Shown here piece after piece: positions 1 to 64,000 of a stretch of 64,000 nt of DNA. Source of the stretch: Grifola frondosa (lineage: Eukaryota > Basidiomycota > Agaricomycetes > Polyporales > Grifolaceae). Location of the stretch: positions 496,001-560,000 of the forward strand of contig LUGG01000023.1 in the NCBI GenBank assembly GCA_001683735.1, given 5' to 3'. Numbering within the stretch: position 1 is the stretch's first letter; the number at the start of each line of letters is the position of its first letter. Under the pieces are notes generated by a model. The model did no database searches and was not told the origin of the DNA. It worked only from the letters and a program-made list of their open reading frames with translations. Both the position numbers and the translations under genes were made by a program.

Positions 1-95
1 GGTACGGATACATGCATCCTTTCCTCAACAGACATCAGCACAATGGGTCGGATGCAGAATGCATCTGTTGGAGAACAGATGCATCCTACCTCCTT
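1..95. repeat. GATGCATC palindrome cluster with hairpin
   Basis: Several copies of the palindromic core GATGCATC or close variants lie in the first 95 bases. At about 58-90, ATGCATCTGTT and AACAGATGCAT form an inverted repeat with 11-base arms and a 4-base spacer. The same motif, also as an inverted repeat, recurs in an array at 17255-17445. I see no gene here. It could be the subterminal part of a mobile element or a protein-binding array. Confidence 0.6.
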
Positions 96-105
96 GCTTT
101 GCAGC

Positions 106-402
106 TGAGGCCGCCGCTGCGTGCCATGCTGCTGCGCGTTCACGGTGGAGGTCCGCTCGGGGTTCAAGCCGGACGCAGTGAGTTTCAGACGCAGCATTCA
201 AGCCGGATGTAGCGAGGTTCAGGCGGGAGGAGGCGGTGATACAGTGTTTGCGGGTGGAAGGCGGTTCAGTCCGAGAAGAGCGCGACGAGTTAGAGGTAGT
301 GAAGCTAGGACCGCCGGGCGTGCCATGCCGCTGCGCATTCGCAATGGAGGCCCGCTCAGAATTCAAGCTCGACGCGGTGAGCTTCAGGCGGCACGAGGGC
401 GA
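106..402. repeat. Imperfect direct repeat, about 90 bp twice
   Basis: A segment at about 109-202 is repeated at about 309-398 with roughly three quarters identity by eye. Both copies contain GTGCCATGC and a GCTTCAGGCGG-like end. Open frames run through the repeat on both strands, but none has a recognisable product. It may be the edge of a coding exon whose gene extends left of the window, or an expanded non-coding repeat. Confidence 0.45.
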
Positions 403-515
403 GTCGATTCGACACAAAAGTCATTGTTATTGTAGGCCTCGATAGATATAGAGCAATGCTAAAATACTTGTTAGGAGAAAGACACCAGCAGCAGATCAAA
501 CACGCACCTATGTCG

Positions 516-2795
516 TCAAACAGCCTTCGCTTTACCCTTCCATAACTGAAACCTGGTAGTACCCGGCACGACCACTTCATCCGGAAGGGGCTTTCGTTCG
601 TTGTATGCCTGAACAGTCTCAAACATCCACAGCTCCAACCCCAAGCACTTGCGCACATGGGGAAGTCGCAAGAGAATGGTATGACCGCTGGCTTTACTTA
701 CCTCGATGTCCACCCATGAAGTCAACGCCCCCGCCACTGTGATATGTTACTATCCCACACCTCAAACCTTCCCAACGCAAATGTACTAATGACTTGAACA
801 AAGCGAGGGATCTCGCTCACCGTGACCATCGTCCGTTGCCCCGGCTGCTCTTGAGCGACGATGGATCCGAATATAGGATGGCAATGTTCCTGTAAAATAT
901 TAGTTGCTGCCGACAAATACACAGCATGAGCGGCGCACCTTCCACCACATGACGACATGGACCACAAAACCCCCTGGCTTGGACTGGGCTATAAGTTCAT
1001 CCTCTGCTTCAACCGGCTTCAAGAGCTCCTCACTACCACCAGCTGATTCTGCATGAGCCTTGCCAATTTGATCACCTACATTCGCCTCCATACTCCAACC
1101 ATCTGTAGCGAAAACTGCGTTGTCCATGGACGAAAGATCTGAGAGGTCGACATCCGAGCAAATGTCGACCACCTTGCGTCCACCAGGGCCTGTAGGAATG
1201 CGCGAAGAGTCATCCGAGAGGATCTCGATAACTTTACCGTCGTAGTCACGAACGTGGATGGAGGACACGGCGCTGTCGGAGTCGCTGATACTAATCACGT
1301 CGTCGGGAGTAGCCGCACGAATCTTGCGAGAGGATGGCGGGATGAGTGGTGCTGTTGCTGGTTGGGAAGGAGGAGGAGGTGTCGGAGTTGCCATAGGAAA
1401 TGGCCGCGGTACGAAAGGCTTGACACTGTGGAATTTGTTCAGGAGCGAGCGCACCTCCTGTTGTAGAGTTAGGTTAGCTATCTTGTATCACCTTGAGCCG
1501 CTGTACTTACCGGGCATTCAGACGAGGGTCCGCCATCCATGCCCACGTTCCCAGCCTGTACGGTTTGCAGTGAGCATCATTAATCAAATGAATTATGACC
1601 GGCATACCTGATGACCTGGCGTCCCTCCCGTGCTGCTCGGAGTGTCGGGCCCATTGAGCACCGTGAACGGAAGAGGCCTTGCGGCCTTCTTCTTCGGCTT
1701 CACTTGCTGATCACAGTGCCCTTCTTAGCGTCGGTGGCCTTCTTGGCGTCGGCCGCGACGGACTTCGCCGCGCCATCACTCCACCATGCCTCGTCATTCA
1801 ACAATTCCTCCAGAGACAATACAAGCTTGGAGGTCGTCCCGGCTGATGCAATGGGCGTTGCAGGGGGCGCCACGATCTGCGGTGAAGGGGAGGTCGCAAG
1901 GTTCCCGGGTGTAGCGAAAACGACCTCTTCTTGTGAAGAGGAGGTCGCAGGTTTCTCGGGTGTAGCGGGAACGAGCACGCGACCAAGAGGGAAGGACTTG
2001 TCTTTTCCCAGACGATCCTAACGATATGGTTTAGCGTCATCACGGTTTCAACGAGAATAATAAATATACTTGTGTATTCCGACTTCCAGCCCTGCGTTTA
2101 CTCGGAGGCTTTAACGTGATATCCTAGAAAACCATCATTAAAACCGCCAACGTAATATGCACACGTTTGGAACGTACCTCTCCTTGACGCTTCTTGCGTC
2201 CTTCACAGGGGGACAGATCGTTACATCTCTCCTTCTCTCGTCCCTCTTGTTCGGCCTCCTCACAGATGTCAGCATATAACGCCAATCAATCATCGGTCGA
2301 CTTACTGCTGCGACAGCTTCGCGCTCTGCGCTGCACTGTTTTTTGCGTTCATCTTCTTCCGCCTGCTTCTTTGCATCTGCTGTTCTCTGCACTTCAATGG
2401 CCGCTTCCTGCTCGGGTGGGATCGGTGATTGGGTTGGAATGGAGAAGTATTTGCAGTTATAACACTAAGAGCCAGGGTCAGTAACATGAATGACTCCAAA
2501 CTCGGTTACTCACCATAATGTGCCAACGTCCAGAATTAGGGTGTGCATAAGTCATCCTCGGCTCAAGATTCGCAGTAATCGAACACTTGGGACATGCCTG
2601 CAAAGCCATCGGCTTCCGAGAGTCCGCTCCTTCTAGGCAAAGAGCACGCAAATCCTGAGAATACCGCGGCTTCTTCGCTTTTTTCCAAGAGGGGCCCGCA
2701 GAACGGGAGGAGGATACCGAGAAGCATCTGGTGATGGATGAGCATGGGGAAGGACGCGGACGACGAGGGGAGGGTGTTTTCGGCGATTTGGCCAT
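516..2795 (-). CDS. GRF-like zinc-finger protein, 8 exons, unknown function
   Basis: Exons read on the minus strand at about 2795-2514, 2464-2306, 2258-2178, 2123-2070, 2017-1608, 1555-1511, 1457-939 and 889-516, each with GT..AG borders. The N-terminus has a CPKC pair, then NSGRWHIM and a CYNC pair. This resembles a GRF-type zinc finger (two cysteine pairs around an N-x-GR core), which in known proteins contacts nucleic acid. A coiled, charged segment and a 'VISISDSDS' acidic, SUMO-interaction-like stretch follow. The C-terminal part (LELWMFETVQAYNERKPLP) suggests a further folded domain I cannot name. Two frame breaks are needed: near 1714, and in a C5 run at 728-732 where one extra base restores the frame. 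Function is inferred only as nucleic-acid binding. I believe related multi-copy proteins occur in other Agaricomycetes, so a transposon-linked origin is possible. Confidence 0.6.
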
Positions 2796-3466
2796 CTCAC
2801 AAACGCGTACTCTGAGGAGAGGGACAGGAAGCAGGACAGGTTAAAGCATATCACAGAGAGGCTGATCCCATTTTTTTTTTTCTGTCGAGTCGCCGAGAAC
2901 CGCAGGAACGCGTCCCGATCCACTGGACATCCTGTAGAAAGTTTGAGCTGTAACAATCAAAGTGGTTCGGCTCACCGTTCATCAACGTTAATATCACCTT
3001 GACCGTCGCAACACCCGGATTGCCCGTCCTTTTCACGCTGCAAAATGGCGGCATTCCACACCTCCGACAATCGATAACGGGCATAGTCGCAACTCTTGGG
3101 AATGTTTGCCACCATCCAGATCCGCCGGACTGTCTAAAGTAAATCTCCCGCCCACAGCACGCCGAACACCGGAGACCTGAGGCAATCGAAAACCGCAGCG
3201 GGTCGGGTTTAAGGCCCCCGTCGTTCTCCAGACATTCGGCGGCGTGTGCAATTGGTTTCCAACAATATGGAAGCACCGATTCAAAGCGCAAAAGCACGCA
3301 GGATAAAGGTCAGTCCGAGGAACGGCGTGATGGAGCCAAACCGAAGCTAGTCGAGGAGAGAGGCATCTCTCTGCTTGAGCACAGCTACACAGCAGGGATA
3401 ACAGGCGTATGCATGCTATCGAACTGCTGTGGATTTGAGCCAACGGTGGAGGCAGCCCACCCTGTT
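2796..3466. other. Intergenic region upstream of the zinc-finger gene
   Basis: No supported gene. ORFs here are short and lack splice partners. The part at about 3341-3440 is similar to 8969-9065 and is listed separately. A run of ten T at about 2870-2881 lies upstream of the zinc-finger gene start. Confidence 0.5.
3341..3440. repeat. Dispersed repeat, copy 1 (partner at 8969-9065)
   Basis: This stretch begins AACCGAAGCTAGTC and continues with a GAGAG..CTCTC hairpin, AAGCACAGCT-like sequence, GCGTATGC and TCGAACTG. The same order of words is found at 8969-9065. Each copy lies about 0.4-0.55 kb upstream of a minus-strand gene start (2795 and 8569). It could be a shared promoter or an end of a repeated mobile unit. 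Confidence 0.6.
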
Positions 3467-5837
3467 CTACGTATCTAGAACACTAGGCCTTGCGCCGCTT
3501 CCTGCTCTTTGACGGCTGACCGCTATCAACTGCGTCCTCTTCCTCATTATCCAGCTTCTCATCCAGCTCCCCCCAGATCGTTTGCGCTTCATGGCGGTCT
3601 TGGTGGTAGTCTTCGCCTTACGCACAGATTTTCCTTTCCTGCAACAGTGTGTTAGTCGTCCAATATAAGATAAAGTGGAAAAATCAGCGTGACGGTCGAC
3701 TCACGTCTCCTGCCACAACGATCTCGAAGTTGCAGAACGTTCACGCCCACTCTGTCTTGCCACAAAGCCGTCTGGTACCTGCAATGGCTTAGCACGTGGG
3801 CGGACTTCATCGGCTTTCGATGTAGCAGACGGTTTCACAGACAGCTTTGCAGGCGGCATTGCAGATGGCTTTGCAGACGTGTCGGTCATCAGCGGCGCTT
3901 GGCTGCGTTTCTTCTTCGATTTCTTCTTGCTAACACCCCGACTGCCCTTCGCGCTAGCGCGATTCTTGGCGGATCCACTACTTCCGCCAGCTACAAAAGC
4001 AGATTATCAACAACTTCACTGTTCAATAAGGGTCAAATGCACCTGTGCGGGGCGCTGGATCGGAAGACGGAAGGTGCGAAATCGCACTAGCGGGCTGGAA
4101 AATCACATCGGATGCAGCAGGGGTCTCGGGAACTGGTAAAGGAGTGTGTTCCGTCGTCGCAAGCGGCTCGATGTGGTGCTCGGAAATTGTACAGGTGGGC
4201 TGGGAAATCGCGTCGGATGCAGCAGGCTGGGCAACCGCGTCAGATGTGGGTAAAACAGCATCGTCCGTCGCTACAATAGATATCACATCAATAAATCCGC
4301 CACACAGTTAGGACGTCCACAACTCACCTTGAACGGCGTTGCACTCCACAAAATTGATGACCGGCACTTCCGCAGGCAAACCATCATCATCGACTCCCGC
4401 CGCCTCGCCCTCTCCACCAGCCTCTCTTTCAATTTGATCAGCATTGGGCGCTGTTCACAAGCATAAGTAAGATGCGGCTGTGAGATGTACCATAATTACT
4501 TACTTTGTGCCCGCAACTGAGAGGAGGTTGAGTAACTAATCCATGAACCTTCGCTTTCAGACGGGAGTGGACTGAGTTCACGACTTCGATCCTGATCGAT
4601 ACTTTCATGGTGCTTTGATGCCGCCACGAATTCCAGATCGGCCACCGGTTCAGGTGTCGCGGGCCTGTCGCTTGCACCTCCGCCCGAAAGCACATCGTCA
4701 GGGCCAGATGGAAGTTCGCGCTTCGCTGCAGAATGACACAGTCAGTTATAAGTCAATATTACGCATAGTGTAGAGAAACCTTACGATCGAATACATCTTG
4801 CAAGTAGGTGTACAACCTAGTCCGCAGCCGATCGACTGACCATCCGATGTCCTGGGCGAAACATTCCTCAAAGGTGTGCCCATTTGCAGTTTGACCAATA
4901 GGAATGCTAGGCGAGGCTTTAAAATATTTTCTTCAAGCAGCGCAATAAATAACGTACGAGTGGGCTGCAATGACACCACGCTCGTCGACGCCTCCGATGA
5001 GACATAGACCGAGGTATCCCGTGGCACGATGCCATGCTTTGGCCATCTGCGTAACATGTTGAGGCAGGATGCTTGCATTCCTGCGGGAATATTAGCTAAC
5101 AGAGATCATCAAGTTGAACTGGACTTACTGCGCGCGGGTAGCCTCCTCACTCAGAGTGGAATCTTGGCGTGAGCTGGCGGCGTTCAGGAGGGCTGCTTGT
5201 TTTTCTAGCGACTCCTGAACACCTTCGGGCAGATTGTTGAACGCCACCTTGACATCCTTTTGCCATTGTCCGATATCGGCCTTCAGCACACCATCGACCT
5301 CGATAGTCTGGGCAGCAGGTTTGTCGGGGTGGTCCTTCTTGAATAGGCTACGGGCAGTGATTTTGCGAGGCTTGGGCGAGGAGGGCAATGATATTCCAGG
5401 TGCAAATGATACAGGTGCAGTAGCCGCCTTCTGTTTGCGCTTCTCGTCCTTGCGGTTTTGATGCTTCATCCAAGTCACAATCCTCTGTTATGCAGGAGAG
5501 TTAGTCGCAATCATGATCACACGAATAGTATATACCAACGCACATCAATGATTCCGCTCAACCGCTCCTCGCATTCCTGCTTAGTCTCTTCGTGATACTG
5601 TGGCGGGAGGTTGCGTCGCTGTCGGGTGGTGGCATGTGCCTTGCGCAGTGCATGTTCTTCCTTGGTTTCTGCGGGAAAAGCCTGACCAAATTTCTTCATG
5701 TACAAGTCAGCAATGTGTTCGCATGCACGGCGCAGCGCTCCACGTTCTCCGGTATTTAGTAAATCCCGAGTCTCTGCAGAAACGCGCTGTTCTACAAGGA
5801 ATACTAGTTCCTCTGCACGCCACTTCGTCGTTCCCAT
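3467..5837 (-). CDS. Multi-exon coiled, charged protein of unknown function
   Basis: The start chosen is the ATG at 5837, giving MGTTKWRAEELVFLVEQR. An upstream exon at about 5930-5970 could extend it. The first 110 residues are helical and charged and lead into a WMKHQNRKDEKRKQK segment. Next come exons with a short folded part near YLGLSYIGGVDERGV and EECFAQDIGWSVDRLRTRLY, then long low-complexity acidic and Ser/Pro-rich stretches, and lysine-rich tracts such as KKKSKKKR that look like nuclear localisation signals. As read, the frame stops at 3467-3469. One more base in the C6 run at 3569-3574 would give a different end, ELDEKLDNEEED...KSRKRRKA, stopping at 3483. I suspect that is the true C-terminus. 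The protein resembles uncharacterised multi-copy Agaricomycete proteins with an N-terminal helical domain. No enzymatic motif is seen. Confidence 0.5.
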
Positions 5838-6274
5838 AGCATGCGGTGAGGCCCCCAACTGACGACCTGCTGGGACTTCACATGTCAGAGATGATAAGCG
5901 ACATGCCCCAGAGCTATTACTTACCGTCGATGAACCCCTTCTGCGCCTGACCGCTGAGAACCTGTGTGGAATTTGAGAGCTGCCCAGAAATATGCCGCTG
6001 TACGACTTACTTAAAATCCCTCCCCCCACTTCGAGATTGTGCGGCTGGATTCCGGAAATGCGGAAAGTCAGAATTTGCGTTAATCACGTGCCTGAACATC
6101 CAGCATCACGACCGGGGTTCCTTCTGCGGGGGCCGATGAGACAAACACGCATCCACTTGTTCCGAGCATACTATATACATACAAGAAAATTCGAGCCGTG
6201 GAGACACAAAAAAGAGCATAGGTGTCCGAGGAAGCATACGAGCAACAGCGACAACAACCAGGACAGCATCAAAA

Positions 6275-8569
6275 TTATGACACGACGCCAAAGAGGGGCA
6301 AAGGGACGGGAGAAATAGGCAAACGATGATAGCGAGCCACAAAAGTACGTACGTAGAATGCTACAGCATCCTTCTGGATGACCTCGAACGTCCCAATGCC
6401 ACAGTTCAACACCCGCTGAGGATCTCCTTTCAACTGCTCCGGAAACCCAGGCCAACGGCTGAGGACGGTAAGGAAAGCACACAACGGCTCTCGCGAATCC
6501 TCCCAACCCACATCCTGCACCGACTTCCAGCAAAAAGCGGGAGTTTCCTTCTCCCAATGCGGCGCGAGGCTCAAGCCTGAGCAGGCCCCCCATACCTTCG
6601 CAATCAAGGCATCACGCTGGCAGCGCACGAGGTCGTCCCACTCATAGGTCCCTAGCAGTGCAGAATCTAAAGCATACAGCTCGCAACGCCAATTCGTCTC
6701 GTGTGACTCCCATATCAGCTGACGCCGCACGGCGGGGTTGTCCAAGGCAGTTGCTTCAGTAATCTTGTATTGGCCAAGCGTTGCGACGATGTCAGGCGAA
6801 TGAGTGGGAATGCCGCCACCTGTGCCAAACAGACGGCGAATGCTATCGCGGCGGAGGCGGCGTTGTTGAACGCCGGCTTTCGACCTCAATGTGATCTCCA
6901 TATCGGTGTACTCGCCCCACAACACATCGCGCCACTCCGAGATTGTGAGAGGTTGACCGCCGATGGATGGCTCCAGTAGCCGTACACGGCAGAATGATCG
7001 GACGCGTACCATGTTGTGCACATATCGGCCCAACTTCAGCTCGCGCTCGGCATATGGTACATCGAGAAGGAACGGGGGAGGGAAGTAGTACTCCACAGCA
7101 AAAGGAGGGTCGCCGAGTATGGGCGCACTCTTTCTCAGCGCACTGCGGAATGCAGCTGGGTAGGTGACGATAGGAGAAGGAAGCATGACTCGCCCAGGAT
7201 GAAGCTGAACCCCTTGTAGAGACCCATTCACCTCATTGTTTGCGGAAGCAGCCTTGGTCTTGGCGGGGTGGTGAGCCTTACGAATCTTTGGCTTACATTG
7301 GGATGACGATGACGGTGGCGGCGACGGCGACGGCACCTCGGGAACGGCCACGCGCTGGCGCTTGATCCGACCTTGCTCAGGAGAATCTGTGAGAGGACGC
7401 AGGCGCATGTGACAGTGCGCCTCTATCATTCGCGTCCGCACCATAGGTTGCCAATCACCGGGGAACATGAGCATACGTGCAACGTCACGATTGTTGGGTA
7501 CAATCTGGAAAGTCCCAGGTTGCACGGAGAAATCAGGAGAAACTACATCGACAACATGGAAGATACGAGTGCGAAGTGTTAACGGCTGAACCAGCCAAAA
7601 CGGCACGCCAATGCGGAAGAAATGCTGCGCAGCACTGGGACTGTCGGTAAATGTGCCTAGAACATCCATGGTCACCTTGGCGGTGAACGTCGGGTCGAAA
7701 TAGCGGTTAACTCCGTCGTTAAGCCACTTGATGAGGCCCGCCATCTCCAGGACCAAGCGTTGGATATGAGTGGCAATGATGAGGGTGTCTTCCCAGGTGG
7801 ATGGTAGAAGTCGGATGCGATCCAGAAGGTGTCGAATTATGAGAGCCAAACTCGTTCCTGCGTCTCTATGTTTCGGGTAGTCGAGTCCTGCAGAGTCGAA
7901 TCGAGCGAGAATGCGCGCCGCCTCCTCGGCCAGTTCATCTAGGAGTTCAGGACGAAGAAACCCCATTCCAACAACCCCGCAACCCAAATCTTGCGTCCAG
8001 TCGGTCTCGCCAATAGGCTGCCACATGACCGCAGACGGACCTTCCGGTAGAGGGCCGCGAGGAATCAGCGCCAGGTGCATGAGGGACGGCTTGTAACTCT
8101 GGGGCCAACGACTAAATTCGTGCAAGCCGAATCGGCCATCCCGCATGATGTTGATGCGGTTGGCAAGTGGTGGCAATTTCGGTACAAACGTCTGGTTAGC
8201 CGATGTGATGACCGTCCCGGGCTTATCGCCCTTCGCAGCCACCCACCCATCGAACGCGCCCGGTGTGTCGCTGGCGGCTAGGCACAGGGTTAGGTTGCAA
8301 AATAAATGCATTGAGCGGTTCGTCGTACCTAGTCCATCCGTCACCTTCAGCTCCAGCGCAGGAGCGTCAACGCTCGCACTAACATCTATTAATCCACGGT
8401 TAGACGGAATGTTATCAATTTCAAAAATAAACATACTGAAACGCACCCGATGTAGACGTCACTGACAGCTGGACCGAGCTCACACGATCGACCGCCGCTG
8501 CGCTAAATTTTATTTACCGTGTCAGCACTTCTTCATTCTTTAGAGACTGTCCGCTTACTTCAGCGCCAT
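6275..8569 (-). CDS. Large conserved protein of unknown function (Agaricomycete multi-copy family)
   Basis: Four exons are read: a short first exon 8569-8559 (MAL + 2 nt), 8502-8437, 8378-8329 and 8277-6275. The introns end in TAG and are 51-58 bases long. Skipping the in-frame 51-base intron at 8278-8328 joins TDGL directly to AASDTPGAFDGWVAAKG, which reads more naturally than the unspliced frame. The product is about 690 residues. It opens with a compact domain (GWVAAKGDKPGTVITS), has a Pro/Ser-rich basic linker near its middle (SPSPPPSSSSQCKPKIRKAHH), and ends with a domain holding LWGEYTDMEI and FYVRTFVARYHRLP. I recall similar uncharacterised proteins in many copies in mushroom genomes. 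I know no function, and I see no catalytic signature. It is transcribed away from the KDZ transposase gene at 9869. Confidence 0.65.
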
Positions 8570-8968
8570 CTCCGATATATTTTATGGTTTAAACTCTCAA
8601 GTTCACAGGCGCAAAGTCTCAATGGAGCCGTTGTCGGTGGTCGTCGCTCGCACTGAGATGAATTATGGTAGCTACTGTATACACACAAATAGTGCTAATA
8701 ACACGAACGAGACCAATGTCATTTATCATAAGGCAATGATATGCAAGTAACCAACACGATGGCGCACGCACCAACAATTGTACCAATAGACCACGGCTGC
8801 GCGGCGGAGAACTGCGAATAATTTTTCAAAAGCCAGAACGCGGAAGAATAAATAGAAATCTCACCTGTGACGTCTAGCCCCACAATGTCGCAAGTGAGCC
8901 GAACTAAAACAAGCCAAGCAAGAAGACGAGGAATGCAGTAACAGGGGTGCCGGAAGAAAGGTAGGCAA

Positions 8969-9065
8969 GAACCGAAGCTAGTCAAGGGGAGAGCTATCTC
9001 TCCCCTTAAGCACAGCTGACAGAGAGTGCACAACAAGCGTATGCCTGTTGTCGAACTGTCTGAAA
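8969..9065. repeat. Dispersed repeat, copy 2 (partner at 3341-3440)
   Basis: Matches 3341-3440 in word order: AACCGAAGCTAGTC, a GGGGAGAG..CTCTCCCC hairpin, AAGCACAGCT, GCGTATGC, TCGAACTG. It lies between the start of the large unknown gene (8569) and the KDZ transposase gene (9869). Confidence 0.6.
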
Positions 9066-9285
9066 GAAACAAGCCGATGAAGCTTGGAAAGGCAGCGAAG
9101 CAGAGGGCGCAGCACGGCGCTGAGGGAGTCAAAAGAGGCGAGACGTGGCAACAGTGTCGGGTCCGTGCGCAGGCGTTACTGATTGTAGCGGAGATTAAAA
9201 ACGCCACCAGCGTTTGAGCGCACAGTGAAGGCATTTATAACTCCGCCTGAACTTACATCACAATATTGGTCACGTCCTCCCACGA

Positions 9286-9433
9286 CAGGTCACGTCCCCT
9301 CGCAGTCTGTCTAAGTCTCTCCTCGTCGCCCTTCCTCGTGTGCTCCTTGGCTTTTCGTTCAGGTCACGTCCCCTCGCAGTCTGTCTAAGTCTCTCCTCGT
9401 CGCCCTTCCTCGTGTGCTCCTTGGCTTTTCGTC
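9286..9433. repeat. Tandem duplication of a 74-bp unit
   Basis: Bases 9286-9359 are repeated almost exactly as 9360-9433. The unit starts CAGGTCACGTCCCCTCGC and ends GGCTTTTCGT. It sits in the 1.3-kb gap between two divergent genes, so it lies in a likely promoter region. Such a clean repeat suggests recent slippage or local duplication. Confidence 0.85.
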
Positions 9434-9868
9434 TACTACCCGGTCATCGGCGGGCATACGCTCGTCGCTGCATCCGTGGTCGAGATGTTCTCCCACTGGC
9501 ATGTGCCAGTGATCGAGACTTCTCCTGTGCCACCAAGTCCCAACGGTCACTCCCCGACTTACCTCACCAGCTACGTCTCTCGAATTTGTTGACCAGACAC
9601 ATGGGGGATACAAGGCGATACTACACTTATTTACCTTACAGTAGCGCCTTAGTAGTTACATGGGACAGTGCGGTGGAGTATGGGTATCAAGCCCACATTA
9701 TAATTATTTACTCTGCATGTTTATTAGTTTTGTACGGTGTATAGTTAGTGGATCGACGTCAGCAAAATTCAATCTGGCCTAGACGCAGTATGCGGAACTT
9801 GAACGACGCTGACAAAGGCAAGTAAGATTTTTCTGTTCTTAGTGTGTTGCCCGCACTCACTACTCTCC

Positions 9869-12800
9869 ATGAGCGGCAAGGGCAAGTCTACGAAGTCCCG
9901 GCCTAATGGTAGTGTGTTCACTATCGGCCAAGTCTTCAGCAGTCCGGTTACCCGTCAACCGACATTGTTGAATCCATGGGCCACTTCGACGTCGTCTCTG
10001 CCTTCCGATCATTTTGCCCCCTCCTCAGCTGGTACCGAAGAACAAACAAGTTCAGCGCAAGATGAGCCGGCCCGCAAGAAGGCCAAAGTGAACCACACCA
10101 TAGTACGTGATTTGTTTAATAACTTCAAAACGCTGCGCTGACCGTAGATAGGCCCCATCTGTTCGAATGACCCAATTTTTAGACCAATGGGCATCCCAGG
10201 CGATGTCTGCAATTCTTGCCCGAGAGGAGGGCCCATCGGCTGACTGGAAATGTAGTTGTTCGGATACGAACAGCTCGGTGAGCCCTGGTTTAGTCTACAG
10301 GTGTTTCGACTGCTACCATCCCCCCTTTCCTGCCGTGCATGTGTCGTCGCTGCGCATGCCCACAACCCATTTCACCGGATTGACGAGTGGGATGTGGATA
10401 GAGGTTTCTGGCAGCGACGCCCGTTGGCAGATCTAGACCTCACCATTGACCTTGGACACTCTGCTACAAAATGTCCCCTAGCACTCTCTGATGTCCGCTG
10501 GATGACTGTGGTCCACGAGCATGGGATTCATTCGATGCGATTGCGCTTTTGTCGCTGCAATGGAACACCAAATGGGTCCCCCATACCCGAACCGCTTCAA
10601 TTGATCGAGTTCGGCCTCTTTCCTGGCTCCTGGGATACGCCCAAAACTGCGTTCTCTATCAGCTTGCTTAGGGATTACCACCTTTTATCCCTTCAATCTC
10701 AGATTAGTGCTCACGACTTCGTAGCGTTTTTGCGTCGAACGACGAATAACGTTGCCTCGAGCGATGTACCGGTAGGTTCATACTTATTGAATGTCTGCAA
10801 TAGTCTGACGTTGTATGCCAGGATCGCTACAGAGAATTTATGACAGCAATGCGCGAATTCTCATTCTTGCGCGCAGTGAAACGGGCGGGCATCAATCCGA
10901 GGCGCAATCTTGCTGCAGGTAGTTTGGCAGTTCGGTGCCCTGCGTGTCCTCAACCTGGCATTAATATGGCCCCAGGATGGCAGCACCGTTCTGAGGATTT
11001 GAAGTATGTACTGCACAGAGTGGCTTGACATCGTTAACTAACTGACCAACAGGTATCTCGACGCATTATTTCATACGGTAGATGGCAATTTTCAACAAAA
11101 TCAGAAGATGAAGCCGATGGACCCGGATGATTTTCCTCTATCGCATGGTGCGGGCTATTTTGCCAACGAGACCGATTTCGCAAAATATCAGAGTCGGTTG
11201 CCACCGATGAAAAAGGAGGTAAGCGAACGAATGTGCGTGCCCATGTATTGAATTCAATCCACGTTTGTTAGCCTACCACTTGCCATAAATTTGGCGCTAT
11301 GGGCTATGGTATCTATGGAGGCCGTATCTCTGGAACGGTAGGTCTTTCTTGTGCGCGGCACATGTTTGTGCTCCCCGGCGGAGGTGTAGACCTACAGAAG
11401 GGCGAAAGGTATGTAGTAGTTGATGATATTAGTGATGACTGACTTAAACTGCCATCAGATATGCGAACGTCGATTTTGCCATGCTATCCGGGCTACAACC
11501 ATGGATGGGGCTTCGCATGCATGTGTCGGGATACGACATCAGCTGTCAATATCGCATCAACTTCCTCAAGCGCATGAAGTGGATCAATGACCACTTCGGA
11601 GACCTGCCCTCCATTCGCTTGAAGCTCTTTCCTTGGACTCTACCTGCGGTCGGAAAGTTTCATCTTCCTGCACACCGACCATCTTGTCGCTTCAAATTCT
11701 CTTTTCATTTCCTTCCGGGGGTCGGTATGACTGATGGTGAGGCACCGGAGCGTATCTGGGCAACTCTGAACGGATTGGCCAGTCGAACGAAGGAGATGTC
11801 GTCAGGGCACCGTCACGATACCATTAACGACTACCATTCAGACATGAACGTTCGTCGAACGCACGGCATCGGTGAGCAAATCTTCAGTGATGCAGCCTTG
11901 TGTCCGGCTAAGCTACGCCATAGCACCCCAGCTTGCGGCCAAATACAAACTGGCCGTGCAGCAACTTGTCATCGCGAAGGAGCATCTCACCAAGGTGGAG
12001 GAGAGTCTAGGCTTGGCAAAGGTTAACGAATATAAGATGGTGGAAGCGGACTGGTTGGAGAAGGTGAAGGACATGAAACATCATAAGGATCTGGACAATC
12101 CCTATGAACTCCGCAAGGAGAAAGGTAAACTTCCCTTCTATTCCTGTTGTAGCTGGTGACGAGTAGCGACCACTAGGTATCACGCAGAAGCAAATGATGG
12201 CAGATGCCATTCCACGGCTAGCGAAGGACATTCCACTAGGCCTGAGAAGAGCAGTCGACGAAGGACTCAAGCTTGAAGTCCTGAAGTGAGTCGCAGTGAA
12301 CAAGTTCTATGCACTGATGTTTCGCTGATTTCACTGTAGGGAGGAGTTACTGGACGGACTCGAAGAAGACGATGACATGGAGACATCCAAGAGCGCTGTT
12401 GCCGCCAAGCGGGAGCAGTTCGATTCGCAGCTGGAGGTTTGGAAAGACGTCTCTCGGACTTATCTGGATCCCCTAGTAGAGGACGCCTCAACGAGCATTG
12501 CTGAGGAAGCAAATGGTATCCTGCCATTGAACTTCCCTTATGCCTCACCCGCAATCAAGACCAAGGCTGCAAAGGACAAGCACGCGGAGACGAAAAGGAC
12601 GGCAGAGCATGCAGAAGATGTGGGCGAACCTACCGAGCGAGTGGCTGCTGGCAAAGGTGCAGCGTGGCTGGAAATTTACAGCGTGCGTATAGATCTCCCA
12701 TCTGCATTCAACGCTGCTGTCCGCGCGCATCCTACCATGCAGAAGGCTGTAGACGTGGAAATCGAGCGCCGTAAAGGACAAGCCGACGCTGCGCTGGATG

Positions 12801-13535
12801 ATCTCCGAACCCATATCATCACCTCGGAGGTCTTCAAGCTGCAGAAGGTTAATGTTTCTGGTCAGATCGCGACAACCCGAGCAAACAAGAAGATTCGCAG
12901 TAAGCAGGAGGCTATCAACAAGGCTGCTGAGAGCTACCGACGTGCTCGAATTGCGCTCTTGGCGTTGGATATGAGAGATGACGACCCTCGTTATCGCGCG
13001 CTGAAAAGGAGTGATGTCAAGAAGTTCACAATGTCGTCTGGACATCAGCAACTGGGGCAAAGCAAGGAAAAGGTATCATGGATTTGGGAAGACTTCTCGT
13101 TTGTGGATTCGCAAGATGATGGGGCGTATCAAGAGTTTTTTGATGACGGTACGTCGTCATCGGCTTTCACGAGGTTTGTAGGGCTTGACATTATTTGTGC
13201 AGCTTTACGGGTACACTGGTTCCGGTCGAGCGCACTCAAGGCACGGTGGAATGAGCAAGTGCAGCTATTGGAAGAGGAGATGGCGCGTACACTGCGGTAT
13301 TTCACGTACTATGAAGGTGACTGGGCAGAAAGGGCACGGGAGGCAAGTAGTAGTGGAGAGAGAAGTCGCGCGGCGTATGCATTAAAGTAAGTGTGCTGTA
13401 GGTGATGAACACTGCAATCGATCTGATGATATGATCAGACAGGCGGATCGCTACAGAACATTGCTGGAATTGAGCCGGCGGTGTTTTAGTGAGAAGGTGG
13501 TTTCGATAGTACGAACTGAGAGCGAGTTGGACTAG
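9869..13535 (+). CDS. KDZ-type transposase (Kyakuja-Dileera-Zisupton) with CxC2-like cysteine cluster
   Basis: About eleven exons: 9869-10102, 10152-10771, 10822-11003, 11053-11218, 11272-11408, 11459-11871, 11924-12124, 12177-12285, 12340-13148, 13203-13386 and 13439-13535, all with GT..AG bor­ders. The order of parts fits the family: a basic N-terminus (MSGKGKSTKSRP), a CxC2-like cluster (CSC, CFDC, CRAC, then HRIDEWD), the VRCPACPQPGINM motif, then GRISGTVGLSCARHMFVLPG, SGYDISCQYRINFLKRM, KFHLPAH and DGEAPERIWATLNG, which carry the conserved acidic and histidine residues of the KDZ core. The C-terminus is coiled. The KDZ family is thought to move DNA by cut and paste. One break: the C6 run at 10320-10325 needs one more base to keep the cysteine cluster in frame. 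It is either inactive or a sequencing error. I could not place terminal inverted repeats. Confidence 0.85.
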
Positions 13536-13875
13536 GCTTTGGTTCTAATAGTGACGAGTGCAGAATTTTGCGGTTGGAGTATCACTGAACAACTCGGCGT
13601 GGATATGACTTGAATAATTGTGGCGCTACCACCCCGACTACATGAACGAACGTGACGCGTTTCTCTGTTAAGTTCTGCGCGCGTCCACCTTCCGCCATCG
13701 ACGCCCACTCATGCACGCATCCGCCTTCTGCTATGTGGTGATCCGACTAGTTCAGCATCCGATGTGTGCTCTAGCTGTAACCTCGTGGCTCATTCTAGCT
13801 TCGACGATGCTATTTGAGGAAAAGATGCGTGCAATGTGCCTACCTGACCAACATAGACTGATGTTATATTACTTT
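13536..13875. other. Intergenic
   Basis: Follows the KDZ stop codon. I see no gene or clear repeat here. Confidence 0.4.
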
Positions 13876-16310
13876 AGGTCTTCGCCGATATTCTCTCTGT
13901 CCTCCATGACCTATTCCGACACTTAACCCTCCGCTACCACTTATTCTCTGCATCCCTCCACCCTGCTTGCTCACCTCTCTCAGAAGCCAGATCATGGGGG
14001 CATGAATATGTCTAAGGTGCGCATCTGAAGGATTCTCTCTATGCACGCGCCGGTTTAACACATACACACCAGGAACCTAACACAGAGCTGTATCGGCCTG
14101 CGCTAGAGACCCTACGGACACTCATACGGACCTCCACATCTTCTATGACATCTGTGCCAAAACCCCTCAAATTCCTACAACCCCATTACCCCGGACTGCA
14201 GGCACTGTATGAGACTTGGTCCGAGGACAAGGTGCATGCTAAATGCTCTCCAATCAATGTAGACTGACGATTTCTCCACTCAGAGCCTTTTCGCCGATAT
14301 TCTCTCTGTCCCTGCTATGAACTATTCCGACCCCAACCACAGGGCACTCTCCGCTACCGCTTACTCTTTGCATCTCTCTGCCCTGCTTCCTCCTCGCCTA
14401 TCTCAGAACCCGGATCATGGGGGTATGAATATGTCCGCCATCTCGCTGCTGAACTGGGCGAAGAATATGGAGTGCGCTTCTTGGGTTTGAAGGAGGAAGT
14501 GGTTAAGCCCGGAGAGACGGAAGCCAAGGAGGAGGCTAAGAAAGCTGAACCGGTGGAGGTGGAGCCTGTCGGTACCATTGATGACTTCCGTGCTCTTGCA
14601 ATGGAGTGCGCGACATTCCTATTGCATCACAATGCGGAGCCAGATGCGGTCGATCTTCTCGAAGAGCTCGAGATTGCAGACCGGATAAAAGACTTGGTAG
14701 ACGACAACACGTTCGGACTAGTATGTCAGTACATGCTTCGGTGAGTCCCTGATTATATGCGTGTTTATTCCTTACCAATCTATCGATAGTTGCGTGAATC
14801 TGCTGCCGCCACCAGACGATCTCGCATTCCTACGGACAGTGCACGTTATCTACGCGCATCACCATAAGTTCCCACAGGCACTCTCGCTCTCAATACGTCT
14901 CGGCGGTCCCGCACTTATCCGCCAGGACTTCAACGCGCCAGCGAGCCTTCTCATGAAGCGACAACTTGCATTGCTCCTGGCCCACGCGCAAGTGCCCAAG
15001 GAGTGGCTGGAGCCTCCATCTTCTGAGCATGGGATGGAGGATGCGAGTTCGAGCTCCCGGAGGACCTGCTAGACTGCTTGAGCACCACGCATCTCAGCGC
15101 GCGTTTCCATGAGTTTGGCAAGGAGCTCGATGTTGCGGAGGCCAGGAGTTTAGAAGATGTGTACAAATCACATTTGGAGAACACCAGTAAGTGCGGAGAT
15201 TGCGCGATAGGAAGGGATATTGTTGGTTGATCTTGGTGTACAGGACAGTCAACAGCGGCAAATGTGGATTCAGCACGAGCAAATTTGGCAGGAACCTTCG
15301 TGAACGCATTTGTTAATGCCGGCTCTCGGTAACGACAAACTCATGGTATTTTCATCAGTTCTTTCTATCGTAGTGTCAGTTTAAAGAATCTGTTAAAGAA
15401 TCTATATGCCTGATACCCGAATGTCTACGTCCTATATTTCTCGTATTTAATGTGAATGCAAATATAATCTCAAAAGGTACAATGAGTGTCGCAGCAAGTC
15501 TGGGTGTGAGCCTCCTGTGGGACACCGACGTGGGCTTGAGTCAGGTTGACAATTTCACCTACTCATCAGAAGAACACATCAAGGTGAGATCCCAACCCTT
15601 CTTGACATTCGTTTGCGGCTTGTTGACTATAGGATAGGCCGGCACCTTGCTTGCCACTGGTATCCTGAACACATGCATACGTACGGAGGCAGATGCAAGG
15701 CAGATGCCGCACTTGCGCTGCTTGGCAAGTACGTTGAGAACAAGTCCGTTCCGCCTAAGACCAGCGCTATGACCCATTCTTGGAGTTGCGTACGTCAGCT
15801 CGCATGGAGAAGACATCCTGCCTCTGCTTGTTGAGCACATCGCGGATGACGCTGCGTCGATGGAGATTGAGTCGCTATCTGCACTGGCACTCGGCTTTAT
15901 GCTTGTAGGGAGCGGGAATGGTATAATTGCGAGCATGACCTTGGAGCGGGGCGAAAAGGAGTTGGACGAGAAGTGGGCAAGGCTTGCACTGCTATACCTC
16001 GATATGGGTCTTTAGCTAGTACCAGCCCAGTACTGTATTAGCTCATATTAATTTCTATACACCATACAGGTCTGCAGGATGATGCGAATGTGACACTACA
16101 ATCTATGAAGCACCAGATCCCCGGAATGGTAGAAGTTCTCGTTGATATGTGCTCCTTCACTTAAATGAGTAATGTGCTCAAGATCCAGGAGCTTCTGACA
16201 CACTGTGATGAGCATCTGAAGAAAACAAGGAGAAGGCTACTTTTTGACTACCATCGGGATTACACTGATAGCTCGGATGGGTGCGGAAATTAGCGCGAAG
16301 ATGTTGTTGC
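13876..16310 (+). pseudogene. RPN1: Decayed partial copy of 26S proteasome subunit RPN1 (PSMD2)
   Basis: RPN1 is the large scaffold subunit of the 19S proteasome lid-base. Recognisable pieces in order: [19 protein letters not shown] and [20 protein letters not shown] at 14098-14232; ADILSV, then GSWGYEYVRHLAAELGEEYG up to about 14480; HHNAEPDAVDLLEELE near 14630; LPPPDDLAFLRTVHVIYAHH near 14805; DLLDCLSTTHLSARFHEFGK at about 15066-15125; ARANLAGTFVNAFVNAG near 15270; AASLGVSLLWDTDVGLSQVD at about 15488-15550; then broken toroid repeats to about 16310. Stops and frame changes interrupt nearly every exon, and the N-terminus and the C-terminal quarter are absent. A second copy of the ADILSV exon lies out of order at 13876-14010. 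This is a segmental duplication that has decayed; an intact RPN1 must be elsewhere because the gene is essential in fungi. Confidence 0.85.
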
Positions 16311-16319
16311 GGGTAAGTC

Positions 16320-17135
16320 ACTCTCAAACTAATAAGTGGCAACTAGTGGTGCACTCCGTCTGCCTACCTTTCGGCTATGAGTTGTAATGGGATGTACATG
16401 GGACTGTGTAGTCATGCTTCCTGTCTTCCTAGTGTTCTTAAAGGGAAGGAGAGGAGCACATTGTACTTGGTGAATTGGATTCTTTTTGTTTCTGGCTCTT
16501 TCATGTCTCATGTCTTCACTGACATGTACTCATGCTGTAATAGATACCTACCATATTTTGCCTTATTGCCACATTGCTTTTGTTGTGCCACGGAATTACC
16601 TACTTGTGTGCATCTGGCAGATATTGAGTTCACCAAGTCTCATGTCACTACCACTTTAGAACTCAATGCCAATAGGCTCAGTTGGCAGAAACAGAGCAAC
16701 CACATCACTCAAACTTGCATCCTCTGCAATGTTATCTTCAGTTTGCAGCTATTGTTTCACTCCGGAAGTCCAATCTCATTCCAGGTGGACTTTGTCCAGA
16801 TAACAAACTATGTATTTGCTCTTGCAGTCACTGTGGGCCATGATATGATGAGTGCATATCTTTCCATTATCAGTACTAATTATATTATTATCAGCAAGAT
16901 GTCTATCATGTGTCAATGTCTTGAAACATGCTTACATTGCTGTGCATAACTGTATGGACTCCACTGACCAAACAAACCTGTCATCTTTGGCTATATTTGA
17001 AGCATGAATTATTCATAGATTTCACCCTGACAAGTGGTTCATCTTGTCAGATTACGTGCTAGGATATTATCGAGAATGTATTAGTATGAGTTTTGTAGAA
17101 GATGTAATATTATTATAAATGTGATTCAACAGTGT
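16320..17135. other. Long AT-rich stretch without a supported gene
   Basis: An open frame at 16377-16949 spans 190 codons, but it is cysteine- and hydrophobic-rich, of low coding character, has no splice partners and matches no family I know. I treat it as non-coding. Confidence 0.4.
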
Positions 17136-17137
17136 AA

Positions 17138-17222
17138 GGTTTTAGTGTAGTGGTTAGTTGTGTCTTGCCTTTACTTTGATGTGTGTCAAAAAGTGCAAGG
17201 TTCAACTCATGCTTGTGACACT
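17138..17222 (+). repeat. tRNA-like sequence with Pol III A and B boxes, possible SINE head
   Basis: TAGTGTAGTGG at about 17143-17153 fits the A box, and GGTTCAACTC at 17199-17208 fits the B box, at tRNA-like spacing. The acceptor and T stems do not pair well, so it is unlikely to be a working tRNA gene. A tRNA-derived SINE or tRNA relic is the simplest reading. A tail of palindromic repeats follows directly. Confidence 0.4.
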
Positions 17223-17254
17223 TTTTAATGACAGTATTATGTAATACATGACAT

Positions 17255-17445
17255 GGATACATCTGTTGAAAGTTGGATACATCTAGTCAACAGATGCATC
17301 CGTCTTGAATGGATACATCCATAATGAACGGATACATCTATGTTAATGGATGTATCTGGTTAATGAGGGCCATATGGCCTCATTAATGTGATGTGACAAA
17401 TGCATCCATTTCTCATTTGACTGATGTGATGGATGCATCCGTCGA
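17255..17445. repeat. Array of GGATRCATC palindromic motifs
   Basis: About eight copies of GGATACATC, GGATGTATC or GATGCATCC occur at intervals near 20 bases. GGATACATCTGTTGA and TCAACAGATGCATCC form an inverted repeat at about 17255-17300. The same motif and the same hairpin design occur at 1-95. No gene is present. Confidence 0.65.
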
Positions 17446-18576
17446 ACTGAAACTCTACCACCCGGAGATCAGCCACCTACTCGTTGGGTTCGGCCAGGTG
17501 CGTGTTCCACCGGATATGTGGGCTGCGACTGAGGGCGTGCTGCTGCATAGCGATTTGTATACCTGTGGACCCTCTCTGCGGCAGGTGCAACCTTCGCGCC
17601 AGCCTATGCCCCAGCGGGCCGAAGTGGTAAGCTGGCACTCGCATTGGCCCACAAGTCGCGCCCAAAGGTAGAGATTGTACTCGAGCTGGACGAAGACAGC
17701 GCGACAGCCTCGATGAACCCGGCAATCTCTAGTCTCCGTTGCTGACCATAATAGGACGATTGATGATAGTCGATCAATCTTGTATTATGGTCTGCTCCCC
17801 TACGCGTCGGTTTAGTAGGACCCGAGGCCATTGCTATCGATTTCGGCGCTTAGTAGTTATCCGACCAATCATATTTCTCCATTACTCATGCGTACTTAGT
17901 CACAATGATAAGGCCCCGGTCGCCCAGTATACGAGAATTACATCCAATGCAAGACGAAAGCCAGACGGATAGAACATATGCAGGCATACTAGTAGAAGCC
18001 GAAGTCTCAACTCCCTTACCCAGCCTGACTTTCATGAAAGCTGCCTCCTAAAGTAATGATTAGCTCGGATTTTGCCATTGAATACAGTTCTTCTTCAAGA
18101 CCTATAGTTGGATGTATAACAATCATGGCAGGGTTTTTTGCGAACTTCACGTTTCGGCTTAGCAGAGTCAGTTTTGGGAGAGGGCATGAAGGAGCAAATA
18201 TATTGAGAAATAACCCGATTTGCCTGAACCAGTAGCTATAATTGCTGATAAAACCATTCCGTCGAGAACTTGCATCAGGAAAAAAATCTGTGACCCAGTA
18301 GTACTACAGTGGTCAACATTGCGACTGTAGTACATGTTGCTGTTCCCCTGATATATAGTGCAATGTAGCTGCATAGGTTCGCTCTGGAGTGCTATATAGC
18401 TGCTAGTGCATGCTACAGAGCGCAACGAGATCGGCTGTAGACCCTGTTGCCTACCACTCCTACCGTGCAATGTAGCGCTACATCAGTCCCGCAGTAATTC
18501 AATCAGATTCATGCGATTTTTTCGCAGCTTATTCAAACACATATACATGATTGCAAAGTAGCCACAAATTGTCCTA
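17446..18576. other. Gene-poor stretch with small hairpin
   Basis: A 92-codon plus-strand ORF (17393-17671) and minus-strand ORFs overlap here, none recognisable. GTACTACAGT (18301-18310) and ACTGTAGTAC (18324-18333) form a 10-bp stem with a 13-base loop. The surroundings are rich in TGTAGYRCTAC-like words that resemble the larger hairpin at 44584-44652. Confidence 0.4.
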
Positions 18577-20957
18577 CTACTCATTCTGTTGCCCCGCATT
18601 CTCATTGCCATCCTCTCCGCCCTCACCATCCGACTCCGATTCACTGAGACGACCATTCCTGCTACTGAACTCCGCGATCGCATTCTTGAATGCATCCGAA
18701 CCGAGCGAGCGCGGCACATGACTGTCCACCGGGTCAACCTTGGCATGAACACTGCGGCCACAAAGGTGAGATCATTGGAAAAAGGGTCACAGATTTATAG
18801 CACTTACCGCCCATCATCAGCCATGTGCGTACGAATCTTCGTCAAGATCTCTAGCTCCTTCGACGCCTCATCGAAACGGCGCAGCGCTGACACATGATGG
18901 TCAAATACTTCGCGATACGCCTCCACTGAAAAGGTTACATCCGCTCGAGTGCCCGGAACCCATTCGTTGATAGCACCCTCAATCTAGAGATATGCATGTT
19001 AGAGTACCCACTTACAACCTTAAGGCCACGTACCGCAGTGAGGATGAGCGCAATCGCAGGGATCGGGAATGGTCGATAGATGTGTGCGAGCACAATGCCA
19101 TCATCATTCTATTCTTGAAGAAAATCTTGTTCACCATCATCTGTACAATCTTGTTTTGATACAGTCCGCGGCGTTCACTGCAGTGTCACCGATTTTCTGA
19201 GGGAAGAGTTAGCTTGCCAGCCTGCACGAGAAGTTAATACTATCGGTGCTCACACGGTACACGAAGCCGTCGTTCGTCTTGAGCGTCTTGGCGAGAGTGC
19301 GGTTGCGCTTACGGACCGAGTTCTTGCTGCTCATCTCGAAGCCGTACACAATCTCGACGAACGTCCTCGCCGCAGTCTTCATCTCGCCACGGAGATGCCA
19401 ACTGTATGCCGCAACCTGTGCAAAGGGTATGTTAGTATGAACCAATGCAGACAAAGCCACTCACCATTCGAATTAGCTCAGTGTTACTCTCTAACTGAAT
19501 CCCTGTCCATTCACATGCCTCCGACCAGGCCTGCTTCGCATAGGTGAGCTCTTTCATCTTGTCAGGATAGGGATTGTCAGTGCTAAGGTATCCGATGAAT
19601 ATCTTGATGGCCGTCGCGAGAACCTCTTGAGCTGCCTCCTCGTAGTCCGCCGCCTTCGGTTTGCCAACACTGGCTTGAATCTTGCGCGCTTTGCGAATAT
19701 ATATGGTGTCGGTCTGTGGAGACGGTAAGTCATCACGGTCAGTGACATGACTGACATGGAGGCGCTGGCTCGGCCTAGAATCGTCATCAAACGATGCCGT
19801 GCGCACACGCTTGGGGCGCTGACGTGATGGTGCTCTTCTTCATCCTCCTGGCATTCGTCCTCAGGGCTATCAGGATCATGGGCTTGCTCCAGATTTCGGC
19901 GTTGATCCTGTTGCTGTGCCCAATGGTGCACAGGGCCGTGCTCTTCTTCAAGCTCCTGGCCTTCATCCTCGGGGCTACCAGGGCCATGGGCTTGCTCTAG
20001 ATTACGGTGTCGATCCTCTTGCTGTTCCAAACGGCGCGCCTCATAGAGAATGTCGTCCTCTTCAGAGTCGTCATCGAAGGTGTCGTCCGCAAAGGAGACT
20101 GGATACCCAAGAGACACCGAATCAGGATGGCACAGAGGGTGAGTGAGCATCTGTGACGTACCATGCTCAGCCCCGTGTCTCGGGACACTCTCCTGCTCAT
20201 GTAGAAAACCACGGCGGGGAGGAGCTGCTTCGTCACCAACATTCCTAGGTGATCAAAGGTAGTCAGCAGTGCACACTTTAACACAAGATGCATACTCACA
20301 TGGGACGCGCACTCAGAGCCTCATGGTCGCGGAGCTGTGATTGGACAGTGCCGGTGCATTGATCCTTCGGGGGGTGTGACGGCCAGTCGGTACAGCATTG
20401 AATGGATTACGCAACTTGGCCAACTTGGTGGCCGCCTCCTTGGTAAGACGTCTACTCGAAGACTGCAAAGCGACAGAGTAAGTGTAAGGAATTTGGAACA
20501 AGCGGATTCATACCTTGTGAATGGTCACTGAGGCCGATGTCAGCGGCTGACTCTTGTTCAATGAACGCGGCGTCTTCGGGGCCACATTTGCCGCACGCGC
20601 TTGCAGATTGACCAAGTTGGCGTTGCTTGAGGGACGCGAGACTGCCAGTGTTTGAGTGCTGAACTCCTGACGAGGAGTCGGGCATATTGCAGGGTCTGTC
20701 AGATGGGGAACCATGTATCAGTGATGACAGCTGAGGTAGATAATACTAGTGCAAAGGACTTACCTTCATTCTCTTGATTAGTCTGTCGATTTTGGTTCTT
20801 CTTACGATGCTCTGGAGCAGTCTCATCTAAGATGAATGTTAGAGTCCCGAATTCAAGACCATGTCGATAGACTTTACTTACCCACAAAGAGGGATCTGGC
20901 CGTGGGGCACCGTGCCCGTGAACTACGTGGGCGCACAGGAACAAGAGCGGCTGACAT
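18577..20957 (-). CDS. DUF6532-domain protein, frame broken twice
   Basis: The start at 20957 gives MSAALVPVRPRSS, spliced to DETAPEHRKKNQNRQTNQEN and then DPAICPTPRQEF. The middle is acidic and contains a duplicated unit of about 31 residues (NLEQAHGPGSPEDEGQ, then NLEQAHDPDSPEDECQ). The C-terminal half fits the DUF6532 family: AWSEACEWTGIQLESNTELI, AAYSWHLRGEMKTAARTFVE, RTLAKTLKTNDGFVYR, AHIYRPFPIPAIALILTA, EGAINEWVPGTRADVTFS and a final acidic tail ending GQQNE. Frame changes are needed near 19810 and 19108. The function of DUF6532 is not known to me; it is abundant in mushrooms and often lies beside mobile elements. The gene shares a 290-bp divergent promoter region with the Plavaka transposase at 21245. 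Confidence 0.65.
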
Positions 20958-21244
20958 CGAAGGTGGAGGAACCAGATGATGAGGCTTGGGGTGGCCTGGA
21001 GACAGTGGAGGAGAGTGAGGGAGGAGAGTGAGTGACTCAGGTGAAAACTTTCAACGACGCGGAGCGGAGCCGGGCACTTACGGCCGGGGGCCCCAATTAT
21101 TGGGGTGCACGCGGGACGGGGGCGGGTGCGCCGCCATGTCAGCCACCGAGAATACAGTCTAGATTTAAAGTTTCGGTCTCCTATCACTAGCAAACCAGTT
21201 GAGCCATCTATTCAACAAGATATCTGACCACACATACCTGTACT
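20958..21244. promoter_or_regulatory. Divergent intergenic region between DUF6532 and Plavaka genes
   Basis: The two starts face away from each other across 287 bases. It includes a GC-rich part with the perfect inverted repeat CCCCAAT-T-ATTGGGG near 21088-21110. I infer a shared promoter. No TATA box is obvious. Confidence 0.35.
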
Positions 21245-23487
21245 ATGCCTATGGCTCGTTGCCAGAGTTGTGCAAAAACCTTTCAGGACCACACGAGGCT
21301 CAGCTTGCATCTGGGGAAGGCGAAGGCTTGTCAGTCATTTTACGATCTGTGCTCAAATGCACAAGCCATGTCACAACCAAGTGCGACGGTTGATAGTGAT
21401 GATGACGGAGTGTACCCGGACTTACCGGGTTTTCATCCAAGCTCTCGTGCAACATCTCCGTGCACTGACAAGACTGGCATGCCTTCGAAACGTCGCAAAG
21501 TGACAGTCGAGGAGATAGAGGATGAAGAAGATGGATGGGAGAGCTCCTCGTACTCAGATCTTGACCCCCCAGAGATTCTGGCCACTGGGGTGACAGCCTT
21601 CGAGGACATGCAGGCCGAGCAAGAGGCGATGCTGCAAGAGAGATGGGCACCATTTGTGGATGATCAGGAGTGGAAGTTGGCGAAGTGGTTGATGCGAAAT
21701 GTAAAACAAGAGGCCATCGACGAGTATCTAAAACTTGATATTGTGAGCTCTCCGCCGAGGCGTGAGATCAAATTTGACTTACCTTGATGACGTTCGAATA
21801 CTAGACCTGCAATCGCACGAAAATATCCTATCGAAACAAAGACAATTTCCTGGGCAAAATTGATGCTTTGCCTGTCGGTCCGGAATGGTTCTGCGATATT
21901 GTCAAACTGGAAGGCGATCAAATTGGCCCGAACGAAGAGATGTTGTCCGAAGAACTGGAGGTTTGGCGGCGGGGATCCCGTCGAGTGTATAAAAGAGCTG
22001 ATCGGCAACCCGGCGTTTCGAGAGGGTGCTGCGTATGAGGCTGTGAAGGTCACGAAGGATGGTGTTCGAAAATATAGTGAGATGGCGACGGGAGACTGGT
22101 GGCCCAAAGTCCAGGTATGTGTCACATCAGCTCAAGTAATTCTTCCCAAAAAAAAATGACTTACCGGCGGTGTCGGGCACTGTCAGCGACGTCTTCCGAA
22201 GGGTGCAGTGGTGGCACCAGTAATCCTGGCATCTGACAAAACAAATTTGTCAGTGTTGCGCGGTGACCAGACTGCGTGGCCAGTGTACCTGACAATTGGC
22301 AATATATCGAAGGCGATCCGACGTCAGCCTTCTTCTCATGCATGCGTTCTTATTGGCTACATACCGGTATCGAAGGGCGAGTGCTATAGCAAGCAAACTC
22401 GCTCGCAAGCCCTGTATCGCCTCTTCCATCATTGCATGTCGCTTGTCCTCGGGCCGCTCATCAAAGCAGGGCGTGACGGCGTCTTGATGACCTGCGCTGA
22501 TGGATATATCCGGCGTATCTTCCCCATCCTCGCTGCGTATGTCGCGGATCATCCAGAGCAATGTTTGATTGCGTGTTGCCAAGAAAACCGATGTCCGCGA
22601 TGTCTGGTGCACCCCAAAAAGCGAGGAGATCACACCGTCAGCACGCTGCGTAGTCAAACATTAACGTTAGAAGTCCTCCGGCAGCATGAGCAAGGCACGC
22701 CCGTACCTGAGTTCGCTGAGCAGGGGTTGCGCCCAATTCATTCACCATTCTGGGCGGATCTTCCACACACAGACTTTTTGCCTGCATCACCCCGGATATC
22801 CTGCATCAACTGCACAAGGGTGTATTCAAGGACCACTTACTCAGTTGGTGCACTGTACTTCTGGGCGAAGACGAGCTCGACCGACGCTTCAAGGCCATGT
22901 CGTCGTATCCAGGGCTGCGCCACTTCTCTCGTGGAATTTCCGTCGTCTCGCAATGGACCGGCGCCGAGCAAAAGGAGATGGAGAAAGTCTTCTTGGGCCT
23001 TCTTGCCGGCGCAATCGATTCCCGTGCTGTCAAGGCTGTTCGAGCCTTCCTGGATTTTGCCTATTATGCACAATATCAGTGCCACACCGACCACACGCTC
23101 GAATCCATGAAGATGGCCTGGGAAAACCTTCACGAGCACAAGGCTGTGTTCATCGAACTCGGGATCCGCGAGCACTTCAACATTCCGAAGTTTCACTCGT
23201 TGATCCACTATGTCGACATGATCCCGTCGCTCGGCTGTCTCGACGGTTTCAACACCGAGACATCCGAGCGACTACATATCGATTATGCGAAGAGGGCTTA
23301 CCGTGCGAGCAATCGCCGGGAATATTTCGTCCAGATGACACTTTGGTTGCAGCGCCAGGAGGCGCTTGAACGCCGCACCGCATATCTAGAGTGGATAGGT
23401 CAGCAAAAAGATTCCGAGAGTGAAGAGAATGCTGAGGAGAAGGATGAGGGTGCAGATAGTGACAGCACGAAATCGGACGAAGAGCGT
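21245..23487 (+). pseudogene. Plavaka-family transposase, 5' part, cut by LTR retrotransposon
   Basis: MARCQSCAKTFQDHTRLSLH gives a C2H2-like finger at the N-terminus. After an acidic linker come [173 protein letters not shown] and [20 protein letters not shown]. This order is typical of Plavaka transposases. Introns lie at about 21742-21804 and 22116-22187. A surplus G at 21971-21974 and a missing T in the run at 22775-22779 break the frame. The reading frame then runs straight into the LTR at 23488 and resumes at 42691. Confidence 0.85.
23484..23487. repeat. Target-site duplication GCGT, left copy
   Basis: GCGT at 23484-23487 is repeated at 42691-42694, just outside the two LTRs with their TG..CA ends. 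If the final LTR base A is shared, the duplication can be read as five bases, AGCGT. Joining the flanks restores the Plavaka reading frame. Confidence 0.85.
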
Positions 23488-25504
23488 TGTCACGCACCAA
23501 AAGTGTTTGGTACCTGGACATGGCAAAATAACATCAATTTTGCACATCCTGTCATCAGTAAATGATATGGCATGGGACATCAAATCGGGAAGTGGTCACG
23601 TGCTTATACTCATAAATAAAGCATAATTTCATTCGGCTATTTCCAGATATTCTTGTTCCCGTCCATCACCATCATGCAGGCAATTTCGTACCTTGTGATA
23701 CTCAGGTTCCCTACTATCGGGTGCATCGACAGACTCGTAAACATATCCTCATCCTCGATCCAGTCCAGGATCATCTTATCCCAATCTATTTTTCTGGTCC
23801 CCTTCGTCTTTTGGGACCCAACACGAGTTTACAGGACGAATCACCCGCATCCTTCAATTTCAGGAGACTCGAGTCATTGTTGCTGTGGAGCATTACACAG
23901 GCACCCAGGAAGTTGCAGTGGGCATTCCCTATTCCATTCTAGCCATATTTGAATGGTTGGATGCATGGATCGTTCGGAACATTGCTCATCGCAGAGGAAT
24001 GTTGAAGCCGAACAGCGATATAGTTGAATTGCCGAAGAACATGCTGCAAGCAGGAGATGCGAGACTGATGGATGACTTTCTTTGATCTATGAGGACATGG
24101 ATGGAAGAATTAGGTCACATGACAATGTATCCATTTTCCCACCAATCAGCACTCAGCTCACATTATTTCAAGTCAAAATATGCATTTTTGTTAAGGACAT
24201 TACATAAGAATGATTATAAGAAGGAACTACATGACTTGAGAAGTTACAATGGAAGGACCTAGACAAGGTCCAGACCAGTCTACATGTTCTAGCTAAGTTC
24301 CAGAATGGCCTAGCCCTTGTCAAGAAACTCAATACGACCAGGCTTGTCAAAAGACACCCTCAAATTTGGAGTGTTATCAGTTGTAACCCCATTTTGCAAG
24401 CCCGGACAGGTCCAGATCAATCACATGACCACCTGGATCATGAGCCCAGACCATCTAGACAAGGCCTAGATGTGGAGATAAGGAGAAAAGTAGGAGATAT
24501 AAATAGAATTGAAAGATTTAGTGTAGAAATAAGCTTAGTTAGGAAAACTTTGTACTGAATTCGTAGTTTTGATACTTTTGTAACATAGTTTAGAATGTTC
24601 CATGACTAAGACATGATCAGATGACCTCAGATGAACTCTGATTTGTCAGCACTAATTCAGAAAAGCCAAGTCAGGACCAATCAGGATTGACCATGGATAA
24701 TCATGATCAGTCGTGATTAGTCAGGATTTGAGGTGGATTAGTAAGGCAACCCAGAAATGAGTCAGGGGGAGTCAGAGTGAGTCATTTCCATGGAATGTTC
24801 TGGAATTTCCTCAGGGTATAAAAGCAGGCCAAACTGCCCCCCTGAGAGCAATATAGTTTTTATCCACTTTCACCCCAGACATCTGTGTGCCCTCTCCTTC
24901 TTTGTGAATTTCACCTTGGATTGTCACCTGACCAGACTGAGCTCTGGTAGTACAAGTCCAAGAAGAGTATCTCAAGGACCCTACAAGGAAAGTAGGATAG
25001 GTTGAGTACTCTGCAGTAGAATATTCTCAGTAGCAAGACAGCAGATTGCGGCGTAAGGAAAGTGCAATTTAAGTTCGAGACAAGAAGTTTCTTGGGCTGT
25101 TTGACTGTTCAGACAAGTGCTCTGAAAGTACAGACCCAGGCAGGAAGACTCAAGGACCCTACAGGACAGTAGGCTAGGTTGAGCACTCTCACAAGACCAG
25201 GAATTGAAGTCGCAAGTGTTAGCAAGTAATATCCCTGACATTCATTTGGAATCTACGTACCTGAATCTTATATATTTAATAAATCTCGGATTTCCGGACT
25301 CGGCTGAGCCTCTGACCGGAAAAGTAGGAAAACCCGTCACGCTTGGTGCACATTGAAGTATTGAAGGCTTTTAAATTTCTTGCTGCTTATAATTCAGTTT
25401 TACTGAACCCCTTGCTTGAAAAATAAATCCTTTTGTGAACAAATTCTTGTGTTAGAAATTTATTCTCAGACAGGAACTCTCACGTACGTCAATAACCCCT
25501 TACA
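23488..25504 (+). repeat. 5' LTR
   Basis: Starts TGTCACGC and ends CCTTACA, matching 40671-42690. It has a long U3 of about 1.3 kb, a TATA box at 24817-24823 and AATAAA-like polyadenylation words near 25278 and 25421. Its first 600 bases contain coding-like ORFs, for example VEHYTGTQEVAVGIPYSILA near 23885. Confidence 0.95.
24817..24823 (+). promoter_or_regulatory. TATA box of the 5' LTR
   Basis: TATAAAA in the context CAGGGTATAAAAGCAGG, about 690 bases before the LTR end. Transcription, and hence the R region, would start some 30 bases downstream. The same site is at 42003-42009 in the 3' LTR. Confidence 0.7.
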
Positions 25505-25510
25505 AAGAGT

Positions 25511-25526
25511 TGGAGCCCACCGCGAG
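25511..25526 (+). other. Primer-binding site
   Basis: Six bases after the 5' LTR, TGGAGCCCACCGCGAG begins with TGG, the complement of a tRNA CCA end. I cannot name the tRNA; comparing with the host tRNA set would settle it. Confidence 0.65.
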
Positions 25527-25647
25527 GGGGTGTGGAAGTAAATTCAATAAGCCCAAAAGTCAATTAGAACGAAATCTGGAGACAAACCTAGATATTGCAG
25601 ATTCAGATAAGAACCCAAGTCAGGCCTTGTTACAAAAGGTTACCAGG

Positions 25648-27147
25648 ATGTACACGGATCATCGTGATCCCCCGAATGAACGTAGTCCATTATCAGATAC
25701 TCAGTTTTCCATGAGTGGATTCAGTAGTAGGTCTGCAATGGATATGCCAGTTGAAGGAACGAAGAATGCCCCAAAGTTATTCAGAGGAGAGGCAGCAGAA
25801 GTGCACCCATTTCTACGCCACTTTGAAAAGTTGGCAGCTCTTCATCACCTGACCACAGCAGAAAAATGCGAATTTGTCACAGATTACTGCTCGCGAAGGG
25901 TCAGAGAGACGATTGAAGGATTTTCAAGTTACAGAGAAGGCAATTGGGATGAGTTACGATCTAATGTGATCATATACTTCAATGCAGATCTGGAGTCTAA
26001 GAGATTCAGACTTAAGGACCTCCAGGCATTTTCAGCCCAATTTAGAAGAGAGTCAATTCATGAATTGAAAGATTGGAGACGATACCTTAGGAAATTCATC
26101 CGAATTGCAGGATGGCTCCGAGGTCAGGCAAAGCTTACTGAGGATGATTATGCATATTACCTGTGGATAGGATTACCTCCTTCATTCAGAAAAAGATTGG
26201 AAGTTAGGATCTTAGCTCTCCACCCTATGCATGATATGTCAGAACCATTCCAGCCAGCTATGATTCAGCAAGCAGCTGAAGGATTGTTAGGCCCAGATCG
26301 TTTCGACACAGAAAGACTTGGAACTGAGGATATCTTCAAGCATGATAGCAGGATAGAAGATTCAGATGATGAAGCAAGTGATGATGAAAGGATAGCCCCA
26401 GCTAGGAAGGCTAGGAGACAGCCAGCAAGAAAATCAAGAGTTAAGCCGAAGAAGGTATATGATGATAGTGACACCGATGATGATGAAGAGGTGACTCGGC
26501 CAATGGAGCCAGCACCTAAGTTGAAGAAGAGCATTGGAAGAGTCGTGAAGGAATCCCCAAAAGAATCAGAGGAATCAGAAATAGATAAGCTAGTTAAGCA
26601 AATGACTAAGCTGTCTGTAAACGATCCGCAATATGGGATTTTATTCTTGAAGGCATCCAACATAAACCCATTGGTTACAAGATGCTTGCCTCTTCCCCAT
26701 ATTAATCAGGCAGCACCCTTTGGAAGACCAGCTCAGCCAGCAGGACCACCAAGATTTGAAAGACCAGATCCTAATCGGTTCTCACCTGGAAGATTCCCAC
26801 CACCATCAGGACTAGGATGTTATGGATGTGGAGAGCAAGGACATATCATGGGAAATTGCCCAAAGATCCAGGATTTGATGTCCAAAGGACATCTCCTTAA
26901 GGATTACCGAGGACGATTTACTGATAAAAATGGAAACATTATTCAGCGAAATGGAGCAGAGAACTGGGTGCAAGCCATCAAGGATGCTGTGCCTCAGGTT
27001 CATTTTGTAACCTATGGGAAGGCTCTTGTAGAGTCAGAAGATGAATCAGATGCAGAGGTTATGGTTTACCAGCTGAGAAGACTTCAAAGGAAGCTCGGAC
27101 CTATCGAAAGCAGCCATATGAAAGTACTAGCCATCTCTTCCCAGTAA
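25648..27147 (+). CDS. gag: Gag-like protein with CCHC zinc knuckle
   Basis: The first ATG after the primer-binding site is at 25648 (MYTDHRDPPNERSP), giving about 500 residues; the open frame extends upstream through the primer site without an ATG. The capsid-like part includes FRGEAAEVHPFLRHFEKLA and DDYAYYLWIGLPPSFRKRLE, typical of retrotransposon gag of this group. An acidic/basic linker with DSDDEASDDE follows. Near the end CYGCGEQGHIMGNC fits CX2CX4HX4C, the zinc knuckle that binds element RNA. It ends in TAA at 27147, and the protease region follows after about 130 bases in another ORF. Confidence 0.85.
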   Translation: MYTDHRDPPNERSPLSDTQFSMSGFSSRSAMDMPVEGTKNAPKLFRGEAAEVHPFLRHFEKLAALHHLTTAEKCEFVTDYCSRRVRETIEGFSSYREGNWDELRSNVIIYFNADLESKRFRLKDLQAFSAQFRRESIHELKDWRRYLRKFIRIAGWLRGQAKLTEDDYAYYLWIGLPPSFRKRLEVRILALHPMHDMSEPFQPAMIQQAAEGLLGPDRFDTERLGTEDIFKHDSRIEDSDDEASDDERIAPARKARRQPARKSRVKPKKVYDDSDTDDDEEVTRPMEPAPKLKKSIGRVVKESPKESEESEIDKLVKQMTKLSVNDPQYGILFLKASNINPLVTRCLPLPHINQAAPFGRPAQPAGPPRFERPDPNRFSPGRFPPPSGLGCYGCGEQGHIMGNCPKIQDLMSKGHLLKDYRGRFTDKNGNIIQRNGAENWVQAIKDAVPQVHFVTYGKALVESEDESDAEVMVYQLRRLQRKLGPIESSHMKVLAISSQ

Positions 27148-27279
27148 AGGAAAGAAAAAAGAGCTCCACCACATACTACTGCTTATAAGCCACAGCCATC
27201 AGCATCAAGTTCATATCCCATTTCAAGGAACTCCTTTCGAAGTCCAGCAAAGTCATTCAATCCTGATAATGATGCGGAA

Positions 27280-28761
27280 ATGGTTGATGACCCAGCAATG
27301 GCTCGCATGCTTCGAAATCAGCCAGATAAGACTGTAGAAAAGAACCGAGGACCAAACAAGACATCAGCAATTAGCCAGGAAGTGGACGCATCAAATATTA
27401 TGAATAGGATTCTGAATATTCCTTTCACAATATCAGTTGGAGAACTATTTGGAGTATCCAAGGAGGTGTCACAGCAATTGCAGAATGCCTTGAAGGTCAA
27501 GAAGATAGAACCAGGGACAGGACCAGCAGCACACTTGGTATCTGGATTTACAGCAGATTTAATCTCAGGAATAAATGAGACCCGATCACCTCTTATCCGG
27601 TTGACCATGGACTGCAATGAGAAGCCAGTGAACTTTATCATTGACACAGGATCCCAGTTGAATATAATCAGTGAAAGGATCTGGAAGTCTATTGTGCAAA
27701 GGCCCATGGACAAGTCCCGTGCTATTAGCATAAATGATGCAAATGGTGGCACAGGAGACTTACTAGGTCTTGTTAGTGATGTACCTCTGAAATTTGGACA
27801 CATAAACACTAGGTTTAATGCATATGTGGCACCTAACCCTCCATTCGAAGGATTATTAGGTAGGCCATGGCAACGAGCCTTTGGTGTAGGGATACGTGAG
27901 AGGGATGAAGGAACTTTCCTTACCTTCAGAGGGCCTCCAGGACATCCTGATTCTGAAGTCTTTGTGTCATCACATGAAGACATAGGAAGTGCAGCCTCAT
28001 TTGCAACTATTGTTGAGGAGAAAGCTCCAAAGCAACCCGAGACATTGTCCAGGATTGAGTCAGTAGCTGATAATGATGATAGTGACAAGAGCTCTGAGAA
28101 GAGTGTCAAGAGTGAAGAAGAGTACAGTTCAGATATAGAGGACTATACAGAGACAGATTCAGATGAAGAAAGTACAGATGCAGATGAAGAATCAGATAAG
28201 GAGAGTCTAGCCTCAGAATTCAGGAAGATTACAATAGGGAAGAAAGCCAATGGGCAGCTGAATCATATGTATCGCCGGCAAAGCCGAGAGATGGCCATGT
28301 ATCAGTCTCTGTTAACCACCCAGATGGAGGACTTTAGAACAGACAAGACAAGAAAGATTGGAGCAAGTACCTTGATGGCAGACAATGGTGTAGAATTCAT
28401 AAAGGATGAAATGGCAGATTATGGGGCTCAGACCTTTCTTATTCGGGATGCGCAATTCTTCTTCCGAGATGTTCATTGCAATGGACATGCCATTGTGCAA
28501 TTATACCCGCACTCTAGAAAGAACATGGGGAAACTTGGTCGTTTACTTGGACGACCTGTTGATACTCATCTAATGATGTTAACTGCTGAAGGACTGAAAC
28601 CTGACGTAGTTCCCCAAGTAGCTCAAGTCGGACCTACCTGTTATGATGGATTGACAATTGGACCATGGTCTCACCTTGATCCTATGATTGTACTTCACAT
28701 GTATGCAGGACACACAGTTATTCCATTTGTAGTTGATACGGGATCCAAATCGACTGTGTAA
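27280..28761 (+). CDS. Retropepsin-like aspartic protease region (first copy)
   Basis: VNFIIDTGSQLNIISERIW holds the DTG catalytic triad at 27643-27651, and GLLGRPWQRAFGVGI supplies the glycine-rich end of the fold. A long acidic segment (DSDEESTDADEESDKES) follows. The ORF then starts a second protease-like domain, VIPFVVDTGSKSTV, at 28729-28758, where it stops. A downstream frame (28757-29828) continues that second domain. The first domain looks complete with intact catalytic residues. In the retroviral model the enzyme acts as a dimer to cut Gag and Pol. Confidence 0.75.
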   Translation: MVDDPAMARMLRNQPDKTVEKNRGPNKTSAISQEVDASNIMNRILNIPFTISVGELFGVSKEVSQQLQNALKVKKIEPGTGPAAHLVSGFTADLISGINETRSPLIRLTMDCNEKPVNFIIDTGSQLNIISERIWKSIVQRPMDKSRAISINDANGGTGDLLGLVSDVPLKFGHINTRFNAYVAPNPPFEGLLGRPWQRAFGVGIRERDEGTFLTFRGPPGHPDSEVFVSSHEDIGSAASFATIVEEKAPKQPETLSRIESVADNDDSDKSSEKSVKSEEEYSSDIEDYTETDSDEESTDADEESDKESLASEFRKITIGKKANGQLNHMYRRQSREMAMYQSLLTTQMEDFRTDKTRKIGASTLMADNGVEFIKDEMADYGAQTFLIRDAQFFFRDVHCNGHAIVQLYPHSRKNMGKLGRLLGRPVDTHLMMLTAEGLKPDVVPQVAQVGPTCYDGLTIGPWSHLDPMIVLHMYAGHTVIPFVVDTGSKSTV

Positions 28762-29828
28762 ATGCAAATGTATGGAAGTCAGCAAGAGGAACAAGTCGTG
28801 AAATAGGAAAAGGAGTTATCATTAGGGACATATCAGGAAATCCCCTTACCTGTATTGGAGCTTGGGATGTAACCCTGACCATAGGCCATGTTGATACTCA
28901 AGCAACCTTGTATATCATAGAAGGTTTAGCTGTACCAGGACTCCTTGGCCGACCATGGCAATGGAAGAATGAATTCAGCCTAAGTCACAAACCTGAAGGA
29001 GTGTTTGTAGGACTCCGAGACTATCATGGAATCAACACTTATGAGATATTGATTACAAGCCCAGGAATTCAGAGAGCTGTACTTGATCGGACTTTACGAC
29101 TTTGTGCATTATTATCAGCAGAACAAAAAATAGAAAAATCAAATACCACAGAAGCCCAAAGGTTGGAACGGCAGTTATCAGATCTACTGAAACGAGATTC
29201 AGAAGAGATACCTGTTTATCGATGGGAAGCCACAGATGGTGCACAATTAGTAGGACCAACAGATCTCAATGACCCTGGATGCTGGGACGATGACTCTAAT
29301 GATCCAGCAGAATCTGAAGATTTGAAGGAGTACACTGAATATGATAGATGGGTTGAAATGGAGAATCAACGATTATATCACAACATGCGAACAACCTACC
29401 AATTTCAAGTAGGACAAGCAGTAGATGATGTTGCTTTTCCAATAACCAACATTTCAGTGAAGAATGCTCGGACAATTCAGGAAGAGCCTAACTCTAACTT
29501 ACCAAGTGTTAAAGAGCAGCAATATTTATTACAAGATGTCAAAATGACTGTTAATGGAAAACGACGTGAAGGTCATGCAGTTCTTCATATGGTATTCACC
29601 CAAGAAAACTTGCGAAAGTCTCAGAAAGATACTGTAGAAGCCAATACATCAGAAATCATTGTGGAAGACCCTAAACCAGATCAAAACAAGACACGGGATC
29701 AGGGTTCGCAAACTAATGATCAAGAATGTACCAATGATATTGATCCAATAGTATGCTCAGAAGAAGACCTATACGTCAAATGGAAACAGGAGCTAGGAAC
29801 TAATGATTGGGATTTGGACAACCTTTAA
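28757..29828 (+). pseudogene. Second retropepsin-like domain, separated by a frameshift
   Basis: Just after DTGSKSTV the useful frame shifts by one: NANVWKSARGTSREIGKGVI, then DVTLTIGHVDTQATLYIIEG, GLAVPGLLGRPWQWKNEFSL and a C-terminal acidic region ending WDLDNL at 29828. The GLLGRPWQ..F match to the first copy shows an internal duplication. With the DTG in one frame and the rest in another, this copy cannot be made as one protein unless ribosomes shift frame or the sequence has an indel error near 28756. Confidence 0.65.
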
Positions 29829-30051
29829 AGGAGGAGTACCCAAGTCACCTGTGAAGAGAATGTAGGAATAGTCAGGATATCAGATCAAGATAAAGAAAGA
29901 AAACCCAGAAATAATTTGAAACAGGTTACCAGAAAGAGAATGCAAGCATTGATCAGACCGGATTCATATTGGATTGTGAAAAGTTACAAAAACAAGAAAT
30001 AGCAGAATATTTATAGATCCAGGATTTGTATACGAACTATTCTAGGTGCTA

Positions 30052-30515
30052 GCAGGGAACACACTCATCATCCTAGAATATCGAGGAATCAAGTTAGAAA
30101 CTATAATAAAATAAAAAAGAAGGCGAGAATAACTCACGGCAGTTGAACTGGGGGAGTGTCCGTATCACCAACTTGAATGGTCACCACACCCACTCCCTGA
30201 CCAATGATATGTGTAGAAAAGAAGATGTTCAGAAAATAATTTAAAGAAGACTTACGTCGATAGTTTCAACGGCAACGATTTTTCCGGTCCGAACGGCTCC
30301 GTCTTCAAAGAAGTTAACAGACGAGTTGATCTGAAATGTAGATTAACATTAGCCAATCGATCAAGATCGAAAATGATCGAAAGGAACTTACTTCGTAAGG
30401 CGGCATATGGATGAAGAGGTTCAAGAAGGGATGAACCAAAAGGAAATCCCACTGCCATTATATAGGCCAAGCCTTGACAGCACTTACCTCATAGAATTTG
30501 ATGGATGCAGCAATG
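30052..30515 (-). CDS. Antisense spliced coding sequence, C-terminal exons
   Basis: Reading the minus strand, five exons join in one frame with consensus splice sites: 30515-30488, 30451-30392, 30330-30256, 30196-30138 and 30082-30052, the last ending in TAG. The last intron has CTAAC before its TAG acceptor. The product reads IAASIKFYE, WDFLLVHPFLNLFIHMPPYE, INSSVNFFEDGAVRTGKIVA, VETIDGVGVVTIQVGD and ends SVFPAST. It alternates like a beta-rich fold near its end. Upstream exons are not resolved; donor-like sites on this strand continue to about 35.6 kb. I recognise no family. It lies wholly inside the retrotransposon and opposite to it. It could be a captured host gene or an element gene, and needs RNA evidence. 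The 36-base intron at 30452-30487 is short. Confidence 0.6.
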
Positions 30516-32300
30516 CTAACCGATGAGTCGTTAAGGTGTATAAACAAAGTTAATATTACCAGATCAGATTAGGAAATCAGGAACCAAGTAACAGGACAAG
30601 GAATTGGGTTTGATGTATATACCAGGGGCGCAACAGAATATTGATGATAGTACCCGATAGGGCAAGAATGTTTCAGAACATACTTAGGACTACTCCGTGA
30701 ATTTCGGACTCGGAAATGCAGGTTGCAGCATAAGCCATGAGAGCTATGGGCAATGCATACAGTCAATTCAGGTAGTCAGTATTGTGTCTGAACTCTTGAG
30801 ACCCAGTGGTAAACCAGGAAAGCGTCGAGGTCAATGTATATTCAAATTAAAATGGCACCCATTCACAGGAAAGAAAATTAGGAAATTAACTGGTAATGAA
30901 GATATTAACTTGGTCCACAAGACTTGTTAGCAAGGCTCAGAAAAGTAATTCAGTTTACTTACCATGTATCGACTTGAGGTCAAATCAAGCTCACATTTGT
31001 GCTGAACCATCCAGTAGTGATTAGAAGCTTAAATAATTGGCAGTTGGAAGAAAACCCAAAGTTATTAACGAACAGGATCCAATTGGTAAAGCCACGAAAT
31101 CTTACTTGATTGTCTTTTGTTTTGAATACAAATGTATGTATTCAAACAAAAAAGGCAATCAGGCAAAGAGTCATGAATCAAGTCACGATTGAGGAGTTTG
31201 GTGCGGAGTGCACTGTCAGCTCAGCTGATAAGGCCGCGAACTTCTTAGAATAGTATTTAGGAACAGAGTACCCAACAGGAAAATCTTGGTCATATTGGAC
31301 ACCGGATTGTATTATGATGTGTTAACCAGGGATGCAAGATATAGACACAGGAAAGGATCAGATTACGTATAACAGGATGAGACATTACTTGGACTAGATT
31401 TCGAGCCAGAATCATGTATAGTTGCAGCATACACCATGAGAGCGGTGGGCAAGGCATGAGGCCAAATCACAAGTCAGAATGTCAAAACGAGAAACAGGAA
31501 ACTCAGGGACAGGCAAGCTAGGGCATCGAGGTCAATGCACATCAAATAAAATACAATCACAAAGGCAATAGACCCAGATGGAAATTTGGGATAAGCACGA
31601 AGATCATAGATTCATTTGGCTACATCATGCACGACCGAATTGTCGATGACGTGCAAGTTTTAACGGAAGTTTAAAAACTGCAAGCAAGCAAGATACAATT
31701 TGAATCAAGAATTGCGGATACATGTGCGGATAAGAAAACCGTAGCTACAGTAATAACGAGACGTGGGGCGGTTCGAGATTGGGTCAACGAGACCATACAG
31801 CAAGATAAAAGATTAATAAATAAATTAGTATAATATGGATAAGTCTGACGGAAACGAGAGGTTAGTAACGGATGAAGACAGTTATAACGAGAGAACGTAC
31901 TAAAGACGGGGATGGCCGAACGTGACCGGGTCGCAACGAACGCGTTGAGGATGGCATCGATGGACGCAGACGAAGAGGTTGGCCTGTGAGGATAGCTGTT
32001 AGCAGACAGGCCGGACGAGAGACGAGTACCGTACATACCTAAGAACGGATCCGGCAGTCATGATTAGACTGCGGGGCGACGCATGGTCCCCGACGATCCA
32101 CGGCGAGGAGCCGCGGATACGAGCGAGGGCTCGGAACGCGACGATGTGCCCAGTTGCATGGCCATTGGGCCAGAGAGAAGAGCATGCGGCGTGCGCGCGT
32201 AACAGCGCACGAGGCCCGCAGCGCGTGCTAAATGAGAGCGTACAGGACGAGATAATAAGAACATATGTATGTGGGAGGTAATAAGAGACGGACATACTGA
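30516..32300. other. Retrotransposon cargo without resolved gene
   Basis: Many minus-strand donor-like ACTYAC words occur, but I could not assemble exons. Two stretches at about 30718-30890 and 31410-31580 resemble each other (GTTGCAGCATA..CCATGAGAGC..GTGGGCAA, then TCGAGGTCAATG), which suggests an internal duplication about 690 bases apart. Confidence 0.4.
31107..31161. repeat. Imperfect hairpin, 24-base arms
   Basis: TGATTGTCTTTTGTTTTGAA (start of the left arm, 31107) pairs with the end of 31137-31161 with a few mismatches and a 6-base loop. It sits in non-coding cargo of the retrotransposon. It could form a small structured RNA. Confidence 0.5.
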
Positions 32301-32399
32301 TAGATGTAGAGCTCAACGAGTGTACCATGCCCGAACCGGCCGGTAGGGTAATGCACGACGCTGAGAGGTCAGACGTCAGCATAGCCCGTACAGAGTGTA

Positions 32400-33640
32400 G
32401 AAGAAGGAAGAAACTCACCGAAAAGAGATTGAGTGCGACGTGCCCAACGGCTCCGAACGCGAAGCATGCAGTGCGGCGGACGCGCGCGCACCAGCACAAC
32501 CGAACGTTCGAGCAGTCCGCGGTGTGGCCAGCACACGAGAGAGTCGAGTATGGAATGCCCGAGCAGCGTGAACGTTCACGCACTCGGAGGATATCCCGGC
32601 CTAATGAGATAAGAAAGTCAGCGGCAAGCATAGAATGATGAAGACGTACTTAGGAGAGTATTACGCTCACCGGGTACGGGGACGTACAAACCGTACAATG
32701 GGAGGAGAGACGTTGAGGAGTGCGCCCGCATAGTTGCGCGGTGCGCCGTCGCAGAGAAACCGTTTGAGCGCAGCGCAACCTGGTCAATAAGGATCAGCGA
32801 CGAATGAACGGTTAACGGGAACGGCATACCGATGACTGGCCCGTTAGCTACCTGACGTCGAGGCTAGTGCGCTGAGAGGAACAGAATGTCAGCCAGTAAG
32901 AGAGAAATGGGATCGAAGGACGCGCCTACAAAGAATCGAGCTCATTGAGTATGGGAATTTGAAGACCGTACAGCGGAAGGAGCGGTCGAGAAGGTGCGCG
33001 CCTGCACAGCTGAGCAATGAGCCGGTGCGAGAGTTCGAAAAAGCGCACCATGCCCTGGTAAAGAAAGGCCAGCAGCATGCAAAGAAACCAAAGAATTAAT
33101 GTCGGACTCACCAGAACAGCGAGGAACGCGGACGCTGCCCAGTGTCGGGGCCGCGCGGCGCGAACGTTGAGCGTACCCGCTCCCGGCATGGATAGGTCCG
33201 CTGGATCAAGAGCCAGAGATGGAAATATGGAAGGAAAATGGAAGGGAACTTGATAAAAACCGAGCCCGCCTGAATGGGTTTAGCGGAGAATCAGCGCGTT
33301 TTTATAGGCCGCAGATAAGGTACACGTGAGGACTTACCAAGCAGAAGACGAGTCAAGACGAGTCAGAAAGACTCACGAAGAGTCAGAAACCCAAAAATTT
33401 GGGGACATGGCCAAGCTTTCTGCTTGGTCAGCCAAAGAGACACTTTGGGGAGAAGAGACTTGAGCCAGAGAGATTGGAAACAATGTATAGGACTCACGGA
33501 AGTAGCCCACGCAGCGCTGCGCGGTGAAGAACGCGGCATCCGGTGCACATAGTGCTACTGAGCGTAGTGTGTGGAGCTGGAAGATTGGACACAATCGAGC
33601 CACAAGAGGGGGAGCCTAGATAGAAGATAAGCTGTCAGAT
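32400..33640. repeat. GC-rich imperfect repeats with antisense splice-like sites
   Basis: Blocks around 32667-32767 and 32945-33045 resemble each other; on the minus strand both encode LLPLYGL followed by a similar hydrophobic end. Blocks around 32455-32510 and 33122-33172 share GAACGCG..GCGCGAACGTT. ACTCAC words, read as GTGAGT on the minus strand, recur near 33108, 33372, 33495 and 33797. The base composition is much richer in GC than the gag-pol parts. No protein is recognisable. Confidence 0.45.
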
Positions 33641-34126
33641 AAGGAGAATAGGGATAGAGCCGCGGCACCAAAGAACGGCCGAGAATTGGTCAGATGAGGT
33701 GTGGGGTGAGACGGATGAGTCCAGCAGGAAGAAGGATCTGCAAAAAGGATAGGAAGTCAGACCACTTTCTCCCCAACAAATCTCAGCGCGTGACTCACCG
33801 CTGCCAAGGGATGAGTAAGCGCGACCATAGGAGTAAACCGAGGCCAGGAAATGAAAGTGTGGGGTAAACAAAGGAGGGCGACGAGGCCTCCGCGAGACGC
33901 TGAAGATCCGTAGGAATAGGAGTATCGGGAGATAGAGCATCACGGAAGCATCACAAGATAAGGCGGCCCCGATGAGGCACACCGAGAACGCGATCGACCT
34001 GCGTAGAATAGACCGAGTAAGAAAGAATATACAGTACAAGTGTACCGCGTAAGGACTGCTAAAGATCAGTGATAGAAACGTTCGTTATGTGAGTATAATA
34101 AATCCGGAAAGACTAGAAGGAAAAGG

Positions 34127-34134
34127 TATAAATA
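34127..34134 (+). promoter_or_regulatory. TATA box before the 370-residue ORF
   Basis: TATAAATA lies 42 bases before the ATG at 34176, in the sense orientation of the retrotransposon but far from its LTR. It suggests an internal promoter for the accessory ORF. Confidence 0.5.
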
Positions 34135-34175
34135 CGAGGCAAAGGAGCGGACAAAATTTTGCACTCCCACTTACC

Positions 34176-35288
34176 ATGACGAGTCCCTTCCTGTTCCGAG
34201 CAAGCACGCCGCCGACGCCCCACCTACGATGGGACCGAATCTATCAGTTCCACCAGCGGATGTACGGCTTACCTCTGCTGCACGCGACAAGCGACCCGGT
34301 CTTGACCGCGTCCGAACTGCACTACTGTCCGATGGGTATAGCCCCCTGGTCGAAGAACCCGCAGCGTCCGGATCCGACGGCCATGTTCCTCCTCAGGGAC
34401 GCCTACATTCGGGACCCTAGCGGTGCGATCCATGGGGACGCCGTCATCATCTTCGATGGCACGGTTGACGAAGAACACCCGCGCAACCCAACGCCGAACG
34501 AAGAGAACATCCCGGACTACCCGCCTGACGATGCCGTTCCATCGGGCCCGCTCGTAGGATCCGTGATGGTGGACCGCGCCGTTCAAGTCGATCTGCCGCG
34601 CGATGACTATACGCCGCCGTACGCCCTGCGCTCGCCGATATACATACCGCGTTCGCCGTCCTGTACGCCTCCGACGACGACGGCCACTAGGTGTGCGTCC
34701 ACGGTCAACGATCGGTACCGTTCGCTCGTCGAAGTCGCGGTGGCTGCCATAAAGATGCAGCGCACCAACGACGAGAAGGAGTTTGCCGAGTTGGATCTTG
34801 AGTATATGGAGACCGACCTGAGAGGAGACAGAGAGAGCGAGGAGATACCTGTGGAAGAGGAGGTGAGGTTGAACACATCGCAAGTTGACGGATGGTGTGT
34901 ACTCACCGAATATCTGCGCGAGCAGCGTTCCATCGCAGGACGCGCATCCGAGGCCAGCAGCTCCCTTACTGATATTGAAAGTGTCCCGACGACGGACGAA
35001 GCAGCTCGCCGTCCCGAGCGTGAGACGTCCCCGGATCCGCGCAAAAGGCTCCGTGTCCGCGAGGATCCCCCGAATTATAGGGAGACGCGCCGTACGTACC
35101 CTTTGTTCGGCCAGAGACGCAGACTAAAGAAACGTATACAATCAGCACTTGAAGAACAGAGCAAGAATCCGGTCGTCGGCATACCTTTGACCCGCGTAGC
35201 CGTCCTCGAAGAAGATGACCGTCGCACTCTTGAATCCGTCCTCAGCGTACCCGCGCGGAGTGGGAGATTGAGGACTGCCGGTTTGTGA
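34176..35288 (+). CDS. Accessory ORF of the retrotransposon, 370 residues, unknown
   Basis: The ATG at 34176 sits in ACCATGA and 42 bases after a TATA box; the open frame starts earlier at 34089 but that ATG precedes the TATA box. The product begins MTSPFLFRASTPPTPHLRWD, has a compact first third (FHQRMYGLPLLHATSDPVLT, GIAPWSKNPQRPDPTAMFLL), a proline-rich middle (SPIYIPRSPSCTPPTTTATR), an acidic helix (KEFAELDLEYMETD) and a basic stretch RRRLKKRIQ near the C-terminus that may be a nuclear signal. Codon third positions are strongly GC-rich, unlike gag and pol in the same element, which suggests acquisition from elsewhere. Minus-strand ORFs of up to 204 codons overlap it, so the coding strand is not certain. 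I recognise no homologue. Confidence 0.5.
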   Translation: MTSPFLFRASTPPTPHLRWDRIYQFHQRMYGLPLLHATSDPVLTASELHYCPMGIAPWSKNPQRPDPTAMFLLRDAYIRDPSGAIHGDAVIIFDGTVDEEHPRNPTPNEENIPDYPPDDAVPSGPLVGSVMVDRAVQVDLPRDDYTPPYALRSPIYIPRSPSCTPPTTTATRCASTVNDRYRSLVEVAVAAIKMQRTNDEKEFAELDLEYMETDLRGDRESEEIPVEEEVRLNTSQVDGWCVLTEYLREQRSIAGRASEASSSLTDIESVPTTDEAARRPERETSPDPRKRLRVREDPPNYRETRRTYPLFGQRRRLKKRIQSALEEQSKNPVVGIPLTRVAVLEEDDRRTLESVLSVPARSGRLRTAGL

Positions 35289-36419
35289 GCGACGTTATCG
35301 CCGCCGTCACGCTCGCGCTCCATTCGATCGGCACAGGCGAAGGAGGCCGACCGAACATGACCGCTGGACGCGGAAGGAAGAGGTGCCCCGCTTGGAACGG
35401 CCGAGGGGTAGAAGATGAGCGCGAGGCGCAGCGAGTGTAGGAACCCGATGTCCGTTTACTAACGAATGAATATCTGAAGAAAGCCAGAACATGTCAGTAT
35501 GCAAATATGTAGTTACAGACTCACCTGTATGCCGGGGGGCGAAAATACGAGCTAAATTCTTAGACGAAAACTCTGGATTATGTGTGAGCAGTAAAATCAG
35601 GATTGAGATCAACGAGCAAGCGCAGAAACACGCCGACGAGAGTGCCAGCGCAGGCCGTTAAGCACCCGGATAGGGCCTGGGAAGGAACTAATATGGCCAG
35701 CGCGCGAGAATGTCGAAGCAGGGCAAAGGGGACATTGAGAAGTTAGATAGGGCCCGAGAGAGAATCATCCGGCGCGCGAAGGCAGGCCAGGAACGAGCGC
35801 GCGAAAAGAATCCAGCAGGAAAGAAGGGAAGACGAGACAATAAGGAAACGAGCGCGAACCAGATGCCAACACAGCAACGCGTCGCGCGTTGAAGTCACAT
35901 GTTGCACTTGGAGAACAGGCGCGCGGGCAGCTCGGAGAGAGAGACGCCCGTAAGCGCTCAAGAGAGACGCGCCGCGTTGAGCGCGCCGCACAGTCACAGC
36001 GGTGACTTCGGTGTCACCTCGGCGAGTGACTGGCGCTAGTCACTTCCGCGCGCGCTAACCGCGCAATCAAGACTCAAGACAGTCAATACTGATATCTAGA
36101 GTACCAGAGGTGGAAATTCTTGATATTAAGACCTTCCATAGGTCGAAATATCATGAGAGTTAATTGCTACAGAATTACAAGAGGTAATATCAAGTAATTG
36201 AAGCAAGAACAAGGTTAGAATCAGGAAGATTCAGACTTTCTCCTTGTTACAAACCATGCAAGAATTGTCAGGCCATTTTCTGGAGGACCTGGAACCCATC
36301 TAGTAGGACCTAGAACCTTGAGAGATGACTCAGAGAGAGCCTAGGCCCAGGATACTCCAAGCATATAAGAAGGAGATTTGCAGGACAAGAACTGAAGAAC
36401 ACCCTCTGAAATTTCACGA
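35289..36419. other. Cargo sequence, no supported gene
   Basis: Contains a minus-strand intron-like segment at about 35476-35523 (GTGAGT..TTCTTCAG), so antisense transcription may begin near 35.6 kb. From about 36060 the composition returns to that of the retrotransposon. Confidence 0.35.
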
Positions 36420-36701
36420 ATGACACCCCAGTCTTTGGAGAAAAAGTTAGAGGATCCAGAATTCAGAAAGAAGTACATAGCAAGGTTACTGAAAGAAATG
36501 GAAAAGAAAGAAAAACAGAAAGCTTATAGAGAAAGAAAACAGGCTTCCCAAGCACGTACCAGGAAACAGACTATGGAAGATATAGCTCGAAAATGTAGAC
36601 ATAATAAGCAAAAGGCAAATAAGGAAAAACAACGGAAAACATTCCAAACAGAAGTTGTCTCTACTACAGCCTTTTCAGTTCGATCCACATTCACTATCTA
36701 A
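36420..36701 (+). CDS. Small lysine/glutamate-rich ORF upstream of pol
   Basis: 93 codons starting MTPQSLEKKLEDPEFRKKYI, almost entirely charged helix (KEMEKKEKQKAYRERKQASQ). It probably forms a coiled coil. It may be a chaperone-like or Gag-related accessory, or the remains of a longer pol leader. The position just upstream of pol and the clean ATG support it weakly. Confidence 0.35.
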   Translation: MTPQSLEKKLEDPEFRKKYIARLLKEMEKKEKQKAYRERKQASQARTRKQTMEDIARKCRHNKQKANKEKQRKTFQTEVVSTTAFSVRSTFTI

Positions 36702-36743
36702 ATTCTATCAACTTGAATCAAGCTTATTACGAAAGGCACAATC

Positions 36744-37086
36744 ATGGATTACTCTCTATATGAACATCCGCTATCTGAATCGTTCACAAGTGAAGAGATA
36801 GAGGCCGAAGGACAGGAGGGAGAGAGGATGAAGAGGTAAACAAGGATGAGGAAGAAGAATTGGAAGATGGGCTGTATGCGCCACCTCCTAAACCTATAGA
36901 CCCAAGTCCAAAAGGCAAAAGGGCGTGGCAGAAAAAAGAAGGAAGCCGAAGAAAACCATTAGGGAAACTGAAGGCAAGAGACAAGGAGTCATTGCGAGTA
37001 ATTATGTTGAAGAAGACTATGGCCAAGAAACTCAGGATGGATAAATGGCCGAAAACAGATGGGACCACCAGTAGCACATCAGGATA
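36744..37086 (+). pseudogene. Pol leader region, frame broken
   Basis: MDYSLYEHPLSESFTSEEIE opens an ORF that stops at 36839. A shifted frame continues as DEEVNKDEEEELEDGLYAPP and PKGKRAWQKKEGSRRKPLGK to 37086. Together they look like the variable region before reverse transcriptase in this Gypsy group, split by one indel near 36830. Confidence 0.4.
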
Positions 37087-37203
37087 ATCGTCCGTAACTG
37101 ACGTTAAACTAGACATATCTGGATCATAGTTTGGTGTATTCCCACCCCCAGTTTTCAGAGCCCCATTTATTGTTATCTCAACCAGCCAACACTCAGTGAA
37201 GTC

Positions 37204-39492
37204 GTGAAGCAAGCCAAGGATACTAAAATGAGTTGTATACCATCCATTAGTATCTCGCTTCCCGCAAACAGCGTAAAGTCACAGAATTACCTAGCAGAAC
37301 ACAGAATGACACAATCAATGGATTGTGCGAGCAATGCAGTATATGTATATAAGCCAGTGGACCGAAGGGTGAAACCAGTCCCCGGTGTCTTTCCAGAAGA
37401 TGCACGTGTAAAACGATGCTTCCCGGAGAACCCGCTAGACTCATTATCACAGCTACCTTTTAACCCACCAGACTTTGTACCCACAAAGAGACTGACTACA
37501 GAACGATTAGAGCAGATAAAGATAAATGAAGAAGGATTTCTATGGCCTGAAGAAGAAAAATTATTTAAGCATATAATTCAGATAAATGAAAGAGTTCTAG
37601 CCTTTGATGAAACTGAACGAGGAACATTTCGAGAAGATTACTTTTCCCCTTATATAATTCCGGTAATACCACATGTACCATGGGTTGATAAGAATATCCC
37701 CATAGCACCAGGGATCCGAGATAAGGTGGTTAACTTATTACGAGAAAAGATTGAAGCAGGAGTGTACGAGCGATGTCAATCATCTTATAGATCAAAATGG
37801 TTTTGTGTGTTGAAGAAAAATGGCAATTTAAGAATTGTCCATGATCTTCAACCACTTAATGCAATCACAATTCGAGATGCAGGTGTGCCCCCGATACTGG
37901 ATGCATTTGTGGAACCATTTGCAGGAAGACAGTGTTATTCAGTGTTTGACTTATTCTGGGCCTTTGATGCCAGAAAAGTCGATATTACCAGCAGAGATAT
38001 GACAGCATTTCTTTCACCACTTGGACTGTTACGAATTACATCAATGCCAATGGGCTTCACAAATTCTCCAGCAGAATTTCAAGCATGTATGACATTTGTA
38101 TTACAAGAGGAAATTCCGCATATAGCAAATGTGTTTATTGATGACTTACCCATCAAAGGTCCTAACACAATATATCCGGATAAAGAAGGAAATCCAGAAG
38201 TTCTATCACAAAATCCTGGTATTCGAAGATTCATATGGGAACATGCGCTAGATGTTCATAGGATAATGCATAGAGTTGGTCAAGCTGGACTTACATTTTC
38301 TGGACCCAAGTCCCAAATTTGTAAGCCACAAGTAGTAATTGTTGGACAGAAATGTACACCGGAAGGAAGAATGCCAGAAGATGATAAAGTATGCAAGATA
38401 CAGAACTGGCCCACTCCTCGCTCAATTAAGGAAGTCAGAGGATTCATGGGATTATGTGGAACAGTTCGAATTTGGATAGAGAATTATTCTGAACAAATTC
38501 GGCCAATGAAAGAATTAACTTTTAAAGGAGCCGAATTTTCATGGGATTTACGTAGGCAAGCATCTTTCGATACTCTTAAAGAATTGATATCATCAGCACC
38601 TGCCCTTCGTCCAATTAACTATCAGTCAGAGAATCCAATTATCTTATCAGTAGACTCTAGCAAGTATGCTGTTGGATTTATTCTCTCACAAATTGATAAT
38701 GATGGAAAGAAGAGGCCAGCTCGATATGGTTCTTTACCAATGAAGGAAACAGAGTCAAATTACAGTCAGCCAAAGTTAGAGCTTTATGGTTTATATAGGG
38801 CATTGAGGCATTTCAGACTATACTTGGTAGGTGTGAAGAACCTCCATGTTGAAGTCGATGCAAAATACATCAAAGGAATGCTAAATGAACCCGACTTGCA
38901 GCCTAATGCGACCATTAACCGTTGGATTCAGGGAATCCTTCTGTTTGACTTTAAATTGATTCACGTGCCAGCAGCACAACATAAGGGACCAGATGCCTTA
39001 TCACGAAGAGCACTAGGAGAAGGAGAAATAATCGAAGGAGACGATGATGAATGGTTAGACAATATTGCTTTGTTTGTCAGGCTTTTGCAACCAGAACAGG
39101 GTAAGAAAACCTATGGACCATTTCCAGAGACAATTGAACCAGACACAAGAGTGTTTATTTCAACTACAACATCTCAGGATATTTCTCTTCGACAAATCAG
39201 AGATTTCTTGGCTACTCTGGAAATGCCTAGCTTTCCCAACCCAGCTGCAAAATTGCGATTTGCTAGAAGATGCAAGCATTATTTCGTGAAAGAGAATATG
39301 ATGTTCAGGAGACAGAAGAATGGAATACCCACACGTGTAGTGTTAGAAGCCAATGAGAGAATTGCAATTCTCAAGCAAGCACATGATGAACTAGGACACC
39401 GAGGAGAGTATGCTACCTTTGAAACTGTACGATTACGCTTCTTTTGGCCATTTTATCGGGCAGATGTGCATCACCATTGTGCAATCATGTAA
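37204..39492 (+). CDS. pol: Pol: reverse transcriptase, RNase H and start of integrase
   Basis: 762 codons. The start region VYKPVDRRVKPVPGVFPEDA leads into reverse transcriptase: LREKIEAGVYERCQSSYRSK, WFCVLKKNGNLRIVHDLQPL, YSVFDLFWAFDARKVD and the active-site loop FIDD at 38134-38145, with the upstream aspartate in VFDLF. RNase H follows, with ILSVDSSKYAVGFILSQ, PKLELYGLYRALRHFRLYL and VEVDAKYIKGML giving the D-E-D residues, and ending DALSRRALGE. The integrase H2C2 zinc domain begins at HDELGHRG, but the frame stops at 39492 before its two cysteines, which lie in the next frame as SCKECQ. Reverse transcriptase and RNase H look intact. Confidence 0.92.
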   Translation: MKQAKDTKMSCIPSISISLPANSVKSQNYLAEHRMTQSMDCASNAVYVYKPVDRRVKPVPGVFPEDARVKRCFPENPLDSLSQLPFNPPDFVPTKRLTTERLEQIKINEEGFLWPEEEKLFKHIIQINERVLAFDETERGTFREDYFSPYIIPVIPHVPWVDKNIPIAPGIRDKVVNLLREKIEAGVYERCQSSYRSKWFCVLKKNGNLRIVHDLQPLNAITIRDAGVPPILDAFVEPFAGRQCYSVFDLFWAFDARKVDITSRDMTAFLSPLGLLRITSMPMGFTNSPAEFQACMTFVLQEEIPHIANVFIDDLPIKGPNTIYPDKEGNPEVLSQNPGIRRFIWEHALDVHRIMHRVGQAGLTFSGPKSQICKPQVVIVGQKCTPEGRMPEDDKVCKIQNWPTPRSIKEVRGFMGLCGTVRIWIENYSEQIRPMKELTFKGAEFSWDLRRQASFDTLKELISSAPALRPINYQSENPIILSVDSSKYAVGFILSQIDNDGKKRPARYGSLPMKETESNYSQPKLELYGLYRALRHFRLYLVGVKNLHVEVDAKYIKGMLNEPDLQPNATINRWIQGILLFDFKLIHVPAAQHKGPDALSRRALGEGEIIEGDDDEWLDNIALFVRLLQPEQGKKTYGPFPETIEPDTRVFISTTTSQDISLRQIRDFLATLEMPSFPNPAAKLRFARRCKHYFVKENMMFRRQKNGIPTRVVLEANERIAILKQAHDELGHRGEYATFETVRLRFFWPFYRADVHHHCAIM

Positions 39493-39494
39493 AG

Positions 39495-40609
39495 AATGCC
39501 AAATGCGAAGCATTCGGAAGGTAGCAATCCCTCTTCGAATCTCCGCACCAGCCACCTTATTTACCAAAGTCTATATGGACATAATGTTTATGCCCACAGC
39601 TGGTAAAAAGACATGTATAGTGGCTTGTCGAGATGACTTGTCAGGTGTAACAGAAGCACGAGCCTTGAATAGTACATCCTCAGAATCAGTAGCAAAGTTT
39701 TTCTGGGAACAGATAGTCTGTAGATATGGGGCCACAGGTCAAGTTACCACAGATAATGGACCTGAGACCAAAGGGGCATTTGAGAAATTAGTTCTCAAAT
39801 ATGGTATTCCTCATGTACGAATATCTGCCTATAATTCTCGAGCTAATGGAGTAGTTGAACGAGGACATTTCATTCTGAGGGAAGCATTGGTTAAAGCCTG
39901 TGAAGGAAGAATATCCCAATGGCCAGATCTCTTGTCACATGCTTTATTTGCAGATCGTGTTACCACAAGACGAGCCACAGGATTCAGTCCTTACTATCTA
40001 TTACATGGAGTCCATCCAGTATTTCCAATGGATTTGCGAGAAGCCACCTTTCTGGTAGAAGGATTTCATAAAGACATGTCTCATTCAGACCTTCTAGCCT
40101 TGCGAATACGGCAACTAGAACGTAGACCAGAAGATATAGCCCGAGCTGCAAAAGCTCTAGCCAAATCACGGTTGACTTCCAAGGAGCAATTTGAAAAGAA
40201 ATTTGCTCACCGATTATTTCGAGAATCATATTCACCAGGAGACCTAGTTCTTAAGCGAAACTCAGCTATTGAGCAAGAAATGAATAGAAAACATAAACCA
40301 AGATATCTAGGACCATATGAGGTTGTAAGAAGAACACGAGGAGGAGCATATGTCTTGAAGGAGCTAAATGGAGATATAATTAGAGAGAATGTAGCTGCAT
40401 TCAGGCTTCTGCAATACCATCCATCAGACGATGACCTGGAAAGTTTGGCAGATGAGCCAGAATTTATGCAGTACCCGATAATGCAGGAGATAGAACAGGA
40501 AGATATGGAAACATGGAATGATAATGAGCAAATTATGTCTATAGATAATGAACCAGACTTGAATGAAGATCGGGAACCAGTCAGTCAGCGAACCAGAAGT
40601 CATAGATAG
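39495..40609 (+). CDS. pol: Pol: integrase core and C-terminus in a shifted frame
   Basis: Translation in the frame that opens at 39410 gives SCKECQMRSIRK, completing the zinc domain begun in the previous ORF. The catalytic core follows: VYMDIMFMPTAGKKTCIVAC, TTDNGPETKGAFEKLV and NSRANGVVERGHFILREA supply D, D and E. The C-terminal domain has GDLVLKRNSAIEQEMNRKHK, PRYLGPYEVVRRTRGGAYVL and an acidic end. A single frame change near 39480 separates it from reverse transcriptase; that may be a mutation, a sequencing indel, or programmed shifting. No chromodomain is visible. Confidence 0.88.
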
Positions 40610-40660
40610 AAAGGGAGAAGTTAAGAAAGAAAATTTACGACTGGGGACAGTCGAGTAACT

Positions 40661-40670
40661 GTGGGGCGGA
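40661..40670 (+). other. Polypurine tract
   Basis: GTGGGGCGGA abuts the 3' LTR start TGTCAC, the usual place for the plus-strand primer. It is short and interrupted by one T and one C. Confidence 0.5.
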
Positions 40671-42690
40671 TGTCACGCACCAAAAGTGTTTGGTACCTGG
40701 ACATGGCAAAATAACATCAATTTTGCACATCCTGTCATCAGTAAATGATATGGCATGGGACATCAAATCGGGAATGTGGTCACGTGCTTATACTCATAAA
40801 TAAAGCATAATTTCATTCGGCTATTTCCAGATATTCTTGTTCCCGTCCATCACCATCATGCAGGCAATTTCGTACCTTTGTGATACTCAGGTTCCCTACT
40901 ATCGGGTGCATCGACAGACTCGTAAACATATCCTCATCCTCGATCCAGTCCAGGATCATCTTATCCCAATCTATTTTTCTGGTCCCCTTCGTCTTTTGGG
41001 ACCCAACACGAGTTTACAGGACGAATCACCCGCATCCTTCAATTTCAGGAGACTCGAGTCATTGTTGCTGTGGAGCATTACACAGGCACCCAGGAAGTTG
41101 CAGTGGGCATTCCCTATTCCATTCTAGCCATATTTGAATGGTTGGATGCATGGATCGTTCGGAACATTGCTCATCGCAGAGGAATGTTGAAGCCGAACAG
41201 CGATATAGTTGAATTGCCGAAGAACATGCTGCAAGCAGGAGATGCGAGACTGATGGATGATTTTCTTGATCTATGAAGGACATGGATGGAAGAATTAGGT
41301 CACATGACAATGTATCCATTTTCCCCAATCAGCAACTCAGCTCACATTATTTCAAGTCAAAATATGCATTTTTTGTTAAGGACATTACATAAGAATGATT
41401 ATAAGAAGGAACTACATGACTTGAGAAGTTACAATGGAAGGACCTAGACAAGGTCCAGACCAGTCTACATGTTCTAGCTAAGTTCCAGAATGGCCTAGCC
41501 CTTGTCAAGAAACTCAATACGACCCAGGCTTGTCAAAAGACACCCTCAAATTTGGAGTGTTATCAGTTGTAACCCCATTTTGCAAGCCCGGACAGGTCCA
41601 GATCAATCACATGACCACCTGGATCATGAGCCCAGACCATCTAGACAAGGCCTAGATGTGGAGATAAGGAGAAAAGTAGGAGATATAAATAGAATTGAAA
41701 GATTTAGTGTAGAAATAAGCTTAGTTAGGAAAACTTTGTACTGAATTCGTAGTTTTGATACTTTTGTAACATAGTTTAGAATGTTCCATGACTAAGACAT
41801 GATCAGATGACCTCAGATGAACTCTGATTTGTCAGCACTAATTCAGAAAAGCCAAGTCAGGACCAATCAGGATTGACCATGGATAATCATGATCAGTCGT
41901 GATTAGTCAGGATTTGAGGTGGATTAGTAAGGCAACCCAGAAATGAGTCAGGGGGAGTCAGAGTGAGTCATTTCCATGGAATGTTCTGGAATTTCCTCAG
42001 GGTATAAAAGCAGGCCAAACTGCCCCCTGAGAGCAATATAGTTTTTATCCACTTTCACCCCAGACATCTGTGTGCCCTCTCCTTCTTTGTGAATTTCACC
42101 TTGGATTGTCACCTGACCAGACTGAGCTCTGGTAGTACAAGTCCAAGAAGAGTATCTCAAGGACCCTACAAGGAAAGTAGGATAGGTTGAGTACTCTGCA
42201 GTAGAATATTCTCAGTAGCAAGACAGCAGATTGCGGCGTAAGGAAAGTGCAAATTTAAGTTCGAGACAAGAAGTTTCTTGGGCTGTTTGACTGTTCAGAC
42301 AAGTGCTCTGAAAGTACAGACCCAGGCAGGAAGACTCAAGGACCCTACAGGACAGTAGGCTAGGTTGAGCACTCTCACAAGACCAGGAATTGAAGTCGCA
42401 AGTGTTAGCAAGTAATATCCCTGACATTCATTTGGAATCTACGTACCTGAATCTTATATATTTAATAAATCTCGGATTTCCGGACTCGGCTGAGCCTCTG
42501 ACCGGAAAAGTAGGAAAACCCGTCACGCTTGGTGCACATTGAAGTATTGAAGGCTTTTAAATTTCTTGCTGCTTATAATTCAGTTTTACTGAACCCCTTG
42601 CTTGAAAAATAAATCCTTTTGTGAACAAATTCTTGTGTTAGAAATTTATTCTCAGACAGGAACTCTCACGTACGTCAATAACCCCTTACA
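40671..42690 (+). repeat. 3' LTR
   Basis: Matches 23488-25504 almost base for base, with TATA at 42003-42009. The differences I see are mostly one-base indels in short runs, plus very few substitutions. An ORF of 96 codons runs from 40837 to 41127; the equivalent in the 5' LTR is broken by a one-base indel. Confidence 0.95.
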
Positions 42691-43536
42691 GCGTGAGGCC
42701 AACTCGGACAGCGAGACAGAAGACAAACACAAACAAAACACGCTGTCACAAGTCGGATTCTCGGCGCTTAGACACCTCCTCGACTCCAACGTCTCACGCG
42801 TACGTACCAGGTCATCCCACCATCCTTCACGTCTCTCTTTCAACACTGCGTTCGTCATACGTGTGCCTCCGACTTTCTTGCAGCCTTGACAACCTTCCTG
42901 GAACACCACATTCTGAACTCCTCGATCCCTAACGAGTACGATCATTTCGATCTCTATTCACGGATCTCGTTGCTCTTGCCACTGAGAGCTCACGTCTCCA
43001 ACAGCAAACGGCTGACTCATGTTCGCGCAACGCCTGTGCAGCCGCGTCGGGGCACCCGCAAACCAGTGGCTCAACGCTTTGACACTGCCCTTATTATTGA
43101 AGATAAGATTCAGTTTGAATCTGAAGGTGGTTTCGCAGGTAAGTACGTCTCAATAATAATTGTTGGTTTGTCAAGTCTGAACGAGTTTTCAATATCTAGG
43201 TTTGCGACCGGCCCAAATCCGCGTCATCTTTCGCCTCCCACAACATCTAGGTCACTGTCCCCATCCCCTTGTCTATGTCCAGTGGTTCAGACCCCTCCGC
43301 GGCCCCGACCCAACAACCGGCTTCCACATCACATCCCATTCCACTCGTAACCACCGTTCGCGCGTGCGCCATCATCAGCGCTGATCAAATTCTTCGCGGA
43401 TGTTCATCTGATACCTCGGTTTGGCCCCGATCGACTGGATCCTCGGTGGCGAAGTGATCGTGCTGTCGAGGAGGACGCGGACTTCTTTCTCAACCACTAC
43501 ATCGACTTCCATATGTTTGAATTTGTAGTCAAATAG
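42691..43536 (+). pseudogene. Plavaka transposase, 3' part
   Basis: Directly after the retrotransposon the frame resumes as REANSDSETEDKHKQNTLSQ and VGFSALRHLLDSNVSR, then a spliced exon from about 42885 (FLEHHILNSSIPNEYDHFDL, SRISLLLPLRAHVSN), an intron at 43139-43199, LRPAQIRVIFRLPQHLGHCP and PLVYVQWFRPLRGPDP. The final FLNHYIDFHMFEFVVK and TAG at 43534-43536 fit the Plavaka C-terminus. Two one-base shifts, near 43360 and 43404, break this part. The gene is therefore dead through the insertion and probably through indels as well. Confidence 0.75.
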
Positions 43537-43755
43537 TTAGATCGGACTGTTTTATATGTAATGTCATGCATGACCGCTTAGATCGTTGATGTCACACTGA
43601 GTTGAATAAAAAAACCGGTTGTATCATTTCAATGGCTGCTAAACGCATATAGATAACTATAAGGTAACTAGATATCTACAAATTGAAAGGGATGACGAAA
43701 TGCGCCCTGTCGCTGCGCTCTTAAGAGGACTCTTGGGGCTGGAGGCATATCAATG

Positions 43756-44106
43756 TCAAGAATAAGTGGAAGGAGAGAACAGATGACATACCACGGCCTT
43801 GGGCTTCAAGTTCTTGCACTCCCGTTCAAGTGCCAGCTTCTGCTGCTCCACCCAGGCCAACAACAATGCAGGATCATCCTCCGGCTCCGTCACAGAACTC
43901 TCGACAACATCCTCGGCCTGCTTGGAAGTCGTGCCATGCGCTGACAGGTTTGGCGGTCCGACGGCAGTCTTGCTGGTTGAGAAATTCGCGTGGCTTCTTA
44001 TGTACGACATGACTCGACTGAGTATCGCTTTGCGCTCGCTTGTGAGATGTGCGCGTTCGAGCTGGGGGGACTTGTTGCAGTAGTGGGACAGTGGGCGGAG
44101 ATGCAT
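43756..44106 (-). other. Unrecognised ORF, 116 codons
   Basis: Open from an ATG at 44106 with charged residues near its end (VEQQKLALERECKNLKPK). An alternative frame in the same place reads like a basic linker. Donor-like sites lie on both sides on the minus strand, so it may be one exon of a small gene or of a decayed one. I do not recognise it. Confidence 0.25.
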
Positions 44107-44583
44107 CCGGGTTGGAACTGAGGAAGTTGATTGTCTGTAGTACTATAGTAATGAGACATATTGCATAGTATGACATGTAATTAGAAACTCACCACAGAGT
44201 GTGCCAAGGCTGAACTTGGGAGAATGACCACTGCGGCCACTCCGGAAGTGGAAAAAGCCGGAGAGATTAATAGTGTGAGGCATGAGTCGGAAATCAATAG
44301 CCACTAAGCTAGTAAAAAGTCGACCACTGAGGGGAGATAATGAACAGCTAAGGGAGATTTTGACTGTTACACGTACCATCCGAGATCACCGTTGAGAGAT
44401 GGGAGCAGGCGGGCGCTTAAGCGCCCACCGGATTCGGAATGGCTTGGGAATTTTTTTGGGGAGTAGGCTATACGACTCTCCGTAGTGACACTTCATGCAC
44501 TCAGAGTCTCATAGCACTGACCAAAATATATATTGTATACTATAGACTACAGGTGCAATGGCTGATCCCTACAGTGCACAACA

Positions 44584-44652
44584 TTGCGCCCAGCGACATC
44601 TATGTAGTGCTACAGGTACTACCGTAGCACTACATAGATTTGGCTGGGCGCA
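44584..44652. repeat. Near-perfect hairpin, about 29-base arms
   Basis: TGCGCCCAGC and CTATGTAGTGCTAC on the left pair with GTAGCACTACATAG and GCTGGGCGCA on the right, around a 9-base loop, with only two or three mismatches. It lies about 0.6 kb left of the DUF6589-RecQ element. It may be a foldback element or a structured RNA. Confidence 0.7.
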
Positions 44653-45216
44653 ACAGCCTCTGACCCAACTTCCTGATGTGACAGATACCCTCCAACTGAT
44701 AATCATGCGGGTCATAGCGAAAGTGTTGACTCAAGACTCTGCGGGCAAGTTCCTGCCCCCAGGGTACAAAATTGGCAGCAGCTAGCGACGTGTTATTTGA
44801 CTTTGTTGACGTGTATTACAGGTTGGGAAATGGCACATGACCCGGCAATATCCGAAGTACGCGGGTCGGGGTAAACTCTCCGCAGGGATCAAGACTAGGC
44901 AATCTCAGAGAAGCCGTCAGAAGACACTGCAACAAAGGGTGTGGAATGAGATACATGGTATGGGATCTAGTACACAATAGAATGTTCAGCTCAGATTATA
45001 TCAGTATACCCGCGTCTTTTTCCCTCCGTATTTCCACAGCGTCCCCAGGGGTGCGTCCAGAATTCCTTTTCCAGGCGCGTGCATTTCTCCCACACTGCCC
45101 GCCATTCCCCGGACTTCGCCAGGACGGAGGACCGGTCACCGCTAATGCCTCGTGTGCATTTATCTTCCCTATCTCTGCTCTAGTCTCGGAACCAGCCATT
45201 CTCTCCCTTCGGAGCC

Positions 45217-45296
45217 CCAATCGGACATCGAAAAACACCAGCACAGAGAGGGAGAGAACGTCTGGTGAATTTCGTATAGGCGGGGGGGATGGTCAC
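45217..45296 (+). repeat. Left terminal inverted repeat
   Basis: CCAATCGGACATCGAAAAAC, then CCAGCACA, AACGTCTGGTGAATTTCGTA and TAGGCGGGGGGGATGGTCAC. The reverse complement of 51296-51377 shows the same words in the same order, about four bases in five identical by eye. Confidence 0.75.
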
Positions 45297-45611
45297 ATTC
45301 ACGTGCCTTCACGTGCCTCAAGACGCGACTTTAACGCGTCGCGTCGCGTCTCTAGTACACCCACTGTATGCAATTACTATGAATAATTCAAATCTTCGAA
45401 TCTGCTTGCTGGGCTCAACAATGGTGCACTTCTAGACGACGACGAGCTTGATGACCTGACTGGAGCCGGACACCGATGAGAAGACTCTGATTCCGACACT
45501 GGCCCACAGCCCAACGAGCGCGCTGGCCGGCAGCGTGAGCTTAGCGACCCGATTCATAGAGTACGGACAAGGAATCTTTAAGGCACGTCTTGAACAGTCT
45601 GGCGACATGCT

Positions 45612-48237
45612 ATTAGGGTACTGGAGGTGCTACGGTTCATGCGCTCAAAAGATCTCGACCTTCCTCTGCTGCTCTGGGCTCTTAGCTGGAATGTACCTGC
45701 CCTTGTGACCGACCTGCTTGCCAAATATGAGCGACTTCTCTCTCTTGTCAGCGCGGAGCTCCCGGATATCCTTTCCAAGTGGTACAAGCCCCCCCGTGAA
45801 CATCGCCGAGGTATCAAGACAATGGGCGCATCGAAAACTATCACCCAGTTCTCGTTGGACTGTGTTCAAACCGTGGCAAACCGGGAGATGTGCAAGGTCA
45901 GACAATTTATGCGCGTAGTCCGGATGAATTATCGGAAGAAGAGCTCCTCGCCATCAAGTGGGATGATCTCAAGCAGACTGTTTCGCGCGAAGCGCACCGA
46001 CCGTCTTGGTCACTTCTGCGCCGATGCTCGTGGACTGTAAAGCAGCACAAGAGGAATACAATGAAGGACCCAGACTCTGTTGGTATCCACAAGTTCGCAT
46101 TTGTATGCTAATCGAGTATCATTTTGTTAGACAATACTATACATGATTGCTATGGCGTCATTTCATGTTCGAACCGGAACAGCTTGTGCCAACACCTTAT
46201 TGCAATATATTTCTGAAAAGTTGCGGAACATCAGCGAAAGCCTTCGACACTTTACATGCACTCGGCATCACTATGAGCCAGAAATGGACTTACCAAGGCC
46301 TCGAAATTCTCTCTCATCGTGCCCATCAAAACCCTCCTTGCCGGACATGCAGCAGTATCCATGGTTCCTTGCGCATGACAACCTCAACTTTCGATTCCGC
46401 GTTTTTGAACAGCGTGTCGACCACCACAGCCACTCGACAGTGGCACTGCTGGCACTGTGTTCATTATCAAAATCCATCAGCGTGCCACTACAAGTGCTGC
46501 ATTTCAAGCTCACCGCGCTGTTGGATGCAAAAGCCCACTCTCATCGATGGACATTGTGAAGCTCGACATGGCGGCAGCTCCACGTCTTGCTTCGCACGCT
46601 GTAAACATTATTTCTTCAGTTTCTTCTCGACGCACCAAATTTCAGCTTCGACACCTACTCACAGAAGGATAGCTCATGGTTGAAACCTCCACCTCGCCCA
46701 GGCAGCTGAAAACAGGAGCGAACACAAAGACGATCCAGTACATGCTTGATACCGTGCACATCGAGGAGGCAAGCTATGAAGGAAATGATCGTGTCATTGC
46801 TGAATGGTTTCGCCAGCTGCATCTCGATACACCGGATGAAAAAAAAACACGGACAAAGAACGATCATCCCTGGGTCGGTGATCAGCTTACCGTGTCAAGG
46901 CTTCGGGCTTGGCGGACATGCGCCGTGACGACTACAACTCCTCGACCGGATGGACTACCTTGTCGAGAACTTTGGCTGGTTTCATCTGCTGTTTGCGGTC
47001 GAAACTCGCTTCACTCACAGTACTATGGCACTCGTGCTGGCCGAGGACTTGTGCATGCATTCGACATCCTGGAACGAAAGGGACTACAATCAACAGCCAC
47101 TCAAGGCATCTTTCATCATACATTTGAAGAAGCACTTGACCATACAATGGAGGCTCACTTCCGAGACCTCTGGTGCGTTGTTGGAAAGGTCGATAAGCTT
47201 GAAGACTTGCGAGAACGCAGCGCCGAGGAGCTTTTCAAGTTGGCTGAACGAATTCACCGCAAGCATGCATCAACGGATGCACTGGTCGATCTGGATGCAT
47301 TAGCGCGCAGCAATATAAATGAAACGCAAGATGCACTTCATCGCCAAATGGTCCAATTCAATCGTGACACGCTCGACTACAAACTTCTGCGTGACGCGAT
47401 GAAGTGCGGAGATGTCGGAACTATGGAAGATATGCTTCCGCGGTTGTTGTTCCGCTTCGTGGGCGGCCGAAATCCAAATTATGCCTCAGAAATTCTGGAG
47501 CTCCTCCAGGGACATCAGCAAAATCTCGATTTGACTTATCATACTTTTTCCTCTTAAACTAACCCTTATGAACTTACTTTTAGGTCTTATATCTCTTTTT
47601 CTTCTTAATTAAGAACAAAAAGAGCAATTAAGAGATAAAAGAGATCTCAGAGGGTTTTTATAAGTGCATTTAAGAGCAGTTAAGAGACAAAAAGTATGAT
47701 AAGTTAAATTGAGATTTTGCTGATGGACTGCAGCAAGAATGGCCTGATGACCTTAAGTGAGCAATTTTGCCGAAAACAGGCCACAACTGACACGCACGTC
47801 ATATAGAAACCACGTTCGACAACATTGTTGGCTTGTCAACTTTACTGGACTCCCCGACGACTGGATGCCTATTGACCTGGTGCAAGAACAAACATACGTG
47901 ACATCAAGGTGAGTGCTGAACATATACTGTAATGAATTTCAAACATACTTCGAAAAAAAGTATATCTTTGTGGCGATTGGGACCGTATGCAACTTGGGAC
48001 TACGTCAAGAAGATCTCAGCTTCAATACCTTGTCAGAGGAATGTGAAGGATCACGTTGAGAATGAAATTAATCAAGGACGACGTGGAAAATCACATACCA
48101 GTCCTGCTAAAGAGAACGACATCACAAGACTTCAAGCTTCCTACAGCCAGTCTCGCGTTCATGAGAAGCTCCCGGATCGGAAACCACTCAACTCACAAGA
48201 TAAAGCGGTGGATATCATCGGCGAGGTGCTGAATTAA
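45612..48237 (+). pseudogene. DUF6589-family protein, broken, carrying a MITE
   Basis: From about 45612 the frame reads RHAIRVLEVLRFMRSKDLDL and PLLLWALSWNVPALVTD, then KWYKPPREHRRGIKTMG. A TG repeat (near 45888) shifts the frame before RSPDELSEEELLAIKWDDLK. Then come KSCGTSAKAFDTLHALGITM, QKWTYQGLEILSHRAH, QQYPWFLAHDNLNFRFRVFE, MDIVKLDMAAAPRLASHA, KTIQYMLDTVHIEEASYEGN, WVGDQLTVSRLR, HSQYYGTRAGRGLVHAFDIL and MEDMLPRLLFRFVGGRNPNY, each in changing frames. After the MITE at 47513-47725 it resumes as QQEWPDDLK, HVRQHCWLVNFTGLPDDW and GPYATWDYVKKISASIP, ending at 48237. This order fits DUF6589, a family of unknown function that I suspect is a transposase. At least six frame breaks make it a pseudogene. 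The N-terminus is short or lost. Confidence 0.75.
47513..47725. mobile_element. MITE, about 213 bp, inserted in the DUF6589 gene
   Basis: The ends are inverted: CATCAGCAAAATCTC..TTATCATACTTTTT on the left pairs with the right end finishing GAGATTTTGCTGATG, for about 40 bases. Inside, AAGAGCAATTAAGAG-like words also pair. The flanks share GA or GAC (47511 and 47726), a 2-3 base duplication. Removing the element restores LLQGLQQEWPDDLK, the expected DUF6589 sequence. It encodes nothing, so it would depend on another transposase. Confidence 0.85.
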
Positions 48238-51155
48238 TATTTTGTGGAAAGACTCTCCAAAATTGGGCGAAAACGCGAGGTAGCGGCAAGCGAGCGACAA
48301 CGGAGGATTGGGAGATGGAGGATGGCGGGTCTGATGATGAGGATGTAGTGATGCATGAGGGATAGTCATCAGGTTCCAGGAGGAGCTATCCACATCGAAT
48401 TCAGGTTGTTTGAATGAGGATGTGGAAGATGATAGTTCAGATAAGGCTGATACATGGCAGGCGGCGTGTAAAAATACTGGCGGAGGGAGCTGGGAAGCCA
48501 GTGTAATAAATTGTGACATAAAAGGACCTGCATGTGAGGGACCTGCATACGTTGGCAGCGCTGTGTACATTGGGTGTGCAGTCCATGTCGGCAGTGCTGC
48601 GTGCGCCGGCAGCGCTGCATATGTTGGTGGCGCTATGTACGTTGGGGGGCAGTCCATGTTGGCGGCGCTGGATGCATTGAGGGCACTGCATACGGGTGGG
48701 GCGCAGCATACATATGAGGTGCTGTGTATGGATGGGTGCAGCGTACATATGCGGTGCTGCGTATGGTGGGATGCTGCATGTGTTGAACTGGCAGATGTTG
48801 AGGGACCCGCAGTAGGAGTATATGAGACTCGAGGGAGATTTCGCGCTGCATTCCTGGCAGCAGTATCGAGGCGCAGCTTGACACGCCTTTGTTCTTCTCG
48901 TGTGGCCTTGTTCTCCGCGCTTTGAAGTGCACGCTTCACCGCTTTAGCCTTCTTATCGGCTTCCTTGTCAGCTGCGTGTCGAATGTCAATGACAGCTAAC
49001 CGGCGCAAAATTTCTTCCCATAATTATCGATAAATGGCCATTCCGGAATCGCCTTCTTCATGTCCGCAAGGGTCTTGATGTGTCCACGCCCTGCAAGCTT
49101 GGTGAGAATTTGTCCGGTAGAATGGCCACTTCACTGAAAGAACACTTCGAGAAGTTGTCCCTCCAGCATGTTATGCGCCACCGGACAAGGCTGCTGCGAC
49201 ACTCGGCGCGATGAGGGCCACGACGGATGACCTTGTGGGATGCAGTGCGATCGTCTTCATCTTCGTCTTCATCCTCCTCGGGTTCCTCATCGTCAGTAAA
49301 CGCATAGTCACTGTGGTCGTTCTCGTGTTGACTGATCGATTCTAGCAGCGAAAGTGCGTGCCGCTCGCCCGCTGACAGTGTTGCATCTTGAGCCTGACGC
49401 TTCAAGATGCAATTGTCACAGCATGGGAACTGCGGGTCTGGGCGAAGCAGGTTAATATAATTCAAGAATCCCTGGGTGCGTAAACTCACCTTTTTCGCAT
49501 GGAGGATTATTGAAATATTGGTTGGCGACAATCCTTCGACAGTCGGGTGTCTCCACACACCGTCACGCATGCCCTGTTCGACTTTCTTCTTGTGTTCGCG
49601 AGGCGCTTCGGCTGCCTGAGATCCTTCGCATCCTTCTTCTTTGGTAGGGATATCCTTGGTCTTTCCCTTCTGCTTCTTCCATTTCTTCCTTGGCTTTGTG
49701 GTCTCAAACACAGATGGTTCGACGAAGAGAATAGCGAACGCTAGGCCGCCAGAGCGGCCGCAGCGTTCCAGCACGTTGCATCCAGATGGATAACGACTTC
49801 GGCACCATGAAGTGCACCACTTAGGTCAAGATTCGGGATATTCCATACCCTGTATTTGTGTTAGTATGTTCTGTTGCAATACTATGATTTCAGCTGCTAC
49901 GCACCATGCCTGCGGCTTCAGTCGCACACAATATATTGATCTTGCCGCACCGGAAGTCCCGCATGACTCGCCGGACGAGCGTTTCGTGTTCGCATTGAAT
50001 GGAGGAAGTTAATTTGGCCTTGGATGTCCGGGTGAACAGAGTTACGAAGGTGCTCGCAAATCCTCTGCGCGAGGTCACGCGGTTTCAACGAAGATGATAG
50101 CGCGTTGAAAAGTTGTTTCCGGTGTCGCATCACGAACAAGAAAGTCGAGTAGTGGGTACGAGGAGCGCCGCGCCCTTTCATGCGGTAGACGAGCGGGGTG
50201 ATGTTCGGACGATTGTTGCCAAGATTGAGGAGATATGTTGGTATTCAAGTTGAAGGACAACTTTCGTTGTACGTCTTCAAAGCACCAGCGGGGGCATCGT
50301 CGCCCGAAGTTGCCAGCAGTGGAACATGGAGGGCACACGAACGAGCGTAGTTTCTGAGCTCGGCATACTTCTTCCGGAAATCGTCACCCCACTGCGAGAT
50401 GCAGTGTGCTTCATCTATAATGATCGCCGCGATATTCTTCATAAATTCCGGGGAGCGCAGCAGCTGCGAAAATTGCGGGTGCTCAAGACACTCTCTGGTG
50501 ATGTTGCAGTCATGACCGCGATGCTTCTTTGCGACGAGTCCCTGCGAACAAAACATATTCAATACTTAAATATAATATATAGAATACATGACGAGCTAAC
50601 GCACCTGATGTAATCTTGCATTGTGACTTCGCCGTCACCGCGGTTGCAGTGAGGCCGAGTTTTTTAAACCGGCGAGCCTGAAGAGAATTGTTTTAGCAGT
50701 ATAGAGTAGAAACCGTGCCGTTACACACCTGGTCTTGTTCTAGTTCATTCAACGGCGAGATAATGAGTACCATCTTCTGTTTGGTTTCATCCGCTAGTAA
50801 TGCATCGCGAAGGGCATCGTCTTGCCCGCGCCCGTTCCGGCTATGACGGTGCAGTCGAGGCCGAGTAAAATGGCCTCCGCGACGTCGACCTGCCAGCCAT
50901 ATGGCTGCTTATCGTCGAAGGCAGCGCGAAGGTTTCGATGATATTGTTGCGGGTCTTGATAGAGTCGTATCCCCTTGTTTGCCTTGCGCTTCTCGCGGGC
51001 AGCTGCAAGTATCGACGCGGACTTGGCGGCCTGGCGGCTGTGGGAATCGGACTCATTGTTCGTGCTCTGGTGAGTGGCTGGCGGGTCTTGTCGCGGAGAG
51101 CTAGAGGGCAGTTCCCCGCAGCAGAACTGGAGACTGAATCCATGAGAGCCAACAA
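48193..51155 (-). pseudogene. RecQ-like ATP-dependent DNA helicase, frame broken
   Basis: On the minus strand the N-terminus reads RQAAKSASILAAAREKRKAN and KQPYGWQVDVAEAILLGLDC, then the Walker A motif GTGAGKT at about 50820-50840. LADETKQKMVLIISPLNELE follows after a frame change. ECLEHPQFSQLLRSPEFMKN and AAIIIDEAHCISQWGDDF carry the DEAH box. Then FEDVQRKLSFNL, QGQINFLHSMRTRNA, VMRDFRCGKINILCATEAAG and CGRSGGLAFAILFVEPSVFE give the helicase C-terminal motifs. The tail has an acidic DEEPEEDEDEDEDD, a LRRLAVIDIRHAADKEADKK coil, and Ala/Pro/Tyr repeats. The family unwinds DNA; many mushroom genomes carry numerous copies. At least five frame breaks are needed. Its 3' end overlaps that of the DUF6589 gene. 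Confidence 0.78.
48535..48720. repeat. Degenerate tandem repeat in the RecQ tail
   Basis: Units of about 15-18 bases such as GGCAGCGCTGC and TATGTTGG alternate with variants. On the minus strand they encode APPTYAALPAHAALPTW-like repeats. It is a low-complexity tail of the helicase ORF. Confidence 0.6.
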
Positions 51156-51295
51156 AAATGTAGCAGACGGAAAGGTTGAACAGATGCCATGTTATTGCAA
51201 AATTGCTACAAGTACATTACACGCAGGTGAACGCGAATCCGTGAAGTCCGTAAACGGTCAAACGCGCACGAGTTTGACGCGCTCGGTCACAAAGC

Positions 51296-51377
51296 GTGAC
51301 CATCCCCCCCCGCCTATACGAAACTCACCAGACGTTATAGGTGGTAGTTGTGCTGGGGTTTTTCGATGTCCGATTGG
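51296..51377 (-). repeat. Right terminal inverted repeat
   Basis: GTGACCATCCCCCCCCGCCT, then ATACGAAACTCACCAGACGT and finally TTTTTCGATGTCCGATTGG. It is the inverted partner of 45217-45296, with a 13-15 base insertion relative to it (TTATAGGTGGTAGTTG). Confidence 0.75.
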
Positions 51378-51434
51378 TTCTGCGCCGGGCTCTTCCGGTG
51401 GCGCAGCCGCCGTGCACAACTACCACTATAACGG
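51333..51434. repeat. Foldback structure beside the right TIR
   Basis: CGTTATAGGTGGTAGTTGTG at 51333 pairs with CACAACTACCACTATAACG ending near 51433. Between them CTGCGCC and GGCGCAG form a second stem. Together they could extrude a cruciform at the end of the element. Confidence 0.65.
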
Positions 51435-51439
51435 CTGGT

Positions 51440-52860
51440 TACGAGACTATCTCTGCTCCACTCTAGCATCCTTACTTGCTCAAACTATGCAATATTCATC
51501 GACACATTTTGTGTACTCTCTGGGTTCAATTCTTTAAGTTCCGTTGGGTGTGGATCTCGTGCTCGGGCGTAATATTCTCTCCGGAGCGGGTGTCAAAGAA
51601 CGATGTTTTCAGGATAGTCCAAAGTGGTCTTCTTGTGTATCTTCCTTCTCCTACTTACATATGCCTGTGCAGCTGGCGGAAACTGCAATCTTCTTGCACA
51701 CCGCATTGTTTACTTTCTCGGTGCCGCAAATCGACGTTGATATCATATGATCGCATCTGTAGCTGAACAGACAAATGTGTGCGGTGGAAAGACAGTTGGT
51801 CGTCTGTAGTGCACCAGAACCAGATTCAGCGGCATCTGCGCATTTGTGCTGCATCTTGCGGTGGGAACCCATGTAGTGGGGAGTGCGAAGGTGAGCTCGC
51901 CAGCGCCGACTCTGTGCATGTGTTCAGTACAGGAGGGACTGCGGAGAGCAGGACGAATTCGTACCCGCTAATCGACGTGCGGACAGGTCAGAACGTAGCC
52001 GCTACATGGGAATGATAACGTAGAGAGATGCACATGCACGCTTTCGCGCCGCTGGACTCAGGAGACTGTGATTGTGCACCGAGCAAGGTCAGTCAACGTG
52101 CGCCGCCGCAGGCGTACCATGTTCGGGCGTACCTCTGACAGTCGCCCCTCATCTCAGCGCCCCAATGATTACCCCGCCGCCCGCTGCCACGGACACGACC
52201 ACGTTCATGCCCTCTGGCACGTACACCTCGAAACAGGGGTACTATTCGTACATGTGATCGGGCGCGAGCGTGGGGGATGTACCGGGGTGGGCGTCCTGCG
52301 CACGATATGAGTATCTTACAGAAAGGTGGGTGCTCGGCAAGGAGGTGGAGGGTCTGCGCGAGCCTGTTGAAGGTTGTCATGAATATTGGATTGGTAGAAG
52401 AGAAGGAAAAGTACGGAAGAAGTACACGTCTTGCTGCGGCAACTTGTCTTTCTCCTTTGCCCGAAGGTGTGCATGGATGGGTTCTGAGTCGAGGTATGTT
52501 GCATTTAGTTTTCTCAACCTCACGATGTACGTGATATCTGAGAGCAAAGTGCAAACCTGCCGCGAAGTGTGCATCGTAGTCAGAATAGGTCCCACTCTTC
52601 TGAAGTCAGAAGAAAGGAAAGCCCTGAACGAAATCGAACGGCATAAAAATCACGATATAATGCAACAGTTCTGCTGCAACCGCACCTCGATCCTGCCGTA
52701 CCCGCCCCTCCTCCGGCCCACAGCCAGAACCTCTCTCCTGCATGCGAGTAACAATCACGATGACTACGCATGAAGTACATGAGACCTTCATCAAGATTAA
52801 AGACCACCACACTGTACCTTGGTAAATTTCGCCAGCCACGTCACATCCCTTGTCCTTCGT
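51440..52860. other. Gene-poor stretch
   Basis: Short ORFs on both strands with no splice-supported gene. A piece near 52110-52257 (TDTTTFMPSGTYTSKQGYYS) is faintly reminiscent of the region before the P450 PERF motif, but nothing else of a P450 is nearby, so I do not call it. Confidence 0.35.
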
Positions 52861-52864
52861 TCTT

Positions 52865-53341
52865 CAAGGGTCCGATACGCCATTGGCCTTCAGGGCTGCG
52901 ACGATGCTAGACTTCATAATGGGCAAATCATCGTAGATGCTGTTTGCAACTTCGTCCCACTTTACGGGGCTGTGGTGGCATACTCATGGGCAAGCCAGTT
53001 GCAACGTGAAACGGAATCACTGATGTTTCGCTGAATGTCTGGATAATGGAGTAGAATTGGGTTCTCCCGCTTCAGTGCCCTGACGTTCTGAACCACAGAT
53101 TGGAAGTTGAGTCCAATAGATTCACGAACAACATCCAAGCTGTCGTTGCCGATATGACTTTGAGAGAACACCTGCAGACACGGCATTCAGTCCGATATAA
53201 TATCAAGAAATCATTATCCCGAGGGAGCACACCAACCTCTTTGGTCAATTGCCCGTTGGTCGATGCAATTCTGCGTTCAATTATTTGAATGCGGTCAAGA
53301 GCAGACCGTAGCGAATTGATGGAACGCCAGTTGGTCGCCAT
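52865..53341 (-). CDS. Small two-exon gene, unknown product
   Basis: Exon 1 is 53341-53237 (MATNWRSINSLRSALDRIQI, IERRIASTNGQLTKE) and exon 2 starts at 53171 (VFSQSHIGNDSLDVVRESIG, LNFQSVVQNVRALKRENPIL). As read, it stops at 52962 after 104 residues. One more base in the G4 run at 52966-52969 lets the frame continue as VKWDEVANSIYDDLPIMKSS and IVAALKANGVSDP to a stop at 52865, about 138 residues. The extended form looks more natural. The product is mostly helical with no known motif. It is downstream of, and on the same strand as, the HNH gene. Confidence 0.5.
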
Positions 53342-53622
53342 ATGTCATGCAAGTTTTGAGTGATTCCTGAAAAGGAAATCGACTTAACATTAGGTCAGGG
53401 TTGTTCTAATGCGGCTTTTCCGCAACTTTAACTTCGCACCGTCAAAGCCACCGCGCTCGCATCCTTTCCAAATTATCGTTAGCTCATCTTCGTTTTAAAG
53501 ATTACTCCAACATGATTAGTATGTATCACAAGCTCCGATTTTCATGTTCTACAAAACCTGATTATATAGTCTCGAACATGAAACATGCAGAATGGACATT
53601 GTGAATCCTTCTCAACAGTCAT

Positions 53623-54988
53623 TCAAAAAACCATGAAATCAAGAGACTGCTGATGTGCACCTATGTCCAAAAGCGCCATCCTCAATGCCATGTCATCATC
53701 ATCAGTAAGGCGACTGGCCGGCACTACTCCGTCTTCGAAAAATGTGTCGATGATTTCATCAATGACTCTGCCTGCCCCACTGAGGTGTAGAACGTGGGCG
53801 ATCGCAGCATGGATGGCGATGAACTTGGGATTGGGAAGAGGTATCCCATAAAGAGAGTGGTCTGTGAACTTGACCTCCCGGATACCGGTTCCTACGTTCA
53901 TTAACATATCATGGAACCAGTGGACCATGTACTTGTTTGCTTCCTCCTGTAGGCGAACAATTTTGAATGATAATATAAATCACAGAGAACATGTAACATA
54001 CCGTTGGTAGTAGACAGAACGTGAAGCGATCATAGGAGGTATGTAATGAAACATCCAGCACCATACCATTCTCAGCTGCATCCAACTGAGCAGTGAAATC
54101 GCTGACGAGGGCCTTCGGGAGATCAGCATAATGTGTGAGGATATCCAGAGTGGCAGGAAGTGTATCCTAAATACTGCCTTCAGAAAGAATTCACAGGACT
54201 GTCAGGAGTGAGCTTACAGTTTTCATGCCCTCCTCACTCATAATGGCTCTCCGAAGAATATGAGCGACCACAACTTCGGCACACCTGGCATTTCGAACCC
54301 GCCCTTTGTAGTGAATGTCCCACGAATGTGTCATTACGCACCGATGACCATCTCGCTCGACGATCTAAGGACAGGCGTGAGCACAGTGAGAAAAATGCAA
54401 GCTGAGATATATACGGCATCATGGGAGGAACGGGGTCGCTCCTTCGGCACACTCTGGTCAGCGAAGGCTTCTGAATTGCGGGGTGTGGGAGTAGTGAGTT
54501 CATATTTAATTTCCTTGCTCTTGTACGCTTTCTTGACTTCAAATGAATGAGAATAGTCATTCAAGGAAATAACATGGGACCAACGCACTAGGCCACAGTA
54601 GGTGGAACAACCAGTCCTGCGCCACGTCGGCTAGTTGTTTGATCCCTCCATCGCTCTGGCCCATGCTAGCAGCGATAATGACAGACGCTGTGTATCTCTC
54701 TCCACCAGATATCTTGGCCCCTATCAGCATTGCATCAAGAAGCCCGTGCACATCAATCCAATGTCCGTGGACACCGACTTGCCGATTGTTTCCGGGCAGT
54801 TCGAATATCCTGAGAGCAGCGCGAGCTTCGTGTATCAACTCTGCAGTTTCAATGGAACTGTACATCAGCGGAGGTGCTTTGGCGATGAACGCCTCGTCAG
54901 AATGTGTTAGGATGGATGAGTGGCCGGAATCGGAGTGATATTCCACATTGGAGAGATGCTCGAACATGTTGGGCGCTGCATAGGACAT
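53623..54988 (-). CDS. HNH-nuclease-like protein, five exons, intact
   Basis: Exons 54988-54589, 54536-54415, 54364-54218, 54166-54002 and 53946-53623 join to 385 codons without a frame break. The start at 54988 gives MSYAAPNMFEHLSNVEYHSD; the upstream GTG-started frame is an intron donor. Residues around 180-225 read VERDGHRCVMTHSWD and VVVAHILRRAIMSEEG, which fit the HNH_2 pattern RDGxRCxxT..AHIL. This is followed by DTLPATLDILTHYADLPKAL, NGMVLDVSLHTSYDRFTFCL and a C-terminal PLPNPKFIAIHAAIAHVLHL. Such proteins are numerous in Agaricomycetes. The histidine of AHIL is present, but I cannot verify a full metal site, so activity is uncertain. One intron ends in AAG (at 54537), which is less usual. 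Confidence 0.75.
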
Positions 54989-55194
54989 AAGTCCTGATGT
55001 TGACTGCTTTGGACGATAATCACTCACCTTGTCATGAGAATATCAATAGATTTAATTCTAGTGCAGCGAGGATTGAAGCAAGCGAAGCAAGATCGGACTT
55101 GCTCCTGATGAGGTGTCCCGATTAGTGTAATAGGGCCCCGCGAGTGCCACAACGTGAAGGTTGGGGTGCTTACTCTCCTCCGACTGCGAGAATT

Positions 55195-57304
55195 TAAAAT
55201 CACTGGATAATATGCCCAAATCAGAAACGACGGAGGTTCGACGAGTCGGAAACGTTCATGCAAGCTCTCCCGCCGCCCATAAATGTCATCCTACTCGAGG
55301 AATCGGACAATTTGAACTATGGACTTCAAAGGAATCATCACGCACAAATTGGAATATGCACCCGGGATGCGCGCCTCTTCAACTGCCCGCGGAAGAGGTG
55401 TCAGCCATCGCTCCGGCTTCCACTCGTACACATCTTCTCCCCAGAGGGTCTTGTTGTGGTTGGAAGTAAGAAGACCAAGCATGATGCTTGTGCCCTTTGG
55501 GATTGGAATTTGGTCGGTTGGCGAACCGTCCACTCCGCGGATTGGTTTGGAAAGAGGGAGTATCATGTCTTTTCTCGCTCTAGATAGAAGGCGCGGATCA
55601 GAACGCATATATGCACTGGCAGAAATGACTGAGACTCACTGGCGGAATACGAGAGGAGCTGGAGCATAACTAGGTGCAAGCAACCGCTTAGCCCGGATAT
55701 CGCTCAACCTCAGAGCGAAGACCTACACTCGCAACGTTTCTCGATAAACCGCATCCCAAATACGGAAGCTCGATCAATTTGTCATAGGATAGATCTGTCT
55801 CATGGCAAGCGTCCATGATTTCGTTGCGTAGCTTTGCCTGAACATCAGGATGCTGGGCGAGAACATGCAGGATACGAGATAGCGCATTGGATGTAGTGTC
55901 CATCGCTGCGAATGTAAGTGACCTATATAAACATACCCACTCAGCCTCATGCACGGATAATATACCAGTACAGTTGACGAAACGCACGTCATCTGAGCTC
56001 CGCTTCTGAGAGCCTGTCCTTCTCAGACGCCGACATATTCTCTTTCACTGAGAGTACTATCAGCCCGGTTCGGCGGAAATGTGAGACGAACGACGCACAA
56101 AGTATGCTCATTATGTCTGTATCCTCCCCGACCTGGTGTAGCAAAACCTCGTCCCCTTGCTCAAGCGCAGATTTCTTCGCACGGAAGACATCCGTTGATT
56201 TCTCGCACATGGTATCCACTATTTGCTTGAATTGCTGGACCCCCTGATTGGGGATCATTTCCACTATATTTCTGCGGAATGATGGTGGACCGTACGACGT
56301 TATGTTGAGCAAAAGCATTCGATGAGCCACGAACTCGGAGGAGACAGGTCTGTTGAGCAGCAGGTTTAAGTAGTTAGCATCAGAGTCGCATCAAACTACG
56401 GTTAAATCATCTGACATGAAAGATTTCACCGCTTCACCGAATCCGTTTGGTACATCCGTAGTCAGTCAGTCGAACGAATACCCAAGCCTAGACTGTCCGA
56501 TTAGCTCGAGGGGGTTCGTCCCATCCAGCCGAGCATATCTATCTCCTCGGCACCGTTACGAACCTGCGCCAAGACGGCATCCCGGAGCTGAACGAAACGT
56601 GAGGAATGGCTGCTTCTTGGACAGCGCGACAGACCTTGCGTGATGCATCGTGAGAAATGGGAACCATGTCCCGCATATTTTTGGCAGAAAATACAGGGTT
56701 GAGCATTTTACGCTGCTTCCGATAACGTTCACCTGAGTGCCACGGATAAAGGATAATGATCCCAAATTTCACTCACCTGTGCTTGCCAAGATGCCGGGGT
56801 CAAATAACACATCATTACCTCTTAAATTACATGTCAGAAGAAGGATAACGGCGCATATATGATATCTTACTCGATCTCTCAAGTCGTATGTTCATATATC
56901 TCGTAGTCTTTGATAACGATGTTGTGCAACGCCAACGGATCAAAAAAATACAAGAATCATTCCTTTTATCAATGAGCACAAGAGCGCGAATCAGACGCTA
57001 CACCACTTATGCCGAACAGTCCATTGATTTTCATCACGGGACCGTAGTCCTCTGATAGCTCTCGAAGGAACGTCCATCCCTCATGTCGGCGGGACAATTG
57101 TCCCAGGTTACCTGGAATTCATATCTCAATTCCGCGCACGGAGTCTCGTGCATAATTAAACAACACACCTGTTAACCAAGATGGAGACGGATGTCCAGGC
57201 ACATTATCCAACGGAGATCTCACGAGAACACGTCGAAACAGCTGTCAGACTATCCACGACGCACTCAGACATAGAATACTTTCGCTCAGCACTGATTATA
57301 CCAT
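55195..57304 (-). pseudogene. Cytochrome P450 pseudogene
   Basis: The copy equivalent to the start at 57304 reads ATG GTA TAA, so codon 3 is a stop, and another stop follows within 20 codons. Exons resemble the intact neighbour: GQLSRRHEGWTF near 57080, FGPGILASTG-like, SAKNMRDMVPISHDASRKV near 56670, ELIGQ-type, HPDVQAKLRNEIMDACHETD near 55800, IPIPKGTSIMLGLLTS and WKPERWLTPLPRAVEEA near 55400, and the haem loop FMGGGRAC at about 55275. The donor after the haem exon has changed from GT to GA, and the C-terminal exon after it is missing. Related to the P450s at 57993 and 62700. Confidence 0.8.
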
Positions 57305-57960
57305 GAGTGGGACATCTGCCATCTCAAGCTTGCGTATCAATCCGACCTCTACCCGAGTTTACTTATATCGCAGGTCCGCACCAGCCAGACGCCACACCGG
57401 ACTAGTCACGATAGCCCAAAGGACACCGCAAGCAACCGGTGTCAAGATTGGTTTGATGACTCTTACGCACCTGAATCTGGAGTGAAAACGGAAGACGGAC
57501 CATCAATGAAGCAAAGTTTGCTTCATAGGCGTGCTCGAACATGACACACAGGCCCATACGGTAGCGTAGACAGATAGAACAGTTGTCCCTATTAGAAAGA
57601 TATAGATATAATGGTTGTGAACCAGCTCCGAGTCCGCGTTTGCACCAAACAAGCCCGACGTGGGCGTCGACGACAAACGTAGCGCAGACCCGTGATCGAT
57701 CGTCCACGATCCCGATACGGCGCTTAGCGCTCATTGTCGGTGTTGACCCGGCTACCACACAAAAGATTATGGTACTGGGCTGTCCAACAAGATGGTGTAA
57801 TATATACTCGGACACATTAATGAGCCAGGAATGGCGCTCATTGATGTACAACTGAAACTGTTACCGAAAGATTCGCAATTTGAACATCGTTTCAATAACC
57901 ATGAGCAAAATACACTGAGAGAACAAGAATTCGACGAAATATCCAAACCCGGCAAATATC
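56750..57960. repeat. Segmental duplication, copy 1 (partner about 62800-64000)
   Basis: The P450 pseudogene 5' part and about 0.65 kb upstream of it match 62800-64000 in the same orientation, about nine bases in ten by eye. Shared words include CCAGACGCCACACCGGACTA and CTTACGCACCTGAATCTGGA. The second copy runs to the window edge and may continue. Confidence 0.8.
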
Positions 57961-57992
57961 ATGCAAACAACAGAGAACGGTACGGAGTACAA

Positions 57993-60355
57993 TCAACATC
58001 CTTGGAACAACTTCACCTTCATCGACATCTCCGGGTTGTTACTCTCCTTCCCCGCCGTCGGATAGCTAACTCCAGCAAGATTCCACTGGATCGGCTTGTC
58101 GGCAAGCTCGAAAGTGAAGTTCGCCATTAGGATAGATAAGACGACCTCTGTAGAAACGCAATCCGTCATCATTTCAGGAGAAGGTATGAATTACCCACTC
58201 ATTTCCAATTGCGAGAATTTGAAGCCACTGAAAGATGATGCTCAGCCTCAAGGTCGTGCAGAGAAACAAATAAGAGCTCACATGCAGGATCTTCCACCAC
58301 CAAGAAAGGTCATCCTACAAGCAAAAGAAATCGCATAAAAGACAATAGTCTATACTTGTGTTTCACTCACAAGTTGGAATACACGCCGGGAATGTGTGCC
58401 TCTTCGAGAGCGCGCGGCAGAGGAGAGAGCCAACGGTCAGGTTTCCACTCGGAGGCATCCTCGCCCCAAAGCGCCTTGCTAGTGTTAGATCCCGTCACGC
58501 CGATGAGTATCGATGTGCCCTTTGAGATTGGGATCTCATGGATCATTGAGCCGTCAAGTCCAAGGACAGGTTCAGAAAGGGGAAGCACTGTATCCTTCTT
58601 CGCCCTGTCAATATATATAACACTTCGATGAGACGAAAAGGACGTAGGAGAACAAGAGTCGGACTTACTCTCGGAATGTCGTATTGACCGGGGGGAAACT
58701 GGTAGGATATTCTGTCAGCTTCAATGCAAACTCAACGTGACTAATCGTACAGTCGCAAAGTCTCTCTGCACACCGCATCCATGTAAGGAAGGTCGACCAG
58801 GTCATCGTAATCCAGATCCTTTCCATCGCGAGCATCCAGTATCTCCTTTCGCAGCCTGTCCTGGACATCAGGGTGCTGCGCCAAGGTATGCAGAATGCGA
58901 GACAATGCATTCGAGGTAGTATCCATTGCGGCAAATATTAAGCCCCTAAAGAAACATTTGTTGAGCATGATTTCGAGCTGCGCGAGTAGACCAAGGCTTA
59001 CGACATCTGTGCAATGAGCTCATCTTCTGGTAACCTATCTTCCGTGGAAGCTGACATGTTAGCTTTGACTGCATACAGTTAATTAAACCCGCTAGTCTCA
59101 ACATTTCAAGAAGACGCACGCAAGATGCTCATAATATCCTTCCCTTCTCCAACCTGCAGGGTAAGAGTCTCATCTCCTTTGTCGAGGGCAGTCTTCTTTG
59201 CAGTGAATATCTCGATAGATTTCGCATGCATCGTATTCACAATGTGCTTCAGTCTCTGAAGTGGCTGGAACGGAATTACATCTATAGCAGCTCGGCGGAA
59301 TCCTGGAGAGCCGTACGATGCGACGTTGGGGAAGAGCTGTTGGAGAATGACAAGCTTATGAACAGCGGGGCTATTTTGCAGGGTGATAGCTAAGTTCGAA
59401 GCAACACAGGGAACCGAACAGGACACTAACATGAATGACTTCACGGCCTCTCCATGTACGTTCGGTACATCCGCGACCAGGGGGTCGAAAGAGTACCCGA
59501 GGCCGGACTGCCCGATCAGTTCCAGCGCAGTCCGTCCCATCCAATTCAGAACATCGATCTCTTCGGAACCAGAACGAATTTTGCTTGCTATGGCATCGCG
59601 GAGCTGTTGATGTGGAGATGAGGACAACTTCTTTCTCGTATGACCAGCATCAAGAGTTGACCAACCTTGTGCGTGATACCGTAAAACACAGGCACCATAT
59701 GGCGCAAGTGAGCAGCCGAGAACACAGGGTTCAGCATCTTCCGCTGTCGACGGTGATGATTACCTGAAAGACAAAGGTGAGAACGTGCAATTTAGTATCG
59801 TACGAAGGACCAAATACCTGTAACAGCAAATATGCCGGGGCCTAAGAGTATATTGTTGCTCCTTCGCATATGTCAGCTCAAGGGTTATGCGTCCGAGACT
59901 AAATCACATACTTTAAAATCCAGTTTGGATGGTCATAGCTTTCCTGGTCCTTGACGATAATACTGTGCATCGCCTTCGAGTCGAATACATAAAGCATTCT
60001 TTCCTACGAAAAAGGACCAAATTTACTGTGATTGATATTGGACTTAAATTTTCATTCGCTCACGCCTAACAGTCCATTGAGCTTCGAGACAGGACCGTAT
60101 GTCTCAGATAATTCTCGAATAAATGCCCAGCCATTGTGGTGGTCGAATAGTTGGCCCAGGTTACCTATACATACCGTCGTGTTCAATAGTCAAGTATTTT
60201 GGGATGTACAGAGACGGCTCACCTGTATACCAAGATGTAGGCGCAGGTCCCGGAATGTTGTCCAGTGGGGACCTTGTCAAGTAGTTTCGGAGTAGCCGCC
60301 AAGAGAGCCATGCCGTACCGAGAGCCAGGGCTCCCAGAAGTATATTCAGCGCCAT
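57993..60355 (-). CDS. Cytochrome P450 monooxygenase, apparently intact
   Basis: About fourteen exons join from 60355 to 57993, including 60355-60223, 60164-60064, 60003-59912, 59858-59818, 59763-59666, 59627-59120, 59068-59002, 58945-58751, 58698-58669, 58604-58371, 58314-58282, 58227-58199 and 58147-57993. A membrane anchor opens the protein (LLGALALGTAWLSWRLL), then the proline-rich hinge NIPGPAPTSW. The I-helix has AAMDTTSNAL, the K-helix CRETLRL gives ExxR, WKPDRW stands for the PERF region, and FLGGGRSCIG is the haem loop with its cysteine ligand. It ends KVKLFQGC. About 520 residues, normal for a microsomal P450. Such enzymes hydroxylate small molecules with a P450 reductase; the substrate is unknown. 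The 38-base intron at 59628-59665 has a GTTGGT donor. Two broken relatives flank it. Confidence 0.88.
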
Positions 60356-61740
60356 GGACGGGGAATATGATAGATCAGATCACGATCAAGAAGGGCTCGA
60401 AATCCCCAAAGACTGCGGATGGCATAGAGGAGCCGCTTCATCGCTTCATATATAAACTTTGTGAAAGTCTTTGAGTAATAGACATTGACACAGATAGTTG
60501 CTTTATAAAATCTGGAAGCCGTCCGAACACACGATAGTCGTGGCATTCGAAGCCGAAGAACAGATAAGAAGGAATACTCCCACCAAGAGAGCGAAGTGTG
60601 AAAGAATGCAGACCAGGCACCGCGTGCCGGAGAGTGACGTTCAGCGCACACATGATCCTTGTAATGCGCTTCGTTGTTACAAAGTGCCGATGTCTCGATT
60701 TATCTTGAAGGGTCTTTTTATAAAGATCAGTAGAACGTAGTTGTGTGGAGATTGTGTAGTGAGAAAGAGCATCCAGCCTATCGCCAGTCCAACAATCAAC
60801 TCACCATTCAAGCGGGCGGTGGGAACCGCCTCAGTTGTTTCGCGTGAATCTCAAGGCGACGCACCAACGCCACAAATTCTATTGAGTCAGGCCCGTCGGA
60901 ACCGAGCCCGGCGGTTAAAACACATGGAAGGAGCGCACCGAAATGTGAACCAGCTGGAGGGTAGTAGACAGGTTCGTGGAAGATTGTCAACGATGAATGA
61001 CGTTTCTGTGATGTATGGAAAATTTTCGTTCAGCTGGACGAAAAACCTGCAAGACGATACAGAGAGCTAGACGTTGATCAGGTCACGTTGAACGGCCCGA
61101 ACGCTTGATAGCTATACAAGATACAGCTGACGTGAATCTGAAAGTGAATGAGCCGAAGGAAGAGTTTCGGGTAAACAACAGTGACGCGATGAACATTGAC
61201 CACATGCTCGCCGTGTTGGCAGATAGAGTCCAAACGAGACGATATACTTTCTCAAGGCTGAAATGACTCCTTGAATCTCGAACAAGGCAGAAGGAGCACC
61301 AGCCCACCGCCGTAAGTGCCAGACTCGTGAAGGATGAATAGCCCATATTTCACCAGATATTGAGGACTACACGCAATTCGGAAACTCTGAACGTTGAACG
61401 TTGAACATCTTGGCGCTCAAAAAATGAGCGTATATAACTAGATTTCGGCAATAACCGAGGTGCTCAGGTGGAGGACATGTTTTCTCTATGCCTTCCCATT
61501 ACATTACGTCTTCCGTGCTCAAATCCTGCTGTCGGCGCCTGCGCCTTTGAGGAATATGGACGCACAGTTGCCAGCAGCTCTAACAGACGAAGCAGAGTCG
61601 CTTACGCGCATGTAGCTGATAGCATACGGCCCGGTACGATGAATATATATCGTGGTGCAAGTAACATATACATGTGACTACTGGCCATTCGTATACACTT
61701 ACTTCTGCTGTCCTTCGCAAACCAAATCAAGGGCGGTCTG
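60356..61740. other. Region upstream of the P450 gene, no supported gene
   Basis: ORFs of up to 109 codons lack splice partners and known motifs. The P450 promoter must lie in its first part. From about 61350 nothing is recognisable until the methyltransferase remnant. Confidence 0.4.
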
Positions 61741-61754
61741 TCAAGGGAACATAT

Positions 61755-62640
61755 TAAATTTACAGATGGATCTCACCATGACATTGAAGGGCGTCGTTTC
61801 CGTCACTCGCCCTTCTTCGTCCTTGTCAACATGGGGAAATTGAGATTAAAAACGACATCTCTGGCTGTGATTGAAGCTGCTTGCCTGAATAATCTGCTGG
61901 CTTCCAATCCCGACAGGGATAAACATCCGGCCAGGGCGAGCAAGCTGCTCAACAAGCGCCTTGGTGCGTCGTACGGGCCTATCCAATATCGTGCCCAACT
62001 TCGTTTAAGCCTGCCAGCACCATAGAGGGATTGTCTACACATCTTCCTTCGCGTATCCTGACTCAAGCATTTACAAGTTAGTCGACGCTACAATTACTCC
62101 ACGTGCCTACCCACCTTGTCTGCCATCCCCCGCTACCATCTCAATACGCCCCTCATCCACCGCCGTGCCAAGGCCATCCTTGCGCAGGTTTCCGACAGAC
62201 CACTCGACGAGCTGCGGGATGTGCTCAATGCCGACAACCTTGCCAGCGCCAGTCACTTTGGGGTCACCCGCAACGAGATGGTAGAAGATCGCGCAGAGAT
62301 AGCCAGAGCCAGAACCGACGTCGAGGACGCGAGCACCTGGCTTGAGGAATTGGGATGAGGTTTTCCGTCGCATGGGCGTGCTACTCATGGACGGTAAGCG
62401 GGACCTGTGGAAAGAGGGGAGATACGGACCATGTGAGGGGCTGAGATAGTTGCATCGTATCCGATGGGTCTGTGCATCGCGTTCGGTCACTGTAGCATGA
62501 GTGAGTGAGTCGCACTTACTGAGGGGAATCTTGGTAGGCTTCATCTTTCCATAGAACATAGTGGGCTCGGCCGACCTTGTTCATAGCCTGTATAGGTGTT
62601 ATCAAAGCCTCCGACTCCAATGTATTCAAAGGTGCTGACC
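61755..62640 (-). pseudogene. Protein-L-isoaspartate O-methyltransferase, broken copy
   Basis: On the minus strand: AMNKVGRAHYVLWKDEAYQD near 62580, RPIGYDATISAPHM near 62460, LKPGARVLDVGSGSGYLCAI at about 62280-62350 with the S-adenosylmethionine loop, GKVVGIEHIPQLVEWSVGNL, RKDGLGTAVDEGRIEMVAGD, then QLARPGRMFIPVGIGSQQII near 61930 and VDKDEEGRVTETTPFNVM near 61800. This is the PCMT order; the enzyme repairs damaged aspartate in proteins. Frame changes after SAPHM and after GDGRQ and stops between pieces mean it cannot be translated whole. Its 5' end abuts the P450 fragment at 62700. Confidence 0.78.
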
Positions 62641-62699
62641 GCGAGAGCGGGATCCGACTTGATATGAGGAACGACCGTTACGGGAGAGACGCGACGGAT

Positions 62700-63382
62700 C
62701 TTATATGAAACTTCGTGAAAAATGGGCACCATGTCCCGCGTATGCTAGGCAGAAAACACAGGTTGAGCATTTTTCGCTGCTACCGATGATGTTCACCTGA
62801 ATGGCAGAAATGAACGATATATGGGTCGAATGACCGGAATTTGACTCGCCCGTGCTTGCCAAGATTCCAGGACCAAACATTACACCGTTACTCCTTGAAT
62901 GACTTTCATACCAAGGTATAACGGCGCATACACGATACCTTACTCGACCTCCCAAGTCGTATGTTCATGTATCTCGCAGTATTTGATAACGTCGTTGTGC
63001 AACGCCAACGATTTAAAAACATGCAAGAATCATTCCTGTTATCAATGAGCAAAAGCACAAGAGCGCGAATCAGACACAATATATTACTACGCCGTACAGT
63101 CCGTAAGTTTCATCACGGGACCATAGTTATCAGACAGCTCTCGAAGGAATGTCCATCCCTCATGTCTATGGGACAATTGTCCCAGGTTACCTGGAATTCA
63201 TATCTCAATTCCACGCACGGACTCTCTGCATAATTAAACAACACACCTATTAACCAAGATGGAGACGGAGGTCCGGGTACATTGTCCAATGGAGATCTCA
63301 CGAGAATGCGTCGAAACAGCTGCCAGAGTATCCATGACGCACTCAGACAAAGAATGCTTTCGCTCAGCACTGATAACACCAT
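62700..63382 (-). pseudogene. 5' fragment of a cytochrome P450
   Basis: The first exon is intact: MVLSVLSESILCLSASWILW, QLFRRILVRSPLDNVPGPPS. Further exons down to AYAGHGAHFSR near 62720 match the first third of the neighbouring P450s. The rest of the gene is absent; methyltransferase-like sequence follows. It is more like the pseudogene at 55195-57304 than like the intact gene. Confidence 0.78.
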
Positions 63383-64000
63383 GAGTGGGACGTCTGATAT
63401 CTCAAGTCTGCGTGTCAATCCGACCTCAACCCGGGTTTACTTATATCGCAGGTCCGCACCAGCCAGACGCCACACCGGACTAGTCACGATAGGCCAAAGG
63501 ACACCGTGAGTTTCCGGTAACAAGAGTGGTCTGATGATCCTTACGCACCTGAATCTGGAGTGAAAACGGAAGACGGACTACCAATGAAGCAAAATTTGCT
63601 TTATAGACGTGCTCGAACGTGAAAAATGCGGTCCAAGCCATACACAAGTACATGTGGTTGTGTAGATAGATGGAACAGATGTCCCGACCAGAAAGACATA
63701 GACGTGACGGTTGTGAGCAAGTTCCGAGTCCGCGTATGTATTAAACAAGCCCGACGACAGTGTCGACGACGAACATAGCGCAGACCCGTGATCGATCGTC
63801 GCACCAGCGATCCCGATACGGCGCTTACCACTCGGCGCTCGGTGCTTAAACATTGACCAGACCGGCTACCCTATTGCACTGAGTTGTCCGGACTCAAAAA
63901 CATGGTATCGTACATATCAATGAACGGGGCGCAGCGCTGATTTATGTGCGGCTGAAACCGTCACTGAAAGATTCTCAATTTGAATGTCGTTTGAGAAATG
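62800..64000. repeat. Segmental duplication, copy 2 (partner 56750-57960)
   Basis: Same orientation as copy 1. It contains the P450 5' fragment and its upstream region and reaches the right edge of the window. Confidence 0.8.

What the first reader, a model, noticed from the sequence alone, without database searches (positions are those of the whole stretch)
45217..51377. Possible undescribed two-gene transposable element: DUF6589 + RecQ-like helicase between inverted repeats
Seen: inverted repeats of about 80 bp at 45217-45296 and 51296-51377 enclose exactly two convergent genes whose 3' ends overlap by about 45 bp. Known: DUF6589 and this RecQ-like group are each multi-copy in mushroom genomes, and a RecQ-type helicase could aid strand separation during transposition. 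Inference: DUF6589 may be a transposase and the helicase its partner. I know of no description of such a pair.
Basis: partly seen in the sequence, partly recalled or inferred. Interest (0 to 1): 0.85.

Follow-up and report, generated by a model that had tools for sequence, protein, structure and literature searches.

The report
Mushroom transposon carrying its own helicase
This is one of several copies of a jumping gene in the maitake mushroom that carries a likely cutting enzyme and a DNA-unwinding enzyme; elements of this general kind (AcademH) are already described, but most of its ends also fold into a hairpin whose pairing is kept while its letters change.

Summary
The genome (Grifola frondosa, inferred) holds three further copies at 97-98% and more distant families. 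In clade I, 25 of 26 elements with both ends found have perfect 9-bp duplications. A RecQ-like gene lies convergent to DUF6589 at 11 of 13 DUF6589 loci; the two proteins diverge together.

'Undescribed' is not supported: RecQ helicase in Academ transposons is in print (PMC3627910; PMC6416283), and AcademH makes 9-10 bp duplications (PMC10045372). KolobokH carries RecQ but duplicates TTAA. I file this as AcademH-like at about 80%: the founding paper is not held and no Academ transposase could be compared. If right, Pfam DUF6589 is the AcademH transposase.

Possibly new: 53 of 58 clade I ends fold back into a hairpin starting about 10 nt from the tip, against 0 of 2668 random and 5 of 424 interior controls. 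Stem sequences differ between ends and families yet mostly stay self-complementary.

The parts
45172..45180 (.). left target-site duplication TCTCTGCTC (9 bp)
45181..51449 (+). whole element, 6269 bp, ends TAGTCTCGGAACCAGCC ... GGCTGGTTACGAGACTA
   Evidence: ends shared with three sister copies, outside which the flanks differ
45191..45266 (+). left terminal hairpin: stem 45191-45208 with 45249-45266, loop between; first 10 nt of the element unpaired
   Evidence: (I9). Weak on its own: score not above the best of 200 shuffles, DNA fold z -1.05
45478..48362 (+). DUF6589 gene (putative DDD/E transposase), frame-shifted and interrupted in this copy; conserved acidic codons D 46377-46379, D 46880-46882, D 47411-47413, E 47426-47428
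   Evidence: codon positions counted from the motif starts
47514..47724 (.). unrelated 211-bp miniature inverted-repeat element inserted in the DUF6589 gene, GGAC duplication at 47510-47513 and 47725-47728
   Evidence: (I2)
48636..51191 (-). RecQ-like helicase gene, broken in this copy; DEAHCISQWG at 50386-50415, Walker A GAGKT at 50818-50832
   Evidence: family from sister copies
51327..51439 (-). right terminal hairpin: stem 51414-51439 with 51327-51353, loop between; last 10 nt (51440-51449) unpaired
   Evidence: (z -4.48)
51450..51458 (.). right target-site duplication TCTCTGCTC (9 bp)

Best explanation
A defective copy of a DNA transposon of the AcademH kind in Grifola frondosa. SHOWN: a mobile unit with defined ends, 9-bp target duplications, several copies, two convergent genes that co-diverge (constraint shown for the helicase and for clade I DUF6589), and many short derivatives with the same ends. 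INFERRED: the DUF6589 protein is the DDD/E transposase, with conserved D183, D372 and D557 or E562 in P0001 numbering, which makes the 9-bp staggered cut. INFERRED: the RecQ-like helicase opens the element ends or processes the intermediate. SHOWN as a pattern, INFERRED as a function: most ends carry a hairpin kept by pairing rather than by sequence, so I propose that the helicase exposes the ends as single strands and that the transposase recognises, or is positioned by, the folded end.
For: Mobility: 25 of 26 clade I elements with both ends found have perfect 9-bp duplications, the script accepting 4-14 bp (19 of 19; 6 of 7, the seventh matching 7 of 9). Three clade II loci also have 9 bp. 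Empty site: a derivative sits in the right end of copy C3b with duplication ACTCACCAG; the same place is uninterrupted in the window, C10a and C3a copies. Pairing: RecQ-like gene convergent at 11 of 13 DUF6589 loci; reverse search 10 of 11 strong loci. Co-divergence: Mantel rho 0.88, p 0.0001, 11 loci; 0.80, p 0.006, 8 representatives. Constraint: dN/dS 0.02-0.25 for DUF6589 (4 of 12 pairs computable, all clade I) and 0.10-0.29 for the helicase (11 of 13). Helicase: recQ_fam is the best NCBIfam match for 3 of 4 pieces and second for the fourth, best E 1.3e-28, below its whole-protein cut-off because pieces were scanned; best solved-structure matches WRN, RecQ5, BLM. Residues over 44 proteins of two clades: D183 41, D372 44, D557 43, E562 36, H407 44. 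Known kind: AcademH 9-10 bp duplications; RecQ in Academ.
Against: Of the 240 proteins listed, none that bears a name is called a transposase. Two of 13 DUF6589 loci (C2b, C26) show no helicase, and the C21 helicase match is weak (E 3e-8). Five of 24 right ends have no partner. The end search demanded a duplication of 8-11 bp and failed for C9, C26, C2b, C7 and C12; at C8 the length reads 9 or 11 by where the end is set. DUF6589 dS is saturated in two of the four computable pairs. Hairpins: 5 of 58 clade I ends lack one; the 205-bp element L038 has a perfect duplication without intact hairpins; 8 of 46 ends, the window's left end and both C8 ends among them, do not beat the best of 200 shuffles; the window's left end folds at z -1.05; related copies are not independent. 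Other species were not examined; the one collection scan made (viral contigs) found nothing.
Confidence: 0.8

Rival explanations
1. It is a separate, undescribed transposon superfamily that converged on RecQ and 9-bp duplications, not AcademH.
For: Pfam calls DUF6589 a family of unknown function; no named protein among the 240 listed is called a transposase; the word DUF6589 is in no paper of the library; homology to an Academ transposase was not tested.
Against: Helicase type, duplication length, inverted ends and host group all match what is said in print of AcademH and of fungal Academ.
Confidence: 0.15
2. It is KolobokH, the fungal Kolobok lineage with a RecQ helicase.
For: [quoted passage not shown] one red-algal Kolobok has RecQ on the complementary strand.
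Against: Kolobok duplicates TTAA and has 5'-RR ... YY-3' ends; here the duplications are 9 bp of varied sequence and the ends are TAG...CTA or CAG...CTG.
Confidence: 0.02
3. The paired arms at the ends are not under selection: they arise when imperfect palindromes are copied onto themselves during replication or repair.
For: Template switching at imperfect palindromes is a known mutational process (recalled, no call). Some changes in the stem core are of C-to-T type (L045 and L037 right ends). L038 has a perfect duplication without intact hairpins.
Against: Where present, the arms start at nt 8-11 in clade I ends and nt 12-14 in C2a and C21. Pairing is seen at left and right ends and in two clades 17-22% identical in protein. 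Only 5 of 424 interior positions and 0 of 2668 random stretches show the same property.
Confidence: 0.35
4. The helicase is a passenger with no role in movement.
For: Of 26 elements with both ends found, 19 are 205-955 bp, too short for either whole gene, so elements can move in trans; this does not say which protein they need.
Against: Helicase kept beside DUF6589 in both clades, co-diverging and under purifying selection.
Confidence: 0.1

Closest known systems
AcademH (Kojima 2020, Mob DNA 11:15; paper not held, known here only through passages in PMC10045372 and PMC10799480)
   Same: helicase beside the transposase, Basidiomycota among the hosts, low copy number, 9-10 bp target duplication
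   Different: whether its transposase is DUF6589, and whether its ends carry hairpins, could not be checked
Academ with RecQ helicase (PMC3627910 and PMC6416283, passages seen)
   Same: RecQ helicase named as an Academ-encoded protein; fungal Academ copies carry recQ_fam and DEAD domains and are often annotated as host genes
   Different: no ends, gene order or DUF6589 in the passages seen
KolobokH (PMC9587614, passages seen)
   Same: RecQ helicase plus DDD/E transposase in fungi
   Different: TTAA duplication and 5'-RR/YY-3' ends
Helitron2 (PMC3627910, passages seen)
   Same: hairpins at both ends with compensatory changes, in a transposon that encodes a helicase
   Different: a RepHel protein and asymmetric terminal repeats; here a DDD/E candidate, symmetric tips and 9-bp duplications

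Membership tests
AcademH | helicase encoded beside the transposase | tested here: met
   RecQ family, convergent at 11 of 13 DUF6589 loci
AcademH | target duplication of 9 or 10 bp | tested here: met
   9 bp in 25 of 26 clade I elements with both ends found; definition
AcademH | inverted ends | tested here: met
   17-nt inverted tips (16 of 17 alike in the window) and an inner ~80-bp inverted stretch; arms of about 150, 200 and 3340 bp in C2a, C8 and C21. That inverted ends define AcademH is recalled
AcademH | transposase homologous to Academ transposases | not testable with these tools
   no Academ reference sequence at hand; papers not held
AcademH | DDD/E catalytic residues | tested here: inconclusive
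   D183, D372, D557 and E562 kept in 41, 44, 43 and 36 of 44 proteins, but no fold
KolobokH | TTAA 4-bp target duplication | tested here: not met
   definition
KolobokH | 5'-RR ... YY-3' ends | tested here: not met
   ends are TAG...CTA or CAG...CTG
Mutator-like (MULE) | MULE transposase domain | tested here: inconclusive
   Pfam scans of the DUF6589 pieces give only PF20231; whole spliced proteins of this element were not scanned
Helitron2 | hairpins at both ends with compensatory changes | tested here: met
   53 of 58 clade I ends
Helitron2 | rolling-circle Rep/helicase protein | tested here: not met
   helicase is of RecQ type; no Rep domain in the scanned pieces

The most novel reading that the evidence does not exclude
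A cut-and-paste (DDD/E) transposon whose two ends are recognised as folded single-stranded hairpins, opened by the element's own RecQ helicase: a route parallel to hairpin-ended Helitron2 and IS200/IS605 elements but with a different transposase and a fixed 9-bp staggered cut.
Probability: 0.2. Interest if true: 0.8.

Novelty: new member of a known kind. Interest (0 to 1): 0.45.

Why it matters
If the filing is right, a Pfam family of unknown function (DUF6589; 696 and 253 proteins found by two queries) gets a function: AcademH transposase. Genome annotators could then mask these genes and their RecQ partners instead of counting them as host genes. The covarying hairpin ends would give helicase-carrying Academ elements a concrete, testable mechanism for why a cut-and-paste transposon needs a helicase. 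The 25 insertions with exact duplications offer material for such tests.

Tried and rejected
Solved-structure profile search with 55 DUF6589 proteins: one match, E 0.33, of no value. Relatives in viral contigs: 36 pattern matches, none confirmed. The prokaryote genome collection was left unscanned as unlikely to hold a mushroom element. RNA families in 43000-54000: none. KolobokH rejected on duplication and ends. Cargo capture in the 6587-bp element L037: it holds copia-like open frames, probably a nested retrotransposon (read from the frames, no family scan). The ungapped end comparison found only about 20 nt in the window because the stem arms differ between left and right; the gapped one shows the inner stretch. 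The first hairpin scan picked the second arm by complementarity, so it was repeated with an anchor motif. One spurious end (L037_L6947, four mismatches) was dropped before the count of 58; of 3000 random stretches, 332 inside or near the element were dropped. dN/dS could not be computed for 7 of 9 clade II pairs.

Full report
OBSERVATION. Comparison with three sister copies shows that they are internal. All four copies begin TAGTCTCGGAACCAGCC and end GGCTGGTKACGAGACTA; outside these the flanks differ, and each copy is bordered by its own perfect 9-bp duplication: TCTCTGCTC (window), GTATACCGT, ATATATGCC, CAGAAATGG. The window element is 45181-51449, 6269 bp.

CONTENT. DUF6589 lies on the + strand and a RecQ-like helicase on the - strand (family from related copies). 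The claimed 45-bp overlap was not confirmed (open frames of the C10b copy end about 30 bp apart). This copy is broken: a 211-bp unrelated miniature element with GGAC duplication sits in the DUF6589 gene (47514-47724; the empty site is seen in three sister copies), and matches jump between frames in both genes.

THE GENOME. The window is contig C20:496001-560000 of a 39.06-Mb assembly. A protein matching contig C2 exactly is Grifola frondosa A0H81_02890, on a contig of the same length. The DUF6589 search gave 34 matches, which I group into 13 loci, counting the inverted pair at C21 once. At 11 of these 13 a RecQ-like gene lies convergent downstream (window, C10a, C3a, C3b, C12, C10b, C7, C2a, C8, C9, C21; the C21 match is weak, E 3e-8); none was found at C2b or C26. 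Searching the genome with the helicase gave 18 matches, 15 of which I group into 11 strong loci (by best match, E 1e-18 or better): ten are DUF6589 loci, and the eleventh, C32, is a 2330-bp derivative that also holds a fragment of the transposase gene. Three weak matches lie elsewhere (E 6e-5 and worse).

ONE UNIT. DUF6589 and helicase similarities rank alike over locus pairs (Mantel rho 0.88, p 0.0001, 11 loci; 0.80, p 0.006, 8 representatives). Two clades appear: clade I (window, C10a, C3a, C3b, C12, C10b, C7) and clade II (C2a, C8, C9, C21), 19-36% identical in DUF6589 between clades where measurable. Nei-Gojobori dN/dS is 0.02-0.25 for DUF6589 (4 of 12 pairs computable, all in clade I, two with dS above 2) and 0.10-0.29 for the helicase (11 of 13).

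MOBILITY. Each of 19 left ends in the first set paired with a right end and a perfect duplication of exactly 9 bp, the script accepting 4-14 bp; five of 24 right ends had no partner. Ten further stretches gave seven more pairs, six with a perfect 9-bp duplication and one (L037) with 7 of 9: 25 of 26. Of the 26, five are of full size with both genes, one is the 2330-bp C32 derivative, one is L037 with copia-like frames, and 19 are 205-955 bp. In copy C3b one derivative sits in the right end with duplication ACTCACCAG; the same place is uninterrupted in the other three copies: an insertion with its empty site. The terminus pattern occurs 130 times, the reversed control 0 times. In clade II, C2a, C8 and C21 have ends beginning CAG and 9-bp duplications. 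That search demanded a duplication of 8-11 bp and gave nothing for C9, C26, C2b, C7 and C12; at C8 the length reads 9 or 11 by where the end is set, and at C21 I took the outermost of several candidates in the perfect arms.

TRANSPOSASE. In 44 proteins of both clades (17-22% identical between clades) D183 is kept in 41, D372 in 44, D557 in 43, E562 in 36 and H407 in 44 (P0001 numbering). This fits a DDD/E enzyme; the fold could not be predicted. Searches with a clade II and a clade I query found 696 and 253 proteins (120 listed each). Part of these bear names, and the names shown are 'hypothetical', 'uncharacterized' or 'DUF6589 domain-containing'.

HELICASE. Of four pieces of the C10b and C2a genes, recQ_fam is the best NCBIfam match for three and second for one. 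The best solved-structure matches of one piece are WRN, RecQ5 and BLM. DEAHCISQWG is at 50386-50415 of the window (that it is a RecQ signature is recalled).

HAIRPIN ENDS. In clade I most ends have about 10 unpaired nt, then ACCAGMCG plus a variable stretch, a loop, and the reverse complement ending CGTCTGGT. The end search itself fixes ACCAG, not the second arm. To avoid choosing arms by complementarity, I took the 10 nt after the first core and the 10 nt before the first GTCTGGT beyond nt 45. 39 of 46 ends held the motif; the seven others are six clade II ends and C12_R. Six stem types pair with their own partner at 10, 7, 10, 10, 4 and 9 of 10 positions, against a mean of 4.07 for exchanged partners; 2 of 720 permutations reach the observed sum. 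The value 4 is a one-base shift of the first type, and 7 reflects a bulge in gap-free pairing. Fifteen distinct arm pairs pair at 8.3 of 10 positions while arms resemble each other at 4.5 of 10; 8 of 10 positions carry two or more Watson-Crick pair types, though position 10 is unpaired in 9 of 15. In ten further stretches, L040 shows a matched change at the last tested position. With a score threshold, 53 of 58 clade I ends fold back, against 0 of 2668 random window stretches and 5 of 424 interior positions. Copies of one family are not independent. C2a and C21 ends (clade II) also fold back; C8 does not stand out. Eight of 46 ends (the window, C10a and L030 left ends, the left end of the derivative in C3b, L026 right, C12 right, both C8) do not exceed the best of 200 mononucleotide shuffles. 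DNA folding z-scores range from -1.05 (window left end) to -6.24 over 12 ends; six controls range from -1.06 to +1.26. Ends without a hairpin are C12_R, L043_R, L044_L and both ends of the 205-bp element L038. Two explanations remain: selection on a folded end, or self-correcting imperfect palindromes.

LITERATURE (passages seen, no paper read whole). 'RecQ Helicase in Academ' is stated in PMC3627910, citing Kapitonov et al.. PMC6416283 says that most fungal Academ copies contain recognisable domains, such as DEAD helicase and recQ_fam, and are frequently annotated as host genes. PMC10045372 says AcademH makes 9 or 10 bp duplications and AcademX 3 or 4. PMC10799480 says AcademH occurs as low-copy elements in Basidiomycota, Ascomycota and Mucoromycota. 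The founding paper (Kojima 2020) is not held, so whether its transposase is DUF6589, or its ends carry hairpins, is unknown to me. KolobokH is excluded by its TTAA duplication and ends (PMC9587614). Hairpins at both ends with compensatory changes are described for Helitron2 (PMC3627910). My library searches for DUF6589 (0 papers), Academ with hairpin (one paper, PMC3627910, whose hairpin passages concern Helitron2 and IS200/605) and subterminal hairpin with helicase (22 papers, 12 seen in the listing) showed no description of hairpin ends in Academ; that is not proof of absence.

VERDICT. A real, multi-copy, AcademH-like transposon; the copy in the window looks dead. The kind is known, the family may or may not be catalogued, the DUF6589 assignment would be useful, and the hairpin ends are possibly new.

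Noticed in passing
G000 C21:134560-143019 (L001-L003 joined, 6560-15019): An 8460-bp element with 9-bp duplication GACGATTAG whose inverted arms are about 3340 bp at 99.97% identity and each contain a DUF6589 gene, with one helicase match between. An assembly artefact is not excluded.
   Followed up: partly
window 47514-47724: 211-bp miniature inverted-repeat element, GGAC 4-bp duplication; (capped) lists 31 further places at 81-99% identity.
   Followed up: partly
L037 (C6:1627623-1634209): 6587-bp element with the same ends but no match to the transposase or helicase queries; contains copia-like open frames, and its flanks match at 7 of 9 positions.
   Followed up: partly
L038 137-341 (C4): 205-bp derivative with a perfect 9-bp duplication that lacks intact end hairpins; either moved without them or was deleted after insertion.
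   Followed up: partly
C10:989764-990717 (beside the C10b element, L005): A 954-bp derivative with its own 9-bp duplication lies 27 bp from the C10b element and keeps a fragment like the helicase N-terminus.
   Followed up: no
window 48528-48800: Short imperfect repeats (31-nt copies at spacings of 18-54) inside the helicase gene region (D1-D3).
   Followed up: no
window 44584-44653: Near-perfect 30-nt inverted repeat with a 10-nt gap left of the element (I4); nature unknown, no RNA family match.
   Followed up: no
L007 about 2677-6843 (C2, beside the C2a element): Copia-like open frames next to the clade II element (read from the frames).
   Followed up: no
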